Source: Psococerastis gibbosa (lineage: Eukaryota; Arthropoda; Insecta; Psocodea; Psocidae). From it: a stretch of 64,000 nucleotides of DNA. The stretch lies in contig OZ020488.1 of assembly GCA_963971405.1 (NCBI GenBank), positions 31,763,089 to 31,827,088 on the forward strand. Reading direction: 5' to 3'. Below are positions 1 to 64,000 of the stretch, one piece after another. The notes under the pieces were generated by a model, which had not been told where the DNA came from, did no database searches, and saw only the letters and a list, made by a program, of their open reading frames with translations. Made by a program: the position numbers and the translations under genes. Within the stretch, counting starts at the first letter, position 1; each line of letters opens with the position of its first letter.

Positions 1-933
1 CCCAGGCCCCCCTCAATGGTAGACTTATTCGTCGTTGTAATATCTCAATTGTACTGCTTGCAAACATTGGCGTAAATAGGGGGTCCTGGACTCCTGCCCC
101 CCCCCCCCAGGATTTCTGGTGACAAAGCCGTTATGGAGGCGAAAGGCATATAATTATTATAGTATCCACAATAACGAAAGTGAAATTAATTCTTAGTATG
201 GTTATTTTACATGAAACAAATCATCATACTGACCAAGTACTTTCACAAAAATATATTACTCAAAATGCTGAAAACCCCAATATTTCAGGCCTATTTTTTC
301 AAAAAAAATTATCAAAAATCAACGCTCAAGGTCACAACTCTCCGGCTTGGCCTTAAAGTCTTAAAATTTAAATACATTACGTCTTCTCCTTGAAACCTAC
401 AAGTATGCAGTCATTTCACAACCTACAGTACCACTGCATCAGGAGATTCAGGATAGCCCCGAAGAAATCCAAGAGAATCTCTGATCGTACTTTTCCAGGA
501 GAGAGGCACCTACAGCAGTTTTATCGCTTAAGCAACCTACCGAAGTGAAATTAAAATTACGATGAAATAAAAAGAACGCCCCCAACTTATTTTGGAAAAT
601 GCTGAATGCTGCCCCTCCCTGCCAGGCCCGAACATAGGGCGCGATCCAATGCAATGAGGAAGGTTGGGGCATAAAAACTCATAAATATTTCATAAATATT
701 GGAGTTCATAAAATTAAGAGGTATACAATCTGCCCGGCCCCACCCTCTCCGTTGAAGTGACAAATATGAAAACCCAAGTAAAAGACTGTTATGGTCCGCC
801 ATGGCCTGTCCCACAATAAAATCCCAATGAGTGCGTTTGGGGGTGGTGGCCACTGGTGGCAACTGATTCTTTCTAAGGCCCCGATCTCTGCCCATAGCTG
901 GCGCCGCCGGTGTATATGTCGTACCTATTACCA
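1..933. other. No gene recognised; poly-C/G tract and unique sequence
   Basis: I see no coding region in this stretch. A run of about a dozen C occurs near 98-110, and GC-rich text around 600-640 and 735-760 looks like eroded repeat. Open frames here are short and carry no recognisable motif. Confidence 0.5.
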
Positions 934-941
934 GTTGTCCC

Positions 942-1636
942 CAGTGGCGGCTCGTCCATAAGGGCACTGGGGCTACAGCCCTCCCAAAATTTTACAGGCA
1001 AACAAAGCAATTTCCTTTTAATAATAATAATAATAAAATAATAATATACTAATCTAGATTCTGGAGAAAAATGCAACTGCTACAATTCGGCTATGCTATG
1101 TGCGTGCTCTGGGCAACTTGGGGCAATTTTCAATATAGCCCCGGGTCGCCATGGCAACCGAGTCAGGCAAAAGTTAAGAAGATCGTTCGCACCATTGAAA
1201 AGGTGTACCCAACTTTCCTGTTATGGACCTTGCAATGCAATTCCTGGCATATGCATTAATACATGGGCAGCGGGGCAGCGCCCCAAAAATGACTTTAAAT
1301 GTTTCGTATTAATAATATCGTTGAATACTGGTATTTTTTTAAAATCATAATTTTAAGAGTTATTTTTGAGAAGAGTTTCACTGTTTTGTCATGAGTGATG
1401 ATTATTATAAAATTTTTAAAAGAACAATTTTCGACTAGGGAAGTCAGGTTCTGCCCAACGGCCAGGCAGGGTAATGTACACAAATATTAAAAAAATGTAA
1501 ACGGCGAGTGATAGACTTGTTTGCCACATCGAAATGCCGAAGAATCTATTTGATAATCAAGTAGTGGTAAGTTATATGCTATTACTTTATTACAATTCGT
1601 TGCCCCACCATTTTGATACACCACGAGACGCCACTG
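942..1636. mobile_element. hAT-like non-autonomous DNA transposon (0.7 kb)
   Basis: The left end reads CAGTGGCGGCTCGT and the right end is its reverse complement with one mismatch. The flanks are GTTGTCCC (934-941) and GTTGTACC (1637-1644), an 8-bp target duplication with one difference. CAGTGGCG-type ends with 8-bp duplications are the signature of the hAT superfamily. The 695-bp interior holds no transposase-like frame, so mobility would depend on a transposase supplied elsewhere. Confidence 0.7.
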
Positions 1637-1644
1637 GTTGTACC

Positions 1645-2337
1645 TATTCCCCGATCTGAAAAGTGTGGGTGATCTAGCGTTCACTTTTGTTCATTAGGTG
1701 ACGCAACCTGTTTACAAACAGTGTAATTAGTATGACCAGTTCTGCCAAACAAACAGAAAGGGTGCTAACAATCATGGCAACAGCAGGGGGGCCAACTCTC
1801 AGCAGGAACCTTCCACAGAAAGTCTAATCACGTTGGCAATACACAATAGATCAAGTCTTCCATGAAGCCTTGTTTTACAAGCCGGATTTTATGTTCCATT
1901 GCATTCCTTCCATAGTGTTGGCCTTTTTATCCGAGCACCAGCAGTTCATGTTGCTATAAAATTATTTCCAGACTTTCAGAACCAAATTTCCTATATTGCG
2001 CTGCTTGGCTTTACACCTTGGTATTTGCGTTGTAACTTGTAGTAGGTACTTTACTTGGTAAGTCCAGTTTTTCTAATCGTCTAATTTTGTTTATAAATAG
2101 GAGGCTACCTCTTCAACGTAAATTAGTTGAATGTCAATGCTATATAGCCTACCTCCCTACCATAATTATAATACTACAATATATTGAATAAATGCCCCTT
2201 CTTCCTGATGCAATCATTATTAAAAGTCTAGAACCACGAGCAATACAACTACTGTAAATTCTTTCCTAGTTGAGTTATACTTTATACAACAGCCCGATCA
2301 TAATGATTTTAATACGGGGTTAATATAATACCATGCC
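1645..2337. other. No gene recognised
   Basis: This is AT-rich sequence with frequent stops in all frames. I recognise no repeat or RNA gene in it. Confidence 0.5.
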
Positions 2338-2480
2338 CAAGGCCGTGCCCAGGTTTTGGTTTCGGGGGGGGGGGGGGTCCAATTTTTTTTAACGTCATTT
2401 ATTAATGAATTAATGGATAAATTCGTCAAACCATACCGGTAGACAAAAATGTAATTGGGGGGGGGGGGGGGGGTCCGGTT
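2338..2480. mobile_element. Truncated poly-G hAT-like MITE
   Basis: The left end, CAAGGCCGTGCCCAGG, matches the left end of the complete element at 19862-20039. The two also share internal text around a poly-G tract, an ACGTnATTTATTA block and a second poly-G tract near 2458. The right terminal repeat cannot be found, so this copy looks broken on that side. Confidence 0.6.
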
Positions 2481-3778
2481 TCTGCCTTAGATTTAGACAA
2501 ATTATTTATAATTCTTATATATTTATAATATAATATATTATATATTTCAAAATTAAAACTTGTTCATTTTAATGTTTATTTCTTGGGCGATATAATATGT
2601 TTACATTTTGCTATTTATATTTATATTTGCTACAGCAGCGTCGCGTCAGTTCAGTTCGCAATTTAAAAAATTCTGAAATTTACTGTTCATTTATTTTAAA
2701 CAATTGAATTAATACCATCACGTGACATGGAATTATGTTAGCCCCGGTATAAAAATCGCCATATTCGGGCTGCTCAGTTATAGATAAATATAAGATTACT
2801 TAGCGAGTTCAACTCCGCCAACAAGTTTGCTAATAACTAAACATTAATTTGTCGGTAACTTCTCATCAAGGAGGGACAAGTTACAAGGAGAATGATGGTT
2901 GCATCAGTAATATGGTCATAAAAGACAACGTTGCGAAGCGCAAAGTAACAAGAATGGCTACTATAAGCTTGATAAACAGCCTACTCAACGTCCCAAAACC
3001 AGAATTACTGTACCATTATTGGACAGTCGATAAGGTTATATAGCAGCGCCCCGTGGAGCTCGCAAGTCGCAACCTAAAGCAACCTGCCCAGCGAGTAAAT
3101 CCTGGGAACCTAAATTAGTCCTTCAGTAAATTCTGGGCAGTCGCAATCGACCGGCACATAAACTAAGTTCCTAAATGGCGCTGGGGGTCATTAATTCAGC
3201 TACACTCAGTCCAGATTAACTTGTCTCCCGGCAATTAAAAACCCCTGCTTTGTTTTAAATAATTAGCTAGCCCCATGACAACGTCGTCTGCTACCTATTT
3301 ATCTCATAGTTTCCGGTGTTGAGTTGCTTTGTAGTTTGTACGCGCACCGCTTCCTTGGCGGTTCTTAAGCCGTGGTTTATTGTCATAGATTTAAGGAACT
3401 AAACAGTTCTCTAATTAGTACTCCGCTATTGTTTGCTTATCTTTTGTTTCAGTTGAAATATGTTCAGTATACACTATTTTATCACCCTCGCATCACGTTT
3501 GACTTTGAATTAATGGTGTATTATTCATTGGTGCTTTCCGGTTGTTGGAAAGAATGTTTGTCTTCTCTCAGACTCTTCCGCTCTTCGAACGTCGTTCTTC
3601 CAAAGTGTTATTCTTCATTCCAGAGAGTCATTCTGCATGGATGTAGCCAGGCCGAATCTAGGGGGAGGGACTGGAGGGAGTAGAAGCTGTTTCCATCTGA
3701 TCAATTGATAATGATCGTTTCTTATACTGGCTCTGCGGTCCGTTAAGAAACTTGCCTGCTGCACCTATATTGTCCCGT
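2481..3778. other. No gene recognised; possible promoter inside
   Basis: The stretch is AT-rich at first and of mixed composition later. An open frame at 3372-3683 (103 aa) has no motif I recognise and ends in repeat-like text. A candidate core promoter at 2748-2779 is listed separately. Confidence 0.45.
2748..2779 (+). promoter_or_regulatory. Candidate TATA plus initiator core promoter
   Basis: TATAAAAA begins at 2748. An arthropod-type initiator, TCAGTT, lies at 2774-2779 and puts the presumed +1 A at 2776, 28 bases from the TATA start, which is the normal spacing. No convincing gene follows, so this could be the promoter of a decayed element or chance. Confidence 0.25.
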
Positions 3779-3905
3779 CAAGGCCGTAGCCAGAAATTTT
3801 TTTCGGGGGGGGGGGGGAGGTCCATCTCACGTCACTGGAGGTGACTCCATTCTATCTAGGGTACGCTGAAAATATTTCGTGAGAATATTTCGGGGCGGGG
3901 GGTGT
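3779..3905. mobile_element. Poly-G MITE fragment chimeric with the 0.87-kb repeat
   Basis: The left end, CAAGGCCGTAGCCAG, followed by TTTTTTTCG and poly-G is the left end of the 156-bp MITE family (50570, 47905). The text then continues with a variant of the CACGTCACTGGAGGTGA block that follows poly-G in the 0.87-kb repeat family (compare 7880-7900). A second poly-G tract ends the recognisable part. No right terminal repeat is visible. Confidence 0.5.
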
Positions 3906-4517
3906 GTCTGGATCCTCTCTCTGGCCATTCCTCGGCGTCGCCATTCTTAATTATTCTTCATAAACTAAGTCTCAGGTTATCTTCACTCAAGTAACCCATC
4001 CAACTCACTTCCTCAGTTTTCCCATAGATCTTATGTCTTCTGCATCATTGTGGTGTTCATCACCTTCTTCTTCTTAGGCACTCTAGTTCTTTCCATTACT
4101 CTTTCTTTTTGTCGGTTTGCTGCTTTCTGGTAAAAGCTATCAAATTCAGCATTAGTAATGCTGCATTACTTCTTATTCTCAATTCTTCGGCAGCTGAAAA
4201 GGTTTCGTATACCACCTTTCTGATCAAATCATACGGGGTTAGGCTATTCGACGCTATGGAAGCTATACCATAGATTCCATAGAAGATAATTATAATATAA
4301 TAAAATTATACGCATCATGATTTTGCGTTGCCTTTTCTAATAAATAACAACTCCAAATACCAGCTGCCGGATAGTTAGGCCTAATCCAGCAATTCATCCC
4401 ATATTCCAAACATGCATTGGCAATTTAATAACGGTAAAATTTCCGAGAAAAGCTGGTGAGAGCCACCCTAATAAGAAAGCAATGTGAAAATACCACAATA
4501 CGCATTCAAACTACTAA

Positions 4518-4652
4518 GGCGGGGTTTCCACATACGTCAATAGTCAATAGTAAATATGGTTTTGACGTGGTAGCAGACATTTTTAGTATGTCTTTAATGT
4601 CTGCTACCACGTCAAAACCACATTTACTATTGACTATTGTGGAAACCCCACC
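4518..4652. mobile_element. Foldback MITE, near-perfect 135-bp hairpin
   Basis: The element is almost entirely palindromic. Arms of about 60 bp pair around a short centre near 4583-4590, and the ends are GGCGGGGTTTCCAC and GTGGAAACCCCACC. TAA flanks both sides (4515-4517 and 4653-4655), a 3-bp duplication of the kind made by PIF/Harbinger elements. The GACGTGGTAGCAGA motif in the arms recurs at 21921-21934, beside another foldback element. The superfamily assignment is an inference from the flank and termini. Confidence 0.65.
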
Positions 4653-4655
4653 TAA

Positions 4656-6889
4656 GCAATGATCAAATTTGTATATATTGCCTCGTTAAAAACAATAATA
4701 AGTAGGCCTAAGCTTTTGCAGCAATAATATTTTTAGGCCACTAGGTTATTGGCGTCGATCATGCTTAAAATGATTGTCTTTTAACTGCAAGCTGATAAGT
4801 TATAGCAATTATCTAAGCTAGAACAAGACAAGCAGATCATCATAATTGATCAATTTATTAGGCAGATTCCGAAACAATTGCACCCGGACCCGACAAATGA
4901 GCCACCTTCTTCTGCAGTGAGATCTACTGTTGGTTTTCTTCGGGGAAAGACTGCGTTGTTGCATTCATACGAAAGTATATCTTTTTTAGGGGGCAGCACG
5001 CACTATTTTCAGGTGAGTCTGATATCACGGACCACTGAAACGCAGACTGACACATCCGACGTGGCTGTCCGTTTCTCAATCGTAATGTTTCCATTAACTA
5101 TGTGGTGCATTTTCTTGTTTGAACACTCCTGACACACTATTAACTCCTCTGCGCCCGTCAAAACAGGTTCGCCTCAGGAAGAATGGACTGAACAGGAACT
5201 AACTTAGGATTGGAACGAATCAAGTGCATTTCTATCGTCGGGAACAAGGTCATATATTCGTTGTTCTTTGAGGAATTGAATATTGGTATATATTGTGATA
5301 TGGTGAAATATTCTTAGCAATCAAAACAATAGAACTTCAATTATCTGAGTAAATGGACCAAACCCATTCTGGATCCAGAATTATAACAGAAAATTTAAGG
5401 AATGAATTAGAAATAAGAGCTCATTTTGGGAATGGTTGTACGGTATGAATTTATTAATTAAATGAAAAGACAGCACTGTTACATAAGCTATAGCCTATAC
5501 ATATGCGCCTACACTGTATGGAAACTTCAGCACTTCAGCGCGCTTAGACAGAGAAATGCGAACTGTACTTCTCGACTTCTCGTCTTAATTAAATATTTTC
5601 CTGAAAATAATTCGGATAACCAGAACTCTTCTGGAATTCAAAATTCTTCTAAAAGTTATGATGTCTGACTGGATAGTACCTATATTACAGTAAAAGGACT
5701 TTTGCCAAATACTAATTTATGTATTTAAAGATTTTTTAAAGATTTTATACATTAGTTTTGAGTTTAAGGTGTGCAAGGTTGTAGGCATTAGTTTTGAGTG
5801 CAAGGTGTGCAAGGTTGATATGCAGAAGGCCCTCAGTTCTTTATTCAAATTTTATTTCAAACGTTCCATCAACAAATCAAACAATCATTTCAAAGCAGCC
5901 CAGCCCTCATGAGTCAGTGCATCGAAAGTCTACACAATATTGACCGGCCAACCACTTTTATACTTGGAGTCAGTTCTGGATTTATAAATAGGCCATATAG
6001 GTCGCGGCCTATAGGGGCGGCAACGTCCTAGGGGCGGCAAATTTCAGATGACGGTCACTTGATTTCAGAGAATAAAAGTCAAACACGTCCACTGGGTTTT
6101 TCATGGTTTTTTTATACTTATATCTACAACAAATGGAAAATTATTATTTTAGAACGGTATGTACATGGGGCGGCCGAAATAAAGTGGCCTACACTCATTA
6201 AAAATATAAATCCGGCACCGCTCGGAGTTTTTCTCCAATGTTTGCGGCTTTGCCCTTTCCATCTATTCAAAACCAAATCCTCGATTTCCTTGAAGAATGA
6301 GGCATTGCCGGCATTTAAAACAGTAAGCACTTGCTCCCTTGTTCCACATGACCACATGAAAGAATTATGTTCCTTTTCTTTAGCTACGTCCATCATATCC
6401 CAATCTACCCGCCAATCACTCCTATCAGACTTGTTATATCATTACGACATTACTCCAGGAGCCAACTTCTTAGCTTGTTTGATAGCCCAACGTTAGAAGA
6501 CTCAATGCGCATTTCGTCGTGACCATGTACCGTCTTCTTTGTATCTGAGGTGGTTAAGATGTGAAGTGTATAATCGTGGGTTGTCACCTGTCAACTGGTA
6601 CAAAGAGGCAAAGGAGCCGACCCATGCTAGTTTCAACGCTCTGGCTCGGTTATACTGTTGAAGTGACAGCCGTACGACCGCACCATTCCATGTCTGTCAT
6701 GCACACATGCAAGGGCTGGTGTGGTCCCCTATCATCATCAGCCTGTAAATGTGCCTTAATAACTTGCTAATGCAACGATTGAGACATATTTTCATTTGAC
6801 AACTTACTGCCGCGGCGCCTCTGCGGGGAGCCAGTGGCAGGGTGAAATGAAAACTGAATCGGATTTGCCTCTTAAGCGCCCCTAGCTCT
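4656..6889. other. No gene recognised; one short tandem duplication
   Basis: A 30-odd-base unit containing AAGGTGTGCAAGGTTG is present twice at about 5750-5818. A minus-strand open frame near 6124-6396 (90 aa) has no family motif I recognise. The string GGGGCGGC around 6016-6045 and 6165-6175 looks like old repeat ends. Nothing else could be supported. Confidence 0.45.
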
Positions 6890-6897
6890 AAACGTGC

Positions 6898-7163
6898 CAG
6901 TGGCGGGGGTGTCCGGGGGGGGGGGGGGACCTGCCCCCCCCTCGAAAGTTTCTCTGGCCCCCCTGGGCCTCCCACTTATGAGATATTTTAGATGATATAT
7001 CTAGCAGAACTAGAAAAACGTCAGAATTAAAACTGGTTACATTTTACTTACTCCCATTATACCTACTCTCATTGGAAAATGTTTGGTTTTTCCATTGGCC
7101 CCCCCAGATAGAAGTCATGCCCCCCATGGCCCCCCCGCCTTAAAATTTCTAGCACCGCCACTG
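6898..7163. mobile_element. hAT-like MITE (266 bp) with perfect 8-bp duplication
   Basis: The termini are CAGTGGCGG and CCGCCACTG. AAACGTGC occurs on both sides, at 6890-6897 and 7164-7171, as a perfect 8-bp target duplication. The inside holds long G and C runs near both ends and no coding capacity. Both features match non-autonomous hAT elements. Confidence 0.85.
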
Positions 7164-7215
7164 AAACGTGCCCGACTCCTGAAGATGCCTTGCTAAGGGG
7201 GCTTGAGCCGTAATA

Positions 7216-7320
7216 CAGTAAATAGGCTATATAGTTTGGTTGTAAGGGGAGGTAGTGCCAAATCTAATATGGATAAAATACTGGTCATGCATAAGCGTAC
7301 CGTGAGAATTATAGCCGGAC
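7216..7320 (+). pseudogene. CR1/Daphne-like reverse transcriptase fragment
   Basis: Translation of 7228-7320 gives a stretch ending in KRTVRIIAGLE followed by a stop. It includes GGSAKSNMDKILVMHKR, the region just after the catalytic RT domain in CR1-clade LINEs. Further scraps in the same sense continue to about 7470 with stops. It is a short dead LINE remnant. Confidence 0.55.
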
Positions 7321-7734
7321 TAGAATAGACGGAAATGTATATTGTCTCGCAAAATCTGGTTTTGCGAGAGTCCAGGCAGTATGTTGGGTCGAGAAACCAG
7401 GCAGGCCTACAATGGCATTCCTCGAACGCATAACTTGAATGAAGCCTGAAGTCACTTTTTGACAAGTTGACCGACCACATCTTGAGAAAACATTCGGATG
7501 CTAGGGAGTTCAGCCGGCTTTCCTGGTGGACGGTGTGTTTGGGTATTTGCTTGATGAGTTCCTGGGGGGGGGGGGGGCACGTACAGTAATTAGCCTATAG
7601 AATATTGCTAAGTGGTAACCAATAATGGCCTTTTTATAACAAGTTGGTTTGGGACCGGGTTAAACATGTCATTCCATATTTACATTGGGCAGACTGTTTC
7701 CTTTTTATAGCCTTGTGAAACTTATCTTAAATGA

Positions 7735-8434
7735 AAAGAACCGGTCCGAGTTTACTCGAACATGCTTTCCAATTTATCAAGTAGTAGCTAGAGAAAATGA
7801 GTAATTCCATGTTAAATAATTTTCCTATAGATAAATTTCGGGCATCTCGGGGGGGGGGGGGGGGGGGGGTTGTGTCCACCTGACGTCACTGGAGGTGAGG
7901 TAAATTCTAGATAGGTCAGACCAACAAATTACCACACAGAAATAATGGCAGGGCGCGCAATGCATTTGAGCGCGAATTTTCTATCATTTTTTCAAAAAAT
8001 AACTTTTTATGCAAAACCAAATAGTTTTTTGGGAAAGCAACCTGTCCAGTTTCGTTATTCAATTTAACACCTAAAACATGCGTGAAGGTAGAAATCATCG
8101 ATAGAAAGGTTACGAAGAAAAATTATTTTATAGTCATTTTTCATAAAAATTTAGTTATTTTTATTTTTTTACCTCCCGAAGCGAACTATCAAGGGGCAAG
8201 CAATCCCCCGCATTTTGTCAACAGTAATAACGGCTACAATATGTGTGAATTTAAAAGAAATCATTGGAGCCGTTTTCGAGAAATAATTTTTTTAGACGTT
8301 TTTTATGAGTTTTTTGAAAATAAAACCCTCCCAAATTGAGTTAGCTCAAAACGTGTAAATCCGTTGAAATCTCGGAATCGAAAATTTCGACCATCACAAA
8401 GCTTTCCTTATACTACGTATATAAATTGGAAAGC
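7735..8434 (+). repeat. 0.87-kb interspersed repeat, copy 1 (internally deleted)
   Basis: The copy begins AAAGAACCGGTCCGAG and ends ATAAATTGGAAAGC. The motif GCTTTCCAATTTAT at 7764-7777 is inverted at the far end. A poly-G tract near 7850 is followed by the GACGTCACTGGAGGTGAGG block. Compared with the full copies (8819-9679, 56890-57746, 62059-62925) it lacks the tetranucleotide (TGTC/GACA) part. The class is unknown. There is no coding capacity beyond translation artefacts. Confidence 0.75.
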
Positions 8435-8818
8435 AAAAAAGACTACGTTTTATGTAAATAAACAAACTGCAAGCTTTTTTTATGATCCTGATCCGCTCCC
8501 GCTGTAAAAGGAGTCCGAAATAGTGGCCTAGACTTAGACTGTTGTGTGTTTATGTCATTATGTGTGATATGTTATGAATTGTAAGTTTAATTTAATAGTA
8601 GGTAGTATGTCTAATTTATTTTTATTTTTTAATTTAATTTGAAGGCAGGGAAAATTGTTATTGGTCTATACCTATAGGGCGGCCTTACAATATTATTGCA
8701 TTTACATATGTATTAATTGTTTCATTCACTCATTTTCAAAATTGAAAATAGAAACTTTGCAGTTGCTCCTTAATTGTTTATTTGTTATCACAATACTTAT
8801 TAGCGTTAAAATATTATT
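8435..8818. other. Unique AT-rich spacer between two inverted repeat copies
   Basis: This stretch separates copies 1 and 2 of the 0.87-kb repeat, which face each other in opposite orientation. I see no gene in it. Confidence 0.5.
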
Positions 8819-9679
8819 GCTTTCCAATTTATACGTAGTATAAGGAAAGCTTTGTGATGGTCGAAATTTTCGATTCCGAGATTTCAACGGATTAACACGT
8901 TTTCAGGTCCCAGGAACCCAAAAAAGTGGTTTTTACGAAATGTCTGTCTGTCAGTCTGTCTGTATGTCTGTCTGTCTGTGCGTCGATTTCCGGGCAAACT
9001 ACTCGGTCGATTATGATGAAATTTAGCATGTAGGTTCACAGAAATCATACCTCGAGAAATTTATTTTTTATTTTGGGGTAACTCAATTTGGGGGGTTTTA
9101 TTCTCAAAAAACTAAAAAAAAACGTCTAAAAAAATTATTTCTCAAAAACGGCTCCAACGATTTCTTTTAAATTCACATATATTGTAGTCGTTATTTATGT
9201 TAACAAAATGCATGGGGTCGCTTGCCCCTTGATAGTTGGCTTCTGGGGTAAAAAAATAAAAATAGCTCAATTTTCATGAAAAATGACAAAAAAATTATTT
9301 ATCTGCTAAACCTTTCGAACGGTGATTTCTACCTTCAGGCATGTTTTAGGTGTTAAATTGAGTAACGAAGCCGGCCAGGTTGCTTTCGCAAAACACTTTT
9401 TGGTTTTGTGCAAAAAAATTTTTTTTTTGAAAAAATGATAGAAAATTCAGGGTCAAATGCATTGCATGCCCTGCCATTATTACTGTGTGGTAATGTGTTG
9501 GTCTGACCTTTCTAGAATTTACCTCACCTCCAGTGACGTCAGGTAGACAACCCCCCCCCCCCCCACAGATAACGAAAATTTAGCCATAGGAACATTATTT
9601 ACCACGAAATTACTAATTTTCTCTAACAACTAATTGATAAATTGGAAAGCATGTTCGAGTAAACTCGGACCGGTTCTTT
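8819..9679 (-). repeat. 0.87-kb interspersed repeat, copy 2 (full length)
   Basis: Read on the plus strand it begins GCTTTCCAATTTAT and ends GGACCGGTTCTTT. Inside are a TGTC microsatellite (about 8940-8980), a CGATTTCCGGGCAAACTA block and a C tract near 9549. The order is the same in all full copies, so the two simple-sequence tracts are an intrinsic part of the family. Confidence 0.8.
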
Positions 9680-9683
9680 ATTA

Positions 9684-10301
9684 TGGGCCAATTCAATTTG
9701 GGGGGGTTTCATTCTCAAAAAACTCCAAAAAAAAGTCTAAAAAAATTATTTCTCAAAAACGGCTCCAACGATTTCTTTTAAATTCTCATATATTGCAGTC
9801 GTTATTAATGTTGACAAAATGCGGGGGTTCGCTTGCCCCTTAATAATTTGCTTCTGGGGGTAAAAAAATAAAAAATAACTAAATTTTAATGAAAAATGAC
9901 TAAAAAATAATTTTTCTGCGAAACCTTTCTATCGATGATTTCTACCTTCAGGCATGTTTTAGGTGTTAAATTTAGTAACGAAACCGGATAGGTTGCTTTC
10001 CCAAAAAAATATTTGGTTTTGCACAAAATTTAATTGTTTGAAAAAATGATAGAAAATTCGCGCTCAAATGTATTGCGTGACCTGCCATTATTGCTGTGTG
10101 GTAATTAATTAATTAATTAATCTAAAATTTATCTCACTTCCAGTGACGTCAGGTGGACCACCCCCCCCCCCCCCCCCCGAGATATCGGAAATTTAACCAC
10201 TGGAAAATTGTTTACCCTGAAATTACTCATATTCTCTATCTATATACTACTAATGTTGATAAATTGGAAAGCATGTTCGAGTAAACTCGGACCGGTTCTT
10301 T
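9684..10301 (-). repeat. 0.87-kb interspersed repeat, copy 3 (truncated, tandem to copy 2)
   Basis: It starts in the middle of the family at the AATTTGGGGGGGTTT block and runs to the same GGACCGGTTCTTT end as copy 2. It lies head-to-tail directly behind copy 2. The microsatellite end is missing. A C tract occurs near 10161. Confidence 0.8.
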
Positions 10302-10952
10302 TTCTATTTTGTTGGTTTGTAGGCTACTACTACAATAGTATATATATTGTTCATTATTGTTTGAACATTACATAATGTAATGATCAAATGATCAGACTCA
10401 GAATGTATAATTTACATTCTGAGTCTGATAATGAAAAATCCACGCTTAAATTATAATACAGTTTGGCTATTCACGTGCAACGCCACCTAAGGTTATGCCC
10501 AGGTAGGATACATAGACGCGTCTGATCTTAAATTATTAATAGAAGCAGCATGTGGAAACTCCTATGTCCCCAAACGTGACCGATGGTCTTATGCCCCACG
10601 AGACTCGTCTAACTAAACCGATACAAATGAGTACTTCAGCGGGAATATCCCTGAGCCGTGCTGGAGTTAAGTGATTTAGAGAGGGGCCCGGGGTTCTAAT
10701 CAGGAGATACAGCCGTGAAAAGTTACGACAGCACCGGGAAATGGCGGCCCTAATAGAAATTAACGGGGGCGTGATGAGTCCGGGACAGTTATGAGCGACG
10801 TCACATAGCCATTTGTATCAATTCGTGTCCGTTACCGCTACATACTGCTGACCTTCTGTCACTGTCTGCTTAGATCAAGAGCGTAGTCATCTGAAAACAA
10901 CCTGGGAGAACTTCAGTGGCGGCTGTTCTGTCACAGATGCAATTAACCGAAA
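10302..10952. other. No gene; small hairpin
   Basis: A 17-bp inverted repeat with a five-base loop lies at about 10391-10430, with arms ATCAGACTCAGAATGTA and its complement. The rest is unique sequence without recognisable coding content. Confidence 0.45.
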
Positions 10953-11098
10953 GGACATATTGTAGGGTAGTGGTACAGACTCCGACTTTCACCCGAAAGG
11001 TTGTTGTTGTTGTTGGTCACGGGTCTTCCTAGTTGAGTGTAAGAGAGTGCTTTATAGCCCTAACTTCACTAGGTTGGCTTAGCAATGGAATGGAAAAA
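10953..11098 (+). mobile_element. tRNA-derived SINE, internally deleted copy
   Basis: This stretch matches the SINE in the Polinton terminal repeats (41503-41716), sharing GACTTTCACCCGAAAGGTTG-type and CTTCCTAGTTGAGTGTAAGA text. The part holding box B and the middle of the body is replaced by a short GTT run, so this copy lacks its internal promoter. Confidence 0.7.
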
Positions 11099-13631
11099 TC
11101 ACGATACTTATCAATTGTCTGGGGGTTAAAAATGTAAACAAACCAATTTTGAATATCACTTTCCATTAAAAAATTGTCTTGTTTACATTTTTAATCACAG
11201 ATTAAGATTAAAAATAATCATAGTAGACCCGCAAGACATAAACTGTACTGTACTGAGGTCTATGGAGACAGTGGGCTAGTGGCGTATTATAATGCATAAT
11301 GACGCTGTACGAAAATTCTCACCTCTTGGCGCCGGGCCCCACATTGTTCTTACTTGTTACAATTGACGATGTAAGGATAGATCCAGGATTTTAGTTGGGG
11401 CGCAACGAGTGGGTCTCTCGAATATTTTTGGCGCAAATTAGCAGGGTTTTACGAATTATAAAATATTGATTTTTATCACTATTGCTGATTGTCATTTGCG
11501 TGTGACCTTACTGGGTTTATTGTGCAAATCCGGTACTGAACCGGTTAGAAGCAATAGCCTATTTATTCGTTTCAGAGGTCATGAGCCGGAAAATGTATAA
11601 CAAAAGAGGGGGCGTGCTGAATTCTCACAGTAGGTACACCTCTTAAGGCCAGCCAAAAAACGAGACAGCATTCTCTTTTGCACTGCATGAAGCAAAGAAA
11701 TTACATACGAAGGGGTTCGGGGGGTGTGGCATATTTCACAGCCCGTAGACACCTATGTGAAATTTACTTCGAAGTTCCACCCACCATTCTTTCAATCACT
11801 CTATGACGCCTAAGCAACGTGAAATAACACGCCTCCCGCTCTATTATTGTCTCCGATGAGGTGACAGGCACCCAAAAACACAACAGGAGACCATACTTGG
11901 AGCAGCTGCAAACCGCAGAATTTGTTGCCCAAGGCAGTATATACGCTCCATCAACCCCTCTTTGATGAAATAGACTGGCGAGAGAGCCGCGGGGTGCCCA
12001 GCGGGGTGGGATATTGGAGACGGCAAACAGAAGTATGCTCGGTTGGTGTCAAATCAAATTATTACTATTATGGGGTGAGCTAGTTGATGCTAAGCGAGGT
12101 GAAAATTATATCCTTTTTGTTCTCTTTTTCAATCTGAATAACTAAACGATAACCTCGGGGGTTTTAAGGGTTGAACTTTGAATTTGAAGTCTAATGGGTT
12201 ACTTCAGTCACTCTTCACAGTGGATTGGATCCGTACCCAGGCAAATATTTAGGGGGAGGGGGGGGGGGGGCTGCACACTTTGGTGTTCTAGCCATGCTGG
12301 CACCATACGATTATTTTGTTCAGATTATTCAAATAGTGTACGTACATTTTTATAAGTTGTAATTATAGACTACAGGCAAGCCTTTAATGGGTGCATGAAA
12401 GTTAATTCCTATGATATATTTTATGTATTGTAATTTTTATATACTGTATAATATTACAGTATTTGCAGTGTTTCCATTGAAATCTAGCAAAAATCGGTAT
12501 TTCTCAGGGTTGCGTTGGCTATAAGGGCTATATAGGTAGACGAGTCTCCCTGCGCCCTTACTCAAAACCCATAATGGTGCCTTTCATAGGACAGACGTTT
12601 TCGGAAGAAAAAAAATCGGGAGAAGGAGAACAGAAAAACTTTCAACCAAATTTGGCGGGAAAAATCAAGATGCAGCCAGCAGCCGTTGTCTGCTCTAACT
12701 TTAACGGAAACTTATAAAACACATTATATTTCGCTAATATAAAACGCCCAGGCTGCGGCGTTCTTCCTGCTTCTGCGTCTGGACGTTGGTCACCGCTCTC
12801 CTGTCCGCGGCATCTTTTCCAGGTGCCCTGCCCACAGAAGCCTGCTTCTTTAGTACTCCGCTAAGTGCTTGGTCCACCATATTATTAAATGATTCCCGTT
12901 ACGAAAAATGTTAGATTGCTTGCGTTCCTTTAATAACTACATTTTAAATAAATGAATAAATAAATAATGACTTTATTATAGCTGAGACATTTACCATTAA
13001 AACTGCTTTACCTTCTGTGATTTGGAATATTGTAAAACCATCTACTGGATCATGCCATTTAAAGGAAAAAAAAAAAAAAACAGAGCAACATATACAGGCA
13101 ACGCAATTTGAAAGAAAATATCACTCTAAACTGGGATTTGGTTTTTCAATGAGTAAATATATTGCATTGAAAAACCGCGTCCCAACTCAGAGTGAAACTT
13201 TCTTCAACTTACGTCGACTGCAGTCTGTCATCGACGGACAACGACAACGAACTCGAAATCATAATAATTGATGCATTGATTGAGGATTGTAAAGACGTTG
13301 ACAACTCGATCAATCTCGTAATCATGCGATGTATGGGCCGACTAGAGTGGGAAGTGGGAAGATAGAATAAGGAACAATAACTTTAAAGTGCAGATGATGG
13401 ATCATAATGCGACAAAGTTGACGAGCAGCCTTGTGAAAAATGTCAGGCCAAGAATGACGGATTGAACAAAGACCGCATTGATAAGTTCATAAAGCAGATG
13501 TTCCATCATCAAGTATCAAGAGATTAATTTTAAGCCTTTTCTTCTGGGAATCCCCGAAGACGCGTCTCTCTTTCTTGAGAACTCACTTTTGCTGTCACGT
13601 GTTGCTTTTTTTTTATTAGTACGTTATATTA
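11099..13631. other. No gene recognised
   Basis: I found no coding motif, RNA gene or complete repeat in this 2.5-kb stretch. An imperfect inverted pair around TGTAAACAA lies near 11125-11195, and a GGGGGAGGGGGG tract at about 12250 resembles eroded MITE sequence. An A run occurs at 13066-13080. Confidence 0.45.
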
Positions 13632-13860
13632 TAAAGAGAGCTTTGTGAGGACGGTGAAAAATTTCGATTCCGAGATTTCATCGGAATTATAAGTTTCGAG
13701 GTCCCAGGAACCCAAAAGAGTGGTTTTGTACGAATTGTCGGTATCTCCATCTTTTCGTCTATTTGCAGGCAAACTACTCGATGGATTTTGATTAAATTTG
13801 GCACATAGACTCACAAAAATCGTATCTAGGGACAATTTTTTATATTTTGGACTAACTCAT
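13632..13860 (-). repeat. 0.87-kb interspersed repeat, old fragment (copy 4)
   Basis: The fragment keeps AGCTTTGTGAGG, TTTCGATTCCGAGATTTCA, GGTCCCAGGAACCC and GCAAACTACTCGATGGATTT in family order, but with many substitutions and no microsatellite. It is the most diverged copy in the window. Confidence 0.65.
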
Positions 13861-14219
13861 ACACATCCCTCAGCAAGAGTCGTGTCCTGGTATTTTGTAC
13901 TTTGTTGTGAGTTTGACTATTGTAAACTGTCAATTGAAAGTTGCATATTTTTACTTACTTTACTTAGGTACTTAATAACATAGTCTGTAAAGTAAACTTA
14001 GTCCTAGGACACAGCCTAAAAATAATACTTCACTTCACATTTTTCCTTGACCAGTAACCCCGGACAAGGTGCATATTGAAAAAACAATTTGTGCTAGTAT
14101 AATAGTATAATTATCACGGTCAAGCTTCCGCTTATCGAGCGATCTTAGTGCAGTTGCGCTGCAAGATATAAAATTTAATTAATAATTAATAATAATAAAT
14201 CAATCAATTCTTTCTTCTT

Positions 14220-14457
14220 TCTTTTCCTTGTCCAGTATTCCCTGGACAAGGAGCATATATTACAAAAATACAATACATAATAATACCATCCCGCATCCCC
14301 AAGCTAGCGCTTATTTGGAACAAAAGACTCATACAGTGCTGCTAAACAAGGCTTAATCATTTATTTTTGTTATTTATTTATAATGTTTATTTTATTTTTA
14401 TATTTATTTTATTTTTACGAGTTATTTTAATGTCAGTGTTTATTATTATTAACTCCC
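14220..14457 (+). repeat. Dispersed 240-bp repeat ending in TAA-rich tail, copy A
   Basis: The block starts CTTTTCCTTGTCCAGT and ends near TTATTATTAACTCCC. It is nearly identical to 60651-60900. An inverted GTCCAGTATTCCCTGGAC core sits at its start. A weaker relative precedes it at about 14034-14160, and another lies at 63163-63262. It may be the 3' tail of a LINE or a SINE, and I cannot assign it. Confidence 0.6.
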
Positions 14458-14494
14458 CTAAATAATCCCCCTCCCTAAATAATAACTCCCCCTA

Positions 14495-14531
<37 letters not shown>

Positions 14532-14550
14532 TCGTCTTTATTAGCAGCGT

Positions 14551-14898
14551 CAGGCCCAGAATTAGGAATAGGCAGAGTATTGGCAGCTGCCTAGGGGCCC
14601 CCACACGAAAGGGGCCCCCACCAAATTAAAAAAAAAAAAACACGAATTTAAAAAGTGGAAAATAAGTAAATTTCTTATAAAAAAATAATCTTAAATTTTT
14701 ATTATTGCGGGAAATTTAGTGTCGTGGCATGTCTATTTAAAATTAAATGTAAGGACAAGTATTATGCTCTTATTTTTATTGTTCCCTCCTTTCCTAATAT
14801 CCTACTATACTCTACATCAGCTGTGCGACAGTGGGGGAAAGCCAATGGAGCTGCTGAAAACTGTGCCTAGGGGCCTCCGAAGCCTAAATCCGGCCCTG
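14551..14898. mobile_element. hAT-like MITE (348 bp) with perfect 8-bp duplication
   Basis: The ends are CAGGCCCAGAATTAGG and CCTAAATCCGGCCCTG. AGCAGCGT is duplicated exactly at 14543-14550 and 14899-14906. The host of the insertion is an older repeat that continues at 14899-14940 and again after the LINE at 18899. A GGGGCCCCCA-rich stretch and an A tract lie inside. There is no coding capacity. Confidence 0.85.
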
Positions 14899-15108
14899 AG
14901 CAGCGTAGTTAGGGCCAACGGCCCTTTCTTACATTAAACTTACACACAAACTTACACTTACATTTAACTATTGATATACCAGGCCTACATTACATTCGAT
15001 TACTTATTACTGTTCATGGCTATCGTAAAATAAATAAGTTAAGTCATTTACAGTCACTCTTTATTTATACCTACTATTAACTATTTTTTTTCCTTCTATT
15101 TTTTAATT

Positions 15109-15480
15109 CTGTAGGTAGGTACTACAATACCAATTTATAGTATGTAATGAATATGAATCCATGATCCAGCCTATACTTTCTTAATTTTTTAATTTCTTTA
15201 TTGTTGTAGATTTAAGACTATGATTTATGTATAAAGCTTGTAGGCTACTTATATTTTTTTCATTAATTCTATTGATTTCATTTCAGCAATATTCTGTAGG
15301 TAAGCATTACAATAGCAATTTATATTATGTAATTAATAAGAATCCATGATGCAGCCTAGGCTTTCATAAAAAAAATAAAAAAAATTCTTTATTTTTTGCA
15401 GATTTGAGGCTATTGTTTATGCATGAAGCTTGTAGGCTACTTATATTTTGTTCGTAAATTCTATTGACTTCTTTTCTGCG
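15109..15480 (+). repeat. Two tandem ~185-bp units in the LINE 5' leader
   Basis: The block beginning CTGTAGGTA at 15109 recurs from 15294. Both copies share AATCCATGATnCAGCC, GCTTGTAGGCTACTTATATTT and a T-rich end, with moderate divergence. Tandem monomers upstream of a LINE ORF recall the promoter monomers of some LINE families. A promoter role is an inference. Confidence 0.65.
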
Positions 15481-15540
15481 ATATTAAGTGACCTTTTTTT
15501 TTTTTTTTAATGAGATCGGTGAATAGTCATTGATCAAAAA

Positions 15541-18533
15541 ATGACAGATGGAATTTTTTTCGGCGACATTGATGATGACAATGAAATTTTAACTACAGAA
15601 AATTGTAATAAGTTAAATTTGAGTTATTTTACCCAAAACCATTTAAAAATCTTCCACATGAACATTAGATCAATCAACAAACACTTTGATGAATTTTTGG
15701 TTTTTTTAAACAGTCTGAATTGCTTGTTTGACGTTATAATATTGAGTGAAACATGGCATGCCGAAGAAAGCGGTAATGTATTTTCCATTCAAGATTATGA
15801 CTCATATTTCAGCCACAATAAGATTAACAAGTGCGATGGGGTGGCAATCTTTACTAGGTCTGTCTTCGACGCCCAAATTTCACTAGCTACTATTGATGGC
15901 TGCAATGCGTCCTCAATTTCTATGAAATTTGTTAATAAGTCCCATAATATTTTAGCTATATATCGACCTCCTTCACAGATTCCCACTAATTTCAATGACT
16001 CACTTGCTCGTTATCTCACAAATACATTGAACCAATTCGACTGTATAACATTAGTTGGCGATATTAACTTAGACACACAGGCAGCACTTCCCTCTAACGA
16101 TATTATTGATTACCTGAGCATTCTATCATCCTGTGGTCTTCATTCAGCAATAAACAAACACACGCGGGTTATGGGTTCCTTAACAACATGCATAGACCAT
16201 ATATATACCAGTGGCGGTACTGAAATAACTGCAGGTCATGTGCTCATTACTTCTATTACAGATCACTACGCAACTGCTTTGACATTGTTTCATGAAGATG
16301 TCCATAATAGTAATAAATAATAATAATAAATAACTGTAAATGAACCTTTATTGAGTCAGATACTTGAATTAGAGTCATGGGACTCGGTTATTAACCACAA
16401 CGATGCCAATGAATGCACAAACAACTTTATAAGTTTGCTTTTAAGTCATATTGCTACTTGTACTAGTATCACCATAACCAGTAATAAGAAAACTAAAATC
16501 AAACCTTGGATTACCAATGGCCTCTTAAATTCTATTAGACAAAGAGATAAATTTTACCAGAAACTAAAAAAGCAACCTAATAACAATATGCTAAGGTTAA
16601 GGTTTAATAACTACCGCAATGTTCTTAAAAACCTCTTAAATATGACAAAAAATGATTATTATAAAGAAAAATTAGCTCTTAATATGAATAACCCCAGGAA
16701 AACATGGGAAGTAATAAATCAAATAACGGATAGTAAATGTAATCATCAAGAAGTTAAAGAAATAACGGATTTTAATGGTGACCTCATCACAAGTAAAAAC
16801 TCAAGAAAGATGGCTGAAACTTTTAACCAATACTTTGTGAAAATCGGTGAGGTTTTGGCTTCCAATTTGGTATATAAAGGTAGGGAACTTGATCATTTAC
16901 ATTCGAACCATAACCCACATTCCATGTTCTTAGCTCCTGTCAGTCTATACGAAACTGAAAAATATATAGCACAACTTAAGAACAAAGCGTCACCGGGGCC
17001 GGACGGGCTATCATCGCGTATTTTAAGACAATTTCGGCATTATCTATCAACACCAATCCAACACATCATTAACGTATGTTTCACTACAGCAACCTTTCCT
17101 GATTGCTGTAAGGTAGCAACTGTAATTCCACTTTTCAAAAAGGGTGATAAAACTAACATGGAAAATTATCGGCCAATATCATTAACACCTATTGTAGGTA
17201 AAATTATTGAAAAAGCTATCAAGGCAAGAATGATTGAGTTTCTTGAGCAAAGCAACTTTTTTGAGGATAACCAATATGGATTTCGATCAGGTAGAAGCAC
17301 TCAAGATGCTATTACTAAACTAACTTCTCTTCTTTATAGTGATATGGACAACGATCTTCATCCTTTATGTATTTTTTTGGACCTGCAGAAAGCCTTTGAT
17401 ACGGTCCCTCATGACATCCTTCTTAAGAAATTAGGCCAAGCGGGACTTAGAGGCCATATATTAACACTTTTGAAATCCTTTTTAGCAGACAGACAGCAAA
17501 ACAAAAAGTCCGACTTATAAGTGAATGTCATGAAGTAATGAGCTCATGTAAGAAAGTAACTATTGGAATCCCACAAGGTACTGTAACTGGGCCATTACTA
17601 TTCCTCATATTTATTAATGATTTGCTTCAAATAGATAACAATTCCACAATTTTAGGGTTTGCCGATGATACTGTTCTATACTGTAATGGAAGATCATGGG
17701 AAGAAACGTATCGCAAAGCTGAAAAACTATTGTCCCCAGTTCAGACGTGGCTTGGAGTGAACCGATTAACCCTAAATGTTGCAAAGACCAAGTACATGTC
17801 CTTCTCACCAACAGTTACTGGTCAGCCGCCGGATTACCTATCACTGAAATTACACTCCAACGATAATTGTATTAGGGATACTTGCACTTGTCACGTAATA
17901 TCGAAAACAAATACCTATTGTTATCTAGGAGTGATTATTGACAATCATCTGAGATGGCATGAACACATAGTTGTTGCATCTAAGCGCGTTAGAAAAACTC
18001 TTTATAAATTCCGTAGCCTTCGACACGTTCTAGATGTATCAACACTAAGACAAGTGTATTATGCCATTGTTCAATCAGTAGCTCAATACAGTATTCTGGC
18101 ATGGGGCGGTACATATGAGATCCACTAGTACCCGTTAGAAATAGCAATGAGAACAGCCATTCGGGTTGCTCTTCGCAAACCCTACCGTTACCATGCTGCG
18201 TCACTTTACAGAGAGTTCAATGTTTACCCCTTAACGCTTCTCTACCCTCAACAACTCCTTCTGTATAGATTAAAACGCCTTGGAACTATAGATGGGCGTT
18301 TAGAATTGGTACAACATGGTGTTAATACCAGACTTGGTGCCGGTTGCAACCTCAAAGCCATTAAACCCAACTTAGAACATTATAAGCATTCCCATATCTA
18401 TATTTCTATTGCCCTTTACAACTTTCTTCCTGAACATATAAAATCAATAACCGTACTCAACCAATTCAAGTCAGCCATTACTAAATTTCTGAAGGAAAAT
18501 TATAGCACAATATTAGCAATAATAAAAATCTAA
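15541..18533 (+). pseudogene. LINE ORF2-type protein: APE endonuclease plus reverse transcriptase, broken
   Basis: The first part (15541-16320, 259 aa) is an apurinic-type endonuclease, with N41, E70 in LSETW, GDINLD at 173-178 and TDH at 240-242. It would nick the target for target-primed reverse transcription. The RT follows, with SPGPDGL, RPISLTPIVGKIIEK, LDLQKAFDTV and the catalytic FADD near 17655-17666. Three kinds of break are visible: consecutive TAA codons at 16318-16329 inside a TAA run between the two domains, a one-base frame change near 17505-17515 in an A-rich tract, and an in-frame TAG at 18126-18128. Between the breaks the motifs are well kept, so loss of function is recent or moderate. 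It cannot make a full protein as it stands. Confidence 0.85.
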
Positions 18534-18910
18534 TAATATACCTACCGTAAAACTTTCTTTTAAAGTTAAACATATTCCCTTAAATTCATAAAATACTTTC
18601 CTTAATTATTACATTGCCATCAATCATCGTTTATAATAAATTAGTTTAACATAAGCATACTTAGTTAATTATATTTAATTTTACTATAAGGTCAGTTTAG
18701 TTTAGTTTAGTTAGAAGTAGTTAGTAGATCACGTAGTGTTAGTTTTTATTCTTAATTCAATAATTTCTATTTTAAATTTCAATAAATTAAGGGTTCAGCG
18801 CGGGTTTTTCCCTTAGAGCCCTTACCATGAAAAAATGTAATAATTGTAAAAATGTATTGTATTGAAGGAAATAAATAAATATTGTATTGTATTGTATATT
18901 ACATTAAACT

Positions 18911-19853
18911 GCATCTTACACTATGCTTTCCTCAAGGCCCCTGTAAGGGGCCATGGACTTACATTGACTAAGTGGTAAGGGTGATTTTGTGTTAACATTA
19001 ATTAGTTTCTGTTGAATATAGGGTGGCTAATCCCTTTGCTAAGTTGCTAATGACCACACGGGTTTTTCCAGTCTGTAGTGTGTATCAAAGTAATGCACTA
19101 GGGCTATTCTTAAACCCATCCCCACCACCAGTACCACCGCCTTATATGCACAATTGCGCAAAGGGACGTGAAGGGAAAATACGATAAATCGATTTGGTGC
19201 CCTGTGATTATAACCGTTTTGTAGGTTTATTATCGCTGGAGTTATAGCCCGATTCTATATCATAAATTTCTTCGGACGCGTTATAAAACCCTAGTCCCAT
19301 TTGCGTGACAGGCCGAGCATTAGGGCCGAGACCTCTTCAATAAATATTTAGACACGTCGTTAAGTCAGGCATTTACAAGCGCACTCTCCCCAGGTACCCG
19401 ACAGGTACCCTCACCAAAATCTTTATCTCTGTCTGACAAGATTTACACTTGCCTCCCATCGTTTGCGTCTTCCGCTGTAATATCTTATTGCGGCTCGTAT
19501 TTTTAAGGTTCCAGGTGCGGAGAATGGAGAAAACTGGTATCTTTCGCCTATCTGGTGTAAGACAAGTTTGTATATTTATTGTGCATAAATCTACTGAATA
19601 GTATTCTCTATCTATCTAGCCAATCTTGCCTATACGTAATCAGTTACTGACCGATAGAAAATATGTTGTCAGGGGGGTTGTCAGAATAGGCTGCAAAAGG
19701 TTAGTGATACTATTTCTCAGGGTGACTTACGAGTACTTTCCAGGGATGTAAACCACTTACGCAAGTTTTGAATTAACTAATAGCCAGCAACTTGTTCATG
19801 TGCTTTGTGATTTCAAAAGTAAAAGGACTACACTCACATGCAAGAAGGCCAGG
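18911..19853. other. Host flank of the LINE; older repeat text, no gene
   Basis: The first 60 or so bases (GCATCTTACAC onward, with CAAGGCCCCTGTAAGGGGCC) continue the older repeat that the LINE and the upstream hAT MITE interrupted. The remainder is unique and no gene is visible. Confidence 0.45.
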
Positions 19854-19861
19854 CCCATACC

Positions 19862-20039
19862 CAAGGCCATGCCCAGGTTACAATTTCGGGGGGGGGGGGG
19901 TCCAACAATTTTTTTAACGTAATTTATTACTGAATTGATGGATAAATTCTTCAAACCATACAGGTTTATATACAAATATTTATTTCGGGTAGGGGGGGGG
20001 GTCCGGACCCCATAGACCGACCCCCTGGGCACGGCCCTG
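19862..20039. mobile_element. Poly-G hAT-like MITE (178 bp)
   Basis: The ends are CAAGGCCATGCCCAGG and CCTGGGCACGGCCCTG. Flanks CCCATACC (19854-19861) and CCCGTACC (20040-20047) form an 8-bp duplication with one difference. Two poly-G tracts lie inside. The truncated relative at 2338 shares the interior. Confidence 0.75.
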
Positions 20040-20047
20040 CCCGTACC

Positions 20048-20635
20048 CATTATTTTTATTTGAGGAGGGCAAGAACGAATAGTAATATTGCCATCAAATC
20101 CAAACACCACGAAAAAAGTTCACGCGGCTTCGCCAACTAAAACATATTGTGTCTGTAACAGTAGGTAACCATTTAATGGTAAACATTTTCAACCCTCCCT
20201 TCTTGAAACATTTCTGGGTAACGTCTTCAAGTGGATATTATGTAAACTTATACTTTAATAATAATAATCATAATAATAATAATAAACGTCTTATATTTAC
20301 GGGGCGAGACTTAAGACTAGAAAGTCTTTTTCTGCCTAACCCACGTCCAAAAACAATTCAATTTCGAAAATGCATACTCTTAACTTAAACAATCTTATTC
20401 TAAAAATGCATAAAAAACTTATTATAAACGTGGTTTTGAAAAGACATACAGTAAATACCTATAGACAAAAACCGTATTCTAATGCTGTTTTGTTCCTAGC
20501 AATTTTTTCAGTGACTGGCCTTTGAAGCCACGAATATTAAATGCGTAGGAAATTTTGCCTTGCTAGAAAAGGTTCAGGGGCGCCATTATCAACTCCTGCC
20601 TCTGGCTTAAAAACCCAAAGCACGGCCCTGAGTAC
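20048..20635. other. No gene recognised
   Basis: The stretch holds an AAT-type microsatellite near 20258-20284 and otherwise unique sequence. I recognise no gene in it. Confidence 0.45.
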
Positions 20636-20948
20636 CAGGGGCGTAAAGTTGGGGGGGGGGGGCACGGTCCAACTTGCCCCCCCAGCTCCTTTTGGGGGGC
20701 TTTGCCCCCCCCCCCCCCCCAGCCTAACACGTGGTTCATACTTCACGGTCCCCTTTGCAGCAATATGAATATAGGCATTCCTTTTTTAGCTTTGTAAAAT
20801 CTACAGCTATACTTTACTACCATTAAAATGCGTAAAACCCTACTATTTGTTTGCTCTTATATTTTCAAATTTTCCTTATCCTGCCTGATGACGTCATAAG
20901 GTCTACTTAGTTTTGCCCCCGCCCTCATTCTAAAACTTTACGCCTCTG
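20636..20948. mobile_element. hAT-like MITE (313 bp)
   Basis: The ends, CAGGGGCGTAAAGTT and AACTTTACGCCTCTG, are inverted repeats with one mismatch. TGAGTAC occurs immediately left (20629-20635) and again three bases beyond the right end (20952-20958), an imperfect duplication. Poly-G and poly-C tracts at 20650 and 20706 form an inverted pair. Confidence 0.65.
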
Positions 20949-21936
20949 CAGTGAGTACAATCCATATACCTAAGATAAAATCGGAATTTTTGGCGGCAGG
21001 TTTCGGACAACGGCATTATAGTGGATTTAGTTTAGTACCTATTGATTATTTGGAAGTAGGCGTAAGTATACGCATACTACATCCATAAAATAAGAATAGC
21101 GTGGCAATTGCCGAACTCTGATTCAGTGTGTGCCATAGGCGGTTCCATTGTGAAGCTGCAATCAGATGTTGTAAAGAATGGAGGCGAAACGTACATCATG
21201 AGCGACTTGGGTGGTCGACCAGCACCAGCGTATACCTTGCTTGTTATTGTCGGCCTGATTCCAAACCATATTCCAACTCTTCGGCGACTTTTACGTGACT
21301 ACTGCATTGTCTTCATATTTTTACGTACCGTACGTGATTACGATATGTAGTTAGATAGGCATCCACTAAATAAGTTTGTATATTTAACCGGCATATACAG
21401 TGTAGTAGCTATCGATACTGTCGGATAGTCCTATTGCACAGTGACAACATCATCCTCCTTAATATATAAAGACTATACTAAAATATGTTTTTTTTTAATT
21501 GGCCCTTGCAAGGGCGAATTGTATAGGCTCCCTGTAGCGGCATGGTTTACTTCATGTTCGCATTTTAGCTGATATTCTTCGCCATAACAAATGAAACTGG
21601 CCAGCATGCCACATGACTTCTTTCTAGGTTGTTCCGTGTTATTATATATGGTTCCTAAATCCTATTGGCGACATTTGTTTTATTTTTTCACTGTTTTGAC
21701 AATGTGGCATGTTTCTTACAACAACAAAAATATATATATATATATTTTAGACGCTATTCTAGGGCTCTTAACTTATATTTTGTCATTTTTTTATTTAAAA
21801 AAATACAAAGGCTTCGTTTAAGGTAAGACTCATTGGTTACATAGAGGGAAGTTAAAATGGCAGATTCGGCAAGTTAAGGCGCCCATTCCACCGAACGGCT
21901 AGTGCTATTTACAAAAACAGTGACGTGGTAGCAGAA
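20949..21936. other. No gene recognised; TA microsatellite
   Basis: A short TA dinucleotide run lies at about 21731-21746. GACGTGGTAGCAGA at 21921-21934 matches the arm of the foldback element at 4518. No coding region is recognised. Confidence 0.45.
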
Positions 21937-22188
21937 ATTCAAGACTTAGGTGGCGTTTCCACCGACCTCGCATTGCAGAATGCAAAAGACATTGACGGAA
22001 ATTAGAATTTTTCTTTTTATAGAAATGTATTAAAATGTTTGTACTTGTGACGACATTTTTTAAATTTAGTTTGCTTGTGATTTTACTGTATGATTATTGA
22101 TCAATTTTAACTATGGCACAGAGGAAAATAAACATTTCCGTCAATTCTGCAATGCGAGGTCGATGGAAACCCCGCCTAAGTCTTGAAT
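21937..22188. mobile_element. Foldback-type MITE with 45-bp inverted termini
   Basis: The ends at 21937-21981 and 22144-22188 are inverted repeats of about 45 bp with few mismatches. They begin ATTCAAGACTTAGG and contain GACCTCGCATTGCAGAAT. The TTAGGTGG/GTTTCC text resembles the ends of the hairpin element at 4518-4652. The interior is AT-rich and has no gene. Confidence 0.7.
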
Positions 22189-22201
22189 AATTTCAGCCGT
22201 A

Positions 22202-22265
22202 GAAGGAATTCATGGATCAACTGAAAGAGGTCGGAGGAGCTCAAACTTATCAACAACTGAGGAGA
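22202..22265 (+). pseudogene. Short RTE-like 3' coding scrap
   Basis: AGAAGGAATTC followed by GGATCAACTGA closely matches the end of the RTE-like fragment at 26619-26680. Only about 60 bases are recognisable. Confidence 0.4.
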
Positions 22266-22485
22266 AAACCGCTGGACTGAGAGAACTGGAGGAGAATATG
22301 TCGGGAGTTGCTGCCAATCAATCGTTGAGATTGCGACCTCAGAAAAAGAACTTTCACACAGCCGCACACAGGGATGTGGAGAAGTTCTTTACCGAAAACG
22401 CAGCACAGTCAGCAGGTCCATTCTGTGGTTGTCCATATGTTATACCTTATGGGAACATGGTATGTACTGTATGAATAGGAACATT

Positions 22486-22659
22486 CAGCCCATTTGGGGG
22501 GAGGGGTAGTTGTGAGCCAGAATAGAATAAACTTATGTAGCCTAGTTTCATTTGAATTATAACGTATTAAATTAACCCACAACAGACTTACTCAATTTTG
22601 TAGGGGCAGCTACCTCCCTCCCCCCCCCTCCCCCGTGTATCCATCCTTGTGTACAAATG
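22486..22659 (+). repeat. Dispersed poly-G/C repeat family T, copy a
   Basis: It shares CAACAGACTTACT, a G-rich block, AGCTACCTCCCTCC-type text and GTGTATCCATCCTTG with copies at 45645-45784 and 59735-59900. The family is unclassified and there is no coding content. Confidence 0.5.
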
Positions 22660-23352
22660 ATTGTACAATAGGATGTAACCTTGAAATGCGTTTTCCGGGG
22701 AATTTATCAATTAATAACATTCTTCTGGATCCATATTTAATATCGGTTTGGCGGTATTATAGCCACAATTTCTCTTACAAACACAGTGATTTTAGCTACC
22801 CGAGTCCAGTATACATACAAACAGCATGATAGACGTTCAATTTCATGCAAACCACGACGCCTCAGGTACTTCATCGCAATCTCCATAAATATTCATCAAA
22901 TTGTGCAATAAATAAAACTTGTTACACTAACGGCGCTACAAGTATACATATAAGACAAGACCAGCCCAGCGTAATTACAAAGAGTGGTCCGAAACCACAG
23001 GTTGCACTGCCCTCCTGTTACTACGCCATAATTTAGCCGTATAATTATGAAATAATAGACTCCCAGCTTATGTGCATCTTAATTCTGATACTGAATCAGC
23101 TGGCCGCTCAACTATGGCCATAATAAGGACTTAATGTTCAGGTATGATATAGGTAATTTGTACTTGTGCAGACTATACTATTAACTTTTGTATCTGTCTA
23201 TCCAAGACGCGTTTCACACGCCCTTTCCTTTGTAGGGGGTGTATCGCGTATGGGACTTCAACTTTCAAGCAGGTTTCTTGGGAATGCATGCCAAAACTAT
23301 TTAGATAACATCAATAATCAAAATTAGAATTAAGGCAGTTCATTAGGGATAC
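22660..23352. other. No gene recognised
   Basis: This is unique sequence. The open frames in it are short and carry no recognisable motif. Confidence 0.45.
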
Positions 23353-23524
23353 CTATGGAGTAGCCAGGATTTTTTCGGGGGGGGGGGGGGGGGGGGGTAA
23401 ACAATTTCATTGGATATTACATATAGTTATTTTTCCTCTCAAAATCCGATTGTATCTAGTATCAAGCCATTTTATTTCCGGGGGGGGGGGTGAACCCCCA
23501 TGAACCCCCTTGGCTACAGCCTTG
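23353..23524. mobile_element. Old copy of the 156-bp poly-G hAT-like MITE
   Basis: GTAGCCAGGATTTTTTCG plus poly-G at the left, CTCTCAAAATCCGATT and TATCAAGCCATTT inside and TTGGCTACAGCCTTG at the right match 50570-50725 in order. The left terminus has decayed and no target duplication is visible. The G tract near 23379 is unusually long. Confidence 0.7.
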
Positions 23525-23608
23525 GTTGAGTAGAGCCAATGAAATATCATCACCAGTGGAAGATATACTGTATGTATATTTTTCTACATTTTTTAATTTC
23601 CTTATCAG

Positions 23609-23766
23609 GACTATACCATCAGTCCTTCTCAGGACATAGCCTGATGATGGGGGTAGCACCCACTCCCGAAACGTCGCCCCCTTCCCCTGACAATGGGCTC
23701 CGCCCTAATCATAGTTCGATGACTATGAGGCCCATGCCTCAAATGACTATTAACACAACAGGCAAT
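23609..23766 (+). CDS. Candidate host-gene internal exon (Ser/Pro/Met-rich)
   Basis: A pyrimidine-rich tract ending TTATCAG precedes position 23609, and GTAAGT follows 23766, giving good acceptor and donor sites. The 158-bp interval is open in one frame for 52 codons after two carried-over bases. It encodes a low-complexity peptide with MMGVAPTPETSPPSPDNG and MRPMPQMTINTTGN. Its GC content and lack of stops contrast with the surrounding AT-rich DNA. The composition resembles the disordered part of a transcription regulator. I cannot name the gene, and no neighbouring exon was found. Confidence 0.4.
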
Positions 23767-23784
23767 GTAAGTCCAACTAAATAA

Positions 23785-26134
23785 GCTTCTGTTTAGCGGA
23801 CGATTAAAAGGGGACTGCAATAAACTGAATCAACCAATTCGCTGCTGTATTGTAACCAATCGGCAGGCTACTTGATTACCATATACAGTAGATAACCACA
23901 TAGCAGAGATGAATATGGAAATGTGCAGTAAATAAATATTTTTCAGGTATAATAAAAAATGAGCAAATAACTTGCGAGCCCGTGCAAGTCGGCAGTTGAG
24001 GGAAAGGTTGCGATGGTCGCTGATAAGCCGCGAGCAAAAGAAGTCAACGGGTAAAACAAACGGCTCCGCCATTTTTTTCGCAAAGAAAATGCACTCATGG
24101 TAAAAGGAAGGGCCCATTGATCATGGTTTATGGCGCAGTTTCAAGAAATGTGGCAGCCATAAGCTGCATTAATAATGTTGAGACGTACACTGTCAACTCG
24201 AAGCGTTTTCCCTTGTTCTTGAAGATACGAGGGACGTCTTCCCAAGTTTTTGGTGGTCAGGGGAAACTGGAGGGTGCTTGGATTATACATGTATGTACAA
24301 TGCTTCTACTTCCTCTTCTTCTTCTTCTTAATTTCTCCTCTTTTCTTTTAGGTCTTCCTCTTCTTTCTCTTCGTCTTGACTTCTTCACCCTCTCCTTGAC
24401 CTCTTCACCTTCTTCTTAACCTTCTTCTTCTTCTGCTTCCTTTCCCTTTCCTTCTTCTTCTTCTGAGCTTTCGTCGTTCGCACCACCACTCTCCAGACAT
24501 CCCGGTACTCGGTCCTCTTCCGACACCGACATCTTGTGCAGGTCACTTATCTCTTCGTCCATCGGTTCCCTGGCGTGCCCTGCCTCCATTCTCGCTCTAT
24601 ACGGAGTTTGGAGCTCGCTGTTGAGGCCTTCGCTCCACGTGTCCAATCAACCGAGTTCTTTGAGCTTTTACAATGTCTTCTTTTCTTTTTCTTATACTAT
24701 CCCTCAAATCCTGACGTAGCGTGGTGTGCTCTAAGAGCTCAGTCTCTCACTATTACGCTCATCATGTTGTATTGTTTACATCCTTTCAAAAAGAGAAAAA
24801 ACCTCTATTATGGGGACTATCAGGAATAGGCTTTAGAAATTGGAAATGTGCGGTACATAATGTATCACGATTACATAATCACTTATTTTCAGCTGCCTTA
24901 TCTTCGTTATACAAAGGCATTGGAATGTTCCATATGAACGTTCCCAACGTTGCCAATAGAATGTTATTCGGAGCTACTCAGAGGTAAAGTAGTTAGTAGT
25001 ACTTCTGTTAAAGATAGGCGATGTGTAGCCCCATCTCCAAAGCACCATAGAAAGAATCTAAACAACGTTGCTGTTGCACATAGCTTTCTCATGGTATAGC
25101 GACAAACTAACAACCGATAGGTATTGTGCCCATTAAAATTTATGAGACAAGGGATGCGTTACTATATTGAACAACCTCTCTAATCGGGCACCCCATAAAA
25201 CTCCAGCCAGGCTCTAAAATATATTTGATGGATTTTGAGACAATGTAGAAAAACTCATAAACATGACAAGCCGGAAACTTTTGGGTAACACCTCGTATAG
25301 TTCTCACAGTTTATGAGGGATAAATTTATTTTATTGCGAAGGCCCTTCCCCTATTTATAGTGGCGTGCCATTTTTTTTACGCTAGTAAGGTCGTAAATCC
25401 CAGCGTAATTGTTAATGGCGACTGGCGAGGCGTTTGAGAGAAGCGCACATGTCGGACCGTCCATCTTACCCCGCCTGACAGTCAATTTCCCTCCGAGGGC
25501 CCCTCAATAAATATGGGCTATATCATATTTCAAGCCCCAGCGTAATCTCGCTGCATGGGAGGCTGTAGAGGACAGAGTAACGAGGGGGATTTTGGCCGTT
25601 ATGCATTTTTCTCCCCCTTTAATGGTCTCTTGTAACAGCTATCTTATTTCCGCTTCCACTCCCCTTGTAATGTCTTTATCATCGACTACAATGTTTCGGT
25701 CTTTAGGGGCTATGGTAGCTATGGTGGATTAGTTTAAAAAAAGGGCAAAGACTCAATGAAATTAATTTTTCTAAAGTCAGCCTCACTATAGACTGTGTTC
25801 TCCAGCACCCCTCAATTTATTGCCTATACCACCCTGCTTCGATTCTCGGACATAGGCAGGTCATAGGTATGCACATTGCACCGCATTGCAATACAATATT
25901 TAATTTCACAGTAGTTTTAGAATGATTAAAAATTGGACTTACTCCTCGGGATGGTTTTATTCATATGGATCATAAGTAGTACTTGGGTAAGTTTAGCCGA
26001 GGTAAGGCACTTACCGCTGATGACGCGTGCCTTCATAACCATGAAAGATATATTAGCAATTTACACTGTGACTATAAATAAAAACAAGACCAAATGTCAT
26101 GACGGTCAAGAACGAAGAAGACCTGAGCCAAGTG
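23785..26134. other. No gene recognised; CTT-rich low-complexity tract
   Basis: A CTT/TCC-rich tract spans about 24300-24480 and produces an acidic open frame on the other strand that looks like a composition artefact. The rest is unique sequence without a recognisable gene or repeat. Confidence 0.45.
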
Positions 26135-26695
26135 CATGCAGTCCTTGAGTAGCCCTCAGCAATGTGAAGCAATTGAAGTACCTAGGCAGCGCCATAGCTG
26201 TCAGCTTGGCTCAGCAGGTGAAATAGACAGCCGTATTCAGCAAGTGAAAGTGGCCTGCAATGAAAAATCCAATATCCTGGAATCTGTCAATATAAGACTA
26301 AGCATCAGGAAGCACTTCCTTAAAACCTACGTATGGAGTGTTTTAATATATATGAATGTGAAATCTGAACTATAGCAGATAAGGAACTGAAGAGGCTCGA
26401 AGCGTTTTAAATGTGGTGTTACAAAAGCGACGAACCAGCAGGAGAGACCACGTGACGAATGTAAAGTGCTAGAGGCTGTTGAACAAGAGAGGCAGCTGCT
26501 ACCGCATATAAAACGTAGAAGAGCGAACTGAGTAGGGCATTTATCAAGACACGAAAATCTGGTACACATACCATCATTGAGGGCACAGTGGAAGCAACCA
26601 ATAGAAGAGGGCGGCCGAAGAAGGAATTCACGGATCAACTGAGAGAGGAGAAGCTCGAACGTACCAAGAGCTGAAGAAGAAGGCGAAGGGCCGAG
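26135..26695 (+). pseudogene. RTE-like LINE reverse transcriptase 3' fragment
   Basis: Across frame breaks the translation reads as the RT C-terminal part of an RTE-type LINE: VKQLKYLGSAIAV, then EIDSRIQQVKVACNEK, KHFLKTYVWSVLIYMNVKSEL, KELKRLEAF and a basic GRPKKEF-DQLRE-type end. Stops and frameshifts interrupt it, so this is dead coding sequence. No 5' part of the element is present. Confidence 0.7.
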
Positions 26696-27214
26696 GTAAG
26701 GCGAGGAGTTTGAACATTTTCCCTTAATTGTTGATATACAAAGAGTACCTACAATGATTGCAGTGACAGAAAGTAAACATATTAAATGGTCTCATGCTAT
26801 TATATCACTGCATATCCTATTTAATGATCTTAAAATATTCAAGGGGATAAAATACAATAAGGGTAATTCAGTTGGCTATAAATTTCTGTCTGCAGTGGTC
26901 CTTTGAATTTTTCGAATAAAAGGAATAAATAATAAATTTGACGGGCAAAACAAATTTTATAGAAAGACTCCAATAATAGAACTCAAAATTGGATAGAGGA
27001 TGAATTGCAGCTTTAATAGGGGATGTAAGAAGTTGAATAAGCGCCCTTAGTCATCATTAGACATCGTAGTCACCTTGTTGCCTGGGCGGCCCCAATCCCC
27101 ATTCGTGACGTATTATTAGAAAATACGTTACCATTTTATGTGTATAACATTATTAGCCACAAATATAATTAATTCTCTTATAGTCGATGATAGAATGATT
27201 AAAGCCATCGAGCT
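26696..27214. other. No gene recognised
   Basis: This is AT-rich unique sequence between an RTE fragment and the 0.87-kb repeat copies. Confidence 0.45.
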
Positions 27215-28136
27215 ACAAATCGATGAACAGACAGACAGACTAACAGACATTTCGTCCCACATTTTTGTTTTTGGGACCACAAAACGTGTAAGTCCGTTCT
27301 AATTTCGATCTTGATAATATTTTGACCTTCACAAAGCTTTCCTTTTACTAACGTAAAAGAACCGGTCCGAGTTTACTCGAACAAGCTTTCCAACAATTTA
27401 TCAATTAGTAGAGTGAGAAAATGATTGATTTCACGGTAAATAATTTTCCTATGGTTAAATTTCGGATATGGGGGGGGGGGGGGGGGAATCGTCCACCTAA
27501 CGTCACTGGAGGTGACGTAAATTCTAGATAGGTCAGACCATCACATTACCACACTGCAATAATGGCAGGGCACGCAATGCATTTTGAGCGTGAATTTGCT
27601 TTTATTTTTTCAAAAAAAATTTTTGCGCAAAACGAAATAGTTTTTTTGGGAAAGTGTCCGGCTTCCTTACTCAATTTTACACCTAAAACATGCCTGAAGC
27701 TAGAAATCATCGATAGTAGGGTTTCGCATAAAAATAATTTTTTAGTCATTTTCATTAAATTTAGTTATTTTTATTTTTTTACCCCCAGAAGCAAACTATC
27801 AAGGGGCAAGCGACCCCCCGCATCTTGTCAACATTAATAACGACTACAATATACAGTATGTGAATTTAAAATAAATCATTGGAGCCGTTTTTTAGAAATA
27901 ATTTTTTTAGATTTTTTTTTCGAGTTTTTTGAGAATAAACCCCCCCCCCCCCAAATTGAGTTAGCCCAAAATAAAAATAAAATGGTCCCGCGGTATGATT
28001 TTTGTGAACCTACATGCAAAATTTCATCAAAATCGACCAAGTAGTTTGCCCGGAAATCGATGAATAGGCAGACAGACAGACAGACATAAAAAACACTTTT
28101 TTGGGTTCCTGGGACCTCAGAACGTGTAAATACGTT
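27215..28136 (+). repeat. 0.87-kb repeat: 3' scrap plus copy 5, interrupted by the Polinton
   Basis: A terminal scrap (27215-27350, GACAGACAGAC through CACAAAGCTTTCC) lies head-to-tail with a new copy that begins AAAGAACCGGTCCGAG at 27357. This copy has the poly-G tract (27470), the ACGTCACTGGAGGTGACG block and the GACA microsatellite (28071-28084). It ends at AACGTGTAAATACGTT, exactly where the Polinton starts. The expected last ~60 bases of the family are not recognisable after the right target duplication at 42321, except for GAAA. Confidence 0.75.
28131..28136. other. Left 6-bp target site duplication of the Polinton
   Basis: TACGTT here is repeated exactly at 42316-42321, directly outside the mirror-image ends of the element. 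Six-base duplications are the rule for Polinton integrases. Confidence 0.92.
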
Positions 28137-28149
28137 AGTAGATATAAAA

Positions 28150-28640
28150 GGGGGTTCCTGGGACACTTTTAGGCCACTCTTGCTTTTTACCTCCGGGCAT
28201 GGGGGTTCCTGGGACACTTTTAGGCCACTCTTGCTTTTTACCTCCGGGCATCATTATTGTTCTAATTGTACATTGTCAGCCTCCGGCTATCACTTATTTT
28301 ATACTACTTCTATGCTAACCTTGTAGCCTATAAAACCACAACACATCATATCACAGGGGGTTTCTGGGACACTTTTAGGCCACTCTTGCTTTTTACCTCC
28401 GGGCATCATTTATGTTCTTATTGTACGTTGTCAGCCTCCGGCTATCAATTATTTTATACTACTTATATGCTAACCTTGTAGCCTATAAAACCACAACACA
28501 TCATATGACAGGGGGTTTCTGGGACACTTTTAGGCCACTCTTGCTTTCTACCTCCGGGCATCATTATTGTTCTTATTCTACGTTGTCAGCCTCCGGCTAC
28601 CACTTATTTTATACTATACTTATATGCTAACCTTGTAGCC
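28150..28640 (+). repeat. Tandem ~155-bp units inside the terminal repeat
   Basis: Units start at 28150, 28201, 28356 and 28511 with GGGGTTYCTGGGACACTT, so the first unit is only 51 bp and the next two are 155 bp. Each long unit contains GTCAGCCTCCGGCTA and ATGCTAACCTTGTAGCC. The mirror array is at 41812-42302. A further partial copy of the unit (GTCAGCCTCCGGCTATCAC) lies outside the terminal repeat at about 29182-29237. Confidence 0.85.
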
Positions 28641-28735
28641 TTTCTTCTTCTTCCCTTCTCTTCTTCTTCTTCTTCTTCTTCACACAGTGTAAGGGGGTCG
28701 CCCCCTCCTGTTATCGGACATCATTCTCATTGTTT

Positions 28736-28949
28736 AAATAAATAAATAAATAAGGACTTTTTGTTCTATTACTAAGCCAACCTAGCGGAGTTAGGGCTAT
28801 AAAGCCCTCTCTTACACTCAACTAGGAAGGCCCGGGACCGCCTGCTTTACATGCCCTCCGAAGCATGACCAGAAAATGTAGCAAGTGTAGGACTCGAACC
28901 AACAACCTTTCGGGTGAAAGTTGGAGTCCGTACCACCACTCTACATGTC
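28736..28949 (-). mobile_element. tRNA-derived SINE in the left terminal repeat
   Basis: The SINE is flanked by the 14-bp duplication CATTCTCATTGTTT (28722-28735 and 28950-28963). On the minus strand it starts with a box A-like TAGAGTGGTGG and has box B GGTTCGAGTCC. It ends in TTAT/TTTA repeats. Its mirror copy is 41503-41716, so both terminal repeats carry the same insertion. Independent copies occur at 10953-11098 and, as a scrap, at 59125-59158. Confidence 0.85.
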
Positions 28950-29052
28950 CATTCTCATTGTTTCTTCTTCTTCTTCACGTAGCCTACATACCGTATTTCG
29001 GGCGATTTCGCCTCCGCAATGATTATTTATTTGATTTACATCATTTCATAGT

Positions 29053-29160
29053 TGGTATTAACTTTATCACATAGACATGCCATGTTCTAAGATTTCACAA
29101 ATTCACTTGTAAAGTAGGCCTAGTATTATTTGAATGAGGGTTTGGTCTAAACTCAGAATA
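29053..29160 (-). pseudogene. Inverted relic of the OB-like gene's 5' module and first codons
   Basis: Read on the minus strand, 29160 to 29083 matches the sequence just upstream of the OB-like gene (40800-40878), including TTTACAAGTGAATTTGTG and TCTTAGAACATGG. The first ten or so codons (MACLCDKVNT against MASLCDKVNA) then run straight into the terminal repeat and hit a stop. The rest of the gene and its 3' flank, about 490 bp in the right-hand copy, is missing here. The terminal repeats were probably once longer and included this gene on both sides. Confidence 0.75.
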
Positions 29161-29303
29161 GTGTAACTAGCTATCATAATTTGTCAGCCTCCGGCTATCA
29201 CTTATTATATACTTCAAGTTATATGCTAACCTTAAGCCAATTGTACTTGACTCATGGTTATTAATAATAGTTAATTTCGAAACTTGCATAAAACTGTAAC
29301 ACA

Positions 29304-29382
29304 TTGGTTGAGGAGCATAGTTGAAATCAAACCTTCTTCCAAGTAATACCACTTTACAAGTAAATTTGTGTGATCTTTCAAC
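29304..29382 (+). promoter_or_regulatory. 5' module of polB shared with the OB-like gene
   Basis: The text from GGTTGAGGAGCATAGTTGA through AAACCTTC, CAAGTAATACCAC, TTTACAAGTAAATTTGTGTG to the start codon aligns along its length with 40791-40875 upstream of the OB-like gene. Two unrelated coding regions sharing about 80 bp up to the ATG suggests a common promoter or leader. The function is inferred. Confidence 0.6.
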
Positions 29383-32300
29383 ATGACACCCCCAATGAAG
29401 AAAAGGAAACTGAACGAGGGTGAATATAAATGTGGAATATGTGATGGTTGCGGGAGTGAAATCATCAACACCGGTCAAACAGTTCTATGTGAAGAATGCA
29501 CATCCATCTTTAAATGTGAGTACGAGAATTCTGAACCTGTCGAAATTGCCCCAATACCAACATCTACTATGAATGGAGAGAAATGTCAGGGTTGCGGAGG
29601 GAAAATTATCAACACTGCTCAAACAGTTCTGTGCGAAGAATGCACATCCATCTTTCCATATGAAATCACACCTAAACCAACATCGACTGGGAATGGAGGG
29701 AAATGCAAGAGTTGCGGAGGTGAAATCATCAACACTACTGAAACAGTTCTATGTAAAGAATGCATATCCATCTTTCCATGTGAGTACAAGAATCTTGAAT
29801 CTGTTAAAATCCCTGAACATAAATTTATTTGTGAATTCTGTTCAGCACCTTTTACTCGAAAGTATAATTTGAAAACCCACATATTAAGCATACATATTAT
29901 TAATTGTTTCAATTGCAACGAATTATTTATGAGAGACTATTTTACTAATCATATAAATAATTGCACAATTATGAGCGGGGGAGAGCTATCTACCGATGAG
30001 AACTTTGCATGTAAAACATCTACAGCTCTAGATGGTGTTGTAAAACAATATAATTATAAAAACATGACCATACATGATCCAGTTGTTTATCTAAATAATA
30101 TGACAGGCGAGGTTGACACCATTACAACTGAAAACATAAAACTTTTAAAAGCTATTAAATGGCATGTAGCTCTACATATTGAATTTGAACGTGGACCCGA
30201 CAGCGATAAAAATTATACTAAGGCGTGGTTTCGTGCTAAAAACGAACAACTTCTCCTAAGTGATAACCCCACAATAAAATATCAACAAATGATTGAACAA
30301 ATTCTAATAAAAATAGATAAATTTCAAGCAATGGGAAGCGGGTGGGTGTTGAAATGTTTAAAAAGTTTTAGTATCTATATTGCTGAATATAATCCATGCA
30401 GTGGTAGTAGTTACATTCCTTTACCTAAAAAAATATATAACACCAAAGCAGTAATCAATATTAAAAATGAAGACCTTAAATGTTTTATATGGTCAATTTT
30501 AGCATACTTGCATCCAGTAAAGATACACGCTGAGCGAGTTCATAATTATAAAAAGTGTGAGAAGGAGTTAAATATGAAAGGTATAACATACCCAGTATCT
30601 TTACAAGTCATTCCAAAATTTGAAAAAATGAATAATATCGGAGTAAATGTGTTTGGTTATGAACAAAGATTGTTTCCATTATATTTATCACAAAGTCAAC
30701 ATTATAATAAGCTAGTAGATCTGCTTTACATAACTGAAGGTAAAAATTCACATTATTGTCTTATTAAAAATTTCAACAAACTTAATTTCTCAATCACGAA
30801 ACATAAGGAACAAAAGTATTATTGCCGTTGGTGTATACACCCCTTCAGTAGTGCTGAACGCTTACACGAACATAAACCACTCTGCTCAACACATGATCCG
30901 CAAAAAACCACATTTCCAACTAAGGAGAAAAGTATTATGAAATTCGATAAGCCACAATATATGATCCCTGTAGCATATAGAATATATGCCGATTTCGAGA
31001 GCATTCTCAGTCCCATTGAAGGGACCAGTTGTAACACTGAAAAATTATCAATGCATATACCATCAGGGTTTTCCTACGTTGTTGTGGATATCAATGGGAA
31101 TAAGTTTAAAGAACCGGTAGTTTACAGGGGAACCGATGCTGTTGATGTATTTTTGAAATCCCTATTAAATGTTAAGGATGAAATTTTAGAAATTTATAAA
31201 AATATTAAACCGGTAATTATGACTGATGAGGATAGAGAAAATTTTAAAAACTCTATCATTTGTAATGTTTGTCAAAAGCCACTAGGAGCTGATCGAGTAA
31301 TAGACCACTGCCATATAACGGGGAAATATAGACAAGCATTACATAATGTCTGTAATATGAGCAATTTTCGAACTCCAAAACATATCCCCGTTTTTATGCA
31401 TAACTTGAGACATTATGATGGACATCTTATCATGCAAGGGGTTGGGAAGCTAAAAAATATAAAAATTACATGTATAGCTAAAACTATGGAGGAATATATA
31501 GCCTTCAGTATTGGGGAGTTACGCTTTTTAGATACATACCAATTTATGGCCACCTCATTAGACTCTTTAGTAAAAAATCTTGTTGATGTGGGTAAAGATA
31601 AATTTCAAATTATGAAAACATGTTTTGTGGGTGAAAAGTTAGACTTAATGTTGAGGAAAGGTGTCTTCCCCTATGAATATATGACGCATGAATCAAAATT
31701 TAATGATGAGCATTTGCCTCCAATCGAAGCATTTTTTAGTCGATTAACTCAAGAGGAGATTTCACAAGAACAATATGAACACGCTCAAAAAGTGTGGAAT
31801 GTTTTTAACATAAAGAATTTAGGGGAATACCAAGACTTATATGTATTAACAGACACCCTTCTTCTTTGTGATGTTTTTGAAGCCTTCAGAGCCTTATGTT
31901 TCGAAAACGATAACCTTGAAATTTGTCACATGTACACAGCACCAGGACTAGCTCTTCAAAGCTGCTTAAAAATGACAAGAGTAGAAATTGAGCTGTTGAC
32001 TGATCCTAATATGCATTTGTTTTGTGAGGCTGGGATTCGCGGGGGTATAAGTATGATTTCAAAAAGATTTGCTGAAAGTAACAATAAATACTTAAAAAAA
32101 TTTGAATCAAATAAACCATCCAAATTTATAGTATATTGGGATTGTACTAACTTGTACGGACATGCGATGCGCCAATTTTTGCCTGTCAGTGGGTTTCGTT
32201 GGATGGATATGGAAGAAATTAAAAACTTTGATGTAATGCTCATACCTGACGAGGGGGATGATGGGTTTATATTGCAGGTGGACTTGGAATATCCACAAAA

Positions 32301-33411
32301 ATTGCACGACTTACATAATGAATACCCACTGGCAGCCGAACATTGTGTTGTTACTTCAAACATGATTTCCCCCTATTGTAAGGAATTTCTTGCTGAAAAT
32401 AATATATCTTTATCATCCACAATCTCAAAGCTTATTCCCAACTTAAACGATAAACACAACTATGTTATACACTATCGAAATTTGAAGCAATGTTTAGAAT
32501 TGGGTTTAAAATTAAAAAATACACATAAAATTTTAGCTTTTAAACAAAGCGCTTGGATGCGACCCTTTATCGATTTTAACACAGAAAAACGAAAATTAGC
32601 TTGTAATGATTTCGAGAAGGATTTTTACAAATTGAAAATTAATAGTATGTTTGGGAAGACAATGGAGAATGTTAGAAAACACACAAAATTAGAGTTAGTT
32701 AACACTACCAAACGAGCTAGCAAACTTATCTCATCCCCCGCATTTAAAGATTTTCAGATTTTTTCAAAAGACTTAATTGCAGTCCGCTCAAAAAAAACTA
32801 ATATTTTACTTAATAAGCCAATATTTGTTGGTCTAACCGTTCTGGAACTATCTAAGGTCGTTATGTATGAATTTCATTATAACTTTGTAAAACAAAGGTA
32901 TGGTGATAAAGCTACACTGATTTTAACAGATACAGATTCTCTGGTTTATGAGGTTGAGAGTGATGATTTATATGTTGATTTAAAGCCATACCCCCATTTA
33001 TTTGATAACTCAGTATATCCCTCAAACCATCTCTTATACAATATTGAAAATAAAAAGAAAGTGGGGACGTTTAAAGATGAGAATGCTCATTCTCACATTT
33101 TACAATGTGTTGCTTTACGCCCCAAATTGTATTCCTTGTTTGAGGAGGGAAAAGAAAAGAAAGTGGGGAAAGGTATAGTTCGCTCAACACTCAAACATCA
33201 TATTTCCCATCAAGACTATTACAATACCCTATTTAAGTCCTACAGTGTAAAAGACTCGTGTAAACCAATGTACCGTATTCAAAGTATTGATCATAAACTT
33301 TTTACAATTAAACAACAAAAACTCACTCTCAGCCCTTATGATGATAAACGGTATGTGTGTCGTAATGGAATTGATAGTTTAGCTCACGGTCATTATCGCA
33401 TTTCACTCTAA
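29383..33411 (+). CDS. POLB: Protein-primed family B DNA polymerase with zinc-finger N-terminus
   Basis: The enzyme would copy the linear element from its ends using a protein primer. The 1342-aa product has three near-identical zinc-ribbon-like units (cysteines from 17, 68 and 108), a C2H2 finger (C150, C153, H166, H171) and another Cys/His finger near 481-501. The 3'-5' exonuclease follows, with DFES at 537, HNLRHYD at 673 and YxxxxxxxD ending at D824. Between the first two motifs sits an HNH/endonuclease-VII-like segment, DHCHITGKYRQALHNVCN, at about 640-657. Polymerase motif A is DCTNLYG (D920), motif B is K1085 to NSMFGKTMEN, motif C is DTDS (D1183, D1185) and KLYSL is at 1248. The ATG at 29383 follows the shared leader module. 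There are no breaks, and it converges on the capsid gene. Confidence 0.95.
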   Translation: MTPPMKKRKLNEGEYKCGICDGCGSEIINTGQTVLCEECTSIFKCEYENSEPVEIAPIPTSTMNGEKCQGCGGKIINTAQTVLCEECTSIFPYEITPKPTSTGNGGKCKSCGGEIINTTETVLCKECISIFPCEYKNLESVKIPEHKFICEFCSAPFTRKYNLKTHILSIHIINCFNCNELFMRDYFTNHINNCTIMSGGELSTDENFACKTSTALDGVVKQYNYKNMTIHDPVVYLNNMTGEVDTITTENIKLLKAIKWHVALHIEFERGPDSDKNYTKAWFRAKNEQLLLSDNPTIKYQQMIEQILIKIDKFQAMGSGWVLKCLKSFSIYIAEYNPCSGSSYIPLPKKIYNTKAVINIKNEDLKCFIWSILAYLHPVKIHAERVHNYKKCEKELNMKGITYPVSLQVIPKFEKMNNIGVNVFGYEQRLFPLYLSQSQHYNKLVDLLYITEGKNSHYCLIKNFNKLNFSITKHKEQKYYCRWCIHPFSSAERLHEHKPLCSTHDPQKTTFPTKEKSIMKFDKPQYMIPVAYRIYADFESILSPIEGTSCNTEKLSMHIPSGFSYVVVDINGNKFKEPVVYRGTDAVDVFLKSLLNVKDEILEIYKNIKPVIMTDEDRENFKNSIICNVCQKPLGADRVIDHCHITGKYRQALHNVCNMSNFRTPKHIPVFMHNLRHYDGHLIMQGVGKLKNIKITCIAKTMEEYIAFSIGELRFLDTYQFMATSLDSLVKNLVDVGKDKFQIMKTCFVGEKLDLMLRKGVFPYEYMTHESKFNDEHLPPIEAFFSRLTQEEISQEQYEHAQKVWNVFNIKNLGEYQDLYVLTDTLLLCDVFEAFRALCFENDNLEICHMYTAPGLALQSCLKMTRVEIELLTDPNMHLFCEAGIRGGISMISKRFAESNNKYLKKFESNKPSKFIVYWDCTNLYGHAMRQFLPVSGFRWMDMEEIKNFDVMLIPDEGDDGFILQVDLEYPQKLHDLHNEYPLAAEHCVVTSNMISPYCKEFLAENNISLSSTISKLIPNLNDKHNYVIHYRNLKQCLELGLKLKNTHKILAFKQSAWMRPFIDFNTEKRKLACNDFEKDFYKLKINSMFGKTMENVRKHTKLELVNTTKRASKLISSPAFKDFQIFSKDLIAVRSKKTNILLNKPIFVGLTVLELSKVVMYEFHYNFVKQRYGDKATLILTDTDSLVYEVESDDLYVDLKPYPHLFDNSVYPSNHLLYNIENKKKVGTFKDENAHSHILQCVALRPKLYSLFEEGKEKKVGKGIVRSTLKHHISHQDYYNTLFKSYSVKDSCKPMYRIQSIDHKLFTIKQQKLTLSPYDDKRYVCRNGIDSLAHGHYRISL

Positions 33412-33430
33412 TTGTATCGCAACCCTGGAG

Positions 33431-33630
33431 CTAATTACCAGCAGAACAAACACAAATAATCTAACTAAGTGATTATAATGACATTGATTTCTTTTAAAAT
33501 ACCTCACCCTAATTGTAAATGATTGTAAGGCTCTTAGAACTAATTACCAGCAAACATTAATAACCTAACTAACCTTGTGTTGGAGGTTTATCTTAAGTGA
33601 TTATAACGACATTGATTTCTATTAAAATAC
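33431..33630. repeat. Imperfect direct repeat between the convergent polB and capsid genes
   Basis: CTAATTACCAGCA, TAACCTAACTAA-type text and AAGTGATTATAA.GACATTGATTTC occur at 33431-33502 and again at 33540-33630, the second copy with about 20 extra bases. The block lies in the only spacer between the two tail-to-tail genes. It might take part in termination or simply be a duplication. Confidence 0.6.
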
Positions 33631-33692
33631 ATGTATTATAAAATTGTTATATCATTAAATGGTTTACATTCATTTACCGGATATCAAGGGTT

Positions 33693-34907
33693 CTACTGTA
33701 GTTGATGTACAATACCTGTTAAAGGTACATATTCATATAAGCAGTCACTAATGAGTAGACAGTAGGCACTCATTTTATCAGGGAAATTAGTTTGACAGTG
33801 AATTTCCAAACGTATATCAACACCACTAGTTTTCATGAGCTCATTCTGTCGTGAGCAATCGATAACCCAAATGGGGTATGATTTTAGAAATTCACTACGG
33901 GAAACGTTTGGAGTTGCTTCATCCTGCATGTAGTAGTGTTTCCGGAAATTGAGAAAATTTTCATATAATACAGCAACAGTATTTTTGCTGAAGTTCGCCT
34001 GTAGCGGATGGTATGGATAGCATTCTGAGCCGAGGAATAGTTGTATTTGTCGTATAGCGCATTGATCAAAAACACTAGCATCTTCCTTAACATCATCTGT
34101 GCGTGCTGCTTGGAAGCCAATAATAGCAAACCGTGGTTTTTCACTTGAAGAAATCATTCGCACAGGCCAATTAATTGATGATGTTGATGAGGGAATGTTG
34201 GGATATTCATACAGTTGCCATGTTCGGAAGCCAATCGGCAACCGAATATTTTCCCTTAGTACACTCAACAATTCAAGGCGCTGACTATCACTCACACTTA
34301 CGAAAGGTATTTCCCACATCACAGTAGTCAGTTTCAATGTCAAGTCTTTAGTGTTTGAAATATCCCGCATGGCATTCGTATTGCTGCGTGATCGTACTAA
34401 GACAAGCTCTTGTTTAACGTTGAGTAGAACTCGTCGGAAATCCTCGCAAAATCCAAACAACATTTTCAATGGCAAACAGAAATTAAAGTTCCTCTCAGTT
34501 TTATTTGTATCTGTATAAAATGAGTTGTTTGTAAGACGTTGTGCATCTTGAGCGGTGAATGATACTAACCCTTTAAGCTGAGTGGTAATACCAGGATTTC
34601 GCACATGATCAATAGTTATTCCATTGAGTTCATAGCGTATTTCAGAGAATAAGTGTGCCATAGCATTAGCACTAAGCCCATCATCATCCTCATAAGCAAT
34701 TGTTTTCACACCTTTTTCTAACACACCTTCAATATACAGTCGGCTTTCACATGGTAGAGTAAGTATATCTTGTTGATGGATTGGTATGCGAATTTCATCA
34801 TTATTATTTAGACTGCTTGATGAATAGGGTGCAATCTTATGGTATTCATAACGTGTTAAACTTTCATCCACGAGAATGGACTCCTTCACGTTTAGCATTG
34901 ATGTCAT
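33693..34907 (-). CDS. Major capsid protein candidate (double jelly-roll, Polinton type)
   Basis: This 404-aa protein has the N-terminal pattern of arthropod Polinton capsid proteins: YHKIAPYSSSSLNNND-IRIPI, ESRLYIEG, then AMAHLFSEIRYELNGITID and LKGLVSF. It closes with EIHCQTNFPD, AYCLLISD and YEYVPLTGIV, like the last strands of that family. It would form the hexon-like shell. It is rather short for a double jelly-roll protein. The assignment rests on recalled family motifs and on position next to the penton-like gene. Its ATG lies 44 bp inside the small upstream ORF on the same strand. It is last in a five-gene minus-strand cluster. Confidence 0.75.
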   Translation of the reverse strand: MTSMLNVKESILVDESLTRYEYHKIAPYSSSSLNNNDEIRIPIHQQDILTLPCESRLYIEGVLEKGVKTIAYEDDDGLSANAMAHLFSEIRYELNGITIDHVRNPGITTQLKGLVSFTAQDAQRLTNNSFYTDTNKTERNFNFCLPLKMLFGFCEDFRRVLLNVKQELVLVRSRSNTNAMRDISNTKDLTLKLTTVMWEIPFVSVSDSQRLELLSVLRENIRLPIGFRTWQLYEYPNIPSSTSSINWPVRMISSSEKPRFAIIGFQAARTDDVKEDASVFDQCAIRQIQLFLGSECYPYHPLQANFSKNTVAVLYENFLNFRKHYYMQDEATPNVSRSEFLKSYPIWVIDCSRQNELMKTSGVDIRLEIHCQTNFPDKMSAYCLLISDCLYEYVPLTGIVHQLQ

Positions 34908-35037
34908 CGTGGATTTTAAAACCTATTGATTGTAAATATCGTCTGTTCTCATTAGTGAGCTTAACACAGCGTACTTGTGTGGAAGCTCGAGTTGGAATGT
35001 TGTATGGTGTATACCGCTGTGAAATATATACTCTCAT
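34864..35037 (-). CDS. Small 57-aa protein overlapping two capsid genes
   Basis: The frame starts at an ATG whose bases overlap the stop of the penton-like gene as ATGA (35034-35037). It ends inside the start of the major capsid gene, a 44-bp overlap in another frame. The product is basic and contains VRCVKLTNENRRYLQSIGF, a phrase that resembles a short conserved peptide I associate with arthropod Polintons. The tight coupling at both ends argues that it is a real gene. The function is unknown, and it may be a small virion or scaffold component. Confidence 0.55.
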   Translation of the reverse strand: MRVYISQRYTPYNIPTRASTQVRCVKLTNENRRYLQSIGFKIHDDINAKREGVHSRG

Positions 35038-35729
35038 GATTGTTTACGTAAATGAAGACGTAAAGTAATAGTTTCCCCTCGGAAATCGACCGTGTTGTTG
35101 TCTTGATCGACAATGTCTAATGTTAGACTTGTAAGTATATTTGTATTTATAGCATGGTAGACGATTGTATGTGGTGCTTCAACAATCCGATAACCAGGTG
35201 GTACATTAGGATAAAATTCATGAACAGCATGTGATGGTCTACCATTCAAATATGATCCTCTTGTAATATTACAATTAATTCGAATTGCATTGACTTTAGA
35301 TATTTTAATGCTATCTGTTGATTTATATATTCCACTTGTGAGAAATGTCACCCCATCATAACCAAAGCCTAGCAGGTATCCTAGTTCTTCATTTACTTCA
35401 ATCGTGAAGCCATCAAGTATTATCCAAACTACGGAATGCATGGTGTTCCGATTCGCGCTTATCGATACGATTTCAGTACCCCACTCTTCATTTATATATT
35501 TAGCTATGTCTGATAATTCGTAAGATCCTATTGGTAATTCAATTATTGTAGCCTCCAGAGGTTTTGAATCGTTTATAATTTTAATCACACCCTTTGAGAG
35601 ATTAGGTATTGAATTATATGTTTCAAGGTCAAGCAAGCCGATTTCCCATACACCTTCAAGTATAATTGGAGGGAAGTAATTGCTACCTAGGAATGACTTG
35701 TTACCACTTAGTGTCAATGTTAGCGACAT
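35034..35729 (-). CDS. Minor capsid (penton-like, single jelly-roll) protein
   Basis: The 231-aa product begins MSLTLTLSGNKS at the ATG at 35729. The frame is open five codons further up, but only with a TTG. It is rich in beta-strand text and ends VDQDNNTVDFRGETITLRL, the characteristic C-terminus of the Polinton penton-like protein. DDFTIEVNEELGYLLGF-type text in the middle also fits that family. It would form the fivefold vertices. It lies 29 bp from the protease gene and shares an ATGA overlap with the small ORF downstream. Confidence 0.8.
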   Translation of the reverse strand: MSLTLTLSGNKSFLGSNYFPPIILEGVWEIGLLDLETYNSIPNLSKGVIKIINDSKPLEATIIELPIGSYELSDIAKYINEEWGTEIVSISANRNTMHSVVWIILDGFTIEVNEELGYLLGFGYDGVTFLTSGIYKSTDSIKISKVNAIRINCNITRGSYLNGRPSHAVHEFYPNVPPGYRIVEAPHTIVYHAINTNILTSLTLDIVDQDNNTVDFRGETITLRLHLRKQS

Positions 35730-35757
35730 AATATAATAAATCAAACATATGCATAGC

Positions 35758-36138
35758 TTATATAACTTTTAATATCATGGAAAATGGATCTTTCATGTAG
35801 AGAAATTTTAGGCATAACTGCCCACAATTTGATGTTGAATAGGTTTGATATGATTGATAGTTGTAGTATATTGCACAGTTGTGAAAATATTGTTTCAATT
35901 CTAAAGGTGGTTTCAAGTCTCCAAAGCTATCGAAGTATATAACTTGGTTTCTAATCTTGCGGTAAGCAACCCAATGTGTGCCGGGTCCCATAGCATCATC
36001 TAAATTAATTATTCCAGCTTCATAATGTTGCCATGGTATGTGAGGTAGTGCATTTCGCATGAACACACCACGAAAATGAGGAACATTAGCGGCGAATTTT
36101 ATAAGTTCCACATTAGTCAGTGGACGGTTCCGAGGCAT
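35758..36138 (-). CDS. PRO: Adenain-like cysteine protease
   Basis: This 126-aa protein has the adenovirus-protease catalytic layout: His55 in GTHWVAY, Asp70 in YFDSFG, Gln98 and Cys105 in NCGQLC. The seven-residue spacing between Gln and Cys is the same as in adenain. The family matures capsid precursor proteins during assembly. It is shorter than adenovirus proteases, as Polinton members are. The ATG is at 36138, five bp after the end of the PLA2-like gene, so the two are probably co-transcribed. Confidence 0.9.
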   Translation of the reverse strand: MPRNRPLTNVELIKFAANVPHFRGVFMRNALPHIPWQHYEAGIINLDDAMGPGTHWVAYRKIRNQVIYFDSFGDLKPPLELKQYFHNCAIYYNYQSYQTYSTSNCGQLCLKFLYMKDPFSMILKVI

Positions 36139-36143
36139 GCAAC

Positions 36144-36863
36144 TTAGTTTTTTGAATAAGGATGTAAGTAGAGTCCACTCCCATTCTTGTATGGTGCTAA
36201 ATATAAGCCTTTTCCAATGGCTATAGATTCCATAGTTTGATTATGACGTTTCATTTCTTCATACTTTTTCTGTGCACTATGGGCTTTATTAGCAGCCGAT
36301 GCAATTCCTGCAGCACCACCAGAGAGAGCACCTAGGGCAGAAAGCCCCGCAAATATCGGGATAAGTGGTAATATACCACCTGTCTTGGCAATAGGTATGA
36401 TTCGAGGAGGTTTCCTTTTATCTCCCTTTAAATTTTTCACAGATTTATATGCGATCTTGATTGCATCCGCCACAGTGGGTGGTTTTGTAAGCTTTATCGC
36501 TTTCTTAGCTGAAGTCAATAGTGATCTGAAAGACACTTTCCGCTTCAACCCAAATCCCAGCTTTCGTTTAACTTTCATTGCAGCTGCTACACCTAAAGCA
36601 ACGATTTTTTCCCCTACAGACGAATCTTTTGCTTTTACACGTTGCCACGCTTGATCTGCCAAATTTTTATCAGCCACGTGTCGACTAGTTATATCTGATG
36701 ATTGTGAATAGGCTATATCATGTTCACGACAAGCTTGATCAAGTTTGTTTCTCCCTCGATCTCCACGAAGTAATCGTTTTTCTAACTTAGTGCCTGGTCC
36801 GCAAAATTGATAGCCGGGGATATGTGCTTCAATTGGTAACTTATTAATTATGTTGTTCAACAT
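36144..36863 (-). CDS. Virion protein with phospholipase A2-like domain and pX/pVI-like membrane segment
   Basis: I take the ATG at 36863 (239 aa), because the frame upstream begins only with TTG. Residues 14-52 hold a calcium-loop-like GPGT (22-25) and an ACREHDIAY helix with the His48-Asp49 dyad. This is the arrangement of the PLA2 domain of parvovirus VP1. A basic middle follows. Residues 161-190 are a glycine/alanine-rich hydrophobic segment like adenovirus pX and pVI, and a C-terminal GKGLYLAPY repeat ends the protein. By analogy it would act on membranes during entry. It is divergent from the ATPase gene. Enzyme activity is an inference. Confidence 0.75.
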   Translation of the reverse strand: MLNNIINKLPIEAHIPGYQFCGPGTKLEKRLLRGDRGRNKLDQACREHDIAYSQSSDITSRHVADKNLADQAWQRVKAKDSSVGEKIVALGVAAAMKVKRKLGFGLKRKVSFRSLLTSAKKAIKLTKPPTVADAIKIAYKSVKNLKGDKRKPPRIIPIAKTGGILPLIPIFAGLSALGALSGGAAGIASAANKAHSAQKKYEEMKRHNQTMESIAIGKGLYLAPYKNGSGLYLHPYSKN

Positions 36864-36938
36864 AGGTATTCTCAAATGCGAATGAGTAAAATGTTTGTAT
36901 ATACAGTGGTATTTATAGCTTTTTTAATCACTCATATA
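36864..36938. promoter_or_regulatory. Divergent promoter between virion genes and ATPase
   Basis: Only about 75 bp separate the two outward-facing start codons. The interval is AT-rich, with GTATATACAG and TATTTATAG as possible TATA-like sequences. It would have to drive the five-gene minus cluster and the three-gene plus cluster. Confidence 0.4.
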
Positions 36939-37634
36939 ATGAAGCTTGTACCACAAAGACATAAGTTCAGTGTGATTCTAAGTCAAGAAGATGAAAATGT
37001 ACGGAGTAATAGAAAGAATGGGCCTTTACTTCCTGCATCGATTCGTGGTACAATCTGCGGTCCATCAGGTTGTGGTAAAACAAGCCTACTATGCAGCATG
37101 ATATATCATCCGTTTGGTCTACGATTTGAAAATGTGTACTTATTCTGCAAGACATTGTTTCAACATAAATACCAGCAGCTTGAGAAAAATATCAATTCTA
37201 TTCGTGGGATGACTTTTACAGGGTCAGGCGATTCAGTTACACCACTCTCTGACATCAAACCTAACTCTGTGCTAATATTCGATGATGTTTCATGTGAATC
37301 TCAAGGGGAAATTCGAAATGTCTACTCTATGGGTCGTCATAAAGGGGTTGATTGCTTCTATCTCACTCAGACCTATACCTCCATTCCGAAACATTTGCTG
37401 CGAGATAATTTGAATTTTATCGTATTATTCAAACAGGATTTGCTTAATATAAAGAATGTGTATAGAGACCATGTTGTGGGAGATATGAATTTAGCGACAT
37501 TCATGAAACTCTGTGCGGAAGCATGGAAAGAGTCACATACATTCCTAGTTATTGCAAAAGATTTTGGATTAAATGATGGACGATATCGGCAGGGATTCGA
37601 TCACTATTTCAAAGATATAAATAACTCTGCTTAA
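36939..37634 (+). CDS. ATP: FtsK/HerA-type (A32-like) genome packaging ATPase
   Basis: The protein pumps DNA into the capsid in related viruses. I choose the ATG at 36939 (231 aa, MKLVPQRHKFS), because members of this family begin close to such a segment. The open frame extends to an ATG at 36876 but adds only a hydrophobic stretch across the divergent promoter. Walker A GPSGCGKTS is at 41-50 and Walker B VLIFDDV at 111-117. The sensor-like text YFLTQTYTSIP-type sequence follows. The gene leads a plus-strand cluster with the conserved protein and integrase. Confidence 0.88.
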   Translation: MKLVPQRHKFSVILSQEDENVRSNRKNGPLLPASIRGTICGPSGCGKTSLLCSMIYHPFGLRFENVYLFCKTLFQHKYQQLEKNINSIRGMTFTGSGDSVTPLSDIKPNSVLIFDDVSCESQGEIRNVYSMGRHKGVDCFYLTQTYTSIPKHLLRDNLNFIVLFKQDLLNIKNVYRDHVVGDMNLATFMKLCAEAWKESHTFLVIAKDFGLNDGRYRQGFDHYFKDINNSA

Positions 37635-37681
37635 CACGTAACTCATCATTATTCATTCGATTATAACACGGTGTAGTAGAT

Positions 37682-38383
37682 ATGGATACCAAAGTTATCA
37701 AGAATATTATCAACATACGCAAAGCTCTGCAACAAAAGTACCTTAATCTTAAACGTGATCTACACAATGAGGCTTCTCAGCAAGAGCGGAAGTTAAAACC
37801 TGTCTTGAAACCTCTACAAGAATTAATTGAGCTGAACAAACAAACAGCGATAGCAAGAGCAATTCATAAACCTGGAGTTAGCAAATATTTAGACTTATTA
37901 ATGCCTAATCAATATAATAGGAAAACCATTGATACATACTATGGAGTAACACGAAGTAATGAAGGTGTATTTATGCTGGGTTCATACCCTGTACATTTTA
38001 ATGCTGATGATGATTCGATCACAATCGAAGATAAAACATGGCAAGGCACATTGGGTTTGTATCAATTATTAACATTGAACAAACCTGAAAACTATACTTT
38101 GGAAGATTTACAAGCCTATAAAGATATATTGGAAAGAACTGGAGCTCATTTAACCACTAGTGGTCGTCTTAGGAGCAGTCAACGTTATAAATATAAAAAT
38201 ATTGTTAAACCGCTTTTTGGAATAAAATCTGGTGGTGAATATCAATATTGGAATGATCCAAATGAATTAGTTGAACGATTACGCTTACTTAATGCATCAC
38301 ATGCCGCAGGACATACAAGCCATCAAAACGAAATCATTAATATTATCAACGAATTGCGAGAAGCAAATATTATTATTCAATGA
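37682..38383 (+). CDS. Conserved Polinton protein (DUF8207-like)
   Basis: The 233-aa product has a charged, probably coiled N-terminus (1-60). A conserved core follows: YYGVTRSNEGVFMLGSYPV, then WQGTLGLYQLLTLNKPENYT and AYKDILERTGAH. The C-terminus, GHTSHQNEIINIINELRE, is typical of the family. The family is found in Polintons of many animals, usually next to the integrase, and its role is unknown. Its stop overlaps the integrase start (ATGA at 38380-38383), so the two are probably expressed from one transcript. Confidence 0.75.
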   Translation: MDTKVIKNIINIRKALQQKYLNLKRDLHNEASQQERKLKPVLKPLQELIELNKQTAIARAIHKPGVSKYLDLLMPNQYNRKTIDTYYGVTRSNEGVFMLGSYPVHFNADDDSITIEDKTWQGTLGLYQLLTLNKPENYTLEDLQAYKDILERTGAHLTTSGRLRSSQRYKYKNIVKPLFGIKSGGEYQYWNDPNELVERLRLLNASHAAGHTSHQNEIINIINELREANIIIQ

Positions 38384-39294
38384 AACAAGCTTTGGTTGAT
38401 GAAATTCATCGACCTGCTCGACGGAATTATCCCCGACGCCATGTGACTGTTAAAGGAATGCATGATTTATGGCAAGCAGATCTGGTGGAAATGATTCCAT
38501 ATTCAAGGATTAATAAAGGATATAAATATATTCTAACAGTGATAAATGCATTCACAAAGTTCGGCTATGCAGAAGCAGTTAAAACTAAATCTATGAAGGA
38601 TGTAACTGAAGCTTTTGTAAAAATTCTCGATAGAGCTCCTCAAGCTCCTGCCCACCTTCAGACAGATATGGGACTGGAATTTTTCAATATACAAATGAAA
38701 TGTATTCTAAAACAATATAACATTAATCATTATGCTACTTATTCTACACTGAAAGCTTCAATTATTGAACGTTGGAATCGCACTCTGAAAAATCGAATGT
38801 GGAAGGAATTCAGCTTGCAGGGTGGTTATAAGTGGTTACATTTAGTACCTCGCTTAGTGCAACAATACAACACTACGAAGCATAGGACCATTAAGATGTG
38901 TCCTGCCGATGTGGGAGAAGAACATGAAGCAAAATTATTATCTATGTATAGAGCTGTTGATGAGAAAGGTAGTACCAAACAGAAATTTCGAGAGGGTGAT
39001 CCCGTCAGAATCAGCAAGCAGAAAGCCTTATTTGAGAAGGGTTACCAACCGAACTGGTCTACAGAAGTATTTCGTGTGCGTCTTGTACAACCTACTCGAC
39101 CTACTACCTATCTCCTTGAGGCTATGGATGGTGAACCTATATTAGGGTCGTGGTATATGGAAGAGTTGCAGAAAACCAAGCACACAGATGTATATTTGGT
39201 GGAGAAAGTGTTGAAAAAGTCTAAGGATAAATTGTATGTGAAGTGGCTTGGTTTCCCGAAACCTACATGGATTAATAAAACGGAAATTTTATAA
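38380..39294 (+). CDS. INT: Retrovirus-type DDE integrase with C-terminal chromodomain
   Basis: The enzyme inserts the linear element into chromosomes, producing the 6-bp duplication seen here. The 304-aa protein has the rve core with D34 (QADLVE), D96 (QTDMGLEF) and E130 (IIERWNRTLK). A C-terminal chromodomain-like module, VYLVEKVLKKSKDKLYVKW followed by GFPKPTW, occupies about 268-300. No N-terminal HHCC zinc motif is seen. Chromodomains can direct integration to marked chromatin in other elements. The frame is intact. The gene runs tail-to-tail with the next minus gene across 13 bp, with AATAAA inside its last codons (39274-39279). Confidence 0.93.
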   Translation: MKQALVDEIHRPARRNYPRRHVTVKGMHDLWQADLVEMIPYSRINKGYKYILTVINAFTKFGYAEAVKTKSMKDVTEAFVKILDRAPQAPAHLQTDMGLEFFNIQMKCILKQYNINHYATYSTLKASIIERWNRTLKNRMWKEFSLQGGYKWLHLVPRLVQQYNTTKHRTIKMCPADVGEEHEAKLLSMYRAVDEKGSTKQKFREGDPVRISKQKALFEKGYQPNWSTEVFRVRLVQPTRPTTYLLEAMDGEPILGSWYMEELQKTKHTDVYLVEKVLKKSKDKLYVKWLGFPKPTWINKTEIL

Positions 39295-39307
39295 ACATAA
39301 CTTTATT

Positions 39308-39799
39308 TTAATCAACATCATCATCAATTAAACAATTGACATCTTGAAACCATTTCTGTAGTTTCCTCAAATTGATCATTGCACAGTTTCCTGTATGAAT
39401 ACATTTCTTAGCTTCTAGATGAGGTAACTTCTCAAAACTCCTCAGAAGCACAGAGTCCAAGTCATACACAACACATTCTAGTATTCCTGCAAGCCAAACT
39501 TGTTTCTCCTTTCCTTTAGTAGCAATTCTAACATATTGGTTAGCAAACTCTAGTAAAATATTCTTTAAATGAATGTAGTCCACGTTCCCCTCTTCCCAAC
39601 GAAGCTTATGGAGATTATTTGTGCACCATGTGTTGTTGCTTTTTACTTGATTTGTAAGATTGGTGAATGGAAAGGGTGGACGGAAAAACCAATGTTCATA
39701 CTGGTTCTTGCATGCAGGGCCCATAGCCAATTCTTTGATGATGAAATTATTTTCATTATCTTTGAAACCTTGAAACTCAATTATCCCCAGCGGTTCCAT
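39308..39799 (-). CDS. Unknown Polinton-associated protein A
   Basis: I prefer the ATG at 39799 (163 aa, MEPLGIIEFQGF), which limits the overlap with the upstream gene to 23 bp. The frame also allows an ATG at 39880. Notable text is FQGFKDNENNFIIKELAM, HWFFRPPFPF, NNLHKLRWEEGNVDY, a KGKEKQVWL block and a C-terminal CIHTGNCAMINLRKLQKW with ordered Cys, His and Asn. I recall this pattern from uncharacterised arthropod proteins but cannot name a domain. A degenerate RNase H-like fold is a weak possibility. An AATAAA poly(A) signal on the minus strand lies directly after the stop (39302-39307). Confidence 0.6.
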   Translation of the reverse strand: MEPLGIIEFQGFKDNENNFIIKELAMGPACKNQYEHWFFRPPFPFTNLTNQVKSNNTWCTNNLHKLRWEEGNVDYIHLKNILLEFANQYVRIATKGKEKQVWLAGILECVVYDLDSVLLRSFEKLPHLEAKKCIHTGNCAMINLRKLQKWFQDVNCLIDDDVD

Positions 39800-40472
39800 C
39801 GTGTTCAACAGTCTGATTGATAATGACTTTAGCTCGCTCCAACCAGCGCTTAAGTATCTCATAGCACAACTCATTTTCATAGATGGTTATAATTTCTAAA
39901 TACATACGATTTGATTGATTTTGATGCTTCTTCCACAATAGTTTACTGCGAACATCCTCGATAGTAGCTACTATTGGAGCTGGAGATTGGGCAAACTGTA
40001 AAAGAGCTTCCATTGAAACATCATCTGTTTCCAACTCTATAAATATCTCTTCCATAATATTTTTTAGATGGAAATTAGCCAACCTCTTCTTCTTTTCCAA
40101 CTCATGGCAAACAATATGAAGAATTGCTTTCAACGCTTGTATGTTCTCAATATTTATTTTAGATAGTTTAATATGTGATGATGAGGACTTCATTTCCAAT
40201 TCATTATCATTCGTTAACATCATCGTCAGGTTTGATTTGATGAAATTAGGAGTCCATATCATATTTCCACACATTGTTTTCTTATGTAGATATAAACGAA
40301 AGGATTGTAATGTTGCACACCATGACTGCCATTCGATCATATTGAATATAATTTCATGATCCTTATCACCAACTATGATGTATACTTCGAATGCTGATGC
40401 TTTGAATTGCAAACCAACAATAATGCTTAGTCCATCACGAAGTGGATAATATGTGGTCAAGACACCCTTCAT
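39777..40472 (-). CDS. Unknown Polinton-associated protein B
   Basis: The ATG at 40472 gives 231 aa. The longer frame to 40484 begins with TTG. The N-terminus is beta-rich (MKGVLTTYYPLRDGLSIIVG, FEVYIIVGDKDHEIIFNMIEW) and the C-terminal half is helical and charged. No catalytic motif is recognised. It overlaps protein A by 23 bp, so the two form a pair. Its upstream region (40473-40790) faces away from the OB-like gene. Confidence 0.55.
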   Translation of the reverse strand: MKGVLTTYYPLRDGLSIIVGLQFKASAFEVYIIVGDKDHEIIFNMIEWQSWCATLQSFRLYLHKKTMCGNMIWTPNFIKSNLTMMLTNDNELEMKSSSSHIKLSKINIENIQALKAILHIVCHELEKKKRLANFHLKNIMEEIFIELETDDVSMEALLQFAQSPAPIVATIEDVRSKLLWKKHQNQSNRMYLEIITIYENELCYEILKRWLERAKVIINQTVEHDGTAGDN

Positions 40473-40790
40473 TTTCAATTGCAACTGATGCTATTTCACA
40501 CATGTTACATATACAACCCGGTTAATTATGGTCATTAAAGAGAGATAATGAGACACAATCGATTTAGAACTAGGTGGGGTACCATAAATGTAGTGCCTTA
40601 GGTACAGAAGGACAAATCAGTCATTTGATTTAAGGTTGTAAGCTGCCTATAATACACCGATGTGTATGAGAGATCAACATTAAGAAACGATTCCTACATT
40701 AACAAATATGGTGCAATGGAGAAATTACTTAACTATCCCCCTCCGGCTGTGGCCCTCACAACATGATTTTACCTGATATACACCCTCATC

Positions 40791-40875
40791 TCAGTTGAGG
40801 GGTTTAGTTGAGACCAAACCTTCATTCAAGTAATACTACGCCAACTTTACAAGTGAATTTGTGTAATCTTAGAAC
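40791..40875 (+). promoter_or_regulatory. 5' module of the OB-like gene shared with polB
   Basis: This is the second copy of the module at 29304-29382, with the same order of blocks (GTTGAGG, GAnACCAAACCTTC, CAAGTAATAC, TTTACAAG, AATTTGTGT) up to the start codon. A third, inverted copy is 29083-29160. The spacer 40473-40790 holds no other recognised feature apart from a CCCCCTCCGGCTGTG string. Confidence 0.6.
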
Positions 40876-41181
40876 ATGGCATCTCTATGTGATAAAGTTA
40901 ATGCCATCAACCAAGAAGCCGGGCCCACCATGTCAATGCGAAAACTGGTGATTGGAGCTAAGTACCAAATACTGAAAATAGTGCAGATAGACAAAACAGA
41001 ATATGGGCCAGCTGTGAAAGTGATACTGCGAGGACCGGAAAAAGAAGTTGTGGAGTGTTTTATACCTCAACTATACCTGTCAGCCTTTCAAGGAAGCAAA
41101 GTCACTCCAGGAGCTGAGATGTATCTCATCGTTCCAAGCCATAGGGGAAAAAATAGTGTCAACATACAGATCCTAGAATGA
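40876..41181 (+). CDS. Small OB-fold-like protein, possible ssDNA binder
   Basis: The 101-aa product begins MASLCDKVNAIN. Its core alternates hydrophobic strands: KLVIGAKYQILKIVQIDK, TEYGPAVKVILRGPE, then a strand ending ECFIPQLYLSAF. The Y.I..I...KT.YG..V.V.L pattern is typical of small OB-fold nucleic-acid-binding proteins. A single-stranded DNA-binding role in protein-primed replication is plausible but only inferred. It is the gene nearest the right terminal repeat. A relic of its start is present, inverted, next to the left repeat. The 218 bp after it hold no further gene. Confidence 0.6.
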   Translation: MASLCDKVNAINQEAGPTMSMRKLVIGAKYQILKIVQIDKTEYGPAVKVILRGPEKEVVECFIPQLYLSAFQGSKVTPGAEMYLIVPSHRGKNSVNIQILE

Positions 41182-41399
41182 AGATTTCATTATGTACTGA
41201 AGTATTATGTTAACTACACCAATAATATGAAATGTAAATATATGAATAATTTCTTTAAATATTTCTGTTTTTGTTTTATTAATTACATAACTAGTTTTAA
41301 GCTTATAATTAGATAATGATTATTAAAAACCAGTGGTTGAAAGAAACATACTATTGCTTCAATAATAATGGTGAAGGTGAAAGATTATCTTAATCATAG

Positions 41400-42315
41400 A
41401 CTATGAAATGATGTAAATCAAATAAATAATCATTGCGGAGGCGAAATCGCCCGAAATACGGTATGTAGGCTACGTGAAGAAGAAGAAGAAACAATGAGAA
41501 TGGACATGTAGAGTGGTGGTACGGACTCCAACTTTCACCCGAAAGGTTGTTGGTTCGAGTCCTACACTTGCTACATTTTCTGGTCATGCTTCGGAGGGCA
41601 TGTAAAGCAGGCGGTCCCGGGCCTTCCTAGTTGAGTGTAAGAGAGGGCTTTATAGCCCTAACTCCGCTAGGTTGGCTTAGTAATAGAACAAAAAGTCCTT
41701 ATTTATTTATTTATTTAAACAATGAGAATGATGTCCGATAACAGGAGGGGGCGACCCCCTTACACTGTGTGAAGAAGAAGAAGAAGAAGAAGAGAAGGGA
41801 AGAAGAAGAAAGGCTACAAGGTTAGCATATAAGTATAGTATAAAATAAGTGGTAGCCGGAGGCTGACAACGTAGAATAAGAACAATAATGATGCCCGGAG
41901 GTAGAAAGCAAGAGTGGCCTAAAAGTGTCCCAGAAACCCCCTGTCATATGATGTGTTGTGGTTTTATAGGCTACAAGGTTAGCATATAAGTAGTATAAAA
42001 TAATTGATAGCCGGAGGCTGACAACGTACAATAAGAACATAAATGATGCCCGGAGGTAAAAAGCAAGAGTGGCCTAAAAGTGTCCCAGAAACCCCCTGTC
42101 ATATGATGTGTTGTGGTTTTATAGGCTACAAGGTTAGCATAGAAGTAGTATAAAATAAGTGATAGCCGGAGGCTGACAATGTACAATTAGAACAATAATG
42201 ATGCCCGGAGGTAAAAAGCAAGAGTGGCCTAAAAGTGTCCCAGGAACCCCCATGCCCGGAGGTAAAAAGCAAGAGTGGCCTAAAAGTGTCCCAGGAACCC
42301 CCTTTTATATCTACT
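41400..42315 (-). repeat. Polinton right terminal inverted repeat (916 bp)
   Basis: It mirrors 28137-29052 with one observed substitution (42100 against 28352) and no length difference. The SINE copy, CTT tract and tandem units are all included. Confidence 0.92.
41503..41716 (+). mobile_element. tRNA-derived SINE in the right terminal repeat
   Basis: In this orientation the head reads GACATGTAGAGTGGTGGTAC. Box B, GGTTCGAGTCC, is at 41552-41562, and the tail is a TTAT repeat. The flanking 14-bp duplication AAACAATGAGAATG is at 41489-41502 and 41717-41730. It is too degenerate and tailed to be a tRNA gene. Confidence 0.85.
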
Positions 42316-42321
42316 TACGTT
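42316..42321. other. Right 6-bp target site duplication of the Polinton
   Basis: TACGTT matches 28131-28136 exactly and abuts the last base of the right terminal repeat. Confidence 0.92.
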
Positions 42322-45300
42322 GAAAAGTAACTAGGGAAGCAACAATTATAAAATTTGAGTGTACATGCTATACGGTTTTTCAATGAGCTTCCGAGCTTCT
42401 GAAATGTCTACGCGTAGTGCCACTTATGAATATGCCAACCGCAGATGCTGACAAAATATTTGGAAGTACGTTATCAGGTTGACCATGGCATGGGAAGGGC
42501 TCTACAGAATCATCATCTATCTCACTATCTGAATCAGCCCGAAAAGAGGGGATACTTCAACATCTGGTCCTTGACTTCACGCTTACCTCCTATCCAGGCA
42601 GGATTGGCCTATAGCTCTACTACGCAGCAGGGCGTCAAATGGCCTACCAGCCAAGGACGGGCGTTGGCTGAAGAAGAAGAAGAATACCTCATATCCAGAC
42701 GGAGACGTCATTGGTTGTAGAATTGCGCTCTAAGGAGAGAGGGTTGGTTTGGATTGGCTGGTTGTTGCTCATTAACACCGGCCCATCTGATACCTGGTCA
42801 GTTCTAGGAGGAACCTGAGCTAAAACATGAACCCTGCCCTTGGCTGTCACAGAAAATGCCAGTTAAAAGAATTAACGTAATTACACTGGAACATAGCTGG
42901 ATTGTAGTCCCCCCCTTCCTCCAACATAGAGCATTTAGTACTTAGTAGTAGGTATACAAAAAATATGTCGATCAAAAGAAATACTGTTCGGTTTTAGTAT
43001 TACATTTTGAGTATAAAGGCTATTGATGATGGGCCGAGTCCATATGGCGTGTATAAAGCCAAATCAAAATTGAAGGATGGCTATGCTTACCTTACGCATG
43101 GCATCTTTCAAGCCCTTCGCCTGATCCAAAATTTTGACAGATGCATAACGAAACGGACAAGCGGACCAACAAAAGAAAGGACAGCATTCATCAAAATTGG
43201 GTGGTCTTAACAATATTTTGCGATCTCATCATTGCTCTTTGTTACCCCAGTCGGCGCATAAGGCTACCGCGTAAGACGGTTTGAAGAGGGTGCACCTGGG
43301 TAGGGGTGACAGAGACTTGGGTGGCCTGTGTCAATATAAACAGCCCCTAGCTGTCAGGGGCGGCTTTGAGGTGCCCATCAGACATCTCGTGAGATCTCAG
43401 CGTTTGACGAGGGCAAGACAGGTGAGGGGGTTTAACCACTTCATCACCAAAGGATGGTTTTTGAGAGGAGGCGCCTTCTTCTGGTTGTCTTGTCTCGTCA
43501 ATGTACATGGGTTTCCGACGTGTTCCTTAATTTGTTTTCCATTCATATCTGATGTGTGTTTACGACCATACAATAAGTCTGGAAGCATAACTGGCTACCT
43601 ATGTGGGTGTCTTGTTGAGATATTTTCAAGTATTTGTGGTCTCTGCAGGGTTCTCTTAGAGAAAGGGTGAGGGGAGTGGCTTTTTACGTAAGTATCAGAT
43701 AGTTTGCTTTGTTCAATTAATCACTTCTTTGCAGCCGTTTTGTGGTATTCACAAGTGACTTAGTAGAATGCACCTTACGGCAAGGTGAACAAGGGGAAAA
43801 GGTTTGGTTTTTCCTTAGATAGGGAGGGACATTCAGCCATATCCATTTTTTGTGCTACCTACCTGTTTCACCAAATTTGTTAAGGCTAACTACTAACAGT
43901 AGCCCACTGCCGACAACGACAACTAGGACCGTCTTAATAAAACCGTTCGCCTTCCTTCCTATCAATTTTGACTGATCTTGTCCAGTAACTAGACCACCGA
44001 TGATTGAACATCCTCGTCCAGTTCCTGGAGTAGATCGATGTATGAATTACTGTATTTGCCCTTCGTTCTGCAACAGGGCTACCAATTCTACTCACTCCTA
44101 TGGCTTTAATTCGGGCACTCAAATTTGATGTGCCGTCTTGGGTTGGGTGCCGTCTCGATGTCCACACTCAGAGGCGATTCCCGCACGACAATCCGCGCCA
44201 GATGACAAGGGAAAGAGGCGTGACTTATCTGCAACCTGATGGCAGTTGTTAGAACCCTTTGGGGAAATGTGTTTTTCCAATACCACGATCATTTGATATC
44301 TGTGATTGAATTGCTTTGAGGACCGTTGCACGGTATTCTGATTCTTATTTCAATGCCTCTTCTAATCTACGATTGGCGATCATCATGACAATTTGGACTC
44401 TGGAATCTTTCCCTTCCATTTTTGGTAACTCTCCTCAATCGCACAAATGGAACCGTACCTAGGCCTATATATTTTGTAATTTACATTATTAGTTGAATAA
44501 ACTCCTTTCTGGGTACGGTATAACGTGGCTGTTGGTTCCGTGTATTATTTCATCTGGCTTCCGAATTCTGGCATCAGGAATCCTTCAACTTGTTCATATA
44601 CCTAGGTGCCGTCTAAACAAGTTGAGGGATTCCTATCCGATACTTGCAAACCGGCTGTACAATAAGCTACTATTAGTAGTAAGACAGTTAGATACAGCTT
44701 GTTTTAGACTTTAGAGCATATATAAAGAGCACACTTGTCTTATGAGGTTCATTTGTGACGTCATTTTGTAGATGGCAGCACCAGTTGCAATGATATCAAA
44801 GCGTTGATTTTTCCATAAGCCTCAATACTATTTTAAAATTATATCTTATATTTGTTGTTGACTTCTGATAATATGTCTTTACAATGCTTTCGTGTCTCAT
44901 TCCAATACAGAGAACTCACCTATATGCAATGGAGGCCGTCTGACTTGCCGAAGGACTGCCTCCTTCATAGGATATAATAAAAGTCGTGCGACGCCCTTTT
45001 CTGCATTGCTATGACAGCCAAGCAGCGAGAAGAGACAAAGAGCCATAGAAATGTCGTAGCCAGCACGTCTCCCACTGATTAAAACCCCATTTAATAAAGT
45101 CACTAGTTTCCCATGGCCCCTGAGTACACCTATACTATGTTTATCTATGTGTGTAGGCAGGCGAAACTGGCAGCCCTGCCAGCATTCATTTGTCAAAGCT
45201 TTAGATAGATAGATAGAGGCTCGGTAGGAAGAGACAGGGTAATTACTCACAGACAAGGACGTGAAAGAAAGCTGGAAGAATGGATAGTGATCGTGTCGGC

Positions 45301-45644
45301 TGTTAGCGGGGGGAGAATATGGGAGGATTAATGAGCGGACTGGGACAGCTAGTGATAAATTTCCTCACCAGAAATTATTACACCGCGTAACTCCTGAAAA
45401 TATGACGGCCCATTCATCTTGTCTAAGACCCAGTTGCACAAAGCTCCCCCTTGATTCATGGTTGTGCAACTTATTCTTACTATTATACCTGGTTGCAACG
45501 TTTTCTGTCTTGTTTATTTTTTATTTCTCTCATATTTTGATGAATCTTATGACAAGATTTGATTGTCTAATATTTTATATGTATACATACTGTATTTGTT
45601 TTTTATAACTTTACATCAATAGACTTGGCTGCTGCAAAGCAGGG
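42322..45644. other. No gene recognised
   Basis: This 3.3-kb flank has several medium open frames (for example 42445-42720 and 43281-43670), but none shows a family motif. A GAAGAAGAAGAA run near 42670 and a TAGATAGATAGA run near 45205 are simple sequence. No repeat family from elsewhere in the window is recognised. Confidence 0.4.
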
Positions 45645-45784
45645 TCCAGCCATATAGTGTTGGGTCAAAATAGTATAGATTAAATTAAAATGTAATTAAT
45701 TGATTTACAACAGACTTACTAAATTGGTTGGGGGGGGGGGGTAGCTACCCCCTCCCCTCTGTGTCCGTCCTTGTTGCAAAGATG
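45645..45784 (+). repeat. Dispersed poly-G/C repeat family T, copy b
   Basis: It contains GGGTCAAAATAG, TTACAACAGACTTACTAAAT, a poly-G tract, TAGCTACCCCCTCC and GTGTCCGTCCTTG, in the same order as the copies at 22486 and 59735. Confidence 0.5.
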
Positions 45785-45848
45785 AAACTTACAAGTGCTT
45801 ACGTGCCATGTGGCTTACAGATATTTTCAATTCATTAATCAATGGTAC

Positions 45849-46172
45849 ATGGTGCGACGGTCCCTGGGCTTCACACTACCTGATAGACGCCGGAACGACA
45901 AAATAAGAGCTGAAATGAAGACAGCTAATATAGTCGATAAAGCCCTTGAACGACGACTGTCATGGTGGGGCCACGTCGAAAGAAGGCAGCCAAATGACCT
46001 GATAAAGCGGATAAAACATATTGAAGCTGGGGGCAAAAGAAAACGAGGACGACCCTGGCTAACGGTTGAAGCGAAAGTCCGCCAAGACCTCAGGAATGTA
46101 GGAGTAACTGCCGAAGCACAGAATCGCATCAAGGAGTGGAAGAGAACCTGCCGTATCGCTGGCCCCACCTAG
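45849..46172 (+). pseudogene. RTE-like LINE ORF C-terminal fragment
   Basis: The open frame from the ATG at 45849 reads RRSLGFTLPDRRRND, RRLSWWGHVERR, KRKRGRPWLTVEAKV and DLRNVGVTAEAQNRIKEWKR. This is the region after the reverse transcriptase in RTE-type LINEs (the WWGHV-GRP signature). The catalytic part is absent, so it is a 5'-truncated remnant, although this piece has no internal stop. Confidence 0.7.
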
Positions 46173-47542
46173 GATAAAAGCGAGGGAAAAGAAAAAGAAA
46201 GAATCAATGGCACATATTATTACAAAGCATTATATCATATATTGTATACACTATATATATATATATATTTATTTATTTATTAAAAGACTAGGTTGTGGTT
46301 GTGGTGATGCAACTTAAAAAAAAATCATTAAATACTGTTCTGATTTAGGCCTAAGTAACTGTTACTGTCACTGCCTTGTATACCTGCTTGAATTTTTAAG
46401 CTATTTATTTTGTTTTGTTTTTATCTTGTGTTCGATGTTTAATTGTCTTAATCACTGATTTTTGATGGCTTATGTGTTCACTAGACAGATATAGGCTACA
46501 ATAATTAAAAAATTTCTAACTTTTACACAATGTTATTTTTTTAAATACGGTAATTGTGTTTTTGTGACTGTAAGTAATAATAGTTATGACAAAATTATGT
46601 GAAACGAACATAACCTCAGCGATACAAGTCTCTCTAGAGTGCTTAGTGTTGGGGTTGACATCATTGTTTGAATATAATATATGTAAAATGCAATGTATCT
46701 TATCTACTAATAACTTAGACGTCTTATCAGTTATCGGACATTCTTCGAAAACAGCCATCTACTGTTAAATGATCATCCTAACATTATAGGATGTTGACTA
46801 TAAAACCTTAGCAGCATATTATAAGACGGTTTTAATTAAGATTCCCTTTAAAATTGTAGGCAATTTATCTAATTTATCTCTTAAACGAGAAACCAACTCC
46901 CCAATGCCCTTTAGAATGACATTTTATTTTCTAGGCAAAACAAATCAACAGAAATAAATCTGGGAAGGACATAAGGTGATTAGTTAATTCCTTATTTAGC
47001 GTATAACTTATTATTCGAATGGCATCCTTAATTAATACCCAGCTTGCCGGAGGATGAAAAACGAGCATATTCCAATGCTAACACCCTCATTGTATTTGAA
47101 ATGACAGAGATAAAGAACCTAGAGAAGGGAGACTAATGAGATAATAGACACGGATAGAGGTACACAAGGCTAGCTGGCTAGGGACGGCACTGGACTGTTT
47201 GCGCCGGTAGGGCCGACACTCAAAGAGACTTGCGAGGCTGAGGCAATATATATAGGTGGTAAAACTACATAAATTTACGAGTAATGGATTCAGTTGGACA
47301 GCTCGTATAAATAACGGAGCAGTGTTAAGTATAAATAACCTCACTTGGTTAATAGTAATAAAGATTTCGAGATAAGTGTTGCTGTCACCAGGGGGAGATT
47401 TTAGTGCCAGAACGGGATAAGTGTTGGGGGATCTACGTAGATGCGCGATTGCTCTTTCGTGTTGGAAATCAAATGAACTTATCTGAGATAGGATGGCGCG
47501 ACTATATTGTGGCTTGTATCATTTTTAATTTAACTGTTAAGA
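46173..47542. other. No gene recognised; TA and TTTA runs
   Basis: A TA run followed by TTTA repeats lies at 46250-46282. The rest is AT-rich with no recognisable coding motif. Confidence 0.45.
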
Positions 47543-47896
47543 ATGCTAAGAAAATCCTGCGGTGTGACGATGAGAGGTAGAAACCAAGATATAAGGCAAG
47601 AGATGAGAACCCGTGACGTACAGGAGAAACTTAGAGAAAAGAGGCTGAACTGGTGGGGGCACGTACTATGTAGAGACGACAACCACCTAGTCAAAAGAGT
47701 AACGAACCGGGAGATACAAGGAAGAAGGCCACCAGGGAGGCCGAGAGTTACACTGAGAAGAAAGATCGCCGGAGATATGAGAAGTTTGGGGCTCTCCACC
47801 GAGGACGCACACAACAGGACTGTGTGGAAACGCTGCTGTCGCCTGTCGTGCCGCCGACTCTGCATGGGGCTAAGGCGCGATAAAAGTAAAAGTAGT
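47543..47896 (+). pseudogene. RTE-like LINE ORF C-terminal fragment cut by a MITE
   Basis: The frame from the ATG at 47543 encodes RRGRNQDIRQEMRTRD-type text, KRLNWWGHVLCRDD, RRPPGRPRVTLRRKI and GLSTEDAHNRTVWKR. These are again the WWGHV and GRP signatures of an RTE 3' coding end, but it differs from the fragment at 45849. The frame continues into the 156-bp MITE inserted at 47905, which supplies the stop near 48011. Confidence 0.7.
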
Positions 47897-47904
47897 GTTG
47901 CAGT

Positions 47905-48060
47905 CAAGGCCGTAGCCAAGGTGGGGTTCATGGGGGTTCAACCCCCCCCCCCCCCTGGCCTGATAGGATCGGATTTTGAGAGGCAAAATAAAAACCACTG
48001 TAATATCCAATGAAATATCTGAACCCCCCCCCCCCCGAAAAAATCCTGGCTACGGCCTTG
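47905..48060. mobile_element. 156-bp poly-G hAT-like MITE
   Basis: The termini are CAAGGCCGTAGCCA and TGGCTACGGCCTTG. The flanks GTTGCAGT (47897-47904) and GTTGCATT (48061-48068) form an 8-bp duplication with one difference. Two long C tracts (47941, 48024) sit near the ends. It is the inverted counterpart of 50570-50725 and has the same length. Confidence 0.85.
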
Positions 48061-48068
48061 GTTGCATT

Positions 48069-50569
48069 GAATGCGGCAGTGGGTTCTCCGCGAAGGGCCA
48101 ACGTAACGTATGACAAGCCGGCATGTTTATTGAAAAAGTATATATATATATACAATATATATAATATAGCCTAATGTGGCCCACTTGAAACAGTAGAACA
48201 TTTATTTGCCTCAAGATATATGATGTACATTATTCCTAATTGCATTGGCTACTATTTTGTACCATATTATATTTCATAAAAATGATAAAACCGCGTCTTT
48301 CCTATAATTGAAAAGCTGAATTTTCGACGAAGTGCGGTAGCCTATAAATCATCAGAACCTTGTTGGATTACCAACCAGAGAAAGTTTGTTGATTGTACCT
48401 GGAATCCACTCGATATTACAGAGGGGAGGGGGACGGGCAAATAAATCAGTACTGCCGAGATCTCTATCCCATCAAGGGGGTAAACAGGTTTATTTACAGC
48501 CCCCTATTAATCCTTTCGAGGGATGAACAGCTTCTTTCCTCCCCAAACATCTTTGGGAGAGTTGGGGAAGCTTCTAGGGTCCTCTTCCCATTTTAAGGAC
48601 AATTGACAACGACAAATCTTCACCAGCAGTGGATGAAATGTACAATGTTGCGATTCCTTGTACTATAGTCTTAAGATCTGCAATCTGCATTCTGCGGGCA
48701 GTGGCGTAAATAACACACGCGGGGGGGGGGGGGGGTGCCAACTTGGCCCGCAGTTCCAGGTTTGTGCTAAAAAAAAAATCCTTATATAGCTGAAATTTAA
48801 TCATCCCAGTATTTCAGCCTTATCCTTGATACAACTCTAGAAGTATCTTTAATACTACTACACTACAGTAGGTTCGAATCCCCATTTTTCTTGTTTCTCT
48901 AATCTCAGTCAACTACTACTATATTACTTGTTTATCACGTTTGAGATGGCCCTCACGGCAAATTCAACCAGTCTCACCCAGACTGTATCCTTGCCGGTCC
49001 ATAAATCTTCACGACCCTTATAACCGGAGGTCTTGAAAAATACAAAAGAAAATTTCACTATTAACCGTCTTCCGTCAACATAATAGCCGGTTAAAATCTT
49101 TGAAGCAACCACACGCTGATCCCCAACACACCCCATACTGCTGCGGAATTGTTGGACGCCAAGGTCCGCCTTTGAAGATGGGATACGCCGCGAATTGATC
49201 TAGTAACCCCGAGTGACAAGGCCAGGCCATTAGGCACTGGGGGTCCACACCACACACGACGTCAGCTCTGCTGGGCGCCCCAACTCAAGGTCATAAATCC
49301 TCTGGACATTGTCCATCTGTCAGGACGAAGTACCGCCTACATTGGACTTTCGGCCAGGCCCGGCACAAGGCACGGTACTTAGTTTTTCAGCTGGCAGAGA
49401 CCCACAACTCCTAACGACCTGGTCTAGTGGACATGTTGGAGATAAGAAGAAGCTTCTTCTTGTAGCTTTGACACCTGACAACACAACCTCCCACCTATAT
49501 TGCGTTCATGTTCATGCTCCTTGTTGAATCTGTTTATTGTATATGACTGTCGCTTAACTGAAGTGACAGGCCGAATGGGAGGTGACGTACTTGAATTTTC
49601 TTCTCAATATTATGACAAAATTCCCTTTCGGCTCTGGCCGAACAGGTGTAGGGAGATTCCCATACAAGCGCAGATCCCGCTTTTGCTCTATGCTACCTAC
49701 GCTATGTATGTAATAAAAAATAAAAAATACTTATGTATACTTATGAATAAAAATAATTATTTTTTCGACCACGACATCAACATACAAAATACTCTTATGT
49801 TCCAAATTTCGAATCACAATGACGACTATGAACCTATACGACCACATTATTTTCACTTTTACTGGACGCCATCTTGAAAGTGGAAATCGCTGATTTGTCG
49901 TAAAACGTGTGATTACCATTATCGTAGATAATAATTCGGGCTTTCAGTCAGATTTTATTTCATTCCTCTGCCACCAATATTTTTTTTAGTTTTAACCGGC
50001 CGCCATCATGCTTACATGGAACAAAATGGCGGATCGAACTGGTTCACGAACTCGATCATGACATTTGTATGATAAATTTTTGTGTCGAGTTTAATCAAAT
50101 CGGTTAATAATTACGGAAGTTTCCTAAAATCGATATACATATACACATGTATATACTAATATACATACCTGTACATACATATTTACATTTATACATACAT
50201 AATATTATGATCGGGCATGGGTCAAGATTGACTTTTTACATTTTTTTTTGCAACAAGAAGTGATAAAAATATTATAGAAAATATAAGTTAGGTGGATATG
50301 TTACTTCAAGGCTCAAGCTGTAAAAACTAGTTCTCTTGAAATAAGTTGCTTCACCTTCTTACGAACCGGTACATGGAAATGCGAAAAATAAACTCTCCAC
50401 AAGATGGAACTTAATTACCTACCTATTGTGTAGTGTTCCAATGAACAACATTTTTTTCAAGCGTTAGCCTGATACTGCTGGTCAATTGCGGATTGCCTAC
50501 CACTAGTACCACTATGGTAGAGGGAGAATAATATTCTGTGTGGATATTCTCAGAATATCATATAAAGAG
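48069..50569. other. No gene recognised; scattered repeat scraps
   Basis: A GGCAGTGGCGTAAATAA string with poly-G at 48697-48735 looks like a hAT-MITE end without its partner. Text around 49860-50150, with two GCCGCCAT/GACGCCAT strings and AATCGGTTAATAATTACGGAAG, looks like an old interspersed repeat. No coding region could be supported. Confidence 0.4.
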
Positions 50570-50725
50570 CAAGGCCGTAGCCAGGATTTTTTTTGTTGGG
50601 CTTTTAGAAATTTCATTGGTTTTTATTTTTTTCTCTCAAAATCCGATTCTATCTAGTATCAAGCCATTTCAATTCGGGGGAGGGGGGATTTGAACCCCCA
50701 TGAACCCCCCTTGGCTACGGCCTTG
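50570..50725. mobile_element. 156-bp poly-G hAT-like MITE with perfect 8-bp duplication
   Basis: The ends are CAAGGCCGTAGCCAGG and CCTTGGCTACGGCCTTG. ATAAAGAG is duplicated exactly at 50562-50569 and 50726-50733. The poly-G near the left end has been replaced by TTTTGTTGGGC, which is why this copy shows only one G tract. Copies lie at 47905 and 23353, and related ones at 19862, 2338 and 3779. Confidence 0.88.
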
Positions 50726-50797
50726 ATAAAGAGCCCTAATAAACATCAATGTTCAAAACAATAAAATTGTAAAACAGCAGAACTCAAATCCCAAAAT

Positions 50798-50858
50798 ACT
50801 TGTACCTCCTATATTATGTTATCCCGATAATCGAGCAATATATCGGGTTTTGTCTGAA
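50798..50858 (+). repeat. Direct repeat flanking the split 0.87-kb repeat, left copy
   Basis: A 61-bp block beginning ACTTGTACCTCCTATATT and ending GGGTTTTGTCTGAA is repeated at 55958-56018 with one difference. Weaker similarity (CAGCCCTTGCGTC against CAGCTCTTGTGTC) extends both copies to about 50917 and 56075. They bracket the repeat and the LINE inside it. Confidence 0.7.
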
Positions 50859-50922
50859 ACCGCGTTGTATGTGACCAGTCTCCAAATATTTTGTGTTATT
50901 CAGCCCTTGCGTCGTCACACGG

Positions 50923-51246
50923 AAAGAGAACCGGTCCGAGTTTACTTTTACTACATGCTTTCCAAATTATCAAGTAGTAGCCAGAGAAAATGTGTAATTT
51001 CATAGTAAATAATTTCCCTATGGTTAAATTTCGGAACGGGGTGAGGGGGGGGGGGTCCACCTCAATATATTAAAAACCGCTTAAAACTCAATTGCATATT
51101 CTGGAACGAACAGACCAATACATTGTAACAGTAGTAACAATGACAGGGCACGCAATGTATTGGAGTGTGAATTTTCCATAATTTCTTCAAAAAATAATTT
51201 TTTGCACAGAACCAAATAGTTTTTTGGGCAAGTAACCTGTCCGGTT
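50923..51246 (+). repeat. 0.87-kb repeat copy 6, left half
   Basis: It begins AAAGAGAACCGGTCCGAG and runs through GCTTTCC and a poly-G tract to AACCTGTCCGGTT, where the LOA-like LINE is inserted. The family resumes at 55349. Confidence 0.75.
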
Positions 51247-51627
51247 CTAACGGCCCAAAATAAGGAGGAGATCAACATGAGCTCCTGGAAGGTGGTCAGT
51301 TCCAAGAAAGAAAATGGTGGGACACTATTGCGTATTGGAATTGATGAGCAATCCCTTGGTGACATCAGGAAACAGCAGGGAGTTCTTTGCTACCGTTTCG
51401 GGACTATCCCTGTGCACGGATGGCAAAAGAAGGCCAATAAATCATCCACTGCAGTACCTCATTCTGAGATCGGCAGCCTCAGCAGTCTTGAAGACAGATT
51501 GGCTGAACTAGAGATGCCAGAGGCCTTGCTCCCCACCCTAGTGGAAGAGGAAGAACTCCTCAATCCTCGGTCTGAGGAGGCCGAGAAGGTTCGGGCAGGA
51601 TCCTCAGATGAAGGGGGAGGAGGATAG
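51247..51627 (+). pseudogene. LINE ORF1, C-terminal part (DUF4780-like)
   Basis: The frame is open from the insertion boundary, so the piece is a 5'-truncated ORF1 and the ATG at 51277 is internal. SSWKVVSSKKENGGTLLRIG followed by IDEQSLGDIRKQQGVLCYRFG resembles the DUF4780 domain of arthropod LINE ORF1 proteins. An acidic tail ends at TAG 51625-51627. ORF2 starts six bases later, an arrangement suiting coupled translation. Confidence 0.6.
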
Positions 51628-51633
51628 CCGGCC

Positions 51634-54600
51634 ATGACTTGTAAAGTAGCCCAGCTAAATGCCCACCATGCCAGGGGCGCATCTGCTGTCCTGGCAAGGC
51701 TTTTTCTACATGATGAAGTGGACATAATGCTGGTCCAAGAACCCTGGATCGTTAAGAAACAGGTCAGAGGGCTAAATAGCAAGCACTCTACTGTAATATG
51801 GGACCAGGGAAGTGATGTCCCCCGGTCTTGCATAGTCATTAGAAACAGTATTAAATATACATGTATCGCGGAGCTTACAAAGAGAGATGTGGTGAGCCTA
51901 CAGCTCCATGTTTTATTGGAAGGTAGGCCCAAAACCATTGTCATCGCCTCTATGTATTGTGCAGGTGATCTACCTATCCTGTCGACTGAACTGGTGGGGC
52001 TAACAGAATATTGCAGGAAAAGGAACTTACCCTTACTGCTGTCCTGCGATGCCAATGGCCATCACTCAGAATGGGGTAGTACCGACATTAACGACAGAGG
52101 TGAATCCCTCTTAGAATTTATAATCGAGAACGACCTCGATATATTAAACGTAGGAAATACTCCGACTTTTGTAACCAAAGCTAGACAGGAGGTGCTCGAC
52201 ATTACTGTAGCATCTCTGGACCTAGGCGGGGTCATAACTGACTGGAGGGTTTCATCAGAACCATCCCTGTCAGATCACAGAATTATTACCTTCAACATCA
52301 AGGGCGTTGATAAAGAAGTAAAGTTCTATCGCAACCCAAGGAGGACAGATTGGAAGCTTTATAAGGAAACCCTTAAATCCAATCTTGAACCCGACTTGAG
52401 CTCGATTAAGAATATTACAGATATTGAAACGGCCGTAATCAACATCAACAAAGCCATGATTGCAGCCTATGAAGAGAGCTGCCCGAAGAGACGCCATCAG
52501 GAGGTGAAAACCACCCCATGGTGGACCAGAAGCTTAGCACGCCTGCGTACCAACGTTCGGAAAGGGTTCAACAAGGCCAAAGCTGAAGGTAAGTGGGAGG
52601 ACTATAAAGTGCTGCTACATGCCTATAATAAGGAAATCAAGCTGGCTAAACGGGATAGCTACAGAAATTTCTGCTCTGAAATTAACTCTATCCCTGCTGG
52701 AGCCAGGCTGTATAAAGCACTATCAAAGGGGGGAGGTCGAGGGGCGTCATCTTTAAGACTGCCAGATGGATCATACACCGATGGTGAGGACCAACGCTTA
52801 AAGCTGCTCCTTGAGACTCACTTTCCGGGTTGTACCCCCTTTGATAATGCTTTAGAAAATGTAGCTGAAAAAAAGCCTAGCATGCATGACTGGAGGCTAG
52901 CGACAACTGTGTGTACTCGCCAATCGATAGATTGGGCTATTAGCTCATTTTCGCATTTTAAGTCAGCTGGGAGCGACGGGATCTTCCCAGCCCTTCTGCA
53001 GGAAGGAAGGGATGAACTCATACCGCACCTAATAAGAATATTCAGGAGTAGCTTAGCCACAAGATACATACCCAAGCCTTGGAGGAATGCAGTCGTAGTT
53101 TTTATCCCCAAATCTGGGAAAAAAGACACGACGGCCGCCAAATCGTATAGACCTATTTGTCTAACCTCCTTTCTGTTAAAGACTTTGGAGAAAATTATAG
53201 ACAACTATATTAGAAACAACACATTATTGCGAAGCCCACTCCACCCCTCCCAACACGCATACCGCACAGGGAGGTCAACGGAAACGGCACTATATCAATT
53301 GACAAATTTTATTGCCGATGCTATCGAATGTAAGGACACAGTCTTCTGTGTTTTTACAGATATTGAAGGCTGCTTTGACAATACATCCCACTCGTCTATT
53401 GAGAATGCCCTCAACGACAAGGAGGTTGACCCGACTATTATAGACTGGGTAATGGCAGCCCTAACTAGCAGGGTAGCGGTGGCACAGGGGGTGGCTATGA
53501 AAACCACTAGGGGATGCCCCCAGGGGGGTGTGCTGTCACCGCTATTGTGGACGAGTGTAGTAGAAAAGCTTCTACAAATACTTACTGACAGGGGCATAGA
53601 ATGCATTGGCTATGCTGATGACGTCGTGGCCATGGTCAGAGGGAAAAATGACAGTACACTGTGCGAGCTCCTGCAGCACGTGGTTGATATTATTGCTGAA
53701 TGGTGCAAAACAGTAGGCCTCAAACTAAATGTGGCCAAAACATGTCTAGTTCCCTTCACTAATAGAAGGAAGCTATCATTGAAGCAAGTCCTCATTGGGG
53801 GCAAACCAATAGCATGGGAACGGCAAGTCAAGTATTTAGGAGTAACCCTGGATACTAAACTAAATTACAAGAAGCATATAGAAGACGTAGTGGTTAAAGC
53901 CAAACGATCTATTATGATTTGCAGGAGAATGGCGGGGAAGAAATGGGGCACTTCCCCCAGAGCCCTCCGAGATTTGTATTTATTGATTGTAAGGCCCATT
54001 ATTACGTATGGAAGTGTGACTTGGGCCCACAGGACTGCAGTACAAAGTATAAGAGACACCCTCACTAAAGTACAAAGACTGGCCTGTGTATGCATTACAG
54101 GGGCTATGAAATCCTGTCCCACTGCAGCAATGGAGATTGTGCTGGACTTCCCACCCCTCCATATTGCAGTGGAAACGTCAGCCGAAATGGCAAGGCTACG
54201 GATTATTAGGAGCGGGGTAAAAAGGAGTGGAAGGGCAATTAAGAGAGACTCAGCCTCTCTGACTACGTCTGACCACTGCCTGGATATGCCAAGCGATAGA
54301 ATTCACCCAAAATACTGTTTTAAGAGGGAATTCGAAACTATATTAGGGACAAAGAAAGAATACTGCGAATCAGCAGGAATTCTCAATAGTCACACAATTA
54401 AGTGGTTCACTGATGGCTCTAGGCTGGGACGTACAAGACCAAGAACAGGTCTTGGCGTCTTTGGTCCTGGGGTGAAATATCTGGAGTCTCTTGGGGAGAC
54501 AACTACAGTCTACCAGGCTGAGTTATGTGCCCTTGACAGATGTATGCAAATGAATCTCGACAGGGAATATAGATCGAGAGAAATTGTTATCATGTCAGAT

Positions 54601-55239
54601 AGCCAAGCAGCCCTTAAAGCAATAACAGCATACAAAATCACCTCACAACTAGTGTGGGAATGTAGATTGAAACTGGACATACTGTCCGGTGCGAATAAGG
54701 TTACCTTGATATGGGTGCCTGGGCACACAGGCATTGAAGGCAATGAGGTTGCTGACCAGCTTGCAAAAAGGGGAGCTACCTCCCCTTTTACGGGACCCGA
54801 ACCTTTTTGCGGTGTTGGGGAAACCCTCGCCCGCAGATTTGTTAAAGGCAGGGAGAACCTGAAAGTGGCTGAATACTGGACCTCATTGCCGGGCCTTCGG
54901 CAAGCCAAAATGCTCCTGGGAAGCCACCAGCGCAAAAGAGCCCAAGTATGCATTAATATGAACAGGAGACATCTGCGCGTGATCACAGGATTCCTCTCTG
55001 GGCATTGCAACTTGAATGGACATCTGACCAACATAGGTGTCAGAGAGTCTAGAGCATGCAGATTCTGTAACGAAGGAGCGGAGGACCCCGAGCATATCCT
55101 CCTTCACTGCGATGCAATCGCACGTAGAAGAGCAGCATGCTTGGGAAACTTGCAATTACATGTAAAAGACCTACCACTTCTAAATCCCCTCAAGGTCCTG
55201 GCTCTCCTGAGGGAAATAGGCCTCGAGGAACTGATGTAG
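51634..55239 (+). CDS. LINE ORF2: endonuclease, reverse transcriptase, RNase H
   Basis: A 1201-aa polyprotein nicks target DNA, reverse-transcribes the element's RNA there and digests the RNA. The endonuclease (1-220) shows LNAHHARG, QEPW (E36), SCDANGHHSEWGS (D139, N141) and SDHR (D214, H215). The RT (about 445-760) shows SAGSDGIFP, YRPICLTSFLLKTLEKIID, FTDIEGCFDNT and YADD at 660-663. The RNase H has D927 (FTDGS), E963 (QAEL), D989 (SDSQ), H1031 and D1041 (GHTGIEGNEVAD). A CxxC-HC knuckle starts at C1142. Every catalytic residue is present and no stop interrupts the frame. The length is normal for the group. Confidence 0.93.
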   Translation: MTCKVAQLNAHHARGASAVLARLFLHDEVDIMLVQEPWIVKKQVRGLNSKHSTVIWDQGSDVPRSCIVIRNSIKYTCIAELTKRDVVSLQLHVLLEGRPKTIVIASMYCAGDLPILSTELVGLTEYCRKRNLPLLLSCDANGHHSEWGSTDINDRGESLLEFIIENDLDILNVGNTPTFVTKARQEVLDITVASLDLGGVITDWRVSSEPSLSDHRIITFNIKGVDKEVKFYRNPRRTDWKLYKETLKSNLEPDLSSIKNITDIETAVININKAMIAAYEESCPKRRHQEVKTTPWWTRSLARLRTNVRKGFNKAKAEGKWEDYKVLLHAYNKEIKLAKRDSYRNFCSEINSIPAGARLYKALSKGGGRGASSLRLPDGSYTDGEDQRLKLLLETHFPGCTPFDNALENVAEKKPSMHDWRLATTVCTRQSIDWAISSFSHFKSAGSDGIFPALLQEGRDELIPHLIRIFRSSLATRYIPKPWRNAVVVFIPKSGKKDTTAAKSYRPICLTSFLLKTLEKIIDNYIRNNTLLRSPLHPSQHAYRTGRSTETALYQLTNFIADAIECKDTVFCVFTDIEGCFDNTSHSSIENALNDKEVDPTIIDWVMAALTSRVAVAQGVAMKTTRGCPQGGVLSPLLWTSVVEKLLQILTDRGIECIGYADDVVAMVRGKNDSTLCELLQHVVDIIAEWCKTVGLKLNVAKTCLVPFTNRRKLSLKQVLIGGKPIAWERQVKYLGVTLDTKLNYKKHIEDVVVKAKRSIMICRRMAGKKWGTSPRALRDLYLLIVRPIITYGSVTWAHRTAVQSIRDTLTKVQRLACVCITGAMKSCPTAAMEIVLDFPPLHIAVETSAEMARLRIIRSGVKRSGRAIKRDSASLTTSDHCLDMPSDRIHPKYCFKREFETILGTKKEYCESAGILNSHTIKWFTDGSRLGRTRPRTGLGVFGPGVKYLESLGETTTVYQAELCALDRCMQMNLDREYRSREIVIMSDSQAALKAITAYKITSQLVWECRLKLDILSGANKVTLIWVPGHTGIEGNEVADQLAKRGATSPFTGPEPFCGVGETLARRFVKGRENLKVAEYWTSLPGLRQAKMLLGSHQRKRAQVCINMNRRHLRVITGFLSGHCNLNGHLTNIGVRESRACRFCNEGAEDPEHILLHCDAIARRRAACLGNLQLHVKDLPLLNPLKVLALLREIGLEELM

Positions 55240-55314
55240 ATATGTAGATTCTTTGTTGTAGGGGGCCCAATAGGCCCAATAGGCTGAAGTGCACACAGGT
55301 AACACCTGTACCCC

Positions 55315-55348
<34 letters not shown>

Positions 55349-55352
<4 letters not shown>

Positions 55353-55893
55353 TCCGGTTTCGTTACTCAATTTAACACCTAAAACATGCCTGAAGGTAGA
55401 AATCATCAATAGAAAGGTTTCGCAAAAAAATTATTTTTTAGTCATTTTTCATTACAATTTAGTTATTTTTATTTTTTACCCCCAGAAGCAAACTATCAAG
55501 GGGCAAGAGACCCCCGTATTGGTCAATTAATGACGACTACAATATATGTGAATTTAAAAGCAATCGTTGGAGCCGTTTTTGAGAAATAATTTTTTTAGAA
55601 GTTTTTTGGAGTTTTTGAGAATAAAACTCCCCAAAATTGAGTTAGCCCAAAATAAAAAAAAATTGTCTTAAGGCAAGGTTTTTTGCAAACCTACATGGCA
55701 AATTTCATTAAAATCGACCGTGTAGTTTGCCCGGAAATTGATGAACAGACAGACAGAGCGACAGACATTTCGTAAAAACCACTTTTTTTGGTTCCTGGGA
55801 CCTCAAAACGTGTAAATCCGTTGAAATCTCGGAGTCAAAAATTTTGACCGTCACAAAGCTTTCCTTATAACTCCTTATTATAAATTGGAAAGC
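55349..55893 (+). repeat. 0.87-kb repeat copy 6, right half
   Basis: The text resumes at CCTGTCCGGTTTCGTTACTC, exactly where the family should continue after the LINE target site. It runs through the GACA microsatellite (55745-55766) to ATAAATTGGAAAGC at 55893. Confidence 0.78.
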
Positions 55894-55957
55894 AATAACA
55901 ATAAAATTCTACTAAGCAATAGATTTCAAACCCCCTAATAACAACTCCGGAGTTGTA

Positions 55958-56018
55958 ACTTGTACCTCCTATATTATGTTATCCCGATAATCGAGCAAGA
56001 TATCGGGTTTTGTCTGAA
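55958..56018 (+). repeat. Direct repeat flanking the split 0.87-kb repeat, right copy
   Basis: This is the partner of 50798-50858, and similarity decays gradually to about 56075. The sequence from there to 56398 is unique, with no gene recognised. Confidence 0.7.
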
Positions 56019-56398
56019 TTCTAGAGCTCTTTTAGTCTCCTAATACTTCTTCATGTTTTCAGCTCTTGTGTCACACCCATAGAAAAATGGCGGGAGCCTA
56101 TCTCCTACGGGGCACCCGTTAACCATAAGCCAACAACCAGAGATACCTACCAACGTAAAAAATATCGAAGTCATTCACATTGCATCATAGCAGAATGGAT
56201 ACCTGGACCCGGTCAAAACTCTGTACTTAGCTTGGGCAGGCTATTTTCCCAGTGAAATTGCGTACTTATCTTGTGTAGGCTACACTAGCAGCAATATTGG
56301 TTACGGTCTACAGCCACGGGATGGTCAAAGGTAGGACTCTATATTAAACAGGTATTGTCATCCGCCATTTTGAATCCCTTTTAAGTCTGGTGTATAAG

Positions 56399-57052
56399 CA
56401 GAGGCGGTCTTAGGGGGTGGGGTACAGGAGTACAGGACGATCACCCAGGGTCTCGCTCTTGCAGGGGCCTCGCGCAACAAGCCAAGCAAATGAAGATATA
56501 AAAAGATAAAAGATATTTTTTTATTTAAAACTTTTGAAGCATAGCAATGAGTGACAGCAAGTTTTACAAAGTTACTAAGGAGACTATTATGTTTATAGCA
56601 ACTATTGTCTCTAAAAACCGTCAGACCATTGGGTTTGAGGCTTAGAGCCTCCCAAAAAACTAAAGATACCAAATTAATATTAAAAAAAGGTATTATTAGT
56701 GGATAAAATAGCAAATAGGCTACTTAAACCAAACAACCAGCAGATCTACTTTCGCATCACATGCTTTTCACGAAGGACAAAGAGCCTCGCAATGACTTGC
56801 CACCCTCGCAATGGGTAAGGCCGCCACGCTGTGTAAGCAAAGCATTGGGTGTTTATCTATTTATTTTTAGAAATTTATCATTGTTTATTGCTTTTCAATT
56901 TATAGGCTACGTAGTATAAGGAAAGCTTTGTGATGGTCGAAATTTTCGATTCCGAGATTTCAACGGATTTACACGTTTTGAGGTCCCAGGAACCCAAAAA
57001 AGTGGTTTTTACAAAATGTCTGTCTGTCGCTCTGTCTGTCTGTATGTCTGTA

Positions 57053-57083
<31 letters not shown>

Positions 57084-59122
57084 GCGTCGATTTCCGGGCA
57101 AACTACTCGGTCAATTTTTTTTATTTGGGGCTAACTTAATTTGGGGGGGGGGGGGGGTTTATTCTCAAAAAACTCCAAAAAACGTCTAAAAAAATTATTT
57201 CTCAAAAACGGCTCCAACGATTTCTTTTAAATTCACATATATTGTAGTCGTTATTAATGTTAACGAAATGCGGGGGGTCGCTTGCCCCTTGATAGGTTTC
57301 TTCTGGGGGTAAAAAAATAAAAATAACTAAATTTTAATGAAAAATGACTAAAAAATAATTTTTCTGTGAAACCTTTCTATCGATGGTTTCTACCTTCAGG
57401 CATGTTTTAGGTGTTAAATTGAGTAACGAAACTGGACAGGTTGCTTTCCCAGAAAAGCATTTGGTTTTGTAAAAAAAAATGTTTTTTTGAAAAAATGATA
57501 GAAAATTCACCCTCAAATGCATTGCGTGCCCTGCCAGTATTGCTGTGTGGTAATGTGTTGGTCTGACCTATCTAGAATTTACCTCACCTCCAGTAACGTC
57601 AGGTGGACAACCCCCCCCCCCCCCCCCGCGAGTTATCGGAAATTTAACCATAGGAAAATTATTTACCATGAAATTACTCATTTTTCTCTATCTACTAATT
57701 TTGATAAATTGGAAAGCATGTTCGAGTAAACTCGGACCGGTTCTTTATTATATTATTTAAGAAAAAGGTTCTACCCATAAGGGAAGTGCTTAATAAAAAA
57801 AATATTAAAACGGGTTTCGTTCTTTTTAATCTTTTACTTTCTTACAATACTCACCATATAGAATTCAAAATGGCGGATGACAATACCCGGGTAAATAGTG
57901 CCTTAGTCACAGGAAAACTATCTTCACTCTTCAGGAACCCGCCATTAGAAGCTACAATTGAAAAAATATGTTGTGGTCATTCCAGAAGCGAAATAGACCA
58001 ATTTTTCATAGTATTCCCTCTCCGAGGCTCCAACGGTCATGAGTCACATATTCAGCAGTGTAGTGCAGAAGTGTAAGATGGAGGGGATTGGAAGCAATGA
58101 TAGGGAACGGCATGGCTGGAAGGTTGGGAGAGTTGGCAGCAGAATATATGAGTTGGAGAGAAGGAGAAGAAAGATGGCCCTCGGAGAACATTCATAGCTG
58201 GCTGGGATATATTTCAGCAGCAGGGGCGGTCGTTTGTCTCCTGCAGCGCACCGAGAACTCCTTTTTCATCCAGTGGCGTTTGGTACCTATCAGCAAAATA
58301 TGTACCAGTGGCGGACTTGCGACTTTGATGGGCAGTATAAATGATTTAATAGTACCGGTAATGACTTTTTGTCCTACTAAGCTAACCTGGCCAAGTTATG
58401 GCTATAAACTGCAGAGGCGGACGCAGCAACTGGCACTGAGGGCAATTGCCCCCCCCCCCCCTTTGGAAGGCAGTTACATTCTTTGCCTCTAAAATTCAAG
58501 TGTTAACTGCACTCAAATTGCGTAAAACTCCACTATTTCAGCCCTATTTTTCAAACTCTTTCTCCCGGCGGAGACCCCCGGGCCCCACTTGCGCACAATT
58601 TCATTAATTCCCTGTAATATAGAAACCTTATTGCTCTGAAACTGCGTAAAACCCCAATATTTCGGACCTATTTTTCAAAATATTTCTCTTGGGACCCTCC
58701 CCATATCCTCCAAACCCTCTGGCTCATGCGCAAAGGACACTAAGGTCATTAATGTAAAAGCTGCGTACGTCCATGAGAACGGCTTTCCCCATTTTATACT
58801 TTTTTATGAAAATAGGTGGAGCGGCGCCAAATTATACACCGTCCCCTTCGAAAACCGTTCGTTGCACTACTTTTTTTTTGTTTTTTGTTTTTTTTGTTTT
58901 TAAAAAGGTTAATCCCATACAATCAATTCAATGAATGTATCCGATTGACCTCTTCAGTCGCCTCACTAAGTTACCTAATAAGTACTTGTGTCGAGTAACG
59001 ACACGTCTCCGATCGCATAGCGTGTAGAGACTCGCACATGTACAAGCACGCTACCATCTGGCCATTGAAGTCGATAAACTTACAAGTGCCTCCCCCTTTT
59101 ATGAGGACTGGGACCGCCTCTG
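56399..59122. mobile_element. Possible old hAT-like element (2.7 kb) with nested repeat
   Basis: CAGAGGCGGTC at the left and GACCGCCTCTG at the right form an 11-bp inverted pair. The flanks TGTATAAG and CGTATAAA agree at six of eight positions. The inside contains 0.87-kb repeat copy 7 and, near 58413, a CAGAGGCGGACGCAGC string with poly-C that may be another element end. No transposase-like frame is recognised, so the pairing could be accidental. Confidence 0.4.
56890..57746 (-). repeat. 0.87-kb interspersed repeat, copy 7
   Basis: It is near full length, from GCTTTTCAATTTATAGG to GGACCGGTTCTTT. The TGTC microsatellite (57018-57084) is the longest in the window, and poly-G and poly-C tracts lie at 57143 and 57611. 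Relative to copy 2 a short block after GCAAACTACTCGGTC is missing. Confidence 0.8.
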
Positions 59123-59124
59123 CG

Positions 59125-59158
59125 TATAAAGCCCTTTCTTTCACTCAACTTGGAAGAC
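59125..59158 (-). mobile_element. SINE scrap
   Basis: ATAAAGCCCTTTCTTTCACT plus CAACTTGGAAG is a short inverted match to the part of the SINE reading CTTCCTAGTTGAGTGTAAGA (compare 41624-41650). Confidence 0.45.
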
Positions 59159-59734
59159 TATACTGTTCCTTTCAGGTGCCCGTACTAGTTAACTACTGAT
59201 TTTTAAGCGAAACTTATGTAAAAAAATTGAATGATACTAAGAAATTCAATAAGTTAACTTTTTGGCTGGAGCTTCTGTCATCAAACCTGCCTTATTATGC
59301 ATGTTTTAGGGCCTTATAGAATTGGTAACAATTTCTGTTGAAACCATATCCATATCTTTCGAAAGGCAGATGATTTTTTACTTTAACTTTCATTTAATAA
59401 TTTTATTGGTTTCAATTTTTTGAGGAATGTAAAACAGGTTTTTAGTACAATTATAACCTACTGCACACAGTACAGACTATATTTCCTTATTTAGGTGCGC
59501 ATCCTTAAAATCAGCCAATATTAGGTATAAATAAATGAACAACGATTATGATCAGGCCTATACTCCAAAGTGTATACCACTGCCCCCCCCCCCCTCCCGG
59601 AGCTCGGCGAAGTCTTTACCAGAAAATTGTCGCATATTTACATTCATTAAGCAATTTGTAGATAAACTGTAACTAGCCTTATTGAAATTATATCGATTAG
59701 GAAATGTCTGTTAGTCTCAGTTCCACGGAAGGAT
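59159..59734. other. No gene recognised
   Basis: This is AT-rich unique sequence with a C tract near 59583 that may be an eroded MITE end. Confidence 0.45.
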
Positions 59735-59900
59735 GTAGCCCATTTGGGGGGGGGGGGGGGGGGTAGCTATGGGTCAAAATAGAACAAACTTATGTAGTAT
59801 CGATTAAATTAAAATTTGAGCGCAATAAATAAACTTACAACAGATTTACTAAAAAAAAAAAATGAAAAATTGGGGGGAGGGGGCAGCTTCCCCCTCAGCT
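59735..59900 (+). repeat. Dispersed poly-G/C repeat family T, copy c
   Basis: GTAGCCCATTTGGGGG, poly-G, GGGTCAAAATAGAACAAACT, TTACAACAGATTTACT and a GGGGGCAGCTTCCCCCTC block match the order in the copies at 22486 and 45645. Confidence 0.5.
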
Positions 59901-60650
59901 CCCCACACCAACCACCTAATGTACTTGTATGTTTAAAGCCCCGTGGTCCTGCAGCGCACAGACATTCTTGTGTCGTAATGAGCCTTCGCGTACACGAATG
60001 AAAAACGAATGAAACGTTGTTAGAGTGGCTGGTACCGTTTGGAAACAAGTTTGGACACACCGTATAAACCTCTAGAAGAATGATGAAGTTGGGGCTGGCA
60101 CGCATGGAGGCGTACACCCAGTGCCAGGCTATAATTACAAGTCATTTTCTCAGTGTTTTATACGACCAGAATTAGCGACGCGCCCAGAAGTGCATAAATA
60201 AATCCTCGGCTATGACTAATGCCTTCACATTTAATTGATACATTCGTTTTATGGCAAACGAGGACCATTGCTTGTCCTCCACCATATATTTTTATTCCGT
60301 CAGACAGTAATTTAGTGTTTTCAATTATTACTTGTCGTATTTCTCACTGTAACCCTCCTCCTTTCGTTTCTGTTAAATGGTTTGATTGTAGGGGAGAAAT
60401 TTTATTGTTTGTAGATTTCCATTGGTTGTTTCTCACAGAGGAGTTTATTTTAGGCTATTACAATAGCTCTATGATTCTATGAATTACAAGATCTTATTTT
60501 TTATTCAGTATACATAGTAGTTTGTCTCTGTGATAGTACCAGTACCCAATCTACTTAATTGAGAGTTTTGATATTGCACGCATATCCAATAACGATGTGG
60601 TCAATTATATTTTGTATGTAAGCTGTATAACCATGCGTATTTTTTTTTCT
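59901..60650. other. No gene recognised
   Basis: This is unique sequence. The longest open frame (60219-60482) has no motif. Confidence 0.45.
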
Positions 60651-60900
60651 TCCTTTTCCTTGTCCAGTATTCCCTGGACAAGGAGCATATATTACAAAAA
60701 TACAATACATAATAATACCATCCCGCATCCCCAAGCTAGCGCTTATTTGGGACAAAAGACTCATACAGTGCTGCTAAACAAGGCTTAATCATTTATTTTT
60801 GTTATTTATTTATAATGTTTATTTTATTTTATTTTTATTTTTATGTTATTTTAACTTGTTATTTTAATGTCAGTTTTTATTATTATTATTATTAACTCCC
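60651..60900 (+). repeat. Dispersed 240-bp repeat ending in TAA-rich tail, copy B
   Basis: It is almost the same as 14220-14457, from CCTTTTCCTTGTCCAGT through CCATCCCGCATCCCCAAGC to TTATTATTAACTCCC. The main difference lies in the length of T- and TTA-runs. Confidence 0.65.
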
Positions 60901-62058
60901 ATTGACCAGCCATCTTTTTATACCCACTTTTAACTCACCCATCTGTTTAAATTTTTTCATTTGTGGATGAAGTTCATGAAATATCTTTGGTATAAGTTCT
61001 TTGTTTAATCTCTCTCCGTATTTGCTATATGTTATCTCAATAATAATAATAATAATAATAATTAGATTAAATATTATTATTACATCTGATTTAACTTCTG
61101 GTATTGCAGTTCCTATAGTAAATAGTATCTTTAATTATCAGTAAAAACAATCCGAAAATCACGGCCATCTTTATATCCGCCTCTAAACCACCCACGATAT
61201 CAAAGTCTAACTTGATAGCTTGACGAGTGACATTTATTCTCCATTATCGGTTTATAGCCTTGTCCTCCAGGAGTGGTACACGTTCTGTATGACCAGGAAT
61301 TACAAGAAAAAAAATTAGTTTTATATTGTTTTCAGGTGCCGTTAACATTAATTTCCCCTGCCACTCCATTATGCTGCCCAAAACACTTTGTTAAACTGCT
61401 GCCCTGACGATAACTAGAAACATGTAATGTAGGACAAGCAAACCCTGTTATTAGTCTCCCAAGTTGACAACCGGCTTCCCCGGAGTTGATGTCAGCCCGC
61501 GGCGCCAATTCCGTAAATGACAAGGTGCTTCGAATATACTTGTCAGACCTCTCAAGTAACGTATAATATTAATTATAGTTATAAATAATGATATACTGTC
61601 AGCGTCGTTATCCTAATAACAAATTAAACGCAGCTATTAATTAATTTTACATTGGTCTTTTTGAAAAATTAAAATAGTTTCGGAATTTGTATAGTATTTG
61701 TAGGTTATATAAATTATTTTATTTGGCATCCCAAGGCTTCAGAAGGCAGACTATAAAACCAATCAGTATCAATATCTGCAGGCCCATATTCAAGTTTCAA
61801 GGCCCCGCCTAAAACTTGATTGAACATTAAATTGTTATAAAATTGTACAGAAATGATAAATTTAGGTAGGATATATAGGCGCTTCATTGGAAAGTAGTCA
61901 TTATTATTGTTTGAAATTCTCCTACCTATTAAAGTGCAATAGGTCTTCACTGCTACATATGAAAGATCTGGGAAATATTTTCATTCAGGCTTACGCCTCA
62001 AACTAAAAAGTGTAAGAATGAACTGAAAGGTCCAAAATTTGCCCATTGGGCCAATATG
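60901..62058. other. No gene recognised; AAT microsatellite
   Basis: An AAT run lies at 61038-61062. No coding or repeat structure beyond that is recognised. Confidence 0.45.
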
Positions 62059-62925
62059 AAAAGAACCGGTCCGAGTTTACTCGAACATGCTTTCCAATTT
62101 ATCAAAATTAGTAGATAGAGAAAATGAGTAATTTCATGGTAAATAATTTTCCTATATTTCCGATATCTCGGGGAGGGGGAGGGGGGGAGTTGTCCACCTG
62201 ACGTCACTGGAGGTGAGGTAAATTCTAGATAGGTCAGACCAACACATTACCACACATCAATACTGGCAGGGCACGCAATGCAATTGAGCGTGAATTTTCT
62301 ATCATTAAAAAAAAAAAAACATTTTTTTGTACAAACCAAATACTTTTCTGGGAAAGCAACCTGTCCGGTTTCGTTACTCAATTTAACACCTAAAACATAA
62401 CTGAAAGAAGAAATCATCGATAGAAAGGTTTCGCAGAAAAATTATTTTTTAGTCATTTTTCATGAAAATTGAGTTATTTTTATTTTTTACCCCCAGAAGC
62501 AAACTATCAAGGGGCAAGCGACCCCCCGCATTTTATCAACATTAATAACAACTACAACATATGTGAATTTAAAAGAAATCGTTGGAGCCGTTTTTGGGAA
62601 ATAATTTTTTTACGTGTTTTTTTGGAGTTTTTTGGGAATTAAACCCCCCCAAATTGAGTTGGCCCCAAATAAAAAAAAAATCGTTTCGAGGTATAATTTT
62701 TATGAACCTACATGCCAAATTTCATCAAAATCGACCGAATAGTTTGCCCGGAAATTGACGCACAGACTGACAGACAGACAGACAGACAGACAGACAGAGC
62801 GACAGACAGACAGACAGACATTTCGTAAAAACCACTTTTTTGGGTTACTGGGACCTCAAAACGTGTAAATCCGTTGAAATCTCGGAATCGAAAGCTTTCC
62901 TTATACTACGTATAAATTGGAAAGC
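62059..62925 (+). repeat. 0.87-kb interspersed repeat, copy 8 (full length)
   Basis: It begins AAAGAACCGGTCCGAG and ends ATAAATTGGAAAGC. A G-rich tract (62170), the GACGTCACTGGAGGTGAGG block and a GACA microsatellite (62769-62820) occur in family order. The length is 867 bp. With copy 2 it defines the full element. Confidence 0.82.
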
Positions 62926-63178
62926 AATTAAGAAAACCTTCATTCCTCTTTTCATTCATTGTTAAATATTAGAAGAAATGAATAAAATGAAATGTACTAA
63001 TATATGGTATGGCTTATATAAAATAGTTCGGAGGTGACTGGGTATTTTGGGGGATTCCTAGCTGTGCACATATTGCTACAGTTCCTGGTAAATCTCCATG
63101 ATTCAATCTTTGAAGTTTGCGTAGTGGCCCTGAAGATGTTGACGGCAGATCTTTCTTTCTTTCTTTTCCTTGCCCAGT

Positions 63179-63221
<43 letters not shown>

Positions 63222-64000
63222 TTTTTTTTTTTCCCAACCGGTACCCTCAGCACTGGGAGCATTTAATAAAAAGAATACAATACAACATTAAAGAAAATAA
63301 TAATAATAATAATAATATAATATATATAATATACAGAAACACTCCAATATTGCCGAAACCTTTTGAAATACAGTTCCAGATCGACTGCGACCCCTGCATC
63401 ATCATTAAATTTTGGCTCCGGCCTTTGTAATTACATTAGTTCAGGTTAGATACTCTGCCAGGTCGCGTCAGTGAGTGATGAAGCAAAGCCATGGTCAACA
63501 ATAAATTGAAACAAATGACGCCATATACAACTGCGTGTTTTACAAGTAAGGCGAACAACTTCATAGATGAGGGTCCCACCAAGCAGGAAACCCGCGTTGG
63601 TAATGGGGCTTTAGCTCCATTAAATTTTGATTTATAGGTTTGAAGATTGTTTAGATTAGTGTGGTGATAACGTCGAAACTTGGAGTTGCGGTAACATTAA
63701 TGTTTTCTTCGGTTATGTTTATGATTAAGGGATCAGTGTAATTTATCACATTATTTATGATCTCGTACCAGTAGGTACACTTAAATGTAAATTAAGTTGC
63801 CAGGGTTGTCAGGTTCGAACCCAGCAATTTATGGGATGCAATAAAGAATTTTTCTTACACTTTTATGGCATATGTTATTAATACACATTTATTTTATAAA
63901 CTATCTATTGTACAATCTACATTAGTATGTTAATTGTTAATTGAAAAAAATAATTTATGCCTTTAACTTCAGTACAATGTGATTGGTGCTTCCTTTTGAG
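62926..64000. other. No gene; microsatellites and a repeat relative
   Basis: A TAA run of about 40 bases lies at 63179-63221 and a second AAT run at 63295-63316. The text around them (TTTTCCTTGCCCAGTAT and CAGCACTGGGAGC) is a diverged relative of the repeat at 14220 and 60651. Nothing else is recognised up to the window end. Confidence 0.5.

What the first reader, a model, noticed from the sequence alone, without database searches (positions are those of the whole stretch)
28137..42315. Complete, apparently intact Polinton with replication, virion and packaging genes
Every expected module is present and open: PolB, integrase, protease with triad and oxyanion Gln, ATPase with Walker A and B, two capsid candidates and a PLA2-like virion protein. 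The ends and target duplication are intact. Most genomic Polintons are decayed, so a copy like this could still be mobile or give rise to particles.
Basis: partly seen in the sequence, partly recalled or inferred. Interest (0 to 1): 0.85.

Follow-up and report, generated by a model that had tools for sequence, protein, structure and literature searches.

The report
Live Polinton family with double-ended copies
This is one intact copy of a large virus-like mobile element that has recently multiplied to dozens of near-identical copies across its animal host's chromosomes, some of them rearranged in a way that looks like a by-product of virus-style DNA copying.

Summary
Confirmed at the exact coordinates: 14,179 bp, target duplication TACGTT, 916-bp inverted ends without mismatch, main ORFs open. 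It is a Polinton/Maverick. All 37 chromosomal insertions tested have identical 6-bp duplications, two of them only when the outer of two tips is used. Hexon is open in 41 of 42 scored copies of this subfamily and 61 of 61 of a second, 92-93% identical. Subfamily-A copies differ by 0.09-0.18% on average. Between subfamilies all eleven genes give dN/dS 0.12-0.50. Beyond the finding: 11 of 38 tip pairs are symmetric, one end being an inverted copy of the other (1.3-4.6 kb where mapped), yet have target duplications. One rearranged arm sits at two sites with different flanks. A SINE-like host repeat lies in both inverted ends. I read this as recent mobilisation through free linear DNA. Virions are not shown; the penton is unverified.

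The parts
28131..28136 (.). Target-site duplication TACGTT, left copy
42316..42321 (.). Target-site duplication TACGTT, right copy
28137..29052 (+). Left terminal inverted repeat, 916 bp, no mismatch to the right one; tip AGTAGATATAAAAGG
41400..42315 (-). Right terminal inverted repeat
28150..28641 (+). Tandem repeats inside the left TIR (51-bp and 155-bp units; mirrored at 41811-42302)
28736..28949 (-). SINE-like host repeat in the left TIR, flanked by 14-nt direct repeats at 28722-28735 and 28950-28963
41503..41716 (+). The same repeat in the right TIR, flanked by AAACAATGAGAATG at 41489-41502 and 41717-41730
29053..29153 (+). Remnant of an older, longer TIR (92% identical to 40806-40906); contains the truncated start of the 101-aa gene
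29307..29388 (+). 5' flank of PolB, 78% identical over 88 aligned nt to the 5' flank of the 101-aa gene (promoter-like cassette, by inference)
29383..33411 (+). PolB, 1342 aa: zinc repeats, endonuclease VII-like insert, exonuclease and polymerase motifs
   Evidence: 30 of 32 full-length genomic matches open
33693..34907 (-). Hexon (major capsid protein, double jelly roll), 404 aa
   Evidence: PF21738 1.9e-92
35034..35729 (-). Penton candidate, 231 aa (position only; fold failed)
35758..36138 (-). Adenain-like cysteine protease candidate, 126 aa
   Evidence: (Peptidase_C5, E 0.03, below cut-off)
36144..36863 (-). Phospholipase A2-like protein, 239 aa
   Evidence: PF08398 8.2e-14
36876..37634 (+). 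A32-like packaging ATPase, 252 aa
   Evidence: PF04665 3.3e-9
37682..38383 (+). Conserved protein of unknown function, 233 aa
38380..39294 (+). rve integrase, 304 aa
   Evidence: PF00665 6.4e-10
39308..39880 (-). ORF B, up to 190 aa (an ATG near 39799 is a likely start), no family
39777..40472 (-). ORF A, 231 aa; no relative at E<=0.001 in the protein collection
40876..41181 (+). 101-aa gene at the inner edge of the right TIR; in the subfamily B arms examined it lies in right and left arms, in the opposite orientation

Best explanation
The window holds one standard (left/right) copy of a recently amplified Polinton/Maverick family, probably close to the animal 'alpha adintovirus' sort. Proposed cycle: PolB copies the element as free linear DNA from both tips, probably protein-primed as in adenovirus; the inverted ends can template each other and so stay identical, which carried a captured host repeat from one end to both. 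Now and then the growing strand switches template between the two arms and makes symmetric genomes with two right or two left ends. Integrase inserts standard, symmetric and compound genomes alike with a 6-bp target duplication, so defective forms must be helped in trans. Selection has kept hexon, protease and PLA2 as well as PolB and integrase, so packaging into particles was part of the cycle at least during the divergence of the two subfamilies. Shown: structure, copy number, near-identity, target duplications, symmetric forms, one rearranged arm at two sites, purifying selection. Inferred: free linear DNA, protein priming, help in trans, particles.
For: 85 tips, all exact although 2 mismatches were allowed, 0 in the reversed control. 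35 of 37 chromosomal pairs have identical 6-bp duplications; the other two do with their outer tip (TATACG, GTTCAT). Mean pairwise difference 0.09% (3.3 kb, 10 copies) and 0.18% (2.55 kb, 10 other copies); 68 of 70 sampled gene copies open. dN/dS, window copy against three subfamily B copies per gene: integrase 0.12, hexon 0.14, PLA2 0.16-0.17, protease 0.16-0.22, ATPase 0.19-0.21, PolB 0.22, 233-aa 0.22-0.23, 101-aa 0.25-0.29, ORF B 0.31-0.33, ORF A 0.37-0.38, penton candidate 0.48-0.50. Arms: 22 L/R, 7 R/R, 4 L/L, 5 unclassified of 38 pairs; junctions mapped in 10 of the 11 symmetric pairs. The same three-piece rearranged arm at C21 and C42 with different flanks. Two compound insertions with an internal tip and the duplication only at the outer tips. 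Repeat with 14-nt direct repeats in both TIRs, pieces of relatives in the host flank at 86-91%.
Against: No reads, RNA, extrachromosomal DNA or particles could be examined. Any single simple symmetric form could arise by repair inside the chromosome. The terminal protein is not identified. The penton is unverified and evolves faster. dN/dS is a pairwise estimate by my own script and says nothing about the time since the burst. Some copies carry stops or deletions. One tip pair on a small contig (C34) has no duplication, and 1 of 4 testable subfamily B copies has none (a 200-N gap lies in that arm). The far ends of the two C21/C42 insertions were not seen (N gap, contig end). Relatives were not found among viral contigs.
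Confidence: 0.68

Rival explanations
1. Symmetric copies formed after integration: a break inside a standard copy was repaired by one TIR invading the other, copying the wrong arm inward, and end-joining.
For: The TIRs are identical and inverted, and junctions have 0-10 nt overlap or short insertions as in end-joining; target duplications would stay intact.
Against: 11 of 33 classified pairs are symmetric, although sampled copies differ by only 0.1-0.2% and the mapped arms are 97.4-100% (mostly above 99%) identical to the window. One rearranged arm occurs at two sites with different flanks, and two compound insertions carry an internal tip with the duplication only outside; these fit rearrangement before integration.
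Confidence: 0.22
2. A self-synthesising transposon that spreads by transposition only; capsid genes are baggage and no particle is made.
For: No particle, RNA or free DNA evidence is available here; defective copies with few genes have inserted.
Against: Hexon, protease and PLA2 genes are about as constrained as integrase and PolB between subfamilies, and hexon is open in 102 of 103 scored places.
Confidence: 0.2
3. The symmetric and compound copies are assembly or library artefacts.
For: Reads were not available; 200-N gaps lie in three fetched arms (L095, L137, L145); jumbled pieces lie on the small contig C34.
Against: The ten mapped symmetric copies sit on large contigs between perfect 6-bp duplications; an artefact would not be expected to restore the target duplication.
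Confidence: 0.06

Closest known systems
Polinton/Maverick elements (gene set as in PMC4028283; first of four parts read)
   Same: PolB, rve integrase, A32/FtsK-like ATPase, protease candidate, double-jelly-roll major capsid protein, long TIRs, 6-bp target duplications.
   Different: A 101-aa gene sits at the TIR edge (in both arms in subfamily B); a host repeat lies in both TIRs; many copies are symmetric.
Alpha-class adintoviruses (PMC11071296, passages read)
   Same: Hexon with insect relatives, rve integrase, PolB with CFIWS and HYCLI motifs that I recall from OTU-like N-termini.
   Different: OTU-like domain and chromodomain not confirmed by Pfam; no relative found in the viral contig collection. 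Alpha against beta class was not tested.
Spodoptera Mavericks 1 and 2 (PMC5803895, passages read)
   Same: Two Maverick lineages in one insect genome, with a PLA2-bearing capsid-like protein.
   Different: There the two lineages are 52% identical on average, from assembled contigs; here dozens of near-identical chromosomal copies per subfamily are seen.
Intact vertebrate Mavericks (PMC8097293, abstract and passages read)
   Same: Intact ORFs, TIRs, 6-bp duplications, AG/AGT-type end motifs, purifying selection on capsid genes.
   Different: That survey reports at most 38 intact copies in one genome; I saw no report of symmetric copies in the passages read.
Adenovirus symmetric recombinant and defective genomes (recalled, not read)
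   Same: Linear protein-primed genomes that yield molecules with one end duplicated at the other.
   Different: Those are free or packaged molecules in cell culture; here they are inserted in host chromosomes.

Membership tests
Polinton/Maverick | Long terminal inverted repeats with 5'-AG type tips | tested here: met
   916 bp without mismatch, tip AGTAG; a subfamily B tip AGTAGTATAG
Polinton/Maverick | 6-bp target-site duplication | tested here: met
   37 of 37 chromosomal insertions of this subfamily, two with the outer tip; not at the C34 pair; 3 of 4 testable subfamily B copies
Polinton/Maverick | Type B DNA polymerase of the protein-primed kind | tested here: met
   DNA_pol_B_2 above cut-off on the exonuclease region only, motifs; protein priming itself not testable
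Polinton/Maverick | rve-type integrase | tested here: met
   PF00665 E 6.4e-10, above cut-off
Polinton/Maverick | A32/FtsK-like packaging ATPase | tested here: met
   PF04665 E 3.3e-9, above cut-off
Polinton/Maverick | Adenain-like protease | tested here: inconclusive
   Peptidase_C5 14.5 bits, below the 21.3 cut-off; triad-like motifs present
Polinton/Maverick | Double-jelly-roll major capsid protein | tested here: met
   PF21738 E 1.9e-92; 1083 homologues at E<=0.001 among 3411 candidates
Polinton/Maverick | Single-jelly-roll penton | tested here: inconclusive
   ORF next to the hexon; no Pfam match; fold failed at pLDDT 31
Alpha adintovirus | PolB with N-terminal OTU-like domain | tested here: inconclusive
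   CFIWS and HYCLI motifs but no Pfam match
Alpha adintovirus | Integrase with C-terminal chromodomain | tested here: inconclusive
   No Pfam match; weak match to the Rhino chromodomain, E 0.4
Alpha adintovirus | Free virus particles or packaged genomes | not testable with these tools
   No reads or particles; hexon patterns found nothing related in viral contigs

The most novel reading that the evidence does not exclude
The chromosomes of this animal hold a population of replication products of a live Polinton: standard genomes, symmetric double-right and double-left genomes, and compound genomes with an internal tip, each inserted with a clean 6-bp duplication. That would be a record of virus-style free linear replication, of defective genomes helped in trans, and of a recent burst in a family whose capsid genes have stayed under selection.
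Probability: 0.55. Interest if true: 0.85.

Novelty: new member of a known kind. Interest (0 to 1): 0.7.

Why it matters
Polintons carry capsid genes, but their particles have not been observed, and in vertebrates most genomic copies are degraded (PMC8097293, abstract and passages). Here is a host with dozens of near-identical, open, recently inserted copies, so expression, free DNA, new insertions and particles can be looked for in living animals. The symmetric copies give a sequence-level test of how the element replicates. The captured host repeat marks the lineage and shows that one end's sequence reached the other end.

Tried and rejected
Rejected: that the overlapping ORFs 39308-39880/39777-40472 are one broken gene; the 231-aa ORF keeps its length in 52 subfamily-A and 89 subfamily-B full-length matches (3 of the 89 carry a TAA). 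Rejected: that pairs C1:43544372 and C20:2363372 lack a target duplication; they have one with the outer tip. Not pursued: the 13-nt likeness between the TIR and the host repeat at the insertion site; subfamily B has a similar tip motif, so I take it as chance.

Led nowhere or added little: relatives of ORF A and of the 101-aa ORF in the protein collection; viral contigs; phage records; PHROGs and NCBIfam (endonuclease VII-like and transposase/integrase matches only, besides weak ones); Rfam and tRNA search, no hits; PDB by sequence for PolB, zinc fingers only; single-sequence folds of the 101-aa protein (pLDDT 57) and penton (31). Calling the 101-aa protein a single-strand DNA-binding protein was considered and dropped: no result supports it. 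Genome-wide counts for integrase and subfamily-B PolB did not complete. The host species was not identified.
Full report
What is there. The element occupies 28137-42315 of the window (14,179 bp). It is bounded by TACGTT at 28131-28136 and 42316-42321 and begins AGTAGATATAAAAGG on both sides. The inverted ends match without a mismatch over 916 bp. Beyond that the right arm has 493 bp that the left arm lacks, then 101 bp match at 92%. So a homogenised outer part abuts the remnant of an older, longer repeat, and the unmatched stretch holds most of a 101-aa gene whose start is still present as a stub in the left arm.

Genes. Pfam supports the hexon, PLA2-like protein, packaging ATPase and integrase; the protease match is below threshold. 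The 1342-aa PolB shows only weak endonuclease VII-like and zinc-finger signals when scanned whole, but its exonuclease stretch matches DNA_pol_B_2 above the cut-off and exonuclease and polymerase motifs are found (motif definitions recalled). The penton candidate has no Pfam match and its fold failed. The 233-aa ORF, ORF A, ORF B and the 101-aa ORF have no family match of weight. ORF A and the 101-aa ORF have no relative at E<=0.001 in the protein collection. The hexon has 1083 relatives there, 120 of them listed; the best is 66% identical, from an unnamed source, and the listed ones with a species name are insects at 41-42%.

Genome context. The window lies in a 409-Mb assembly of 68 contigs. 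A 32-nt tip pattern, 2 mismatches allowed, gave 85 sites, all exact, none in the reversed control. They form 38 pairs and 9 singles. Of the 37 pairs on large contigs, 35 have identical 6-bp duplications. The other two, C1:43544372 and C20:2363372, have an extra tip further right (two of the 9 singles), and with that outer tip they too are flanked by identical 6-mers. The 38th pair, on the small contig C34, has no duplication. The 37 duplications are all different and show no strict motif.

Two subfamilies. The hexon search scored 103 of 879 candidates: 42 places at 100% (rounded; one with a stop) and 61 at 92-93%, all 61 open. PolB scored 35 of 1019: 32 full-length matches, 30 without a stop. 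ORF A scored 150 of 362: 52 full-length in subfamily A, all open; 89 full-length in subfamily B, 3 with a TAA; 9 partial. These are lower bounds. 56 of the 61 B hexons have ORF A at the expected side and spacing. Of the 22 left/right subfamily-A pairs, 15 have PolB, hexon and ORF A full-length and open (my count); for one more, PolB was not among the scored places. In ten copies each, seven genes were read: 68 of 70 gene copies are open, the exceptions being one hexon and one protease; the copy with the protease stop is one of the 15. Mean pairwise difference is 0.09% over 3.3 kb (maximum 0.18%) and 0.18% over 2.55 kb (maximum 0.43%). At an assumed neutral rate of about 3e-9 per site per generation (recalled) that is of the order of 150,000-300,000 generations.

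Selection. Between the window copy and three B copies per gene, dS is 0.21-0.48 and dN/dS is: integrase 0.12; hexon 0.14; PLA2 0.16-0.17; protease 0.16-0.22; ATPase 0.19-0.21; PolB 0.22; 233-aa 0.22-0.23; 101-aa 0.25-0.29; ORF B 0.31-0.33 (in one B copy only 121 codons aligned); ORF A 0.37-0.38; penton candidate 0.48-0.50. The virion genes are held about as tightly as the replication and integration genes, except the penton candidate, which changes faster. ORF A and ORF B overlap, which may bias their values.

Symmetric copies. In standard copies one arm is 'left' and the other 'right', told apart by the sequence just inside the shared 916 bp. Junction patterns class the 38 pairs as 22 L/R, 7 R/R, 4 L/L and 5 unclassified. 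Pieces of ten of the eleven symmetric copies were mapped on the window. Examples: at C2:28936238 the left end is 3,608 bp of right arm joined directly to a point inside PolB; at C2:27444078 and C2:33115259 the right end is 1,355 and 1,313 bp of right arm; at C15:12573821, C19:7911815 and C20:19813814 an end is 3.1-4.6 kb of left arm; at C12:12807519 both arms carry the same multi-piece rearrangement over about 4 kb. Junctions show 0-10 nt overlap or 1-6 nt insertion. All eleven have a 6-bp duplication, one of them (C1:43544372) only with the outer tip. Three of the five unclassified pairs were mapped: two are deletions reaching the TIR, and the third, C2:38981184, has right-side sequence at both ends with a truncated right tip, so it may be a twelfth symmetric copy.

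Why before integration. First, C21:1116244 and C42:35721 carry the same three-piece rearranged arm with identical breakpoints but different flanks, so that form seems to have arisen once and been inserted at least twice; their other ends were not seen (N gap at C21, contig end at C42). Second, two compound insertions contain an internal tip while the target duplication lies only at the outermost tips. Third, symmetric copies are frequent in a family whose sampled copies differ by only 0.1-0.2%. A repair event inside the chromosome remains possible for any single simple symmetric copy.

Host repeat in the ends. Both TIRs contain the same 214-bp repeat between 14-nt direct repeats. Pieces of it occur in the host flank at 10949-11090 (86-91%) and 59125-59156. 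ARAGORN and Rfam do not call it; 'SINE' is my reading of a B-box-like stretch, a T-rich tail and the direct repeats. The outer 886 bp of the subfamily-A right arm, which hold it, have no match in the six B arms examined. One left-type and two right-type arms of three other A copies match the window's arms over more than 1 kb, this repeat included, at 99.6-99.8%. So a host repeat landed in one end, reached the other end, and was amplified with the family; the order of the last two is inferred.

A gene in the inverted ends. In the six subfamily B arms examined, three right and three left, the segment with the 101-aa gene is present in all, inverted relative to subfamily A (648 aligned bp at 84%). 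B TIRs are 97.4-99.6% identical within a copy in six copies, 1.6-1.7 kb long in the three that align from the tip. The 5' flanks of PolB and of the 101-aa gene share 78% over 88 aligned nt, and the likeness recurs in B, as if both genes share a promoter.

Literature. What I saw: part 1 of 4 of PMC4028283; passages of PMC11071308, PMC11071296, PMC4061559 and PMC5803895; abstract and passages of PMC8097293. Searches that listed no paper on symmetric or palindromic Polinton copies, judged by title and start of abstract; the library lacks most subscription papers. The likeness to adenovirus symmetric defective genomes is recalled.

Verdict. The element belongs to a known kind (Polinton/Maverick, probably alpha-adintovirus-like) in a remarkably live state. 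The unexpected part is the population of symmetric and compound copies.

Noticed in passing
window 51628-55239 (+): Open frame of 1203 aa that looks by eye like an R1/Jockey-type LINE (endonuclease and reverse transcriptase); not scanned against any library.
   Followed up: no
window 15523-18533 (+): Several adjacent frames that look by eye like a broken LINE (endonuclease and reverse transcriptase pieces).
   Followed up: no
window 28103-28115 and the TIR tips: The host repeat at the insertion site shares GGGTTCCTGGGAC with the element's 51-bp TIR repeat; probably chance, as subfamily B has a similar tip motif.
   Followed up: partly
subfamily A arms at C12:12807519, C12:48532435, C13:1099748, C19:6475026: Arms about 283 bp longer than normal: left in one copy, right in another, both in two. 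In C12:12807519 this is a tandem duplication of 28695-28977 around the host repeat; it may have moved between ends or arisen more than once at flanking GAA repeats.
   Followed up: partly
L148 (C34:35157-41203): Jumbled pieces of the element with two tips and no target duplication on a small contig.
   Followed up: partly
G000:C1:5632432/5640642 and C20:6031398/6042745: Subfamily B also has facing inverted ORF A copies 8.2 and 11.3 kb apart, so symmetric forms may exist there too.
   Followed up: no
window 29398-29781: The N-terminus of PolB contains a zinc-ribbon-like unit repeated about three times (120-bp period), so this part may vary between copies.
   Followed up: no
window 7735-10233, 55342-57684, 62097-62898: Several copies of one host repeat family with GACA/TGTC runs and long G or C runs, often in inverted pairs.
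   Followed up: no
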